From positions 1-39,907 of the forward strand of contig JADGBR010000033.1 of assembly GCA_015231405.1 (NCBI GenBank): 39,907 bases of DNA, in the 5' to 3' direction. The notes beneath the pieces are model-generated. The model was not told where the DNA came from. It ran no database searches and was given only the letters and a program-made list of their open reading frames with translations. This DNA comes from Candidatus Omnitrophota bacterium (lineage in GTDB: Bacteria > Omnitrophota > Gorgyraeia > Tantalellales > Tantalellaceae). The translations under genes were made by a program, and so were the position numbers. This document shows, one piece after another, positions 1 to 39,907 of this stretch; positions within the stretch are counted from its first letter, which is position 1, and the number at the start of each line of letters is the position of its first letter.

Positions 1-3000
1 CTGGGCGTCGGAGACACCGGCGATACCGCCCCAATGTTCGGCGGCGGCTCTAACGACCCTTCCCGACAGGTCTTTGACCCTCAAAAATTTATTCCGTCTC
101 TTCCATTTACCGAATTCTTTCAGCTCTTCCTCTCTTGGCGGCCTCAGGTTAAGGTCGATAAATAGTGCCTTCAGGAAATTCTCCCGGTCCGACAGGTCGT
201 CGTCGACGAGAAAACCGAGCCTTCGGGAAACCGCCGGAACACCGCCATGTTCCGCTGTCGCGTCCTTGAAAGCGTTGATATAATTTTTGATCACAGGAAA
301 ATACATCTCTTTTTCGTTCCGGGGATCCATGAACTTCTTGAGCTCTTTCTTCGTGGGCAGCTTATGGAACATCTCGATGTAAAGGAACCGGCAGTAATTA
401 TCCCATACCCCGAGCGACCACTTGCCGTCATAACGCCCGAGCCAGAAACCGAGCCTTTCCGCGACGCCCGAAAGGTTGCCGAAATGCTTGCTCCAGTGCA
501 GCGTTTTTGACGACACATCGCTCACTCTCAGGTATTTCCCCCTGTACTTCCATTTCCTGAAATCGCTAAGCTGTTTCTTATTCGGGTATCTGCCGTTCAG
601 GTCCTTGTAAAGTTCCTGGAGGAAATCGCCCCATTCCCTAAGGTCAAGGGTGCGGTAATCGTAGTTGATACTTCGAAAGAACCTGGCCCGTGGGCCGTGA
701 TACTTATCGATATTCTCAAAAACATCCCTGCCGAGTTTCCCCGGGGTAAGGTCGCTCGTATCGAATTTATTCTTTTTGACGAACTTTTTCTTTTCCTCAT
801 CCGTCGGCCAATGGCCGTTAAGGCGTTCATATATGGTCGAGATCACATTCTCACGTTTACGGAGCGACCGTTCCGGACCGCGTGTCCTCATCGTATAGCC
901 GAAACTCTCGCCTACGCCGCGCATGCCGCGGATAGGATCGAGACTGTTCGCGGCCTGGAGCACGCGGCCATAAGTGACACCGGCGGCCTGAGCCAGCATC
1001 ATTTTTCCGGGAAATTTCCGGCCCTCGTTCATAATTTTGGCCTCTTCCCGGTCGAGCATCCGTCTCATCTCCCCGCGTGTGGGTTCGCGATCCCGGTCGG
1101 CCATGAATATTACCCGGGCCATAACTTTTCGCTTGGATAGCGACTTCGAGCCCGTACGCTTTTCTTTTGTTCCGCCAAAAGCCCCTATCATTAAAAGCGG
1201 GACTTTTCCCGAGTACGCTAACACCGAATCGAAAGATCCGTGCATAGAGACAGCGGCTAAGACCGGAACGATATACGTATAGCTTTCGGAAAATCCCGAC
1301 CATGGATCCAGCCATGCCGCGAGGCCCGCGTATACCGCTCTAATAATAAACCCGAATACGCCTATCCCGAGGAGCAGTTTTTTATCCTTATTCCCTTTCC
1401 AGTCAATTTTTCGCGAGACGATCCGTTCTTTCTCAAAGAAATACAATTCTCCTGAAGCGGCATGGAAAGCGTAGGAGACGGCGGAACTCACAATAGCCAG
1501 GGTCAAATAGACCGTTATGCCCAGCGAAAAAGGCACCTTAAAACCCGGAGGCGCGAGATCGCACAGATATACTATCCCTTTCATCATCGCGAAACTGAAC
1601 ACCAGCTCTTCGAGCCCGCCTAAAAAGGCTATTGCCCGCTCAGGGACCCCTATAGCCCTGAGGGCCGGCACGGCGAATTTCCATATTAGCCCTATGAACT
1701 GAAGGGGCTTCGCCTCAGGCTTATCCGGGTCCTCGATATACCGGGCCATGTCCTGGGCGGAGAGCATTTCCTTAAATTTCCGGAAGGCGGCACTGAGTGA
1801 CGCGTCGAATTCCCTTAGCGATCTCGCGGCCCTTTCCCTGAGCAGCCGCCCTTCGATCGACATCGCGCGATATTTATCGTATATCGCCCTCCTATCCCCG
1901 CCGCTCGGGTCCTTCTTGTATAGCCTTCGGCAAATATCCACATAAAGTGGCCGTATCGAGGCGGGAAAAAGGGGTTTCAGCCTTAAAGCCTCGATGAGAA
2001 AGACGATCCGCGCGTTCAGGTCCTCAATGTACTTTACAGCCTCCTCCGGCACTTCTTCCCCGGAATATTTATCCAGGAGCCGCTCGAACTTCTGTAATAC
2101 GGCCGTCGCGTTATCTTCATCGTCGCATTCTGATATTCCCTTCTCCAGCTCCTCGCATCCGGCCATTATCTCCCGGTACCGCGCGTCGATTTCTTTATAC
2201 CTGGCGCCGGCGGCTTCGAGCCTCCTCTCAAGGCCAGCCAGTATCGAGCGCTTCCCATCGATCATTGCCCTTCCGGCGCTATGCAGCCTCGCTGCGGCCG
2301 CGTCGACTTCGGACCTTGCACCGGATAATTTTCCACTCGCTGCCCTATAGGCCCTTTGGACCAGGTCATCAGCTTTCCTTAAGAGCGCCCTCAATTTCTT
2401 GGCTTCTCCCTTAGCCGCCGCGACCCGGCCCAGTCTCTGCCGTTCGGCTTTTTCCTCTTCGATACGTCTTAGAAGCCTTTGGTGTTCCCGGGCGGCCGCA
2501 TCTTTTTTAGCCGCCGCCAATTTATCCGCGGCATCCCTAAGCCTTTCTTTCTGGGCGTCTTGAACGGCTTTAACTTCCCGTTCAATCGCTTCCCGCGCCT
2601 TACGCCTCTCTCCTTCGGCCTGTTTTCTCCCCTTCTTTTTTTCCTTTTCTATCGGACGTTTCTCGTCCCGTTCTTCTTTCTTTATTTTCTCCTCGGCTTC
2701 CCTGGCCTTTCTTTCTCGCCATGCTTTTACCCTATCAGCGGCTTTTCCCAGCGAAGAAAGGCCCCATACAGGCTTCTTTTTTGTCCATGTTCTGGTCTTC
2801 ACAACCGGCATCCGTTCGGTAATAAACCCGGCCGCCATTATCGCCGCGGATATACCTGCCGAAATAATTAAAGCTGCCGCGTCGTTATCCACAATGCCTG
2901 GGGAAAAGATATAAAACCCGATCCCTGCCAAGACGGCCACTACACCGTAAAGGGCTAGCGGTATCGCCCTGGCGTTACGCCTGGGTACCCGGTGTTTTCG

Positions 3001-5151
3001 AACATCCTCTCTTTTCTTCCCTTTCGGTTTCTCGACCGCGGTATCGTCACCGATCCTTTTCACCGGCCAGCGGATAGTGAGCGTCACCCCGCGTTCGGTC
3101 CTCTGACCCAGGGCCTTACGCCGCGCCAACTCTTCGGGCGTTCTTTCCTCTTCCGTCAGGGAATCAATAACGGCGCTGCCGCCGTTATCGGTCACGACCC
3201 GATGCATGCAGGCCTGTCCGGTCTCTTTGCGTTTGGTGAAGTCGGCGTCAGATACTTTCTTGAGATCTCGTTTAGATATCCCGGTCCCGTGGTCGATGAC
3301 CTTAACAACAAGATAGTCCCCGTCATCCGAAAATACTATCTTCGGTCCCTCAATGTCCTTTTCGCCGTTCAGAAAAGCCGCTTCCCGTGTGGCTTTTACG
3401 GCACCGCTTATGGCGTTATCCACGCTAAAAGCCAGCCATTTCCATTCGCCGCGGGGTACCAGATCGAAAAACGCGTGGTCAACCGGTACCTCAGCCGTAA
3501 ACATCCCATCCAGATTCTGGATGTCATTTTTTACCCTGTCGCGGATGAAATCCCCGGCTTGTGTTGTTACCAGAAGCCCTTTCCCCCTGCAAAAATTGAA
3601 CCATTCCTTATTCAAACCTAAAGTATCCAATAAAACCTGATCCATCGAAGAAGCGTCGGCATATTCGCCCGGCTTTTCACCGTTACCGAAAGTTGTTATG
3701 GACCTCAACATCCTTCGAAGCGACGCTAACCCAACTTTGATCAATCCTCCGAAATGATCGTCCGCCGGGATAGAAACCACTTCATCTCTGGCAGCAAGTG
3801 CCTCAGTTTCATTAACGGCTTCATTAAATAGCCGCTTCCATACTTCATACTCGTCCCTTATCATAACCTTCTGATAACGCGACCTGAATCTCGGGAGGAA
3901 TCTGATTTTGTCATATCTCGTGGAATGGAGCGAGTACTCTCTCAGTAACTTGAATATCCTTTTTATTTCATCAGCGCATCTTTTGACTCTATCTTCAACT
4001 CCAATAAATGCATCGTGGGCTCTATTCCTAAAATCGAGGGCGTCACCATGTCCGTAAGCGGCTCGTTGAGAGAGATAGAACCTTTCCTCGGCGCGATATC
4101 TTTCGGCGAACTCCTCTTTTTCGATGAAATACCTTTTGAGAACTGATACCGTATCTTCATTTTTTTCCGCGAGTTGTCCCCTTACCGGCTTCGTCAGATC
4201 TACCCTGTATCCGATAACATCCGAACCGTAACGGGTACCGTTCGGCCCGTCCTTGAAGATCAGGATAGCGCACTTATCGTCCAGTAAGAGATACGGCCTC
4301 TTCCAGAAATCGTCGCCCGAACAATTCTTGTCCGAAAGAGGCTCACCGCCGTGAACGATCTTTACAAAAGCGTCTACTATCGTGTCGTACGCTATACTTT
4401 TCCCGAGATACTCTCGGTACCCCTCCGGCACCTCCGCCGGGCCATGCTCGGCGGCTTTCCGGAGCGTCTCGTGTATACTCCCGTTATCACCTTCTATCCG
4501 CTCAAGCGCCCCTGTGAACCTCCTCAAAATATCCACCGCGTAAGCGCCGTATCCTGGATCGAACCCGTCGCCCTTGGGTATAAAGGTCCGTGAAACTTCA
4601 TCCATTGCCTTCTCGAGATCAATTACGCGAACCTCGCCTCCGGCAAGTTCGTATCTCATCCTTTTCTCTTCCCCTGCCGTTTCACTTAAGGTAAGTTCCA
4701 CCCCATGCCTCGTATATTCCATAGCCTCTATGCCGTATCCTCTAAAGCATTTCGATATTGAAGGGTTAATTGACGAGTCCCGGAGCTTTATAAGAGCCGC
4801 TCTGAACTTCTCAAAATACTCATCAATAGCCGCCGGGCTGAGTTTTAGAGCTTCCCTGACTTCAAGGTCCTTAAGGAATACTCCGATAAGCGCCTCGATA
4901 TAGGATTTGCCTACCTCCTTTTTATTCAAGTCAGTAAGACCTCTCTCCTCCCCGGGGACTTCCGTTATCTCGTATTCCCGTTTCACTTCATCCCAACGGA
5001 TAGCGTAAAGCGGGGCGAATATCGATGTGGGGGCAAGGGTGGATGTTGACGAAGCTTCATAGCGGTCAATGGCGAAGGAAATATCCTCACTGACCATGGC
5101 GGCGATCAGTAATACTGATGTTATCTTAAATGTAAGAGTACTTGCCTTCAT
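1..5151 (-). CDS. Giant secreted/membrane multidomain protein, partial (runs off left edge)
   Basis: One reading frame stays open from an ATG at 5151 to base 1: 1717 codons without a stop, with the C-terminus missing. Residues 1-27 look like a signal peptide. Residues ~570-690 resemble a GHKL/HATPase_c domain: an N-box-like DNAI with N579, a G1-like DHGTGIS at D620, a G2-like TGQ...NGG, then GVTLTIRWP. A possible phosphoacceptor helix lies near H368, but this is weak. Two hydrophobic segments (~730-778) are followed by a Lys/Glu/Arg/Ala-rich coiled coil (~800-1040). Residues ~1150-1315 form several membrane helices with EE (1181-1182), H1230 and HGSFD (H1304, D1308), resembling CPBP intramembrane proteases. 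From ~1350 onward come at least five repeats of about 75 residues. No known family covers the whole protein. Function is unknown; the architecture suggests an envelope sensor or scaffold, which is inference. Confidence 0.85.
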   Translation of the reverse strand, partial: MKASTLTFKITSVLLIAAMVSEDISFAIDRYEASSTSTLAPTSIFAPLYAIRWDEVKREYEITEVPGEERGLTDLNKKEVGKSYIEALIGVFLKDLEVREALKLSPAAIDEYFEKFRAALIKLRDSSINPSISKCFRGYGIEAMEYTRHGVELTLSETAGEEKRMRYELAGGEVRVIDLEKAMDEVSRTFIPKGDGFDPGYGAYAVDILRRFTGALERIEGDNGSIHETLRKAAEHGPAEVPEGYREYLGKSIAYDTIVDAFVKIVHGGEPLSDKNCSGDDFWKRPYLLLDDKCAILIFKDGPNGTRYGSDVIGYRVDLTKPVRGQLAEKNEDTVSVLKRYFIEKEEFAERYRAEERFYLSQRAAYGHGDALDFRNRAHDAFIGVEDRVKRCADEIKRIFKLLREYSLHSTRYDKIRFLPRFRSRYQKVMIRDEYEVWKRLFNEAVNETEALAARDEVVSIPADDHFGGLIKVGLASLRRMLRSITTFGNGEKPGEYADASSMDQVLLDTLGLNKEWFNFCRGKGLLVTTQAGDFIRDRVKNDIQNLDGMFTAEVPVDHAFFDLVPRGEWKWLAFSVDNAISGAVKATREAAFLNGEKDIEGPKIVFSDDGDYLVVKVIDHGTGISKRDLKKVSDADFTKRKETGQACMHRVVTDNGGSAVIDSLTEEERTPEELARRKALGQRTERGVTLTIRWPVKRIGDDTAVEKPKGKKREDVRKHRVPRRNARAIPLALYGVVAVLAGIGFYIFSPGIVDNDAAALIISAGISAAIMAAGFITERMPVVKTRTWTKKKPVWGLSSLGKAADRVKAWRERKAREAEEKIKKEERDEKRPIEKEKKKGRKQAEGERRKAREAIEREVKAVQDAQKERLRDAADKLAAAKKDAAAREHQRLLRRIEEEKAERQRLGRVAAAKGEAKKLRALLRKADDLVQRAYRAASGKLSGARSEVDAAAARLHSAGRAMIDGKRSILAGLERRLEAAGARYKEIDARYREIMAGCEELEKGISECDDEDNATAVLQKFERLLDKYSGEEVPEEAVKYIEDLNARIVFLIEALRLKPLFPASIRPLYVDICRRLYKKDPSGGDRRAIYDKYRAMSIEGRLLRERAARSLREFDASLSAAFRKFKEMLSAQDMARYIEDPDKPEAKPLQFIGLIWKFAVPALRAIGVPERAIAFLGGLEELVFSFAMMKGIVYLCDLAPPGFKVPFSLGITVYLTLAIVSSAVSYAFHAASGELYFFEKERIVSRKIDWKGNKDKKLLLGIGVFGFIIRAVYAGLAAWLDPWSGFSESYTYIVPVLAAVSMHGSFDSVLAYSGKVPLLMIGAFGGTKEKRTGSKSLSKRKVMARVIFMADRDREPTRGEMRRMLDREEAKIMNEGRKFPGKMMLAQAAGVTYGRVLQAANSLDPIRGMRGVGESFGYTMRTRGPERSLRKRENVISTIYERLNGHWPTDEEKKKFVKKNKFDTSDLTPGKLGRDVFENIDKYHGPRARFFRSINYDYRTLDLREWGDFLQELYKDLNGRYPNKKQLSDFRKWKYRGKYLRVSDVSSKTLHWSKHFGNLSGVAERLGFWLGRYDGKWSLGVWDNYCRFLYIEMFHKLPTKKELKKFMDPRNEKEMYFPVIKNYINAFKDATAEHGGVPAVSRRLGFLVDDDLSDRENFLKALFIDLNLRPPREEELKEFGKWKRRNKFLRVKDLSGRVVRAAAEHWGGIAGVSDAQ

Positions 5152-5159
5152 CGTAAGGC

Positions 5160-5179
5160 ATCCCCGCGAAAGCGGGGAT
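5160..5179. repeat. Short hairpin repeat, copy 1 (ATCCCCGC/GCGGGGAT)
   Basis: This perfect 8-base stem closes a GAAA loop. It sits 8 bases upstream of the giant gene's ATG on the minus strand, so the GGGGAT arm is also the only Shine-Dalgarno-like sequence near that start. The same palindrome recurs at 5223-5242 with the complementary loop. Confidence 0.8.
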
Positions 5180-5222
5180 CAAGTGATAATAAAAACACCG
5201 CCGTGAATAATGTTTCTATGTG

Positions 5223-5242
5223 ATCCCCGCTTTCGCGGGGAT
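5223..5242. repeat. Short hairpin repeat, copy 2 (inverted relative to copy 1)
   Basis: The same 8-base stem occurs here with loop TTTC, so the copy is inverted relative to 5160-5179. The flanks TGATC...ATGACGG also resemble the GTCATTGCG-type repeats later in the window. The pair is REP-like, and the two copies could pair with each other across 45 bases. Confidence 0.75.
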
Positions 5243-5299
5243 GACGGATACATATGGGTTAAGTTACCCCCACGTCCGACTGACTCAATAAGTGACTTT

Positions 5300-5328
5300 A
5301 TTATATCCTAATATTAGTATAATTGAAA
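5300..5328 (-). promoter_or_regulatory. Predicted sigma-70-type promoter of the giant gene
   Basis: Read on the minus strand, TTTCAA (5323-5328) lies 17 bases from a perfect TATAAT (5300-5305). It points at the giant gene and leaves a leader of about 140 bases that contains both hairpin repeats. Confidence 0.5.
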
Positions 5329-5359
5329 GCAATATTTTCTAAAACGCCTGCGATTATCC

Positions 5360-5388
5360 TTGACTTAATGCGATAGGGCTAGTATCAT
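5360..5388 (+). promoter_or_regulatory. Predicted sigma-70-type promoter of the first GH-like gene
   Basis: TTGACT (5360-5365) is followed after 17 bases by TATCAT (5383-5388). It lies about 70 bases upstream of the ATG at 5459 and divergent from the giant gene's promoter. Confidence 0.55.
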
Positions 5389-5400
5389 TAATGCAGGGGG

Positions 5401-5432
5401 ATCGCTTCACCCCGTTTTGTGGGGTTCGCGAT
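5401..5432. repeat. Imperfect palindrome in the 5' leader of the first GH-like gene
   Basis: ATCGC and CCCC (5401-5413) can pair with GGGG and GCGAT (5421-5432) around small internal loops. It looks like a divergent member of the REP-type hairpins seen elsewhere in the window. It lies between the predicted transcription start and the ribosome binding site GGGAGGT (5445-5451), so it would be part of the mRNA leader. Confidence 0.5.
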
Positions 5433-5458
5433 GACGCCCATACGAGGGAGGTACTGAA

Positions 5459-8365
5459 ATGAAACCCATTATTCATTTGCTACTGGTGCTAGGCATCGTG
5501 ATCACTCTAGAGTATTCTTTTTCAGAAGAACCGATACCATCTTACACTCCATCCTACATAAGCTCTAAACCCTTAACTGAAACACCTCTGCCGCTTAATT
5601 GGGCGTTAACTTCCGGCAAAGCTGAGACTTTTGTTAAAACCCTTGCCACAAGAACTTTTATAGCGGATGTCCGCCTCGATGCCGGTCAAAGCGCCTCTTC
5701 CGTCATAGGCGCATATCTCGACCTTCGGTATAACTCAGGGCTTGTTTATTCCGAACTGGCCAAAACCCTTCCAGGAAAGAAAATTCAGGTGGATGTCATC
5801 ATACCGGAATATACGTTCAAAAAACTGGACGCCGGGAGAGCAAAGGTAAGGCTAATAGTCAAATCCATTAACGGTGATAAATGGATAGATCTCAATAACG
5901 GGAAGGACTGGACCGAGATAACTCCGGACAAAACTATGACGCTTGGAGCCGTTCTGCCCGAAAGATCGGTTTCCACGAAAAACGGCCTGGAGTTCGACCC
6001 TTCGAATACGGCTTCTATCGCCGTCGAGATGAGGACCGGGAAGTTACAGGGGACCGAGAACCTTATCATGTTCATCCAGGATATAAGGATAGATAACTCA
6101 TCCCTCGACAAGCTGAAAATAAACCTCAATCTTATACGAGACGGCAAGGTCATGGGCGATACTTACATCCCTTCATACCCCGAAGGCACGAAGTTCATAC
6201 TTACGGCTGATGCAATAGCCTTCAAGGCCTCTCTCTCGGATGCCTCCGACATCACTTTTGATGGAAAATCTTCCGATTTCTTTTTGAATGTTCCGGTCCA
6301 TTTCCCGGGGGATGCAGGGCTCAAAGGATCGCTAGTCGTGACCTCAGTACTGGGAACAAGTACCATCGAGGTCAAAAGGGACCTTTCCGAAATAACTGTC
6401 GGTTCGGCTGCGAACGTATCTATCCCGCTGGACAAGTTAAGCGGCCCGATGGACCTTCGTGAAGCTTTGAAGGATATCGATATAAAAGTATCGGTCGAAC
6501 CCGAAAAAGAAAGCCCGCCCATTCCGATGGCTCTTTCGCCCGTCACGCTGGTCAAGGGCAGACTCGTGACATTCAGCTCCGGATGGAAAGAAAGGGACGC
6601 CCAGAAACTCGGGGGCTACAAATGCGTCGACGATAGCGGTAACCCCGGGGTCTGCGGGATAGCCGTATCGAAATTCGAGAACGACCCTTACCGCGCCCTG
6701 GTCACGATAAAAATGACCGGAGGGATAGATTGGACCAACCCATTTTACCGCGCTGAACTCGAAAAAGAATTCGAGAACACCCCCCGCGACCTGACGGATA
6801 CTCTTCTCGAGATCGAGATAAGCCCTGTCACCGACACGACGGAACTTTGGCAGACCCCTTACAGGGCGAGAATAGGGCTATTGGACATGAACGGGAATAT
6901 CATGTTCGGTCCTAACATTTCTTTGTCGGAAGGCCTTCCGGCTAAAGCCTATCTCAACGTGACTATGTCGGTACCATCCCCAAAAGGTTTCACCATGCCC
7001 GGCTTTGACCCGGCCAAAGTCAAATCCCTCATCATTAACGTGGAAGCCACCCAGACAGCGCATGATCCGCTGGAACTCTCCATCATGTTGAACAATCTTA
7101 ATATCCGCAACACCCCGGCCACCGTATCGCCCGCGTTCAAGAATTTCGATTTCAGTAGATTTAAGAGAGACCCGGAAAAATGGGCGATAAAAAAACTCGT
7201 CGATTCCAATGGCGGCTACATGATAGGTATAAACTACCCTTTCCCGACCGTTAAAGTGTCGAACCGGCTTCTCGAAGTCCCTGAGGTATACCCGACGGTC
7301 GGCAGGAAACCCGACGACCCGGGACATTTCGGATTCTCGAGCCCTGTAACAAAAGCCCAGACCATAGAAGACCTCTCTTTTTTCGCTTCCCGTGGCCTCC
7401 GGATCGTACGTATCTTCGGGTTAGGGCATCTTGACGGGGTGTTCAACTGGGATATGTCCAACAACTCGATAAGGGGCTTTGACAGGCATAAGGACGACTT
7501 GATCCGCGCCTCTATCGAAATGCCGGTCGAAAAATACGCGGAGCATCTCCGTAAGAACGAAAAATCGCTGTTCCCGTTCCGAAGAGGCATAACCGGGCTC
7601 AATTCGTTTGTCATTCCCGATCTCAGGGCTTTACTTACCGCCCTCGAGGAAGTCGAGCGTAAAACAGGCGTTCGCGAACTGGTGATCCTAGTCCTATACG
7701 ATTTCACCATCGCCGACGGCATAACGAAAGAAGGCCCCAACCGGAGATACAAGGTCGGCGAGCACCCGGAAGTCGTGACGGACCCCATGACCCGGCTTAA
7801 AGCCGAAGCTATTATCTGGAAAATGATGCGAACTATCGGAGCCGACGGACGGTTCAGGAAATATATCTCTGCGGTGGAAATAATGAACGAGCCGTCTAAC
7901 GCCGCCGCGGTAGTCACACCGGAACATTTCGCCGACCTCGTCAACATGGTCGGCGAGACCATGTATCTCGTCAAGGACGCTATAGGACCGGATATCCCGG
8001 TGACCATTGGCTTCGCCAGCTGGGCCCCGGACATAAAGTACTGGAAGACCCTTTCAGGCGGTATAGATATACTTATGCCCCATTACTGGGAAAGCCTGGA
8101 ATCTTATGATATTGACACCCTCGGGCTCTGGCCTCTGGACACCCCGGCAGAAAAGATATGGGAATACCTCGGCGCCGAAAAGAACGGCCGCTTGACCGGA
8201 ATGGGCGAAATAAGCCCGCTCGGTGGAAAGATCAAAGAAAATCTCGAAAGGCTCAAAACCGCCGGCTACGATTTCTCCCTCGTCTGGTCCTACTCCGGCC
8301 ACGACGGCTTCGACGCGAAGCCCGTTATGGATGAGATCAGCACCCCATCTCCAAAGCGTCCTTAA
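5459..8365 (+). CDS. Secreted clan GH-A glycoside hydrolase-like protein, copy 1
   Basis: This 968-residue protein begins with a signal peptide (~1-22). Two beta-rich, carbohydrate-binding-like modules follow (~60-220 and ~420-560); they resemble each other in phrases such as the GFDPAKVKSLII stretch and in their closing beta-strand pattern. The C-terminal ~380 residues look like a clan GH-A TIM barrel. MNEPSN carries the expected acid/base Glu (E811) and MGEIS the expected nucleophile (E917). I cannot assign a GH family or substrate. The ATG is supported by GGGAGGT seven bases upstream and by the promoter at 5360-5388. A paralogue follows directly. Likely role: extracytoplasmic polysaccharide cleavage or remodelling, which is inference from the fold. 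Confidence 0.85.
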   Translation: MKPIIHLLLVLGIVITLEYSFSEEPIPSYTPSYISSKPLTETPLPLNWALTSGKAETFVKTLATRTFIADVRLDAGQSASSVIGAYLDLRYNSGLVYSELAKTLPGKKIQVDVIIPEYTFKKLDAGRAKVRLIVKSINGDKWIDLNNGKDWTEITPDKTMTLGAVLPERSVSTKNGLEFDPSNTASIAVEMRTGKLQGTENLIMFIQDIRIDNSSLDKLKINLNLIRDGKVMGDTYIPSYPEGTKFILTADAIAFKASLSDASDITFDGKSSDFFLNVPVHFPGDAGLKGSLVVTSVLGTSTIEVKRDLSEITVGSAANVSIPLDKLSGPMDLREALKDIDIKVSVEPEKESPPIPMALSPVTLVKGRLVTFSSGWKERDAQKLGGYKCVDDSGNPGVCGIAVSKFENDPYRALVTIKMTGGIDWTNPFYRAELEKEFENTPRDLTDTLLEIEISPVTDTTELWQTPYRARIGLLDMNGNIMFGPNISLSEGLPAKAYLNVTMSVPSPKGFTMPGFDPAKVKSLIINVEATQTAHDPLELSIMLNNLNIRNTPATVSPAFKNFDFSRFKRDPEKWAIKKLVDSNGGYMIGINYPFPTVKVSNRLLEVPEVYPTVGRKPDDPGHFGFSSPVTKAQTIEDLSFFASRGLRIVRIFGLGHLDGVFNWDMSNNSIRGFDRHKDDLIRASIEMPVEKYAEHLRKNEKSLFPFRRGITGLNSFVIPDLRALLTALEEVERKTGVRELVILVLYDFTIADGITKEGPNRRYKVGEHPEVVTDPMTRLKAEAIIWKMMRTIGADGRFRKYISAVEIMNEPSNAAAVVTPEHFADLVNMVGETMYLVKDAIGPDIPVTIGFASWAPDIKYWKTLSGGIDILMPHYWESLESYDIDTLGLWPLDTPAEKIWEYLGAEKNGRLTGMGEISPLGGKIKENLERLKTAGYDFSLVWSYSGHDGFDAKPVMDEISTPSPKRP

Positions 8366-8389
8366 CTCGTTCATGGTCAATTTATTGTC

Positions 8390-8418
8390 TTGACGCGGCC
8401 AACCGCGCCTGGTAAGAT
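8390..8418 (+). promoter_or_regulatory. Predicted sigma-70-type promoter of the second GH-like gene
   Basis: TTGACG (8390-8395) is followed after exactly 17 bases by TAAGAT (8413-8418). It implies a start near 8425 and a leader of about 30 bases containing GAGGGGGGAAAGGA. The second paralogue therefore has its own transcription signal. Confidence 0.6.
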
Positions 8419-8456
8419 AGTCTTTCAACAGAGGGGGGAAAGGATTAGGCAGTGCG

Positions 8457-11318
8457 ATCAAGTTCTTTACTAACCTAATTCTTTCCACAGTTCTTGTTTT
8501 TTTCCCCGGAGTTTCTTTTTCCCAGGAAAGATCTGAGCCTTATCCGTCTTATAGCGAGACAAAGACCCTTACCGAAACACCACTTGAATTTTATTGGAGA
8601 ACCACTTCCGGTAACCCGGGAACCTTTGTCGATACCCTTTCGGAAAAGACCTTTATAGCCGATGTCCCTCTTACCGGCATCCAGGGACGATCAACTGTCA
8701 TAGGAGCCTATCTTGACCTCAGGTACAATGCGGGATTCATTTACTCGCAGCTGTCGGAGACCCTTCCCGGAAAAAGGATCGAGATCGACGTCATGGTGCC
8801 GGCCGATACTTTTATGAGGCTGGATAAAGCGAGGGCAAAGGTCCGTCTTGTAGTCAAATCCATAAACGGAAATAAGTGGATAGATCTCAATAACGGCAAT
8901 TTCTGGACCGATATCTCCCCCGATAGAACTATGACCCTGCAAGCTATTTTACCCGAAAAGCCGGCCTCCCCGAACAACCCCCTGGCGTTCGACTCCTCCC
9001 ATATCGCCGCCATCGCCGTGGAGATGAGAACGGGCAAAATATCCGGAGAGGAAGATATTGTCATGCTTATCCAGGATATCAGGATAGAGAACACCGCTAT
9101 CGACCTCTCCAAAATAGATCTTAATCTTATACGGGATAACAAGGTCATAGAAAATACTTATCTCGAATCGTATCCTAAAGGCACAAAATTACTTCTTTCA
9201 GGCGGTCAGACCGGTTTATCCGTATCATTCCCTGAAACAAAAGGTATCTCACCGGCGGCAAACCCTTCCGATTTCTTTTTGGAGATCCCCGTTAATTTCC
9301 CCGCGGACGCCCTTATTACCGGCTCTCTAACGACCACTTCGACCATTGGCTTAAAGACACTGTCGGTCAAAAGCAACCTTGCCGAAATAGTGGCCGGCAG
9401 CGCGGATAGTGTTTTGATCCCTCTCGACAAATTAAACGTCCGGAAAGATCTTGATGCGACGCTTAGAAAGATCGATATTAAATTATCTTTTGAGACCGGA
9501 AAAGAAGACCCGCCCGTGCCTCTTGCCCTTCGCCCTATCACTCTGATCAAGGGACGCCTTGTCCCTTTCAACTCGGGATGGAAAGAAAGAGGCCGTAATA
9601 AGCGCGGGATAACCCTCTCAAAATACGAGTTCGACCCTTACCGTGTACTCGCCACGATAAAAATGCGGGGCGGCATAGACTGGTCCAACCCTTTTTACCG
9701 GGCGGAACTTGAAAAGAAATTTTATAATGCCCCGGTGGATCTTACTGACACCCTTATCGAGATGGAAATAAGCCCTGTCACGGACACGACACGCGTGTGG
9801 CAAACCCCTTACAGGGCGAGGGTAGGACTTTTGGACATGAACGGGAATATCATGTTCGGCCCGAATATATCACTGTCGGAAGGGCTACAGGCCAAGGTTT
9901 ACCTAAATGTGACCACATCCGTACCTTCGCCGAAAGGCCTTATGATGCCGGGTTTTAACCCGGCCAAAGTTAGGTCCCTCATCATCAACATCGAAGCCAC
10001 CCAGATACCTCAGCCCCCCCTGGAACTCTCTGTTATATTAAGCAACCTCAATATCCGCAGCGCAAAGAGATCCGTTTCGCCGGCATATAAAACTTTCGAC
10101 TTCAGCAAATTCAAAAGAGAACCGGACAACTGGGAAATAAAAAAACTGGTGGATTCCGAAGGCGGTTACGCTATCGGGATAAACTATCCCTTCCCCTCCA
10201 TTAAAGTATCGCCCCTGCTTCTCGAGGTCCCGCAAGTGTACCCGACGGTCGGCAGAAAACCCGATGACCCGGGGCATTTCGGTTTTTCGAGCGTCTTGAC
10301 AAAAGAACAGACGATAGAAGACTTTTCATTATTCGCATCCAAAGGCATTAAAATAGTCCGCGTCTTCGCTCTCGGACACCTCGACGGCGTGTTCAATTGG
10401 GATATTAACAATACAGGTATCATGGGCTTTGAAAAACGAAAAGACGCCATCATCAGACAGGCGATCGATATGCCGGTCGAGAGATACGCAGATCTCTTAA
10501 AAGACAACGAAAGAGCTTTGTTCCCCTGGAGGAACAGTACGACAGGCCTGGGGCCTTTTGTCATTCCGGATTTCCTCGCTTTACTGGACGCTCTTGAGGA
10601 GGTCGAGAAGAGAACAGGTATCCGCGAGCTAGTGATCCTCGTTCTCTACGATTTCACTCTGGCCGACGGCATAAAAAAAGAAGGGCCCGGCAGAAGATAC
10701 AAGGTAGGTGAGCACACCGAGGTCGTGACGGACCCATTGACCAGGTTAAAAGCTGAAGCGATAATATGGAAAATGATGCGGACGCTCCACGCCGACCCGC
10801 GCTTTAAACGATATATAGGCGCGATCGAAATAATGAACGAACCGTCAAACGCCGCAGCGGTCGCGACACCCGAACATTTCGCGGACCTGGTCAATATGGT
10901 TGGTGAAACGATGTACCTTGTCAAAGACGCTACAGAAGGAGACATACCCGTGACCATAGGCTTCGCCAGCTGGGTGATCGACCTCAAATACTGGAAAACC
11001 CTTTCCGACGGGATAGACATCCTCATGCCTCATTACTGGGAAAGCCTGGAATCCTACAACATCGACACCCCGAAACTCTGGCCGCTGGACACCCCCGCTG
11101 AAAAGATATGGGAACACCTCGGCGCCGAAAAGAACGGCCGCTTGACCGGAATGGGCGAAATAAGCCCGCTCGGGGGAAAGATCAAAGAAAATCTCGAAAG
11201 GATCAAAAAAGCCGGCTACGATTTCTCCCTCGTCTGGTCCTACTCCGGCCACGACGGCTTCGACGCGAAGCCCGTTATGGACGAGATCAGCTCCGCTTCT
11301 ACCGACGCCAAGGGATAA
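8457..11318 (+). CDS. Secreted clan GH-A glycoside hydrolase-like protein, copy 2 (non-standard start)
   Basis: This is a paralogue of the preceding gene along its whole length: signal peptide, two beta-rich modules, and a GH-A-like barrel with E795 in MNEPSN and E901 in MGEIS, counting from 8457. The frame is open from a TAG at 8415, yet it holds no ATG, GTG or TTG until ATG 8793. Starting there would remove the signal peptide and ~112 residues that match copy 1. The homologous signal peptide begins at ATC AAG TTC TTT (8457), about 12 bases after AAAGGA. I therefore place the start at that ATC, which is either a rare ATC initiation, a start-codon mutation, or a base error. From ATC the protein has 953 residues. 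Its last ~174 coding bases are almost identical to copy 1. Confidence 0.75.
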   Translation: MKFFTNLILSTVLVFFPGVSFSQERSEPYPSYSETKTLTETPLEFYWRTTSGNPGTFVDTLSEKTFIADVPLTGIQGRSTVIGAYLDLRYNAGFIYSQLSETLPGKRIEIDVMVPADTFMRLDKARAKVRLVVKSINGNKWIDLNNGNFWTDISPDRTMTLQAILPEKPASPNNPLAFDSSHIAAIAVEMRTGKISGEEDIVMLIQDIRIENTAIDLSKIDLNLIRDNKVIENTYLESYPKGTKLLLSGGQTGLSVSFPETKGISPAANPSDFFLEIPVNFPADALITGSLTTTSTIGLKTLSVKSNLAEIVAGSADSVLIPLDKLNVRKDLDATLRKIDIKLSFETGKEDPPVPLALRPITLIKGRLVPFNSGWKERGRNKRGITLSKYEFDPYRVLATIKMRGGIDWSNPFYRAELEKKFYNAPVDLTDTLIEMEISPVTDTTRVWQTPYRARVGLLDMNGNIMFGPNISLSEGLQAKVYLNVTTSVPSPKGLMMPGFNPAKVRSLIINIEATQIPQPPLELSVILSNLNIRSAKRSVSPAYKTFDFSKFKREPDNWEIKKLVDSEGGYAIGINYPFPSIKVSPLLLEVPQVYPTVGRKPDDPGHFGFSSVLTKEQTIEDFSLFASKGIKIVRVFALGHLDGVFNWDINNTGIMGFEKRKDAIIRQAIDMPVERYADLLKDNERALFPWRNSTTGLGPFVIPDFLALLDALEEVEKRTGIRELVILVLYDFTLADGIKKEGPGRRYKVGEHTEVVTDPLTRLKAEAIIWKMMRTLHADPRFKRYIGAIEIMNEPSNAAAVATPEHFADLVNMVGETMYLVKDATEGDIPVTIGFASWVIDLKYWKTLSDGIDILMPHYWESLESYNIDTPKLWPLDTPAEKIWEHLGAEKNGRLTGMGEISPLGGKIKENLERIKKAGYDFSLVWSYSGHDGFDAKPVMDEISSASTDAKG

Positions 11319-11348
11319 TTGTGATTCGTAGTTCGTGATTCACTAGAG

Positions 11349-11380
11349 GACTGATGAGGGTGTGGACATCCTCTTCAGTC
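11349..11380. terminator. Hairpin between convergent genes
   Basis: GACTGA...GAGG pairs with CCTC...TCAGTC around a short loop, and a second small palindrome (CTCCCCAGGGGAG, 11380-11392) follows. It lies between the end of the second GH-like gene and the convergent end of the cytochrome gene. Termination is inferred from position; there is no strong T-run. Confidence 0.35.
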
Positions 11381-11402
11381 TCCCCAGGGGAGAAAAATTG
11401 AA

Positions 11403-13301
11403 TCATTCCTTTTCTTTTTCAGGAGAGCCTGTCGTCGGATCGGAATTTTCGCGATGGTCTTCCTCCGACACTTTACCCGTCATCATCGCCAGGTTCAGCG
11501 GATAATGGTCGGGGTGGAAGATGTTAAAGTAGAGGTGCCAGACTATTATCGCCAGGACCGCGAGTATGGCCTCGAAGAAATGGATGGTCCTCGCCACGTC
11601 AAATATCCACATGGCAAGAAACTGCATGAAAAAATCCTGGAACATAAGCACTGACCCCGTGACGGTCATAATAACGCCGCCCCACACAAGCGCCCAATAT
11701 TCGGATTTCTCAATGTAGCTGTATCTCGCGTATTTCGGTTTTCCCTTGCGGAGCCCGAAATAGAACAGCACCGTAAAGAAAACATCCGTGAAATCCCTCT
11801 TTTTTACCATCATCGCCCTGAGCTGTTGTCTTCCCCGCGCCGTGAAGAACAGATAATAAGCATGGTATACCGCGAGGACAACAAAGATGACCGCGAGTAT
11901 CCTATGGGCGATCCCACGCCAGTCGAAGCCCGGGTTAATAAGCCTGAAAGGCAAAGCCCACCACGCGTCGCTCGCCCTGAGCGCGAATCCCGTATACGCC
12001 AGGAGCGTAAAAGAAACGGCGAGCCCGATATGCTGCATCCGTTCGCCCAGAGTAAAACGGTCGTACAGATCTATCCCCTGCTTGCGGCGATAGTAGGCCC
12101 TGAACGCCGCCAGAAAATCCAGCAGATTATGGAGAAGCATTCCGCCTATCGTCATTACGATGAGCGCTATATAGATCACGGTCACATAGAAAACCATCTG
12201 GTCCTGTCTCACCGAAGGCGCGAGATGAACGTTGCCTTTTGCGAGCCTTTCGCCGGCGTTAGGATGACATTTGCCGCAGGTTTTAGGCAGGTTCTTCTTA
12301 TTCACGTCCGAAGCCGGATCGCTCGACGGGAGGATATTATGGATGCCATGACATGACGCGCAGTTCGCGACCGTCGTCACGCCCAGCTTCCCCGCCAGGC
12401 CGTGATAACTTTTCATGTAAGACTCTACCATCCCGGCCGGCAAACCGTATTTGGAGATAATTTTTTCCGACGCGTGACATTGGCCGCAGGTCTTCTCCGC
12501 TATGACGGAGGAGTAGACCGACGAACCTGGGTCAGAATGGGATCTTATCGTATGCTCACCGTGGCAACTCGTGCAAACGGGCGCGTCACGTTTCCCCGCC
12601 GCGACAGCTTTACCATGAACGCTGCGCGAATATGTCATAAGAACGTTTTCATGGCATTTGCCGCATGTCTTTGGGACATTGGACCAGAATATCTTTGAGT
12701 TAGGGTTCGCCGGGGATGAAAGATCATGCGAACCATGGCAGTCCGTGCATTCCGCCGAAGACGCCAGCCCTTTTTCCCTGAAAGCTTTGCCGTGGACGGT
12801 TTCCAGGTACGACGCGACCGGCCGCTTTTCCAAAAGGTCATATTTCGACATCAGGTTCGCGTCTTCATGGCAGCGTGAACATGTCTCGGGTATGTTCATC
12901 CGATAAACGGGAGAGCCCGTATCACGCGTGTTGAGTAAATTGTGCGGCTCTCCATGACAATCCAGGCAGCTGGCCGCGGCAACCCCGGCCTTGACCGCCC
13001 TGCCATGATCAGAGGCGGAATAGATCTCCGATTCGGTATTATGGCATTTGGCGCAGTCGACTTTCGCAGGTTTTTCGGCGTGCGGGGCCTCATGGACATC
13101 GTTGTGGCAGGAAGTACACAGGTTCTTGCCATGCACGGACGAACCGTATTTCTCGAAGTTAGCGCCTTCATGGCAGGAAAGGCAATCGTCGTTGGATATT
13201 TCTTCGGCCGAATAGCCCCTGGACGCGGAAATGGCGCATACCGCCAGGAACAAAAATACCGCCCGCGCGGCGCGAATAAATGTCATTCTTCCTGTCGTCA
13301 T
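11403..13301 (-). CDS. Eleven-heme cytochrome c fused to a cytochrome b-type membrane domain
   Basis: This 632-residue protein has a signal/anchor (~10-31) and eleven CXXCH motifs between C40 and C342. The C-terminal half has about five membrane helices (~369-395, 422-442, 463-486, 535-555, 572-595) with candidate heme b histidines H391, H424, H466, H480, H574 and H589. This resembles the cytochrome b561/formate-dehydrogenase gamma-like family. Known family logic suggests quinol or quinone exchange at the inner membrane coupled to a periplasmic heme wire. It is the last gene of the heme/cytochrome run, 13 bases after ccsA. M6 (13286), preceded by AGGA, is an alternative start. Confidence 0.85.
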   Translation of the reverse strand: MTTGRMTFIRAARAVFLFLAVCAISASRGYSAEEISNDDCLSCHEGANFEKYGSSVHGKNLCTSCHNDVHEAPHAEKPAKVDCAKCHNTESEIYSASDHGRAVKAGVAAASCLDCHGEPHNLLNTRDTGSPVYRMNIPETCSRCHEDANLMSKYDLLEKRPVASYLETVHGKAFREKGLASSAECTDCHGSHDLSSPANPNSKIFWSNVPKTCGKCHENVLMTYSRSVHGKAVAAGKRDAPVCTSCHGEHTIRSHSDPGSSVYSSVIAEKTCGQCHASEKIISKYGLPAGMVESYMKSYHGLAGKLGVTTVANCASCHGIHNILPSSDPASDVNKKNLPKTCGKCHPNAGERLAKGNVHLAPSVRQDQMVFYVTVIYIALIVMTIGGMLLHNLLDFLAAFRAYYRRKQGIDLYDRFTLGERMQHIGLAVSFTLLAYTGFALRASDAWWALPFRLINPGFDWRGIAHRILAVIFVVLAVYHAYYLFFTARGRQQLRAMMVKKRDFTDVFFTVLFYFGLRKGKPKYARYSYIEKSEYWALVWGGVIMTVTGSVLMFQDFFMQFLAMWIFDVARTIHFFEAILAVLAIIVWHLYFNIFHPDHYPLNLAMMTGKVSEEDHRENSDPTTGSPEKEKE

Positions 13302-13314
13302 GGTGTGTATTACT

Positions 13315-14088
13315 TTATCTCCCGTAACTATGCAGCCCTTTCAAAAGATAATTCACTCCGAAATATGTAAAAACCATAGCCATAAAACCTACTACCGACA
13401 CCCACGCCACCTTCTTGCCGCGCCACCCTTTTCTGGTCCGCTGGTGAAGGTATATCGCGTAAATGAACCATGTGATGAGCGACCAGGTCTCTTTAGGGTC
13501 CCAGCTCCAGTAAGTGCCCCAGGCCGAATTTGCCCATACCGAACCGCTTATGATACCGAGCGTAAGGAAAAGGAACCCGAACGCTATCATCCGGTAGCTG
13601 ATTGTATCCAGGTTCTCGTCCTCGTCCTTTCGGACGAGGAGTACCGCGCTTGAAACAAAAGACACCGTTAACGCCGCATACCCTATGAAGCAGGTAAGCA
13701 CATGTATCGTCAGCCAGTTGCTTTTCAGCGCCGGAAGGAGAGGCGTTATCGTCTTATCCAGGAGAGCCGCGTACCCTAATGCGAGAAGGCTTACGAGGAC
13801 CGCGCCCATGGCGATCGGCCTCGACTTATATCTCAGATCGACGAAAACCGCGACTATGGCTATAGCCCATCCGAAGACGACCAGGGATTCGAACATGTTG
13901 CTGAAGGGCGGCCTTCCCGCGATCTGCCACCGTATCACGAGATATGCCGATATGAAGGTGATGCCGGCGATAACCGCGCCCCTGGCCAGCGCCGGGAGGA
14001 ACTTTTTACCGAAGAACGTGTCAGCCGCGTAAAAGACCACGGAGAGAAAATACAGGCCGAAACCGGCATTGAGGAACAGCGTTGCCAT
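13315..14088 (-). CDS. ccsA: System II cytochrome c biogenesis protein CcsA/ResC
   Basis: This polytopic membrane protein of 257 residues carries the WWD signature near its C-terminus (WANSAWGTYWSWDPKETW). Flanking histidines (IHVLT before it and YLHQRT after it) match the external heme ligands of the family. With its partner ResB it delivers heme across the inner membrane and attaches it to CXXCH motifs. It starts three bases after resB ends, so the two are surely co-transcribed. Length fits the CcsB/CcsA type family (about 250-300). At least five cytochrome genes or membrane heme handlers lie in the same run and would depend on it. Confidence 0.93.
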   Translation of the reverse strand: MATLFLNAGFGLYFLSVVFYAADTFFGKKFLPALARGAVIAGITFISAYLVIRWQIAGRPPFSNMFESLVVFGWAIAIVAVFVDLRYKSRPIAMGAVLVSLLALGYAALLDKTITPLLPALKSNWLTIHVLTCFIGYAALTVSFVSSAVLLVRKDEDENLDTISYRMIAFGFLFLTLGIISGSVWANSAWGTYWSWDPKETWSLITWFIYAIYLHQRTRKGWRGKKVAWVSVVGFMAMVFTYFGVNYLLKGLHSYGR

Positions 14089-14091
14089 TTC

Positions 14092-15210
14092 TTAACTCCT
14101 TTTGACCACGGGATTGACATAGAATATGATGATGACCCCGGCGATCAGCAATAAGAACCCCGCGTACACGACCGGCACTCCCGGGTCCCTTACGACCTGT
14201 AATCCCGTCCAGTTGAGCGCTTCGGTATCATAAGAGGACTGGAAGAATTTATATCCTCCGTAACTGAGGGGCTCATTGACGCGGATATCTTTCTTCACGA
14301 CCTCAGTCGTTCCTTTCAACACCGTAACTCTGCTTATATAATCCTTGGGCATACGTCCGACCCACCGGTACAAGAACCTGAAATTCTGGTCGGTCTTCTG
14401 GTGCATATCAGGGAACCTCGCGAATACCCAGAACCTGCTGACTTTACCGGCCTTATCGGTGAACTGAACTTCGACGGCAGGGTTATTGGGTTCGAACGAA
14501 CGGCTGGTCGCGGTCTTAGTGGCTGTATCCATAGCGAAATCGGGAAGATATCTGAGGATCTTTACCCTGTAACCGGTATCCGCGACAGCCGTTTCAACTC
14601 CTACATCCGTCGGGACTTCGGCTATTACTTTAGGTCCATTGCCGGGCATAGCCATTCCGGCGTGGGCGCCCATCCCGCCGTGCGTTTCCGCGCCGCTATC
14701 AGATTCGCAAACCAGCAATTTTTCTTTGGGATCGATATGTTCGGTATAGACGAAATCATCCAGCCTCAATGAAAACCCGAGATCCACCGACCGGCCCTTG
14801 TAGACAAAGGAGTTTATCGCCTTCCCTTTGTCTATAGCCACGTATTCCTTCTCGCCGAAGACGAGGCCGATAGCCGCTCCTAGAAGTATGACAAGGATGC
14901 TGAGGTGAGAGATAAAACTTCCGAGCTTGACCGCCCTGAGCGGAAGTTTATTCACGAGACATACCGCCAGGTTCAGCGCGAGCGCGAACAAAAAGAGAAT
15001 GAACCACCATGAATAGTAAAGCCGGTCAAACCCCGCCCGCATGATAAGGTCATAGCCTACCTGCCCGACTTTGCTTATGTAGAACTCGGAGGTTTCACCC
15101 TGGGGTATGAGCGTCCCTATGAGCGAACAAAAGGATATGACGCCAAGCAGCCATATGGCCAGTTTTATCGACGAGAAAAATCTCCATACCCCGGTATTTT
15201 TTATGTTCAT
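14092..15210 (-). CDS. resB: System II cytochrome c biogenesis protein ResB/Ccs1
   Basis: This 372-residue protein has the ResB layout: helices near residues 18-35, 60-85 and 97-120, a large periplasmic domain, and one C-terminal helix (~345-365). The opening phrase FFSSIKLAIWLL followed by GTLIPQ is typical of the family. ResB and CcsA form the heme lyase of system II. A Gly/His/Met-rich stretch (~175-190, GGMGAHAGMAMPG) lies in the periplasmic part and is unusual; metal or heme contact is possible but unproven. The gene starts ten bases after the c554-like cytochrome gene ends. Confidence 0.9.
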   Translation of the reverse strand: MNIKNTGVWRFFSSIKLAIWLLGVISFCSLIGTLIPQGETSEFYISKVGQVGYDLIMRAGFDRLYYSWWFILFLFALALNLAVCLVNKLPLRAVKLGSFISHLSILVILLGAAIGLVFGEKEYVAIDKGKAINSFVYKGRSVDLGFSLRLDDFVYTEHIDPKEKLLVCESDSGAETHGGMGAHAGMAMPGNGPKVIAEVPTDVGVETAVADTGYRVKILRYLPDFAMDTATKTATSRSFEPNNPAVEVQFTDKAGKVSRFWVFARFPDMHQKTDQNFRFLYRWVGRMPKDYISRVTVLKGTTEVVKKDIRVNEPLSYGGYKFFQSSYDTEALNWTGLQVVRDPGVPVVYAGFLLLIAGVIIIFYVNPVVKRS

Positions 15211-15220
15211 ATCATTCCTG

Positions 15221-15745
15221 TCACTTCTTCGCGGGATGGGTTATCTTCTTGACCGCTTCGTCGTAATTGAATTCCTTGTAATTCGGATTATCCTTGTTGT
15301 GACACTTCTCGCAGACCTCTTTTGTCGGCATGATAAGGCCGCCGGCAATGGATTTTTCCCTCGACTTCATCACGCTTAAACTCAGATAATCTGAGCCCGC
15401 TCCGTGGCATGTTTCGCACTGCACTCCTTCGGAAGCGATGAACCCTTCAGCCTGTTCCCCGCCGTAACCGGTAGTGTGGCATTTAAGACACTCCGGAGCC
15501 TTCTGGGGATCTCCGGCAAGGCCGACCCTCTTTGCCGTTTCCAGAGCTTCGGGGCTTGCGAGCGTTCCATAAGCCTTCGCGTGCCCGGTTGACTGCCATT
15601 GCCCGAACTGGTTCCCTTTCGCCTCCGACTTATGGCACATCGAGCATTTTTTTACTCCTACATATTTATGGACAGCCTCAGCTGCGACAGACCCAGAAAC
15701 AAATAGAGCCATAACCGCTAATAACGCCAGTTTTTTCGCGCTCAT
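15221..15745 (-). CDS. Periplasmic tetraheme cytochrome, c554-like
   Basis: A signal peptide (~1-23) precedes four CXXCH motifs at C34, C86, C110 and C145 in a 174-residue protein. The pattern KCSMCHKSE...GQWQSTGHAKAY is characteristic of the cytochrome c554 family, whose name does not fix a function here. A strong ribosome binding site (AGGGAGGGG) supports the ATG. Its place between hemL and resB suggests a soluble shuttle between the membrane-bound 11-heme cytochrome b fusion and the outer-membrane conduit, which is inference. Confidence 0.88.
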   Translation of the reverse strand: MSAKKLALLAVMALFVSGSVAAEAVHKYVGVKKCSMCHKSEAKGNQFGQWQSTGHAKAYGTLASPEALETAKRVGLAGDPQKAPECLKCHTTGYGGEQAEGFIASEGVQCETCHGAGSDYLSLSVMKSREKSIAGGLIMPTKEVCEKCHNKDNPNYKEFNYDEAVKKITHPAKK

Positions 15746-15771
15746 TTTCCCCTCCCTTCGTTAATCCCCGA

Positions 15772-15812
15772 TCCGTCATTGCGGGGACACGCAGTGTCCG
15801 AAACGATCTCTA
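15772..15812. repeat. Partial GTCATTGCG-type palindromic repeat
   Basis: CCGTCATTGCGGGG, a small hairpin GGACAC-GCA-GTGTCC (15785-15799) and AACGATCTCTAT match one half of the larger repeats at 23101 and 28021. It lies between hemL and the c554-like gene. It looks like a decayed or half element. Confidence 0.55.
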
Positions 15813-17132
15813 TAATATTTTAATCCCGCGGATTGTCCCTTCCGCGGCCTGAACCGTTCGTTTGATGTCCTTGAAACTGTGCTTCAACGAAATAAAATTC
15901 GCCTCGAACTGGGAAGGCGCGAGATAAACACCCCGCGACAGCATGCCGCGAAAGAAGGAAGCGAAAGCTTTTGTGTCGCATCCGGAGGCGTCATCATAAT
16001 CGATTACATCTCTCTTCCCGGTAAAAAAAAGCGTGAAGAGGGACCCGCATCTCTTCATCGTTACATTAACCCCATTGCGGAGTAAAAAGTTCCCTATTCC
16101 TTCCTCTAAAGCCCCCCCAAGATCGTTGAGCCTGCCATAGGTCCCTTTCTTCATAAGGGCCTTTATCGTGGCTATCCCGGCTTCGACGGCCACCGGGTTA
16201 CCTGAGAGCGTCCCGGCCTGGTACACTGGACCATCGGGAGCTAATAGGCCCATAATATCGTCCCTGCCGCCGAAAGCGCCTATGGGAAAACCCCCGCCCA
16301 GTATTTTACCCAGCACCGTAAGGTCCGGCTTTATCCCATAAATTTCCTGGGCTCCGCCTAAGGCCACGCGGAAACCGCTAATGACCTCGTCAAAAATAAG
16401 AACGATACCGTTCTCCTTCGTGATCTCTCTTATCTTAGCATGGAACCCGGCCCGGGGCAACACAAGTCCCATATTGGCCGGTATTGGTTCGAGTATAACA
16501 CAGGCGATATTACCCTTTTCTCTCTTGACCGCCGCCTCGAATTTTTCGATGTCGTTAAAAGGGACCACTATCGTATCGGCGGCTACGCTCTTATTTATCC
16601 CTTTCGAGCTCGGGACGCCGAAAGTGGCCGCGCCCGAACCGGCCTTTACAAGAAGGCTGTCGGCATGGCCGTGGTAACAGCCTTCGAATTTCAGTATCTT
16701 CTCCCGCCCCGTGAAACCCCGCGCGAGCCTTATCGCGCTCATCGCCGCCTCTGTACCCGAAGAAGTAAGGCGGACCTTTTTTATCGAGGGGTATATCTCC
16801 GTAATGAGACGCGCGAGCTCTATCTCTTTCACCGTAGGCGCCCCAAAAGTCGTCCCCCTCTTCATAGCGGCGGCCGCTCTCCTTAACACCATCTCGTCTG
16901 CATGGCCCAGTATGAGCGGCCCCCACGACATGACGTAATCGATGAACTTATTGCCGTCCACGTCGCGGATATAGGCGCCATTGCCGCTCGAAATAAAAAT
17001 GGGATGTTTACCTACGGCCTTAAAAGCCCTGACGGGGCTATTCACCCCGCCGGGAATGTACTTAGCGGCAAGGGTGTAGCACTTACCGGATGCACCGAAA
17101 TTTTTTTTCACTTTGCCGCACTTCCACGTCAA
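15810..17132 (-). CDS. hemL: Glutamate-1-semialdehyde 2,1-aminomutase
   Basis: This PLP enzyme converts glutamate-1-semialdehyde to 5-aminolevulinate, the second step of the C5 heme pathway. The N-terminal IPGGVNSPVRAF, the SSGTEA phosphate-binding loop, FDEVISGFR and the PLP lysine K276 in LGKILGGGFPIGAF are all present, and the length is normal. The longest frame begins at TTG 17132, which overlaps the stop of the preceding barrel gene. GTG 17111 would bring the N-terminus closer to the family norm and is my alternative. The gene is separated from the other hem genes by the MtrA/MtrB-like pair, so conduit and precursor supply are expressed together. Confidence 0.95.
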   Translation of the reverse strand: MTWKCGKVKKNFGASGKCYTLAAKYIPGGVNSPVRAFKAVGKHPIFISSGNGAYIRDVDGNKFIDYVMSWGPLILGHADEMVLRRAAAAMKRGTTFGAPTVKEIELARLITEIYPSIKKVRLTSSGTEAAMSAIRLARGFTGREKILKFEGCYHGHADSLLVKAGSGAATFGVPSSKGINKSVAADTIVVPFNDIEKFEAAVKREKGNIACVILEPIPANMGLVLPRAGFHAKIREITKENGIVLIFDEVISGFRVALGGAQEIYGIKPDLTVLGKILGGGFPIGAFGGRDDIMGLLAPDGPVYQAGTLSGNPVAVEAGIATIKALMKKGTYGRLNDLGGALEEGIGNFLLRNGVNVTMKRCGSLFTLFFTGKRDVIDYDDASGCDTKAFASFFRGMLSRGVYLAPSQFEANFISLKHSFKDIKRTVQAAEGTIRGIKIL

Positions 17133-19162
17133 AATTTTACTTTTAAACCGGTATAGCAGGCATGCCCGAAATAATCATCCATCCCGCCGTTGGAATCCTC
17201 GGTGTATTTCGCCATATCATACCGTATCTCAAAGGTCATGTCTTTCATTATCTCCCGCTCAAGCGCGATAGCCATATCCTGTTTAAAATTATCAAGACCG
17301 AGCGGCATAGTTATGATAGCGAACTCAGGGCTACTATTAAAGTTCTCGGACTTGGAGAAAGAATATGTTCCCGTTATTTTCGTGATCTTATCGGGAGTAT
17401 ACCCGCATGAGGTAACCAGTGTAGCGTAGTTAGCGTTATATATGGGAAGCTTACGCGATCCTATATTATCGTGCGCCGGAGTTGTTGTCAACGCCTGCCT
17501 GTACTGATAGAAAGTCGACAAAAAAACCGCCTGATGCGGAGTGACCGTAACCCCTCCCGAATAATTATTCGCGAGAAAAGAGGTGTACTCGGTAGACTCG
17601 GAAGCGGGAGTATTTATCCCGTATCGCGTAGTGTCGAATCCATAACGCAGAGTACAGGTCAACAGCTTCCAGGGTTTCACATTGAGAAGCGCGAAAGGCT
17701 CGTATTTATCATATTTCAACAGGTTCATATAGCCCCTCTCTCCGCCTATAATATCCCCCGAAACTTCATGCCTTCCGAGATTAAAATCCTTGACCCCTCT
17801 CTTGAACTTACACGCAGTCGTAAAATTTACATCCTTCACAGGGTAGCACTTTGTCCCGGCCGTCCAGGCATAATCGTGGGTCGTTGCGTCCGTAGCCCTG
17901 GAAAAATCATTTGAAGCGGTCGTAGTGGAGTTCTGCGTGTTGTTCTCGTACCTTATCTCCCTATTCATCTCGCCTTCACCGTAGATAACGATATTGTCGA
18001 TGCCGTCATATTTGACGCCTAATGTCTCTGACAGCTTATATTCATTCATCCTATCGGTAATGTTGATGTACTGGTCGATCACCTCGTCCGGCGGAGATGT
18101 CGAATCCTGATTCAGGGTCGACTTACCCCTTTTGTGAACAAAATCCCATCTCACTCCCGCGTCCAAGGCTAAATGCTCGAACGGCGTGTATGTTATCTGG
18201 GGAAGAAAAGTTATCGTGTCCTGGTCCACCAAAGCTTTGTTCCTGGGATAATAGGACGTACTCTCGGGGTCGGTCAATGTCTGGAGAGTTCGGCCCCTAT
18301 TATGCGCGTAGAGGACCGCGGCGGAGGCGAACACTTGTTCGTTCAAGTCCTTTGAAGCGCGGAATACCGCATTGTACGCGTACGCGTCCATGTCCTCGAA
18401 TTTTTTCCTTATCCCCGTGATCGCTCCGGTCCTTAGGTCAAGGTCCCGTTCATAGTCTTTGGCGTTCACGATCGTCGTCCTTTCGAACTGCTGATCAAGA
18501 GACAAGTCTATCCCTTCAACCTTCTGGTCGATCCCGACAGCGAACCTGTCGGTTATCTCGTCGATCTCGATGAATGTCGGCAAAATGAACCTCGGCCTTC
18601 CGTCGGTGACTTCAGCCCAGCTTATAAGCGACTTCGCGCCTTTCCTGTATTTGCGTTCATATGTTCCTGAGACCTTTGTATCCTCCACCTCCGAGAATAC
18701 GGCCTCGCACTTCATGTTCCCTATTTTTAAGCTGAGGTCCCTGGCTGTTTCGAACTCCAGCCCCCGGATGGAATCCGTCGGAGCGAATATCGAAGAATAC
18801 CCGCCCGTACCGTCGTAATACTTATTCAACTGCTGGAACTCAAAAGTAAAATTCCCGACGCCTTCTTTTTTGAAATCCATATCGACAAAATAGTCGTCGT
18901 TACCAGCGAGAGCGCGGCCGTCGATCACGACGGAATCTCCCAGAGTGTCCTCGTAGATATAGTTGTAATCCTCCATGCCTCCGGTGAAGCCTGTTTTGAT
19001 CCAGTGGTCTTCCGCGTATTTTTCGCGGTCGCCGGATACCCCTATGTATCGGTTAGAGACAGTACTCGTCCCGGTCGCCGACCCTGCCGCTTCGGCAAAA
19101 GGGCCGCCGGATAAAAACGCGAGAAGAACGTTCAGGATTACGATAGAGGCAGTTCTTTTCAT
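17129..19162 (-). CDS. MtrB/PioB-like outer-membrane beta-barrel protein
   Basis: This 677-residue protein has a signal peptide (~1-25) and a long series of alternating, aromatic-rich beta-strands. It ends in KVKF, the terminal-Phe signature of outer-membrane barrels. The size and the immediate upstream multiheme cytochrome (gap of 11 bases) match porin-cytochrome conduits of the MtrAB/PioAB type, in which the barrel sheathes the heme wire. Family assignment rests on context and strand pattern. I do not see the N-terminal CXXC motif reported for some MtrB proteins. AGGAGGG upstream supports the ATG. If the assignment is right, the cell exchanges electrons with outside partners. Confidence 0.7.
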   Translation of the reverse strand: MKRTASIVILNVLLAFLSGGPFAEAAGSATGTSTVSNRYIGVSGDREKYAEDHWIKTGFTGGMEDYNYIYEDTLGDSVVIDGRALAGNDDYFVDMDFKKEGVGNFTFEFQQLNKYYDGTGGYSSIFAPTDSIRGLEFETARDLSLKIGNMKCEAVFSEVEDTKVSGTYERKYRKGAKSLISWAEVTDGRPRFILPTFIEIDEITDRFAVGIDQKVEGIDLSLDQQFERTTIVNAKDYERDLDLRTGAITGIRKKFEDMDAYAYNAVFRASKDLNEQVFASAAVLYAHNRGRTLQTLTDPESTSYYPRNKALVDQDTITFLPQITYTPFEHLALDAGVRWDFVHKRGKSTLNQDSTSPPDEVIDQYINITDRMNEYKLSETLGVKYDGIDNIVIYGEGEMNREIRYENNTQNSTTTASNDFSRATDATTHDYAWTAGTKCYPVKDVNFTTACKFKRGVKDFNLGRHEVSGDIIGGERGYMNLLKYDKYEPFALLNVKPWKLLTCTLRYGFDTTRYGINTPASESTEYTSFLANNYSGGVTVTPHQAVFLSTFYQYRQALTTTPAHDNIGSRKLPIYNANYATLVTSCGYTPDKITKITGTYSFSKSENFNSSPEFAIITMPLGLDNFKQDMAIALEREIMKDMTFEIRYDMAKYTEDSNGGMDDYFGHACYTGLKVKF

Positions 19163-19173
19163 TTCTAACCCTC

Positions 19174-19959
19174 CTAGACCCTAAGATGGTCGTTATAATT
19201 TGAGCCATGGACCGCAGTATGACAACCGTTCGTAAAGCACGGCATTTCCTGAAAACGGGTGGCGCTGTGAGCGTTATTGCCTATACCGCCGGACGGAGTA
19301 AAATTCGTCTGGAAATGGCACTTTAGGCACAGAGAAGTATCCCTCTCTTTGACCATCTTGTCGTTTATGGAACCGTGTACGTTATGACAGGTCGAACAGC
19401 CTTCCCTCATCGCTTCGTGCTCGTAAACAAAGGGCCCGGCCTTGTCCTTATGGCAGTTGAAGCAAAGCTCGTTCTTGCCGCGCACGGACTTTCGTGTCCC
19501 GGGTTTAATACCGTACTCGCCGTGTGGATCGTGACAATCGGTGCAGGTCATTCTCCCTTCGGGAACAGGATGGTGGTACTGTAAATTAAACTCTGCTTTT
19601 TTATCCAAATGGCATTTGTAGCAGGCCTCGGGATCCTTACCCGGATTTATTATGGTCTTCATTTTCCCGGCTTTACCCTCCGCTTCGGCATGGATACTCC
19701 CGGGCCCGTGGCAGGTTTCGCAAGCCTGTCCTTCCTTATTCTTGGAGGGAACAAATATGCGGCCGTGTTCCGATCTATTGAACTCTTTGGCTTCCTTCTC
19801 ATGGCACATCGCGCATGTATCAATACCGGCGTATTCGGCAGCGTTCGGCTGGTCCTCTCCGTCTGACTTTATCTCTTCTTTATCGGCAGCCCGAGCGCCT
19901 GAAACCGCGAAGAACATCGCTAAGCAAAAAACGATACCCCACAACTTCCAGTTTTTCAT
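19174..19959 (-). CDS. Octaheme MtrA/DmsE-like periplasmic cytochrome
   Basis: A signal peptide (~1-24) is followed by seven CXXCH motifs (C49, C80, C113, C139, C166, C188, C211) and one CX4CH motif (CFTNGCH at C241), giving eight likely hemes in 261 residues. Heme-distal histidines and the order of motifs resemble the DmsE/MtrA family, which normally carries ten hemes. The final wide motif is unusual and would need system II to tolerate it. The gene directly precedes the barrel gene and directly follows ahbB. Role by context: heme wire inserted in the barrel, passing electrons across the outer membrane. Confidence 0.83.
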   Translation of the reverse strand: MKNWKLWGIVFCLAMFFAVSGARAADKEEIKSDGEDQPNAAEYAGIDTCAMCHEKEAKEFNRSEHGRIFVPSKNKEGQACETCHGPGSIHAEAEGKAGKMKTIINPGKDPEACYKCHLDKKAEFNLQYHHPVPEGRMTCTDCHDPHGEYGIKPGTRKSVRGKNELCFNCHKDKAGPFVYEHEAMREGCSTCHNVHGSINDKMVKERDTSLCLKCHFQTNFTPSGGIGNNAHSATRFQEMPCFTNGCHTAVHGSNYNDHLRV

Positions 19960-19971
19960 GCTTCCCCTTCC

Positions 19972-20460
19972 CTATTTAGAATTCACTTTTACGGTAAAAT
20001 AATTTGCGCCTGTCTTCTTTTCTTCCCTAGTCGAAAATAATATACTATACTGAACAACATGTCCAATTTTATTTGCTATTTTTTTCACAATATTAATGCA
20101 CCCGAACTTAGACCGTCCGTGCACCATGCAGTACAAATTAAAGTTCCAGTCGTCTTTTATTTCCCGTTCATAACAATGGCTGACCTCGTCAAAAGACGCC
20201 ATTATTCCTGCGGCTCTTTCTACCATCTTTTCGGGGATATCCCATACCACCATGGCGTTATGGGTGAATCCCAGTTTTCTATGATTAAGCACCGCGGTGA
20301 ACTTCCGCATTAGCCCGGTCTTTTTGTATGACCTGATCCGCTTAAGAAGTACCGCCTCATCCACCCCGATAGCCTCCGCCATCTCACGGAACGGTTCCGC
20401 GGCAAGGGGAATGTCCTTTGAGATAACGGAGATTATGGATTTATCAAGTTTTGATAACAT
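19972..20460 (-). CDS. ahbB: Siroheme decarboxylase subunit AhbB
   Basis: This Lrp/AsnC-fold protein has an N-terminal winged helix (~5-60) and a C-terminal RAM-like domain. VLNHRKLGFTHNAMVVW and VSHCYER match AhbB, the partner of AhbA in removing two acetate carboxyls from siroheme to give 12,18-didecarboxysiroheme. The longest frame begins at TTG 20469. I prefer ATG 20460, three codons later, because it gives the usual N-terminus (LSKLDKSI). Neither start has a clear ribosome binding site. It is the last of the Ahb genes and is followed 12 bases later by the 8-heme cytochrome. Confidence 0.9.
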   Translation of the reverse strand: MLSKLDKSIISVISKDIPLAAEPFREMAEAIGVDEAVLLKRIRSYKKTGLMRKFTAVLNHRKLGFTHNAMVVWDIPEKMVERAAGIMASFDEVSHCYEREIKDDWNFNLYCMVHGRSKFGCINIVKKIANKIGHVVQYSILFSTREEKKTGANYFTVKVNSK

Positions 20461-20479
20461 AATATTCAAAATAAAAACC

Positions 20480-20593
20480 GTAGGGGCGGCCCTTGTAGCC
20501 GCCCTAAACGGGTCTCAATTTCCGTTTTTCGCCCATCTCGTATTATATATATACAGGCATAGTGGACAGGGCGTCCATAAAGGCCGCCCCTAC
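20480..20593. repeat. Inverted-repeat element between ahbA and ahbB
   Basis: GTAGGGGCGGCC at 20480-20491 is matched by GGCCGCCCCTAC at 20582-20593. Inside the left end, GGGGCGGC...GCCGCCC forms a further small hairpin. About 115 bases with terminal inverted repeats and no open frame suggest a MITE- or REP-type insertion inside the operon. Confidence 0.75.
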
Positions 20594-20594
20594 G

Positions 20595-21071
20595 TCATAG
20601 CGTGAATTTTACCTTGATCTTGAACGTTTTTATTGCGGGGAATTCGGACAATTTCTCGATCCCCTTTACCCGCCCGATCTCGCGGAGCACCCGGTCTATA
20701 CGCTTCCTGTTTCTGGCCACCAGAGTGAACCAGAGATTATACACGCTCTCTCTTCTGTAATTATGTGTGACTTCGGGATACGAATTGATCTTTTTAATGA
20801 CGCTTGTCATCCATTTGGGCGAGGCTTTTACGCCCACAAGGGTAGAAGTGAAATCTATCTTTCGCGGCGAGAAAGTAGCGCTTATCCTCCTTATGATCCC
20901 CTTTTGTTTTAAAAGGGCCAGCCGCTTAAGAAGAGCCTCTTCCTTTATCTTCAATTCCCGCGCGATAATTTCCCACGGCTTTTTCCCGAAAGGGATATCC
21001 TCCCCGAGCCGGTTAAGGATACGCTTGTCAAGAGCGCTTAATTTATGCTTTGCCTTTGATCCTGGGTTCAT
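20595..21071 (-). CDS. ahbA: Siroheme decarboxylase subunit AhbA
   Basis: This 158-residue Lrp/AsnC-like protein carries the AhbA hallmarks GIIRRISATFSPRKI, VTHNYRRE and YNLWFTLVA. It partners AhbB in siroheme decarboxylation. Its start lies inside the end of ahbD (29-base overlap), so translation is probably coupled. The repeat element at 20480-20593 separates it from ahbB. Confidence 0.92.
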   Translation of the reverse strand: MNPGSKAKHKLSALDKRILNRLGEDIPFGKKPWEIIARELKIKEEALLKRLALLKQKGIIRRISATFSPRKIDFTSTLVGVKASPKWMTSVIKKINSYPEVTHNYRRESVYNLWFTLVARNRKRIDRVLREIGRVKGIEKLSEFPAIKTFKIKVKFTL

Positions 21072-22083
21072 AGCCGCAATATGGTTCCTCTCCTAGATAA
21101 TCGCCGTATTTGGCGTAGGCCCGCGCGCGGCAGCCGCCGCATACTTCCTTGAATTCGCAAATACCGCATTTCCCATGATACTTATCGAAGTCTCGTATGT
21201 TATTAAATACCTCCGATCCAAGCCATATATCCTTGAAAGCCTTTTCCCTGATATTGCCGCATTTAAGCTCGAGGTACCCGCAAGGCTGGACTTCGCCCAC
21301 ATGCGAGACGAAACAAAAACCCGTGCCGCCCATACAGCCCCTGCCTTTCAAAGATGCCGCGCTCTGGGCATGGTCATTAAGGAGTATGCGGTTGAAATGC
21401 GGGGCGCATGTTACCTTAATATCCATGATCGCCTCTTTCTTTTTACGCGAAAGATATTTGAGCGTTTCCTCGTACTCTTCCGGGGTCAGTTCGTCCTTTT
21501 CCATTTCTTTCCCGCGGCCGGTCGGGACCAGTAGAAAAATATGATGTGCTTTCGCTCCGAGTTCTTTCGCCAGGTCCATTATCGCGGGAAGCGTGCCGAT
21601 ATTCCTTTTTGTGACTGTCGTATTCACCTGGAACTCGAGACCCTGTTCTTTTGCCTTTGTTATCCCTCGTATCGCCCCGTTAAAGGCTCCCGGGACCTGT
21701 CTGAGATCGTCATGAGTGGCCGCGTCAGGGCCGTCGAGGCTCACGGATATCCTTTTAATGCCGGACTCTATGATCTTTTTTATATTGTCCTCGTCCAGCA
21801 AAGTGCCGTTTGGCGCCATCACCATTATAAGGCCCTTCTTTTTGCCGTAGGCTATTATCTCGAAAAGGTCCTTTCGCATGAGAGGCTCTCCGCCCGTCAG
21901 GATCATGACCGGCTTCGCGAAAGAAATGACTTCATCGATGAACCTGAAACATTCCTCTGTAGTGAGCTCATTAAGATACGGCCCGTGCCCGCTCGATGCG
22001 CGGCAATGACTGCAGGCGAGATTGCAGCTTCTCGTCAACTCCCACGCTATAAGCTTAAGGTCTACTTTCTGCTTTTCAGCCAT
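21043..22083 (-). CDS. ahbD: Radical SAM heme synthase AhbD (Fe-coproporphyrin III decarboxylase)
   Basis: This 346-residue radical SAM enzyme has the CX3CX2C cluster at C20, C24 and C27 and a C-terminal Cys-rich region for a second cluster (RGCMGGTGFCF, VQPCGYL, CGICEFKEVCGGC). These match AhbD, which oxidatively decarboxylates two propionates of Fe-coproporphyrin III to vinyl groups, giving heme b without oxygen. It overlaps hemB by 22 bases and ahbA by 29. The C-terminal motifs separate it clearly from its paralogue AhbC at 23226-24392. Confidence 0.93.
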   Translation of the reverse strand: MAEKQKVDLKLIAWELTRSCNLACSHCRASSGHGPYLNELTTEECFRFIDEVISFAKPVMILTGGEPLMRKDLFEIIAYGKKKGLIMVMAPNGTLLDEDNIKKIIESGIKRISVSLDGPDAATHDDLRQVPGAFNGAIRGITKAKEQGLEFQVNTTVTKRNIGTLPAIMDLAKELGAKAHHIFLLVPTGRGKEMEKDELTPEEYEETLKYLSRKKKEAIMDIKVTCAPHFNRILLNDHAQSAASLKGRGCMGGTGFCFVSHVGEVQPCGYLELKCGNIREKAFKDIWLGSEVFNNIRDFDKYHGKCGICEFKEVCGGCRARAYAKYGDYLGEEPYCGYEPRIKGKA

Positions 22084-23057
22084 TTCGCCGCCTCGAGGGC
22101 GTAGTAGGTTATGATAAGGTCCGCTCCGGCCCGCTTGAACCCGTTAAGGAGTTCAAGGACCACGCCTCTTTCATCAATATACCCGGCGAGCGCCGCGGTC
22201 TTGATCATGGAATATTCGCCGCTCACGGAATAGCACGCGAGCGGGAACTCGAGCTCTTTTTTGATCCCATAGATGATATCTTCGTACCCCATGGCGGGCT
22301 TCACCATGACCATATCGGCGCCTTCCCCGATATCGAGCCTGGCCTCGGCTATCGCCTCTTTGGAATTATGGTAGTCCATCTGATATGTTTTCCTGTCGCC
22401 GAATTTCGGGGGAGACTCCGCCGCGTCCCTGAAAGGGCCGTAAAGGCTTGAGGCGTATTTCACGGAATACGCCATGATCCCTGTTCGCGGAAATCCGTTT
22501 GCCCGAAGCGCCTCTTTGATCGTTTTCACCTGGCCGTCCATCATCGCGCTGGGCGCGGCCATATCGGCGCCGGCCCTGGCGTATGAAACGGCTATCTTAG
22601 CCAACGCCTTTATTGTCCTATCGTTATCGACGTCGTACCCGCCCCGGACCTTTTTAAGTATCCCGCAATGACCATGCGAAGTATATTCACACATGCAGAC
22701 ATCCGCGATCACCGTAAGTTCCGGCGCTTCTTTTTTGATCGCGCGGATCGCTTTCTGTACTATCCCGTCTTCGGCGCCGGAGGCTGAACCCTCTTCGTCC
22801 TTATGCTTAGGGATACCGAAAAGTATGACCGCCGGAACGCCCGAACGATAGACCCGCTTAGCCTCCCTGACAATTTCGCCGAGCGGAGTCTGGAATATCC
22901 CCGGCATGGACCTGATCTCTTTCTTGCGGGATATGCCCTCTTTGACGAAAATGGGCATAACAAGTTCACCGGCTGTGATCTCAGGGGTCTCACGGTTCCT
23001 CATACGGGCCGCGTGGTCCTTTCTTCTATCCCTCATCCTTGTTTCGGGAAATGACAT
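22062..23057 (-). CDS. hemB: Porphobilinogen synthase (5-aminolevulinate dehydratase)
   Basis: This 331-residue enzyme condenses two 5-aminolevulinate molecules into porphobilinogen. The two Schiff-base lysines are K200 (MAYSVKYAS) and K253 (VMVKPA). C121, C123 and C131 in DVCMCEYTSHGHCG form a zinc site, so this is the Zn-dependent type. N-terminus and length match the family, and AAAGG precedes the ATG. A repeat element fills the gap between it and ahbC. Confidence 0.97.
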   Translation of the reverse strand: MSFPETRMRDRRKDHAARMRNRETPEITAGELVMPIFVKEGISRKKEIRSMPGIFQTPLGEIVREAKRVYRSGVPAVILFGIPKHKDEEGSASGAEDGIVQKAIRAIKKEAPELTVIADVCMCEYTSHGHCGILKKVRGGYDVDNDRTIKALAKIAVSYARAGADMAAPSAMMDGQVKTIKEALRANGFPRTGIMAYSVKYASSLYGPFRDAAESPPKFGDRKTYQMDYHNSKEAIAEARLDIGEGADMVMVKPAMGYEDIIYGIKKELEFPLACYSVSGEYSMIKTAALAGYIDERGVVLELLNGFKRAGADLIITYYALEAAKWLKSRK

Positions 23058-23100
23058 GTTTTGCCTTTTGGTAGCGTAAGGATACGCATATTAGTTTAGT

Positions 23101-23205
23101 CCGTCATTGCGAGGAGTGAGCGACAAAGGAGCGAACGACGAAGCAATCCCTATGATCTATTATTACAGAGATTGCTTCGGGCACTTCGTGCCCTCGCAAT
23201 GACGG
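23101..23205. repeat. GTCATTGCGAGG-type palindromic repeat between ahbC and hemB
   Basis: CCGTCATTGCGAGG at the left end is the inverse of CCTCGCAATGACGG at the right end. The internal GAAGCAATC and GATTGCTTC are a second inverted pair. The ~105-base unit is closely related to the one at 28021-28122. It has no open frame and is REP/MITE-like. Confidence 0.85.
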
Positions 23206-23225
23206 CCAATTTTGAATTTTCCAAA

Positions 23226-24392
23226 TCATTCCTCCCTCACCGTCATTATCTCTTCCTCCGTCAGATAACACGCCGGATCTTCCTGCCAGACGTCGGAATA
23301 CACGGCTTCGGCCCTGACGCGGAAATTGCCGCCGCATATATCCTGGAAATGGCAGCGTTCGCATTTGCCTTTTAAAAGGGGGAGTCTATTCCTGAGGCCT
23401 TTCATGAGCGGGTCCTTCTCATCCATCCAGATCTCGCTGAATTTCCGCTCTTTGACATTGCCGAACGAGTAATGCCCCCAGAACTGGTCAGCATGCACAA
23501 ATCCCAGATTGTCTACATCCGCTATCCCTATTCCCGATCTATTTCCGCCGTTAATTTTTAAAAGTTTCAGGACTTCGTCGGCCTTTGAGCCGCTTTCCTT
23601 CTTCAGTGAGAGATAAAGGTATACCCCGTCCGCGTGGTTGTCTACGGTAAGGATCTCCGTATCCGGATCTCTTTTCGCGAGGCTCCTGGTCCGGTCAAAA
23701 ATAATATCCATTGTCGAGCGAGCTTCCTCGTTCGAGAGATCGTCTTTTACCATAGCGCTCGCCCTCCCGGAATACACAAGATGATAAAAGCAGGCTCGCT
23801 TTATCCCTTCCGTCTCCAGGAGATCGAATATCCCAGGGATATCCCGAAAATTGTGTTTATTTATCGTAAAGCGTAGGCCCGCGCGAACACCTTCCTTGTG
23901 GCAGTTCCTTATACCTTTCAGGGTCTCGTTGAACGCGCCCTTCGATCTGCGGAACTCGTCGTTAACTTTTTCAAGCCCGTCCAGGCTTATACCCACATAG
24001 GAGAACCTCGTATCCCTGATGTTCTTCGCCGCTTCTTTAGTTATCAAAGTGCCGTTAGACGAGATGACCGTCCGGAGGCCTTTCGACATAGCGTATTTGC
24101 CGAGGGTGTAAAGGTCGCCGCGCATGAACGGCTCTCCGCCGGAAAAGAGAAGGACCGGCGCTCCGAAAGCCGCCAGATCGTCGATAAGCCGGACGGCGTC
24201 TTCCGTCGTGAGCTCGCCCTTCTCTTTCTTCGGGGTAGCGTCGATATAACAATGCGCGCAGCGGAGGTTACAGCTCCTGGTCGAGTTCCAAACGACTATC
24301 GGGCGGTTCGTGTCGGCGGGTTTCCCTTTCAGATAACGGATCTCGTCGTAATGGCCTTTATTCGACGAGAGGAGTCTCGTACAGTTTATCAT
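23226..24392 (-). CDS. ahbC: Radical SAM 12,18-didecarboxysiroheme deacetylase AhbC
   Basis: This 388-residue radical SAM protein has its CX3CX2C cluster at C41, C45 and C48, after PIVVWNSTRS. Phrases characteristic of AhbC are present: VLLFSGGEPFMRGDL, ACFYHLVYSGRA, TVDNHADGVYLY, and the C-terminal CERCHFQDICGG...DPACYL region for an auxiliary cluster. It removes the two acetate side chains of didecarboxysiroheme to give Fe-coproporphyrin III. AGAGGA lies eight bases before the ATG, and the gene starts 12 bases after cobA-hemD ends. Confidence 0.94.
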   Translation of the reverse strand: MINCTRLLSSNKGHYDEIRYLKGKPADTNRPIVVWNSTRSCNLRCAHCYIDATPKKEKGELTTEDAVRLIDDLAAFGAPVLLFSGGEPFMRGDLYTLGKYAMSKGLRTVISSNGTLITKEAAKNIRDTRFSYVGISLDGLEKVNDEFRRSKGAFNETLKGIRNCHKEGVRAGLRFTINKHNFRDIPGIFDLLETEGIKRACFYHLVYSGRASAMVKDDLSNEEARSTMDIIFDRTRSLAKRDPDTEILTVDNHADGVYLYLSLKKESGSKADEVLKLLKINGGNRSGIGIADVDNLGFVHADQFWGHYSFGNVKERKFSEIWMDEKDPLMKGLRNRLPLLKGKCERCHFQDICGGNFRVRAEAVYSDVWQEDPACYLTEEEIMTVREE

Positions 24393-24404
24393 TATTATTT
24401 TCCT

Positions 24405-25907
24405 CTATTTACAGCTGTTTATAGCGTCCACCAGCCCGTCTATCGTATAGGTTTTAGCCTCGACATGAGGCTTGAGACCCGCTCTTTTGAGCGCGCCTGA
24501 CGTGACGGGCCCTATCGAAGCGAACTTAACCCCGTTAAGCGCGCGTTTATAATTTTTACCCAATAACGCCAGAAAATTCACGACGGTTGAGGAACTGGTA
24601 AATGTTACCATGTCGACCCCGCCGTCCAAAGCCTTTTCAATGAGTTCCTTCGACCCTTTGGGGATGACCGTGTCATACAGGTCGATCATCTCCACTTCGA
24701 ACCCCGCTCGTTTCAATCCGAGAGGGAGGACACAACGGGCTATAGCCGATGAGAGTACGAGGGCCCTTAAGCCTACGCCGCATTTTTTTCCGAAGTGTTT
24801 CACTATCTCTTCTGCGACAAAACTCGGCGGTATATAGTCCGGCCTTATGCCGATCGCCCTTAAAGCCGCGCCCGTCTCCGTGCCGATGGCGCATACTTTT
24901 CCCCGTCCGAATATCCGCGAGTCCTTACCGTTACGGGCAAGGAATTTCCGGAATTCGTTCACTCCGTTACAGCTCGTAAAAAACACCCAATCATACGCTG
25001 TTCCCGAGAACGCTCGCCGGAGCTTAGCATCGGCTTTTATGGGTACGATCTCTATCGTAGGAACTTCGATCACATCCGCGCCCATCCCGGAGAGCTTTGA
25101 CGAAAGGACGCTCGCCTGTTCCCTTGTCCGGGTCACGACCACCTTTTTCGCGAAAAGAGGCTTGGTCTCGAACCAGGTAAGGGCGTTCCTCAATCTGACC
25201 GTTTCGCCAACGACGATTATGGCCGGCGCGGATATCTTCTTTTCGCGCCCCTTCCGGGCTATATTCTTTAAAGTGCCGGTCACGGTCCTCTGCTTCGCGG
25301 TCGTACCCTCCTGTATCAAAGCGACCGGGGTATTCCCGGGCTTGCCGCAGGCGACCAGCTTTTCCGTTATGGCCTCGAGGTTGCCTATCCCCATCAGGAA
25401 CACCATCGTCCCCAGGCCTTTCACAAGCGCCTCCCAATCTATAGACGAAGCTCCTTTAGTCGGATCCTCATGGCCTGTTATAAAACCTACCGAAGACGTC
25501 ATCGACCTCTCTGTGAGCGGTATCCCCGCGTAGGCGGGCACAGCTATCGCGCTCGTTACACCCGGAACGATCTCGAAATCTATCTTATTCTTCCCGAGAA
25601 AAGCTGCTTCTTCGGCGCCCCTTCCGAAAATGAACGGGTCCCCGCCTTTCAGACGGACCACTATATGGTTCTTCCGGGCTTTCCTGACAAGAAGCCGGTT
25701 GATATTATCCTGCGTCATCGTATGCGCGCCGGCTTTTTTACCGACATATACGAGCTCGCACCCTTCCTTCACGCATTTGAAGAACACCGGATTGGCGAGA
25801 TGATCGTATACGATACAATCGGCTTTTTTTATGAGTTCATATCCCTTGACGGTGACTAGATCAACGTCGCCTGGCCCGGCGCCCACTAAATATACTGTCG
25901 GTCTCAT
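24405..25907 (-). CDS. cobA-hemD: Uroporphyrinogen-III C-methyltransferase / uroporphyrinogen-III synthase fusion
   Basis: Residues ~1-245 are an SAM-dependent tetrapyrrole methyltransferase (LVGAGPGDVDLVTVKG, VVRLKGGDPFIFGRG) that makes precorrin-2. Residues ~250-500 are a HemD domain (VVVTRTREQA, VFFTSCNGV, AIGTETG, VTFTSSSTV) that cyclises hydroxymethylbilane to uroporphyrinogen III. The fusion channels the branch point straight into siroheme. It overlaps hemC by four bases (ATGA). Confidence 0.95.
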   Translation of the reverse strand: MRPTVYLVGAGPGDVDLVTVKGYELIKKADCIVYDHLANPVFFKCVKEGCELVYVGKKAGAHTMTQDNINRLLVRKARKNHIVVRLKGGDPFIFGRGAEEAAFLGKNKIDFEIVPGVTSAIAVPAYAGIPLTERSMTSSVGFITGHEDPTKGASSIDWEALVKGLGTMVFLMGIGNLEAITEKLVACGKPGNTPVALIQEGTTAKQRTVTGTLKNIARKGREKKISAPAIIVVGETVRLRNALTWFETKPLFAKKVVVTRTREQASVLSSKLSGMGADVIEVPTIEIVPIKADAKLRRAFSGTAYDWVFFTSCNGVNEFRKFLARNGKDSRIFGRGKVCAIGTETGAALRAIGIRPDYIPPSFVAEEIVKHFGKKCGVGLRALVLSSAIARCVLPLGLKRAGFEVEMIDLYDTVIPKGSKELIEKALDGGVDMVTFTSSSTVVNFLALLGKNYKRALNGVKFASIGPVTSGALKRAGLKPHVEAKTYTIDGLVDAINSCK

Positions 25908-26848
25908 CCTTTATCAAACCTCATTTTTTTAAATTCGTCGAGAAGCCGCCGCGCCGATCCTATTTCAAGGATCTTCCGGGCCAGCGCTTCGCCCAGTTCC
26001 CGGGCTTCTTTTTTAGGTCCCTCTATCCCGGCTTTTTCGGAATCCCTCCCATCCAGTGAAAATATCCCGGCCCTGATATCTATCCTGTCGCCGGCTATCC
26101 CCGCGTAGACCCCGACCGGCACCTGGCATCCTCCCTCAAGGCCGTTGAGCAGCGCCCTCTCCGCGGTGACAGCCAGGCGGCTATCGGCGTCATCCAGAAC
26201 GATAACAAGATCTCTCACACTAAAGGCATCACTACGTATTTCAATACCAAGCGCCCCCTGGCCGGCCTGGGGCAGTATCTCTTCCACGGATATCTCCGAC
26301 CTCTCAAGATCCAGTCCCAGCCGTTTTATCCCCGCGGAAGCTAGTATTATCGCGTCATAAGCACCGCTCTTCAATTTCGCGACCCGGGTTTCCACGTTAC
26401 CCCGGAGATCAAGGACGGTAAGATCTTCCCTTAGATTTAAAAGCTGCGCCTTACGCCTGAGACTGCTCGTTCCGACCTTCGCGCCCTTAGGCAGCGCCCC
26501 TATCGTGGAAGCCTTGTCGGAGACCAGTACATCCCTCGGGTCCTCCCGTTTGGGTACCGCCCCTATCGCAAGCCCTTCCGGCAATTCCGTAGGGAGGTCT
26601 TTCAAGCTGTGCACCGCGAGGTCGATCCCTCCAGAGAGGAGTTCGTCCTCTATCTCTTTGGTAAAAAGGCCTTTGCCGCCGATCCTCGATAAAGCCGCGT
26701 CCAGTATCTTATCCCCGGTCGTTTTTATGGGTTTTATTTCGACCTTGATCCCGGGGAAGTACCGGGAGATGAGGTCCCCGATATATCTCGCCTGGACCAT
26801 GGCGAGCTTGCTCGCGCGCGAACCTATGACGATATTGCCGGGGATCAT
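25904..26848 (-). CDS. hemC: Hydroxymethylbilane synthase (porphobilinogen deaminase)
   Basis: This enzyme polymerises four porphobilinogens into hydroxymethylbilane. From the ATG at 26848 it has 314 residues, with the N-terminal IVIGSRASKLAMVQA, the catalytic Asp in HSLKDLP (D84) and the cofactor-binding C241 in EGGCQVPVG. A longer frame to 26926 exists, but the extra 26 residues are Arg-rich and unlike the family. ATG 26848 overlaps the hemA stop as ATGA, which decides the start. Confidence 0.96.
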   Translation of the reverse strand: MIPGNIVIGSRASKLAMVQARYIGDLISRYFPGIKVEIKPIKTTGDKILDAALSRIGGKGLFTKEIEDELLSGGIDLAVHSLKDLPTELPEGLAIGAVPKREDPRDVLVSDKASTIGALPKGAKVGTSSLRRKAQLLNLREDLTVLDLRGNVETRVAKLKSGAYDAIILASAGIKRLGLDLERSEISVEEILPQAGQGALGIEIRSDAFSVRDLVIVLDDADSRLAVTAERALLNGLEGGCQVPVGVYAGIAGDRIDIRAGIFSLDGRDSEKAGIEGPKKEARELGEALARKILEIGSARRLLDEFKKMRFDKG

Positions 26849-27936
26849 TTTGCCCTCCCCGGGCGAAGCCCGCCGGAAAGAAGGCTGAAGCGGTTTTCGC
26901 CTTCTGCGTTCACCGCCTCGATCCATTTCATATAATTATCGGCCGAAGACCTGACGATCTCAAAACAGTTCTCCAGCTCACCTTTTCGGGAATTCATGTT
27001 CTCGCTCGTGATCTTTTCCAGGTCGTCGATATCATACAGGTACGCGTTATCGATCTTATTGATAGCGCCTTCCACATGGCGCGGCACCGCGAGGTCTATA
27101 ATGAAAAGCGGACGCTGTTTTCTCCTGGGCATGAGGGGTACTATATCGTCTTTACGGATAAGGCTGTGCGGCGCGCCGGTTGCCACTATGACTATATCGA
27201 CGTCGGCAAGCCTCGCGATAAATTCCCGGAAGGCCACGGCTTCGGCCTTAAATCTCGACGCCAGGTCCAGGGCCTTTTCCCGCGTGCGGTTGGCGACAAG
27301 GACAGACTTTATCCCGTTCTTTTTCAGGTAAAGGAGCAGCTTTTCTCCGATCTCTCCCGTGCCGATGATAAGCGCCGTCTTGTCTTCAAGCTTCCCCAGT
27401 ATTTTTTCGGCGAGTGCCACGGCCACGGAGCTCACCGAGACCGGGCCCCTCCCGATAAGGGTCTTCGTCCGTATCTTCTTCGCGGTGTTAAGCGCTTTTT
27501 CGAAAAGCCTGTTCAGCGCCTTGCCGGTGGTGAGACCCTCGCGCGCGTCGTTATAGGCTTTCTTCACCTGGCCGGATATCTCGACCTCTCCAACGACCAT
27601 CGAATCGAGGCCCGCTGTTACGCCGAAAAGATGCTCGACCGCTGACCTGCCCCTCTTGACGTATATCCTCTCCCCGTATTCCGCGAGGTCGGCTCCGTGA
27701 TACCGGGCGAGAAAATTTTTTATGTCCGAGACATGATCTGCGGCATTTCCTGGGACCGCGTATATCTCGACGCGGTTACATGTGGAGAGTATAAGACTTT
27801 CCCGGAAAGACAGCGTCTCCTTCAGAAGCCGGTTGGCATCGACGATCTTCCCCGGGGAGAAAGAGAGCTTTTCCCTGATCTCGACCGGAGCCGTCTTATG
27901 ATTTATGCCTATTACCGCTATATCCAGCTGTGTCAC
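26845..27936 (-). CDS. hemA: Glutamyl-tRNA reductase
   Basis: This 363-residue enzyme reduces glutamyl-tRNA to glutamate-1-semialdehyde, the first and usually regulated step of the C5 pathway. The catalytic C53 lies in LILSTCNRVEIY, the GLDSMVVGE motif is present, and a NADPH-binding Rossmann region starts near residue 185 (LIIGTGEIGEK). The start is GTG with AAGGGA four bases upstream. It opens the tight hemA-hemC-cobA-hemD-ahbC group after a 214-base gap containing a repeat. Confidence 0.97.
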   Translation of the reverse strand: MTQLDIAVIGINHKTAPVEIREKLSFSPGKIVDANRLLKETLSFRESLILSTCNRVEIYAVPGNAADHVSDIKNFLARYHGADLAEYGERIYVKRGRSAVEHLFGVTAGLDSMVVGEVEISGQVKKAYNDAREGLTTGKALNRLFEKALNTAKKIRTKTLIGRGPVSVSSVAVALAEKILGKLEDKTALIIGTGEIGEKLLLYLKKNGIKSVLVANRTREKALDLASRFKAEAVAFREFIARLADVDIVIVATGAPHSLIRKDDIVPLMPRRKQRPLFIIDLAVPRHVEGAINKIDNAYLYDIDDLEKITSENMNSRKGELENCFEIVRSSADNYMKWIEAVNAEGENRFSLLSGGLRPGRAK

Positions 27937-28020
27937 CGTGTCCCTTTTTAATAGTTGAGATATATACGCTTAAAAATCAAACTCAGGCTGTGTCGCAATA
28001 ACAATTTTGAACAAATTGTC

Positions 28021-28122
28021 CGTCATTGCGAGGAGCGTTAGCGACGAAGCAATCTCTATATATTATTTTGACAGGGATTGCTTCGTCATTCGCTCCTTCG
28101 TCGCTCACTCCTCGCAATGACG
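28021..28122. repeat. GTCATTGCGAGG-type palindromic repeat upstream of hemA
   Basis: CGTCATTGCGAGGAG and CTCCTCGCAATGACG are terminal inverted repeats of a ~102-base unit, with internal GAAGCAATC/GATTGCTTC and a long GCGACGAAGGAGCGA-type stem in the right half. It is a relative of 23101-23205. It lies in the only sizeable gap between the membrane gene at 28151 and hemA, so it is part of the hemA leader or its upstream region. Confidence 0.85.
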
Positions 28123-28150
28123 AATTAAGCTAATATTCGAATTTTGAATT

Positions 28151-28603
28151 TTATTCAGTGCCATATCCCTGTCCCCCCTGACAGTCCCCGACCAGCGCTA
28201 TTACCATCAGAATGAAAGCCGCGATAGACAAGATCGCGACCTTCCTGCCGCGGAGCCTTTCCGTCAGCCTTACGTGAAGTATAAGGGCATAGATGATCCA
28301 GACCGCCAGGGACAATATCTGCCTCGAATTAAAACCCTGCCAGTATATCCCGTGGGCGCTCTTGGCCAGGTAAAGTCCCGCGAGGATCGAAATAGTGAGA
28401 AGCGGAAAACCTGTCCCGATGGACCTGTAATTGACCATGTCCAGGAGGGACAGGTTCGGCAAACGCCCGAAAACCGCCCCGGACAGCTTATTCTTGAGAG
28501 CGCTGTCCTGGACGAGATAAAGAATACCCGAGAGAAAAGCCGAAAAGAACGCGGCGTAGGAGAAAAAGATCGTTATCCTGTGGATCAGATCAAATACCGG
28601 CAT
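28151..28603 (-). CDS. Short CcsA/HemX-like membrane protein
   Basis: This 150-residue protein has about four membrane helices (~10-31, 63-81, 95-113, 124-143). NLSLLDMVNYRSIGTGFPLLTISIL, the spacing of the helices and HVRLTERLRGRKVA match the C-terminal half of HemX/CcsA-type proteins, which are normally ~270 residues. Where the WWD motif should be, it reads YWQGFNSRQ, so the heme-presenting tryptophans are mostly lost. The gene overlaps sirC by 14 bases, so no N-terminal half is hidden upstream. HemX proteins are linked to hemA control in other bacteria, and the position beside hemA fits, but function here is inferred. Confidence 0.7.
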   Translation of the reverse strand: MPVFDLIHRITIFFSYAAFFSAFLSGILYLVQDSALKNKLSGAVFGRLPNLSLLDMVNYRSIGTGFPLLTISILAGLYLAKSAHGIYWQGFNSRQILSLAVWIIYALILHVRLTERLRGRKVAILSIAAFILMVIALVGDCQGGQGYGTE

Positions 28604-29159
28604 AATTTAAAATGTCTTCCATGAATTTTTTTCTTTCTTTCATGCTCTTCATCTTTTTTTTCGCCATCGGCCTTATCTTTTTCATGGCCCCCGCGACCGC
28701 CCCGTATTCCATACCTATCACTTTCTCCAGGTCCAACCGTATCTTCCTTGAAAGAGCCGGGCTTATCCCCCCGGTGGATATGCTTATGGTAAGATCCCCC
28801 CTTCTTATTATCGAAGGCAGGATGAAGGCACACTCATCGGGCTTGTCCACCACATTAACGAGTATCCCTTTTTCGCGGCAGTAAGACGAAATAACGGAAT
28901 TTACCGACCTGTCGGAAGTGGCTGCAATAACGAGATACGCGCCTTTCACGTCCTTAATAAGACCTCTTCCGCGTTTATACCGGATCTTGCCCTTATCCGC
29001 CATGGCCTTAAGCCCGGAGGTTATATCGGGGCCAACCACCGACACATTCGCCCCGCACTCGACGAGCCGCCGGACCTTACGTTCGGCGACGCCCCCGGCG
29101 CCTATAACCACGCATCGTTTGTTCTTGAGATCGAGATTGATAGGGTAGTACTTGAGCAT
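28590..29159 (-). CDS. sirC: Precorrin-2 dehydrogenase / sirohydrochlorin ferrochelatase-like protein
   Basis: This 189-residue protein matches the N-terminal part of CysG and Met8: a Rossmann NAD site (VVIGAGGVAERKVRRL), then NVVDKPDECAFILPSIIRRGDLTISISTGG. It oxidises precorrin-2 to sirohydrochlorin. Iron insertion by the same polypeptide is possible, as no separate chelatase gene is visible in the window. The last ~50 residues are Lys/Met-rich. The gene supplies siroheme for AhbA/AhbB. Confidence 0.88.
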   Translation of the reverse strand: MLKYYPINLDLKNKRCVVIGAGGVAERKVRRLVECGANVSVVGPDITSGLKAMADKGKIRYKRGRGLIKDVKGAYLVIAATSDRSVNSVISSYCREKGILVNVVDKPDECAFILPSIIRRGDLTISISTGGISPALSRKIRLDLEKVIGMEYGAVAGAMKKIRPMAKKKMKSMKERKKFMEDILNYAGI

Positions 29160-29166
29160 GAAAATA

Positions 29167-29238
29167 AGGGGTCAGGCCTCCCCATTGGACAAATTCTGTT
29201 TCCTACTCGTTTTCTGTCCAATGGGGAGGCCTGACCCT
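29167..29238. repeat. TCAGGCCTCCCCATTGGACA inverted-repeat element, copy 1
   Basis: TCAGGCCTCCCCATTGGACA and its exact complement lie on either side of a ~23-base loop. The same 20-base arm recurs at 37654-37714. The element sits between the polyprenyl synthase gene and sirC and could fold into a long hairpin on either strand, but neither side has a convincing T-run. Confidence 0.85.
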
Positions 29239-29250
29239 TTACTCCTCTTT

Positions 29251-30237
29251 TTATACTTTTATCCTCTGCACCATGCGATCGGCCAGGGCCGACAGGCTGG
29301 TTTTGCATGCCGAATTTTTAAGACCCCGGAGGCTATTTTTTGCCTTATCCGCGTAATAGGCAACGTCTTCCCTGGTCTTATCCAGCGCGCCGGAGGTGAT
29401 GAATATCCGCCTTATCTCACCGAATGCCGCTAGGCTGTCTTTTTGGGCCAGGAGCTTATATATCTTCTTTTTGTCTCTCAAGAGCGAGATCAGGTTCAGG
29501 AACGGGAGCGTGAGCTCACCCATTTTAAAATCCGCACCGGGCAATTTGCCTAGTTCTTTAAAAGTCCCGATAATGTCCATCGAATCGTCGGCTATCTGGA
29601 ACGCTATTCCCAAATTCAGGCCGTAATCCTTCAACATGCCCTTTTCTTTCGACATTCGACCGGCAGCCATCACCCCAGCCTGGCATGACGCCGCGAAAAG
29701 ATTAGCCGTCTTATTCTTGACTATCTTTATGTACTGTTCCTTTAATAGCCCCAGGTTGTCCCTCTCCGCGACCTGGACAAGCTCGCCTTCACACATCATT
29801 CTCGAGGCCTGGCTTAAGGCCTCGAGGACCCCGGAGTTATCGCACGACGCCATAAGGTCAAACCCTATCGCGTACAGATAGTCCCCCAGGACCAGCGCCA
29901 GTTCCGCGCCCCACTTTGCGTTAATGGTGGGTTTATTGTGACGTATGGATGAATGGTCCACCACGTCGTCATGTATCAACGACGCCATGTGGACGAGCTC
30001 TATAGCCGCGGCGGCTTTGATGATCTTTTTCGATACGCTAGCCGGATTTTTCGCCGTAACGGCTCCGGCCGAAAGGGTCACAAGCGCGGGGCGGAGCCTT
30101 TTCCCTCCCGAACGGAGAAGATAGCCCCCGACCTTGACGACCGTCCCGTTACCGCTCGAACTTATCTTTTCTCCTATCGTCCGCTCGACGGCAAACATCT
30201 CACGCTGAACGGGCTTATAGATATCTTTTAAGTTCAT
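29251..30237 (-). CDS. Trans-polyprenyl diphosphate synthase
   Basis: This 328-residue isoprenyl synthase has both Asp-rich motifs: DDVVD at 90-94, followed by SSIRHNKPT, and DDSMD at 217-221. GGKRLRP lies near residue 45. It extends farnesyl or geranylgeranyl diphosphate to a long polyprenyl chain, most likely the side chain of menaquinone or ubiquinone. Its place between the Flx/Hdr genes and the heme block fits quinone supply for the cytochrome b domain and complex I. Chain length cannot be read with certainty. Confidence 0.92.
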   Translation of the reverse strand: MNLKDIYKPVQREMFAVERTIGEKISSSGNGTVVKVGGYLLRSGGKRLRPALVTLSAGAVTAKNPASVSKKIIKAAAAIELVHMASLIHDDVVDHSSIRHNKPTINAKWGAELALVLGDYLYAIGFDLMASCDNSGVLEALSQASRMMCEGELVQVAERDNLGLLKEQYIKIVKNKTANLFAASCQAGVMAAGRMSKEKGMLKDYGLNLGIAFQIADDSMDIIGTFKELGKLPGADFKMGELTLPFLNLISLLRDKKKIYKLLAQKDSLAAFGEIRRIFITSGALDKTREDVAYYADKAKNSLRGLKNSACKTSLSALADRMVQRIKV

Positions 30238-30246
30238 CAGACAGCC

Positions 30247-31095
30247 CTATAATTCATAGTGCAGTTCTTTGAGTTTAGCGTAATTGAATACCGGTCCGTC
30301 CTTACAGATATAGTGGTTCCCTATATTGCATCTGCCGCATTTCCCAAGCCCGCACTTCATCTTCATCTCAAGCGTGGTTATTATCGATTCCGGGCAGAAG
30401 CCCATCTTCTCGAGGACCGGTATAGTGAACCTTATCATTATCGGAGGGCCGCAAACTATCGCTACGGATCCGTTACAAGTGGGCTTGATCTCCTCAAGGG
30501 CCTTCGGAACAACGCCTACCATGCAAACCCAGTCTTCCTCGCGGCAATCCACCGTAAGATGGACTTTCGTTCCCGGAGCTTTTTCCCAGACCTTATACTC
30601 GTCCCTATACACCAGATCCTTCGAGGTCCTGGCTCCGTTCACTATGGTGATATCCAGATAATCGTCCCTGTTGTCGAGACAGTAATTTATAAGCGACCTT
30701 AGTGGCGCCAGGCCTATACCGCCGGACACGAAAAGGAGATGTTTACCTTTCAGGTCCTCGACCGGAAAACCGTTGCCGTAAGGTCCCCTTAAACCCACCG
30801 TATCGCCGACATTGAGCTCATGCATGGCCTGGGTCACCATACCCATTTTCTTGGCGCTGCATTCGATCGTCTTCCTGGTCGGCGAATTCGATATGCAGAA
30901 CGTCGCCTCTCCCTCGCCGAAAACAGAGAACTCAACGAACTGCCCGGGACGATATGTGAAAGCGTCTCCGTAGGCCGCGTCCTTGAATTTCAGGACGAAA
31001 GTCTTGATATCGGACGTCTCCTGTCTGATGGCCGTGATCTCGGTCTCTCGCGGCAAATATATATTTGAGTTCGATGTGTTCATCTGTCCCGTCAT
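30247..31095 (-). CDS. flxA: FlxA-like NAD(P)H:FAD oxidoreductase subunit
   Basis: This ferredoxin-NADP reductase-type protein has an FAD domain (FTYRPGQFVEFS), a nucleotide domain (LLFVSGGIGLAPLRSLI) and a C-terminal 2Fe-2S region (CGLGKCGRCNIGNHYIC). It matches the FlxA subunit of Flx-Hdr complexes and the gamma subunit of sulfhydrogenases. It would take electrons from NAD(P)H. A longer frame reaches 31176, but ATG 31095 overlaps the flxB stop as ATGA and removes a non-conserved N-terminus. From 31095 the protein has 282 residues. Confidence 0.87.
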   Translation of the reverse strand: MTGQMNTSNSNIYLPRETEITAIRQETSDIKTFVLKFKDAAYGDAFTYRPGQFVEFSVFGEGEATFCISNSPTRKTIECSAKKMGMVTQAMHELNVGDTVGLRGPYGNGFPVEDLKGKHLLFVSGGIGLAPLRSLINYCLDNRDDYLDITIVNGARTSKDLVYRDEYKVWEKAPGTKVHLTVDCREEDWVCMVGVVPKALEEIKPTCNGSVAIVCGPPIMIRFTIPVLEKMGFCPESIITTLEMKMKCGLGKCGRCNIGNHYICKDGPVFNYAKLKELHYEL

Positions 31096-32096
31096 TTTAT
31101 CGGCGCCCCGGCCGCTACCTCGGAAATATCTATCTTTACCGGACAAAACCTTATACACCGGCCGCAACCCACGCACAGGTTCTCGCCGAAATTCTTCTTA
31201 AAATAATCGAATTTATGAAATACCCTCTGACGGTACCTCTCTTTTTTCGTCGGCCTCGGATTCTCTCCGGACGTCTCCAGCGTGAAATCGGGAAAAGCGC
31301 AGCCGTCATAGCATCTGAGCTTCTTTCTCTCCTCTTCCACAAGGTCAAAACAGTGGCATGTGGGGCAAAGATATGTGCAAACACCGCAGCTGAGGCATGA
31401 CAACGATACCTTTTTCCAGTAATCGCTCTTGAAAGAAGCGTCAAGAGAATCCGGTGCCTTCACCGTTTTCACGACAAGTTTTTTTGTTTTTTCCTTCGCC
31501 GCTTCTAACGCTTTTTCACTTCCGGCGTCGATCGTTCCCGGCAAGCTCCCGAGGATGCTTTTCCCCTTTTCGGTCAATATCTCGACGATGAAATTATCGC
31601 CCATATCGAAAAGGACCGCATCCATGCCGCGCGTCTCGACGGGCGAGCCGTCAAGCGACACACAGAAACATGTTCTATCAGGCACTGAACAGGCCAAACC
31701 GACAATGACCGACCTGGAACGGTTATCGATATAAGACGTATCCTGATACCCGGCCGGATCATCCGGAGCGAATATTTTGTCCAGTAAGACAAGCCCGCGC
31801 GCCTCGCAGGGCCGGACGCCGAATATGACCCTTTTCTTATCGTCGGCCGGAACGGGGCAAGGCGACGCCGTGCCTTCTTCCTTATTACAGCCGCATATCC
31901 ATTCGGACGGGTGCAAAAAGAATTTCTTCACGGGCTCGACGGCAAAAGCCGGGCCCAGATAAACGTCTTTGGCCTTATCGATCTTCCGGTAAAAAACGCC
32001 TTTCCCGGCCGTTTCGACCGGAGACACGACCTCATGATCCTTCATGAGATTTTCGATCAAAGCTATCAACGCTTCTTTTTTTACGGTCTTCTTCAT
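31092..32096 (-). CDS. flxB: FlxB-like iron-sulfur subunit
   Basis: This 334-residue protein carries two ferredoxin-type 4Fe-4S sites near the C-terminus (CLSCGVCTYLCPTCHC and CVGCGRCIRFCP). Its N-terminal domain has conserved cysteines (ICGCNKEE, GVRPCEARGL, FCVSLDG), typical of the dicluster subunit of Flx and sulfhydrogenase complexes. It passes electrons from the FlxA flavin towards the Hdr part. It starts 12 bases after flxC. Confidence 0.87.
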   Translation of the reverse strand: MKKTVKKEALIALIENLMKDHEVVSPVETAGKGVFYRKIDKAKDVYLGPAFAVEPVKKFFLHPSEWICGCNKEEGTASPCPVPADDKKRVIFGVRPCEARGLVLLDKIFAPDDPAGYQDTSYIDNRSRSVIVGLACSVPDRTCFCVSLDGSPVETRGMDAVLFDMGDNFIVEILTEKGKSILGSLPGTIDAGSEKALEAAKEKTKKLVVKTVKAPDSLDASFKSDYWKKVSLSCLSCGVCTYLCPTCHCFDLVEEERKKLRCYDGCAFPDFTLETSGENPRPTKKERYRQRVFHKFDYFKKNFGENLCVGCGRCIRFCPVKIDISEVAAGAPIK

Positions 32097-32108
32097 GCTC
32101 GTTGCCTG

Positions 32109-32945
32109 TTATTTTATGAAATCCTTCGGGTCATCTTTGTCATAAGAAGCGAAAAGTGGTTTCGCCTCGACGCTCGAGCCGGCCTCATATTTGTATAATT
32201 CCTTAGCTTCCTTCTCCAGCTTCTTGTTCAGGTCCCTTAGCGGTATCCCCACGGGACAAGCCCTTTCACATTCGCCGCAATCAACGCACCTTCCCGCCAG
32301 ATGAAAAGCGCGCGTAACGTTCCACGCGAAATTGCCTTCTAAAGACGTGGCCTTGGAGAACCACGCGGGCATAGTCTGGTCGGCCACGCATTTCGGGCAG
32401 TAACACATGGGACATACCTGCCTGCAGGCGTAACAGCGTATGCATCTCGAGAACTCTTCCCGCCATAAGCCTAGCCTTTCCTCCGCCCTCCTGGCTTCAA
32501 GGGCCTCTACCGCTGCATAAGCGTCTTTTTCGTTCCCGGGAGCGCCGGACTTCCTGCCTTTTTCCTTTATCAGAATATCGCAGATAGCGGACACCGTCCT
32601 GGGACATGCCGCGCATTTTTCCGAAATATCGGTGACGCCGCATTCAACGCCGATAATGAACAGGTTCTCTCTCTCAAGCTGATTCTCCTGCAAAAGAACG
32701 ACTATTGCGCGCGCGTCGCATCCTTTAGCGACTACCCCTATCTTTTTGCCGGGGAATTCCCTTAAATAATTCGCGAGATTATAAACGCAGTTTTGGTCCC
32801 AGACAAGGCTGTCGACGTCTTGGGCGCTATCGATAAAAGCAGGAACGGTCGAGACCCCGTCGCCCGAACGCCTGTAACCGATCACCATGTCGACCTTGGA
32901 TGCGGCCAGTAATTCCTTAGCTTTTTGCCTGATCTCTTCAATCAT
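32109..32945 (-). CDS. flxC: FlxC-like iron-sulfur subunit (FrhB-related)
   Basis: This 278-residue protein has two 4Fe-4S motifs in the C-terminal half (CIRCYACRQVCPMCYC and CVDCGECERACPVG) and a conserved N-terminal half with KGCDARAIVVLLQENQ. That segment resembles the coenzyme F420 hydrogenase beta-subunit and FlxC families. It overlaps flxD by four bases (ATGA). It probably wires FlxAB to FlxD and HdrA. Confidence 0.86.
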   Translation of the reverse strand: MIEEIRQKAKELLAASKVDMVIGYRRSGDGVSTVPAFIDSAQDVDSLVWDQNCVYNLANYLREFPGKKIGVVAKGCDARAIVVLLQENQLERENLFIIGVECGVTDISEKCAACPRTVSAICDILIKEKGRKSGAPGNEKDAYAAVEALEARRAEERLGLWREEFSRCIRCYACRQVCPMCYCPKCVADQTMPAWFSKATSLEGNFAWNVTRAFHLAGRCVDCGECERACPVGIPLRDLNKKLEKEAKELYKYEAGSSVEAKPLFASYDKDDPKDFIK

Positions 32946-33412
32946 TTTTTCTCCGCGCTAATAGTGTTCGGCCCGGCATTCCTAATGTCTTCCACCACTT
33001 CCTTAACCACTTTCGCCCATTTATCGCCTTCGGCAGCGGAAACCCATGACATCTGGAACCTTCTCGGATCAATGCCTATATACTCCAGAAAATTTTTCAG
33101 GACAGCGAACCGCCTTCGGGCGTAATAATTACCCTCGGAATAATGGCAATCCCCGATATGGCATCCCGAGATAAGCACCCCGTCGGCCCCGTCCATAAGG
33201 CATTTAAGGATAAAAAGCGGGTTCACCCTGCCTGAGCATGGGACCCTGATGATCTTCACGTTCGGAGGGTACTGCATGCGCGAAGTTCCGGCAAGGTCCG
33301 CCCCGGCGTAACTGCACCAGTTACACAGGAAGCCCACTATGTTAGGCTCGAAACCGCCGTCCGCGGCCATCTTCTTATCGTCCTTCATGCTGTCTGTCCC
33401 TAATGCGCTCAC
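32942..33412 (-). CDS. flxD: FlxD/MvhD-like hydrogenase iron-sulfur subunit
   Basis: This 156-residue protein has the MvhD pattern: CNWCSYAGADLAGTSRMQYP, RVPCSGRVNP and SGCHIGDCHY, with a 2Fe-2S site. It hands electrons to HdrA in Mvh-Hdr and Flx-Hdr complexes. The start is GTG and overlaps the hdrA stop as GTGA. No hydrogenase large or small subunit lies nearby, so the electron source is the Flx module. Confidence 0.92.
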   Translation of the reverse strand: MSALGTDSMKDDKKMAADGGFEPNIVGFLCNWCSYAGADLAGTSRMQYPPNVKIIRVPCSGRVNPLFILKCLMDGADGVLISGCHIGDCHYSEGNYYARRRFAVLKNFLEYIGIDPRRFQMSWVSAAEGDKWAKVVKEVVEDIRNAGPNTISAEKK

Positions 33413-35373
33413 AATGCCTCTATTTGTCTCATTATCTGCCTGTTAGTAAAACCTTCCACATCTATCGCCCCCATGCGGCATACCGCCGTGCAGTTGCCGC
33501 ATCCGGCGCAAACGCCTTCTATGACCCTGGAGACCATCCTCTTCCTTTTCAATTTCCTGTCCTCTATCTCTACCATCTCTATAGCGCTGTAGGGACAAGC
33601 CAGATAGCACGCCTTGCAGCCGGAACAGAGATCGTTATTGGTCCTGGCGACGAGGGGATCTTTCTCCAGCTTATCGTGTACCATAAGTCCCAGAGCTTTG
33701 ACGGACGCGGCCGAAGCGGTGGCTACCGTATCGGGGATATCCTTAGGTGATTGGCAGGCGCCGGTCAAAAATATCCCGCTCGTTATAGTCTCTACCGGAG
33801 CGAGTTTAGGGTGCGCCTCGGTGAACAGCCTGTTCTTGTCATACTGGATATGCAGCATCTGAGCGATCGTCGTCGCGTCATCCTGGGCGATAAGACCGTT
33901 AGCCAGGACGACAAGGTCGGCTTTTATTTCGATCTGCGAGCCGCTCAAAGTGTCGGCGCCTCGGACGATGAGCTTGCCGCCCTTCTCAAACACTCTTGAT
34001 ACGCGGCCCCTCAGGTATACCGCTCCGTATTCGTCCTGGGCCTTCTTCACGAACTCCTCATAATTCTTGCCGGCGGCCCTGACGTCGATGTAAAAAACAT
34101 AAGCCTGTGCGTTCTTGTTATGCTCTCTGAGAAGCGTCGCGTGCTTTGCCGTATACATGCAGCATACCCTTGAGCAATACGGCACGCCCTTCTGCTCGTC
34201 GCGGGACCCGACACACTGGATAAAAACGACGTCCAAAGCCTCTTTCCCGTCCGACGGCCTCACTATCTTGCCTCCCGTGGGTCCTGACGAGTTGGCCATA
34301 CGCTCGAAATGCATGCCGGTAACCACGTCCTTGAATTTCCCGTATCCATATTCGCCGTACACGGAATGATCGAACTGCTTGAAACCCGTGGCGACTATTA
34401 TGGCCCCGAATTTCTCCTCTATGATCTCATCCTCTTGGTCATAGTCTATCGCCCCTATGGCGCAGACTTTTTTGCACAATCCGCAGGTCTTTTTCGTGAA
34501 CCAGAGGCAGGCGTTCCTGTCTATGACGGGAACATTGGGAACGGCCTGCGGGAAAGGGACATATATCGCCTTCCTTTTACCCAGGCCCTCATCGAACTCG
34601 GAAGTCACTTTAACGGGGCATTTCGCGTAGCATGCGCCGCAGCCGGTACACTTTTTCAGGTCCACCGAACGCGCTTTTTTCTTTATCTTGACCGTGAAAT
34701 CCCCGACATGCCCGGACACTTCAACGACTTCGGAGAAAGTATGCATAGTAACGTATTTATTCTGGGCGACGCCGACCATTTTAGGCGTAAGAATGCACGC
34801 CGCGCAATCCAGCGTCGGGAACGTCTTGTCGAACTTGGCCATCTTTCCGCCTATGGACGGCTCTTTCTCGACCATGACGACCGGGAACTTAGCGAACGAT
34901 ACGTCCAGGGCGGCCTGGATACCCGAGATCCCTCCGCCTATGACCAGGACTCTCTTTTCTATGGGAATGAAGCTTTTACTTAAGGGTTTCGACCTCGACA
35001 CCTTCGCTACAGAGAGCTTCACAAGCTCAATGGCTTTTTTTGTCGCCTGGGCCCTGTCAGAGTGCACCCACGAGCAATGCTCACGGATATTAGCCATCTC
35101 AACGAGGTAGGGGTTTATCCCCGCTTCCTCAAGACATTTCCTGAAGGTCTTCTCATGCAGGCTCGGACTGCAGGCCGATACGACTATCCTGTCCAGCCCC
35201 TTTTCCTTTATCGAATCGGCGATAAGGGCCTGACCCGGGCTTGAGCACATGTACTTATAGGTCGTGGCAAAATGGACATTAGGCAGCTTCGCGGCCGCCT
35301 TTGCCACTTCCTCCACATCCACGGTATGCGAGATATTAGTCCCGCAATGGCAGACAAAAACACCTATTTTCAT
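33409..35373 (-). CDS. hdrA: Heterodisulfide reductase subunit A, flavoprotein (electron bifurcating)
   Basis: This 654-residue protein has an N-terminal Cys-containing domain, an FAD site (VLVIGGGISGIQAA at ~143), the HdrA-type TLDCAACILTPKM, a middle ferredoxin domain (CTGCGACYAKCP), CGLCKKVC, and two C-terminal ferredoxin clusters (CSGCKACYLACP, CAGCGNCTAVC). The FAD of HdrA is the known bifurcation site, sending electrons from a donor such as NADH to ferredoxin and to a disulfide. It overlaps hdrB and flxD by four and four bases. Confidence 0.95.
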   Translation of the reverse strand: MKIGVFVCHCGTNISHTVDVEEVAKAAAKLPNVHFATTYKYMCSSPGQALIADSIKEKGLDRIVVSACSPSLHEKTFRKCLEEAGINPYLVEMANIREHCSWVHSDRAQATKKAIELVKLSVAKVSRSKPLSKSFIPIEKRVLVIGGGISGIQAALDVSFAKFPVVMVEKEPSIGGKMAKFDKTFPTLDCAACILTPKMVGVAQNKYVTMHTFSEVVEVSGHVGDFTVKIKKKARSVDLKKCTGCGACYAKCPVKVTSEFDEGLGKRKAIYVPFPQAVPNVPVIDRNACLWFTKKTCGLCKKVCAIGAIDYDQEDEIIEEKFGAIIVATGFKQFDHSVYGEYGYGKFKDVVTGMHFERMANSSGPTGGKIVRPSDGKEALDVVFIQCVGSRDEQKGVPYCSRVCCMYTAKHATLLREHNKNAQAYVFYIDVRAAGKNYEEFVKKAQDEYGAVYLRGRVSRVFEKGGKLIVRGADTLSGSQIEIKADLVVLANGLIAQDDATTIAQMLHIQYDKNRLFTEAHPKLAPVETITSGIFLTGACQSPKDIPDTVATASAASVKALGLMVHDKLEKDPLVARTNNDLCSGCKACYLACPYSAIEMVEIEDRKLKRKRMVSRVIEGVCAGCGNCTAVCRMGAIDVEGFTNRQIMRQIEAL

Positions 35374-36245
35374 GCTATTATGCCCTTTTTCTTGAGCAGT
35401 TTAACAGGGTTGACCATATGCTTATCGAACCCCAGTTTGCCGGGTGCTATACCTAAACTGAGCGCCACCAGCTGTGTAAAATAAAATATCGGTATGTCGA
35501 ATGATTTTTTAAGTTTCTTGTTTATCATCCCCTGCCGTAGATCCAGGTTCGACTGGCAGAGCGGGCAGGCGACTACGATAGCTTCGGCGCCTTCGTCGGA
35601 AGCCATCTCGAGTATATCCCCGGATAATTTAAGGACGATCTCCGTCTTAGACAGCGAAAAACTCGCCCCGCAGCACTCGGTCTTATAGGGCCATTTCACG
35701 GCCTCGACGCCTATAGTGCCCATAAGATCGTCCAGAAGGCGCGGGTCCTCGAGGTCATCTATACCCGTGACGCCTTTGGGGCGCGTCAAAAGGCAACCGT
35801 AATAACACGCCACCTTAAGTCCTTTTAATTCCTTAGCCACTTTCGTTTTAAGTTTATCAAGCCCGAGATCTTTTGTTAGAACTTCAAGAAAATGTCTGGC
35901 CTTGACCTCTCCCTCATATCTTTCGCCCACTATGCCCTCGACCTCTTTCCTCTTCTCGGTCTCGGTCTCCATAAAATGGTTGGCGATCTTGAGGCGGCTG
36001 AAACAGGCCGCGCAACAGGTGACGACGTCGCCGGCGTCCATGTTTTTAGCCTGGAGGAGGTTCTTTACGGGAAGAGCTATCGACAGCGACTGTACGGTAA
36101 GGTGTGCCGGGGTCGCGCCGCAGCATGCCCAGCCTGGTATCTCGACAAGCTCTATACCGAGAGCCGAAGCGACCTCTTTCGTCGAAAGGTCGTATTCCTT
36201 CGCGGTAGAATGCAGAGAACAACCCGGATAATACGCGTACTTCAC
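35370..36245 (-). CDS. hdrB: Heterodisulfide reductase subunit B
   Basis: This 291-residue protein has two CCG domains: C9, C41-C42 and C77-C81 in the first, and the GCLL, TECCGASFS and CPLCQSNLD set in the second. These hold the non-cubane 4Fe-4S clusters that cleave a disulfide. The start is GTG, sharing one base with the hdrC stop. The natural substrate is unknown here; DsrC trisulfide or another thiol is usual in bacteria, and no dsrC is in the window. Confidence 0.94.
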   Translation of the reverse strand: MKYAYYPGCSLHSTAKEYDLSTKEVASALGIELVEIPGWACCGATPAHLTVQSLSIALPVKNLLQAKNMDAGDVVTCCAACFSRLKIANHFMETETEKRKEVEGIVGERYEGEVKARHFLEVLTKDLGLDKLKTKVAKELKGLKVACYYGCLLTRPKGVTGIDDLEDPRLLDDLMGTIGVEAVKWPYKTECCGASFSLSKTEIVLKLSGDILEMASDEGAEAIVVACPLCQSNLDLRQGMINKKLKKSFDIPIFYFTQLVALSLGIAPGKLGFDKHMVNPVKLLKKKGIIA

Positions 36246-36823
36246 TATTTGTCCTTTTGGTCTAGACCCACCTTATGGGATCTCTTGAATATTTCCCTGA
36301 TCTCTTTCCTGTTTATCTTCAAGGCCGGAAATAGCCCTATTTTCCGCATAAGGAACATCTTCGGCGCTATCGAGAAATCCTTGAAGAATTCCAGGCTGAA
36401 CATATTGAACATGCCTATGAGAGCTATCTCGTACAACCGCCCGAACCATTCGACGTTCCAGAGGAACACCTTGTTAAAAAGGAGCACTTTGGCGTCCAGT
36501 TTGGGCTTTACGCGTTTAAGATACGCCCGCCTTCTTAAAAAATCCATTATCTCGGCGATATCGATCTCCCTGGGGCACCTGGCCGTACAGGCGAGGCATG
36601 AAGCGCATAGCCATATCGTCTGGCTTGACAGCACCTCTTTTTCCATTCCTAGCTGGATCATCCTTATTATCTGGTTGGGGAGATGCTCCATCTTGAACGA
36701 CATGGGACAGCCGGCCGAGCACTTGCCGCACTGGTAACAGCGCCTGACCTTCTGGCCTGACCCCCTCTCGAGTATATCCTGAATGGGAGCCTTAATAACG
36801 TCCTGTGAAACGAACCATTTCAT
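36245..36823 (-). CDS. hdrC: Heterodisulfide reductase subunit C
   Basis: This 192-residue protein has two 4Fe-4S sites (C29, C32, C35, C39 and C73, C76, C79, C83) and a C-terminal part rich in hydrophobic and basic residues. It links HdrA to HdrB. It is the first gene of the seven-gene run. Its ATG stands only eight bases after a promoter-like -10 hexamer, with no ribosome binding site, so the mRNA may be leaderless. Confidence 0.93.
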   Translation of the reverse strand: MKWFVSQDVIKAPIQDILERGSGQKVRRCYQCGKCSAGCPMSFKMEHLPNQIIRMIQLGMEKEVLSSQTIWLCASCLACTARCPREIDIAEIMDFLRRRAYLKRVKPKLDAKVLLFNKVFLWNVEWFGRLYEIALIGMFNMFSLEFFKDFSIAPKMFLMRKIGLFPALKINRKEIREIFKRSHKVGLDQKDK

Positions 36824-36831
36824 ATCCGGTT

Positions 36832-36860
36832 ATTGTACAGCATCAATAATCAATCCGCAA
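36832..36860 (-). promoter_or_regulatory. Predicted promoter of the hdr-flx operon
   Basis: On the minus strand, TTGCGG (36855-36860) and TACAAT (36832-36837) are separated by exactly 17 bases. Only eight bases separate the -10 box from the hdrC ATG, so transcription would start at or within a base or two of the start codon. Confidence 0.5.
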
Positions 36861-36886
36861 GGGTGAAAACCCGGAGATAAAACACT

Positions 36887-36973
36887 ATGGTTCGTGATTC
36901 GTGGTTCGTTTTGTTGTATGGGTGAGGATGTCCATGATTACAAAACACGAATCACGAACCACGAACCACAATA
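36887..36973. repeat. TTCGTGATTCGTGGTTCGT inverted-repeat element
   Basis: GGTTCGTGATTCGTGGTTCG (left arm) is matched by CGAATCACGAACCACGAACC (right arm) around ~40 bases. A fragment of the same sequence (GTGATTCGTAGTTCGTGATTC) appears at 11321-11341. The element lies between hdrC and the response regulator gene and has no open frame. Confidence 0.8.
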
Positions 36974-36986
36974 ATCACCGTCTCCA

Positions 36987-37634
36987 CTACTTCTTCCCCA
37001 AAGCGTACAAAGCCGCCTGAGTGCGGTTATTAACATGGAGCACCGAGAAGATATTGCTTATATGGTTCTTCACTGTCTTCTCGGCTATGCCCAATTTCTG
37101 CGCTATGCCTTTATTCGTCTCGCCCAAAGCGAGGAAGCGGAGTATCTCCTCCTCCCTCGGGGTCATATTGCCGTATTGCCCGTCACCGCTCCTTCCTTTC
37201 GACCTGTCGAGCGCAACGAACTCTTTCAGGACTTTCGAGGCTATCATGGGCTGGATCAAGGCTTCGCCCTTATAAGCTTTCCGGATCGCCTCAACCACAT
37301 CCTCGATCGGAACGTCTTTTAAGAGATACCCGATGGCCCCCGCCCTTATCGCCTGGAAAATATGCGCCTCGTCATCGAATACCGTAAGTATTATAACATT
37401 CATCCGGGGATGGTTTTTTTTGATATTCCGGGTAGCGCTGATACCGTCCAACCCGGACATTTTTATTTCCGTAAGCACCACATCCGGCAGCGTCTTGTCC
37501 ACGCCTTCGAGCATTTCATGCCCGCCGGACGCCTCACCCACGACCTTGATGTCGTTCTCCGATTCCAGCAATTTTCTCATTCCCTGCCGGAACAAAGTGT
37601 GGTCGTCGCACAAAAGAACCTTTATGGTCGCCAT
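36987..37634 (-). CDS. NarL/FixJ-type response regulator with Glu at the phosphorylation site
   Basis: Residues ~4-120 form a receiver domain and ~150-210 a LuxR-type helix-turn-helix (MTPREEEILRFLALGETNKGIA...TVKNHISNIF). The acidic pair D10-D11, T84 and K106-like positions are present. At the phosphoacceptor position the usual VLMDI reads VLTEIKMS, with E56 instead of Asp. Glu often mimics phospho-Asp, so the protein may be always active. No histidine kinase gene is adjacent. GGGGAGG six bases before the ATG is a strong ribosome binding site. Position suggests control of the hdr-flx genes, which is inference. Confidence 0.9.
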   Translation of the reverse strand: MATIKVLLCDDHTLFRQGMRKLLESENDIKVVGEASGGHEMLEGVDKTLPDVVLTEIKMSGLDGISATRNIKKNHPRMNVIILTVFDDEAHIFQAIRAGAIGYLLKDVPIEDVVEAIRKAYKGEALIQPMIASKVLKEFVALDRSKGRSGDGQYGNMTPREEEILRFLALGETNKGIAQKLGIAEKTVKNHISNIFSVLHVNNRTQAALYALGKK

Positions 37635-37653
37635 GATCAGCCTCCCCTATCAA

Positions 37654-37714
37654 GGTGTCAGGCCTCCCCATTGGACATTGTTTTCTGTTTTGTCTAATGG
37701 GGAGGCCTGACACC
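37654..37714. repeat. TCAGGCCTCCCCATTGGACA inverted-repeat element, copy 2
   Basis: The left arm GGTGTCAGGCCTCCCCATTG and its near-exact complement (one mismatch, TGTCTAATGG) flank a ~13-base loop. The arm core is the same 20 bases as at 29167-29238, 8.4 kb away. It lies between the SDR gene and the response regulator. Confidence 0.85.
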
Positions 37715-37721
37715 ATTGCTT

Positions 37722-39257
37722 TCAGCTTCTTTTCTCTATCTCCTTGATCAAATTATGAAAAATAAAATGATGCAGGGGAAGGCAGAGCATCCAGTAGCCC
37801 CGGCCGATAATACTCTCGGTATCGAAATACGGGGAAACGCTCAACGTTCTCAGCTCCCCTTCGTCCCTGATCATGAACTCCAGCCATCCTTTTCCGGGCA
37901 GTCTCATCTCGGCCCGCAGCAACAGTCTCTTATTTTCCTGTATGTCCTCCACCCGCCAGAAATCTATAACGTCGTTGACCTTGAGGTCCGAATAATATTT
38001 CCTCCCTCTGGCCGAACCTACCCCGAGAAAGATCCTGTCTATGTTCCCCCGTAGCCGCCAGAGCCAGTTGCTGTGGAACCACCCCTCCCGGCCGCCGATC
38101 TTGCATATCGAGCTGAATATCCGGGAAGCGTCCTTTTCCGTGATCATGGAATAGTTCGTGGTGTACGCGCACTTATTTTTGAGCTCATGAAGTTTCATCG
38201 CCAGATAGTGGTCAGGACGGTAAGAGTCGGACCAGCGAGTGTAGACCCTGTCCTGCTCTTCCCGTGTCATGGCCCTTACGACCGCCGTTCTGTAACTTAT
38301 GGGCTCGAACGGAATAAGTTTTTTTATGTTCTCGTCCTGGCAGACTACCTCGTTCTTCAACCCTTCCATAAGGCATTCGGTGATAGCATGCGGGACCGGA
38401 GTAAAGAGACTGGCCCCATAAGCAAAGAATTTTGCGGCGGAGAACGGAAGCGGCAGGAAAAAAACTTTTTTTCCGCGGACATCCGCCATGATACTGATCA
38501 TCTCTTTATAGCTCAACACTTCATTTCCGCCGATATCAAAAGACGCTCCTTCGGTAGCGGGTGTTTCCAAAACCCCGACAAGATATTTTATGACATCGCG
38601 GATAGCAATAGGCTGGCATCTGTTAGTCGCCCATCCGGGGATCGGGATCACCCGAAGTTTCATGACCAGGTGGTGAATTATTTCGTATGAGGCGCTTCCC
38701 GCGCCGACGATTATGGCGGCCCTAAGAACCGTCAGCGGGACCTTCGCGCGTTTAAGCTCTTCCGCCACTTCGATCCGGTTCTTGAGATGCCGGGACAGGG
38801 CGCTATGGATATCCCCCAGGCCCCCTAGGTATATTATCCTTTTGACCCCTTTCCGTTCAGCGACCCTTCTAAAATTGCACGCGGCGGCAATATCTGTCCC
38901 CGCGAACTTCCTGGTGCCCAAGCGCAGCGAATGGATCAGGTAATACGCCGTGTCTACCCCCAGAAGCGCAGTATCCAGGCTTTCGATATTAAGGGCGTCC
39001 GCCACAACAACTTCCGCGCCTGGCCATAGGGTAGCGTATCCGGCCAGGTCCGCCCTCACCATAGCCCTTACCTTATATCCTCTTACCAATAGTTCCGGGA
39101 CCAGACTCCCTCCAATATATCCCGAGGCTCCCGTCACCAGGATCTTTCCCACTTCAGGCCGAAAGACCGTGGGCAATTCACTCGAAGCCATCTCACTTAT
39201 GTTCCAGGGAGATCTTTGTTTCGTTCCGGCGTCCAATAGGAGTTTGTTATGGCCCAT
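37722..39257 (-). CDS. SDR-family NAD(P)-binding protein with C-terminal DUF2867-like domain
   Basis: Residues ~35-300 form an extended SDR of the atypical (a5-like) type: a GASGYIGG nucleotide loop, IIYLGGLGD instead of the classical YxxxK site, and PIAIRDVIKYLVGVLE. Residues ~330-505 match the DUF2867-type domain often fused to such SDRs (FWRVEDIQENKRLLLRAEMRLPGKGWLEF). Substrate is unknown. The ATG at 39257 has no clear ribosome binding site; M23 (39191) is a plausible alternative. The gene diverges from nuoA. Confidence 0.85.
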   Translation of the reverse strand: MGHNKLLLDAGTKQRSPWNISEMASSELPTVFRPEVGKILVTGASGYIGGSLVPELLVRGYKVRAMVRADLAGYATLWPGAEVVVADALNIESLDTALLGVDTAYYLIHSLRLGTRKFAGTDIAAACNFRRVAERKGVKRIIYLGGLGDIHSALSRHLKNRIEVAEELKRAKVPLTVLRAAIIVGAGSASYEIIHHLVMKLRVIPIPGWATNRCQPIAIRDVIKYLVGVLETPATEGASFDIGGNEVLSYKEMISIMADVRGKKVFFLPLPFSAAKFFAYGASLFTPVPHAITECLMEGLKNEVVCQDENIKKLIPFEPISYRTAVVRAMTREEQDRVYTRWSDSYRPDHYLAMKLHELKNKCAYTTNYSMITEKDASRIFSSICKIGGREGWFHSNWLWRLRGNIDRIFLGVGSARGRKYYSDLKVNDVIDFWRVEDIQENKRLLLRAEMRLPGKGWLEFMIRDEGELRTLSVSPYFDTESIIGRGYWMLCLPLHHFIFHNLIKEIEKRS

Positions 39258-39390
39258 ATCTATTTGAGTTGTACTTTTTTTCCATACATGCTAAAAGATG
39301 TGATGCACGCATGTAATATAATACTTTTTTTCACAAAAAACCACAAGAGAAAACACCAAAACCGCTTGCACCAAAAAAAAACAAGGCCTT

Positions 39391-39414
39391 AAGTCCTACT
39401 AAAATATAGGACTT
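39391..39414. promoter_or_regulatory. Palindrome in the divergent SDR-nuoA region
   Basis: AAGTCCTA and TAGGACTT form a perfect 8-base inverted repeat around an A/T-rich 8-base centre. It lies about 160 bases before nuoA and 130 before the SDR gene. An operator for a dimeric regulator is the simplest reading, while a transcript hairpin is also possible. The rest of 39258-39551 is A/T-rich and holds no gene I can support. Confidence 0.45.
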
Positions 39415-39466
39415 TTAATTTAGAGGTTAAGGGACTTTTGGCACTTCTTCCCTGTATCAAATAGGC

Positions 39467-39472
39467 TATAAT
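39467..39472 (+). promoter_or_regulatory. Candidate -10 box of nuoA
   Basis: A perfect TATAAT lies 79 bases before the nuoA start. No good -35 sits at 16-18 bases; TTGGCA is 23 bases away, which is too far. It is therefore only a candidate. Confidence 0.3.
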
Positions 39473-39551
39473 CATGCGTTCGAGGAAACCATCAAACAGA
39501 CTGTGTCATAATCTGGAAGGAATACGAAACACCGTCTGAAAGGAAAATATC

Positions 39552-39907
39552 TTGCAGCTAGAGAACAGCTATCAGGCGGTATTTGTTTTCGTCATATGCG
39601 GGATCGGCTTTGTCCTGGCTCCCTTCATCGTTTCGTTCCTTATGGCCCCTTCCAAACCGAACGAGAAAAAACTCTCGGTCTATGAATGCGGCGAAGTCCC
39701 CGTCGGAACCGCGTGGATACAGTATAACGTGCGGTATTATTTCTTCGCCATGATCTTCCTTGTATTCGACGTTGAAACGATATTCATGTTCCCATGGGCT
39801 GTCACCATCAGGGATATTGGACCTCTGGCGATAACGGAGATGTTCATATTCCTGGGGATCCTCTTTTTCGGGCTCGTTTACGCGTGGAAGAAAGGGGCGC
39901 TGGAATG
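39552..39907 (+). CDS. nuoA: NADH-quinone oxidoreductase subunit A, 3' end cut by window edge
   Basis: The translation has three membrane helices (~10-30, 65-85, 93-112) and the NuoA signatures YECGEVP and VRYYFFAMIFLVFDVETIF. The Cys-containing loop is typical of the quinone-site region of complex I. The start is TTG at 39552: an in-frame TGA at 39537 excludes anything earlier, and AAAGGA lies about eight bases upstream. 118 residues are visible, and the window ends at GAATG, probably one codon from the stop. It is normally the first gene of a nuo operon, so complex I genes should continue to the right. Confidence 0.93.
   Translation, partial: MQLENSYQAVFVFVICGIGFVLAPFIVSFLMAPSKPNEKKLSVYECGEVPVGTAWIQYNVRYYFFAMIFLVFDVETIFMFPWAVTIRDIGPLAITEMFIFLGILFFGLVYAWKKGALE

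What the first reader, a model, noticed from the sequence alone, without database searches (positions are those of the whole stretch)
1..5151. Giant envelope protein joining a kinase-like ATPase fold, coiled coil, protease-like membrane domain and long repeats
A single frame of 1717 codons, cut by the window edge, combines parts not usually found together: signal peptide, HATPase-like motifs (N579, D620-H-G-T-G), two membrane helices, a ~240-residue charged coiled coil, a second membrane region, and a repeat array. Because an ATPase-like domain and a protease-like domain lie in one secreted or membrane polypeptide, it could be a self-contained sensing and proteolysis device, or a structural giant. 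No description of this exact order is known to me. The frame and motifs are seen; the function is inference.
Basis: partly seen in the sequence, partly recalled or inferred. Interest (0 to 1): 0.8.

Follow-up and report, generated by a model that had tools for sequence, protein, structure and literature searches.

The report
Tagged giant mosaic protein of Omnitrophota
The gene is a truncated piece of a real, roughly 3,700-residue mosaic protein from an uncultured Omnitrophota bacterium, and it carries the same start tag (and probably the same end tag) as many other giant proteins in that phylum, which suggests that these "poorly conserved" giants share one handling or export route.

Summary
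The open frame is real: 1717 codons, typical codon usage, cut only by the contig edge. The protease reading is not supported. The gene very likely continues on another contig of the same genome (C58), adding the rest of the repeat array, a radical-SAM domain and a stop, about 3,700 residues in all.

The larger finding is outside the given coordinates. The first ~45 residues (signal peptide ending D-I-x-F/W-A, then TLAPxSxF) are a recurrent header: 195 of 384 Omnitrophota genomes, 23 matches here. It starts unusually long frames (top 150 matches: median 1,489 aa, 74% at least 1,000). In one complete genome, header genes have median 1,040 aa against 282 for the rest. Many header proteins also share a divergent C-terminal footer ending in alanine. 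Between the tags are shuffled, mostly intracellular-type modules: glutamate dehydrogenase, radical SAM, HATPase, methyltransferases, TPR/HEAT. The window's repeat array recurs in three other giants (4,419-8,868 aa).

Giant Omnitrophota ORFs are known; a shared header/footer was not found in Pfam, NCBIfam or the papers searched. That the header drives export is inferred, not shown.

The parts
5071..5151 (-). Header, part 1: signal-peptide-like N-terminus (aa 1-27, MKASTLTFKITSVLLIAAMVSEDISFA)
   Evidence: Matches the phylum-wide header model A3 (E=2.0e-16); consensus (K/R)..F(K/R).I(A/S)..L...FL..DI.(W/F)A. Cleavage after Ala27 is inferred from the -3/-1 rule.
5017..5040 (-). Header, part 2: TLAPTSIF motif (aa 38-45)
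   Evidence: L39 invariant in the 26-sequence header alignment A3; TLAPxSxF is the majority sequence.
4636..5070 (-). Header, part 3: longer N-terminal domain (to ~aa 172) shared by a subset of giants
   Evidence: aa 9-172 match G000:C16 (E=4.8e-15) and giants of G015, G025, G014; profile A1 finds it in 28 of 285 genomes.
4189..4305 (-). Conserved block before the ATPase (aa 283-321, W.RPYLLLDDKCAILIFKDGPNGTRYGS..IGY)
   Evidence: 56% identical over 39 aa to the G080 937-aa ORF that also carries the HATPase domain.
3052..3456 (-). HATPase_c (GHKL) domain, ~aa 566-700; N579, D620-H-G-T-G
   Evidence: Pfam PF02518 E=1.2e-4; homolog above cut-off; AF2 plus Foldseek to CheA P4/WalK/BCKDK.
2821..2964 (-). 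Membrane helix pair (aa 730-777)
   Evidence: Hydropathy.
2002..2754 (-). Charged, basic coiled-coil-like stretch (~aa 800-1050)
   Evidence: Sequence; K+R 90 against D+E 63 over aa 780-1130.
1216..1704 (-). Second membrane domain (aa 1150-1312), about 5 helices; no protease family detected
   Evidence: Hydropathy; Pfam negative.
1..1152 (-). Helical repeat array (from aa 1334), repeat core (H/Y)GG..(A)V..(L/F)G(F/Y), units ~75-95 aa; continues on contig C58
   Evidence: Homologous arrays in giants G032 (two copies), G104, G268; weak Pfam PF18780 HNH_repeat in 2 of 5 members (E=0.01); AF2 helical, pLDDT 72.7.
5160..5179 (.). Perfect palindrome just upstream of the start (REP-like)
5223..5242 (.). 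Second copy of the palindrome

Best explanation
This is one member of a large set of giant mosaic proteins of Omnitrophota that share handling tags. A conserved N-terminal header (a specialised Sec-type signal peptide followed by TLAPxSxF) and, in many, a short divergent C-terminal footer ending in alanine flank a variable middle built of interchangeable modules. The tags would send each giant through a common export and sorting route; the modules do the work. In this copy (~3,700 aa) the middle holds a GHKL-type ATPase, a membrane-anchored coiled coil, a membrane domain, a basic helical repeat array distantly like DNA-recognition repeats, and a radical-SAM enzyme. Shown: header, recurrence, association with length, module sharing, ATPase fold, intact radical-SAM cysteines. 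Moderately supported: the C58 continuation and the footer. Inferred: signal-peptide cleavage, export, common sorting route, nucleic-acid binding, and that the ATPase and radical-SAM domains are active.
For: Header model A3: 195 of 384 phylum genomes at E<=1e-3 per genome (about 0.4 false matches expected over the whole set), 23 matches in the own genome at E<=0.01. The inspected header matches lie within the first ~60 residues of their frame. The top 150 matches have median frame 1,489 aa, 74% at least 1,000. In the single-contig genome G232: header genes median 1,040 against 282 aa, Mann-Whitney p=1.4e-8; at least 1,000 aa odds ratio 41, p=2.7e-8; against other signal-peptide-like ORFs 1,040 vs 270 aa, p=2.4e-8. 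C-terminal Ala in 7 of 9 readable header genes of G232 against 5.9% (p=8e-8) and 12 of 15 in the own genome; footer pattern. C58 continuation: frame open exactly at the contig end, in the same array, starting at model position 288 where the window stops at 267, ending in a footer-like LDTKA. Mosaic cargo.
Against: No experiment on location. Much of the cargo (glutamate dehydrogenase, radical SAM, NUDIX, kinases) normally works in the cytoplasm with ATP, NAD or SAM, which fits poorly with export unless the target is another cell's interior. The footer is very divergent: a footer HMM trained on the own genome puts only 3 of 8 header genes of G232 in the top 25 of 1,047. The C58 join rests on homology and contig ends, with no overlapping sequence. 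Some header ORFs are short, and some giants (G104, G268) start with a different N-terminus. The header was not tested outside Omnitrophota.
Confidence: 0.6

Rival explanations
1. The header is an uncleaved membrane anchor: the giants are inner-membrane-tethered intracellular multi-enzyme assemblies (fused metabolic operons), with the cargo facing the cytoplasm after further helices.
For: Cargo is largely intracellular-type and looks intact (radical-SAM CxxxCxxC, dehydrogenase glycine motifs, HATPase N-box); several giants have further membrane helices that could return the chain to the cytoplasm; the repeat array is basic.
Against: The header has the charge pattern of N-in/C-out and small residues at -3/-1; some giants have no second helix by hydropathy, for example G076 (2768 aa).
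Confidence: 0.25
2. The giants are polyproteins: the tagged chain is cut into separate enzymes after synthesis, possibly at linkers such as TDPSGAAP.
For: Five near-identical D(P/S)SGAAP linkers occur in the G032 8868-aa frame; its modules are recognisable, unrelated enzymes.
Against: No such linker was seen in the window protein; no processing protease was identified; the linker was not looked for systematically elsewhere.
Confidence: 0.1
3. One reading: a self-contained envelope sensing-and-proteolysis machine.
For: ATPase domain, coiled coil and membrane domain are on one chain.
Against: No protease family in the membrane domain; no phosphoacceptor (HisKA) domain reported by Pfam.
Confidence: 0.03
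4. Artefact: frame open by chance, mis-assembly or an altered code.
For: Assembled contig with the gene cut at the edge.
Against: Shuffles reach 297 codons at most; homologs of several segments in independent genomes.
Confidence: 0.02

Closest known systems
Giant ORFs of Omnitrophota (Seymour et al. 2023, PMC10066038)
   Same: Very long frames with multiple membrane helices and few annotated domains, common in the phylum; tied there to a symbiotic or predatory lifestyle.
   Different: That paper calls them poorly conserved and stresses adhesion domains and surface-polysaccharide degradation; in the passages read no shared N- or C-terminal tag and no intracellular-type enzyme cargo is described.
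GHKL / HATPase_c (histidine kinases, BCKD kinase, CheA P4)
   Same: Fold and N-box plus D-x-G-x-G motif.
   Different: No HisKA phosphoacceptor found; ATP-lid glycines altered (TGQAC in place of GLGL); sits in a ~3.7-kaa tagged chain.
Homing endonuclease associated repeat (PF18780 HNH_repeat)
   Same: Weak profile similarity in 2 of 5 array members (E=0.01).
   Different: No nuclease alongside; no structural match; the array is below the family cut-off.
Tagged secretion systems with a conserved signal peptide or C-terminal sorting domain (YSIRK-type signal peptides, type IX CTD; from general knowledge)
   Same: A recurrent terminal tag on otherwise unrelated proteins.
   Different: Different sequences; the footer is a short tail ending in Ala, not an immunoglobulin-like CTD; no cognate machinery identified here.

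Membership tests
HATPase_c / GHKL fold | Profile match, N-box Asn and D-x-G-x-G motif, Bergerat fold | tested here: met
   N579, D620-HGTG. The window's own profile score is just under the curated cut-off; its homolog is above it.
Two-component histidine kinase | HisKA/DHp phosphoacceptor domain with conserved His | tested here: not met
   No such Pfam match in the whole protein or in the segment before the ATPase
CPBP/CAAX membrane protease | PF02517 match with EExxxR / FxxxH / HxxxN motifs | tested here: not met
   No match at E up to 10; an EE pair and HGSFD are present, but EExxxR lacks its Arg and FxxxH its Phe
Omnitrophota giant ORFs (>20 kb in Seymour et al.) | Single ORF longer than 20 kb | tested here: not met
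   Estimated ~11 kb in two contigs; a relative carrying its array reaches 26.6 kb in one frame
Omnitrophota header proteins (defined here) | Header model A3 at the start of the frame | tested here: met
   E=2.0e-16; the window sequence is one of the 26 seeds. Before seeding, its N-terminus matched other giants at E=4.8e-15 to 1e-5
Omnitrophota header proteins (defined here) | C-terminal footer ending in Ala | tested here: inconclusive
   Met by the C58 half (FTFTPVESLDIDKFGRLSRVQEKALDTKA*), but the join is inferred
HNH_repeat DNA-binding repeats | PF18780 match above curated cut-off in the window array | tested here: not met
   Only sub-threshold, in 2 of 5 members, not in the window's own array
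Radical SAM (C58 half) | PF04055 match and CxxxCxxC | tested here: met
   E=2.1e-6, 28.4 bits (just under the cut-off of 29.5); CPFNCAHC present; visibly similar to the G076 giant's domain (E=2.1e-14)

The most novel reading that the evidence does not exclude
Omnitrophota have a dedicated, undescribed export and sorting route for giant multi-enzyme proteins, recognised by the header (and footer), that places cytoplasm-type enzymes outside the cell or into a host or prey cell.
Probability: 0.3. Interest if true: 0.9.

Novelty: new variant of a known kind. Interest (0 to 1): 0.68.

Why it matters
Giant proteins of Omnitrophota are among the longest known, and their function and export are open questions, partly because they look unrelated to each other. 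A common N-terminal tag turns many of them into one recognisable set, predicts members from about 50 residues, and makes the export question testable with a short reporter fusion. The mosaic cargo of apparently intact, intracellular-type enzymes challenges the view that these giants are mainly adhesins or wall-degrading coats.

Tried and rejected
IMG/VR search with the array: nothing. Header and array alignments were too variable for collection pattern scans; a closer header subset worked and gave named Omnitrophota records. Array match to citrate synthase: a short shared 'LPTKKEL' helix, judged chance. Foldseek of the array: no match at E<1. PspA, EF-hand, erythropoietin, DUF1549 and sensor-kinase hits: compositional or sub-threshold. 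CPBP protease for the membrane domain: considered from EE and HxxxD, rejected. A footer HMM transferred across families: weak. Testing the header outside the phylum: not possible with the tools.

Full report
The observation. The frame 5151..1 (-) is real. It runs 1717 codons without a stop and is cut by the contig edge; the window is the whole 39,907-base contig C26 of a 3.66-Mb, 93-contig genome. Shuffled sequence gives at most 297 codons, and codon usage resembles the neighbouring genes.

Domains in the window. HATPase_c matches residues 577-697 just under Pfam's cut-off. A 937-aa ORF in another Omnitrophota genome (G080) shares both this domain and a block at 283-321 (56% identity over 39 aa) and scores well above the cut-off. 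The AlphaFold2 model of 544-706 finds ATP-binding domains of CheA, WalK and BCKD kinase; its alignment contained ordinary kinases, so this is support, not independent proof. No phosphoacceptor domain was found. The membrane region 1150-1312 matches no protease family. From residue 1334 a helical repeat array begins; homologous arrays lie in three other giants: G032 (8,868 aa, a frame that fills a whole contig, two arrays), G104 (5,897 aa, another class) and G268 (4,419 aa). The array resembles homing-endonuclease-associated repeats only weakly, so nucleic-acid binding is a guess.

The missing end. A profile of the arrays searched against the own genome finds one further match: contig C58, model positions 288-414, E=3.5e-19. 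C58 is 8,045 bases; the match starts at its very end in a frame of 1,979 codons open at that end and closed by a stop. The window stops at model position 267. No other own-genome contig carries the array at E<=10. It adds the rest of the array, one membrane helix, and a radical-SAM domain with intact CPFNCAHC, close in sequence to the radical-SAM domain of a giant from another family (G076).

The header. Searching relatives showed that the N-terminus, not the middle, is the widely shared part. A 54-position model of signal peptide plus TLAPxSxF (26 sequences) finds matches in 195 of 384 genomes of the phylum at a per-genome E of 0.001, where about 0.4 false matches are expected, and 23 in the own genome at E<=0.01 on frames of 126 to 7,588 codons. 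Two of the matching contigs are named records of Candidatus Omnitrophota / Omnitrophica, which fixes the phylum. The 30 inspected matches lie in the first ~60 residues of their frame.

Header and length. The 150 best matches have a median frame of 1,489 codons; 74% are at least 1,000 and 12 are at least 5,000. To avoid relying on a ranked list, I took a complete single-contig genome (G232) and called ORFs: 1,283 genes, 14 with a header. Header genes have a median of 1,040 aa against 282 (p=1.4e-8), and 7 of 37 genes of at least 1,000 aa carry it against 7 of 1,246 shorter ones (p=2.7e-8). Against ORFs with a signal-peptide-like start but no header the contrast is the same (270 aa, p=2.4e-8). 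Only one of the 14 was in the model's seed. ORF calling was crude and runs of N break several large genes, so the association is probably underestimated.

The footer. The C-termini of header giants look alike: a hydrophobic strand, Pro, an acidic/Pro turn, a helix-like stretch, and a final Ala. The prediction 'ends in Ala' was then tested in G232: 7 of 9 readable header genes against 5.9% of all genes (p=8e-8); in the own genome, where the pattern was first noticed, it is 12 of 15. One family (f17) ends in AI instead. A footer HMM transfers poorly between families, so I rate the footer as probable, not established.

Cargo. Between the tags lie unrelated modules: in the own genome glutamate dehydrogenase, two HATPases, radical SAM, TPR and HEAT in one 6,804-codon frame; phosphotransacetylase and GNAT, HD and aldolase domains, chorismatase-like and L-PSP domains in others; NAD-epimerase; elsewhere ARMT1 and radical SAM, NUDIX and NTP-transferase, methyltransferases, a protein kinase. 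The G032 giant, whose N-terminus is not in the contig, holds phosphorylase, 4-alpha-glucanotransferase, debranching, glutamate dehydrogenase, APH and alcohol dehydrogenase modules with repeated TDPSGAAP linkers. The few active-site motifs inspected look intact, which argues against a purely structural role.

How it probably works. The simplest reading is a family-wide targeting tag: Sec-type signal peptide, a recognition motif just after the cleavage site, and a C-terminal tail, around interchangeable work modules. Export fits the header's design; the cargo's need for cytoplasmic cofactors fits either delivery into another cell or a membrane-tethered intracellular assembly. The literature held here links Omnitrophota giants to symbiosis or predation and calls them poorly conserved (PMC10066038; PMC12057145); preprints on giant genes are not in the library. 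Neither Pfam nor NCBIfam returned a header family.

Limits. Export, cleavage and activity are untested; the header was not searched outside the phylum; the C58 join is inferred; the length statistics come from one complete genome plus ranked lists.

Noticed in passing
window 15810-28603: Cluster that by reading looks like a siroheme-dependent (alternative) heme pathway: hemL-, AhbA/B-, two radical-SAM (AhbC/D-like), hemB-, cobA/hemD-, hemC-, hemA- and Met8-like genes, next to multiheme cytochromes and cytochrome c assembly genes (11403-15745).
   Followed up: no
window 30247-36823: Run of genes that look like heterodisulfide reductase HdrABC with ferredoxin/flavin oxidoreductase subunits.
   Followed up: no
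window 5459-8365 and 8793-11318 (+): Two neighbouring ORFs (968 and 841 aa) without Pfam matches that end almost identically (LVWSYSGHDGFDAKPVMDEIS), so they are partial paralogs.
   Followed up: partly
window 5160-5179 and 5223-5242: Two perfect REP-like palindromes ATCCCCGC(GAAA/TTTC)GCGGGGAT directly upstream of the giant gene (0.01 expected by chance).
   Followed up: partly
G104, G268, several G232 genes, L047: A second recurrent N-terminal module in Omnitrophota giants, with core '(V)I(H)IQDAH..Y.AQ..I..I..Y', sometimes behind a header.
   Followed up: no
L014/L015 (G032:C37): A 26.6-kb contig that is one open frame (8,868 codons) of fused glycogen-metabolism and other enzymes with five TD(P/S)SGAAP linkers.
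   Followed up: partly
L189 (C58) 72-1730 (-): A further header ORF (553 codons) directly downstream of the giant gene's second half; its C-terminus looks frame-broken.
   Followed up: no
G281, G191 (family f17): Header giants of this family end in QAI/AAI/SAI instead of Ala, possibly a family-specific footer.
   Followed up: no
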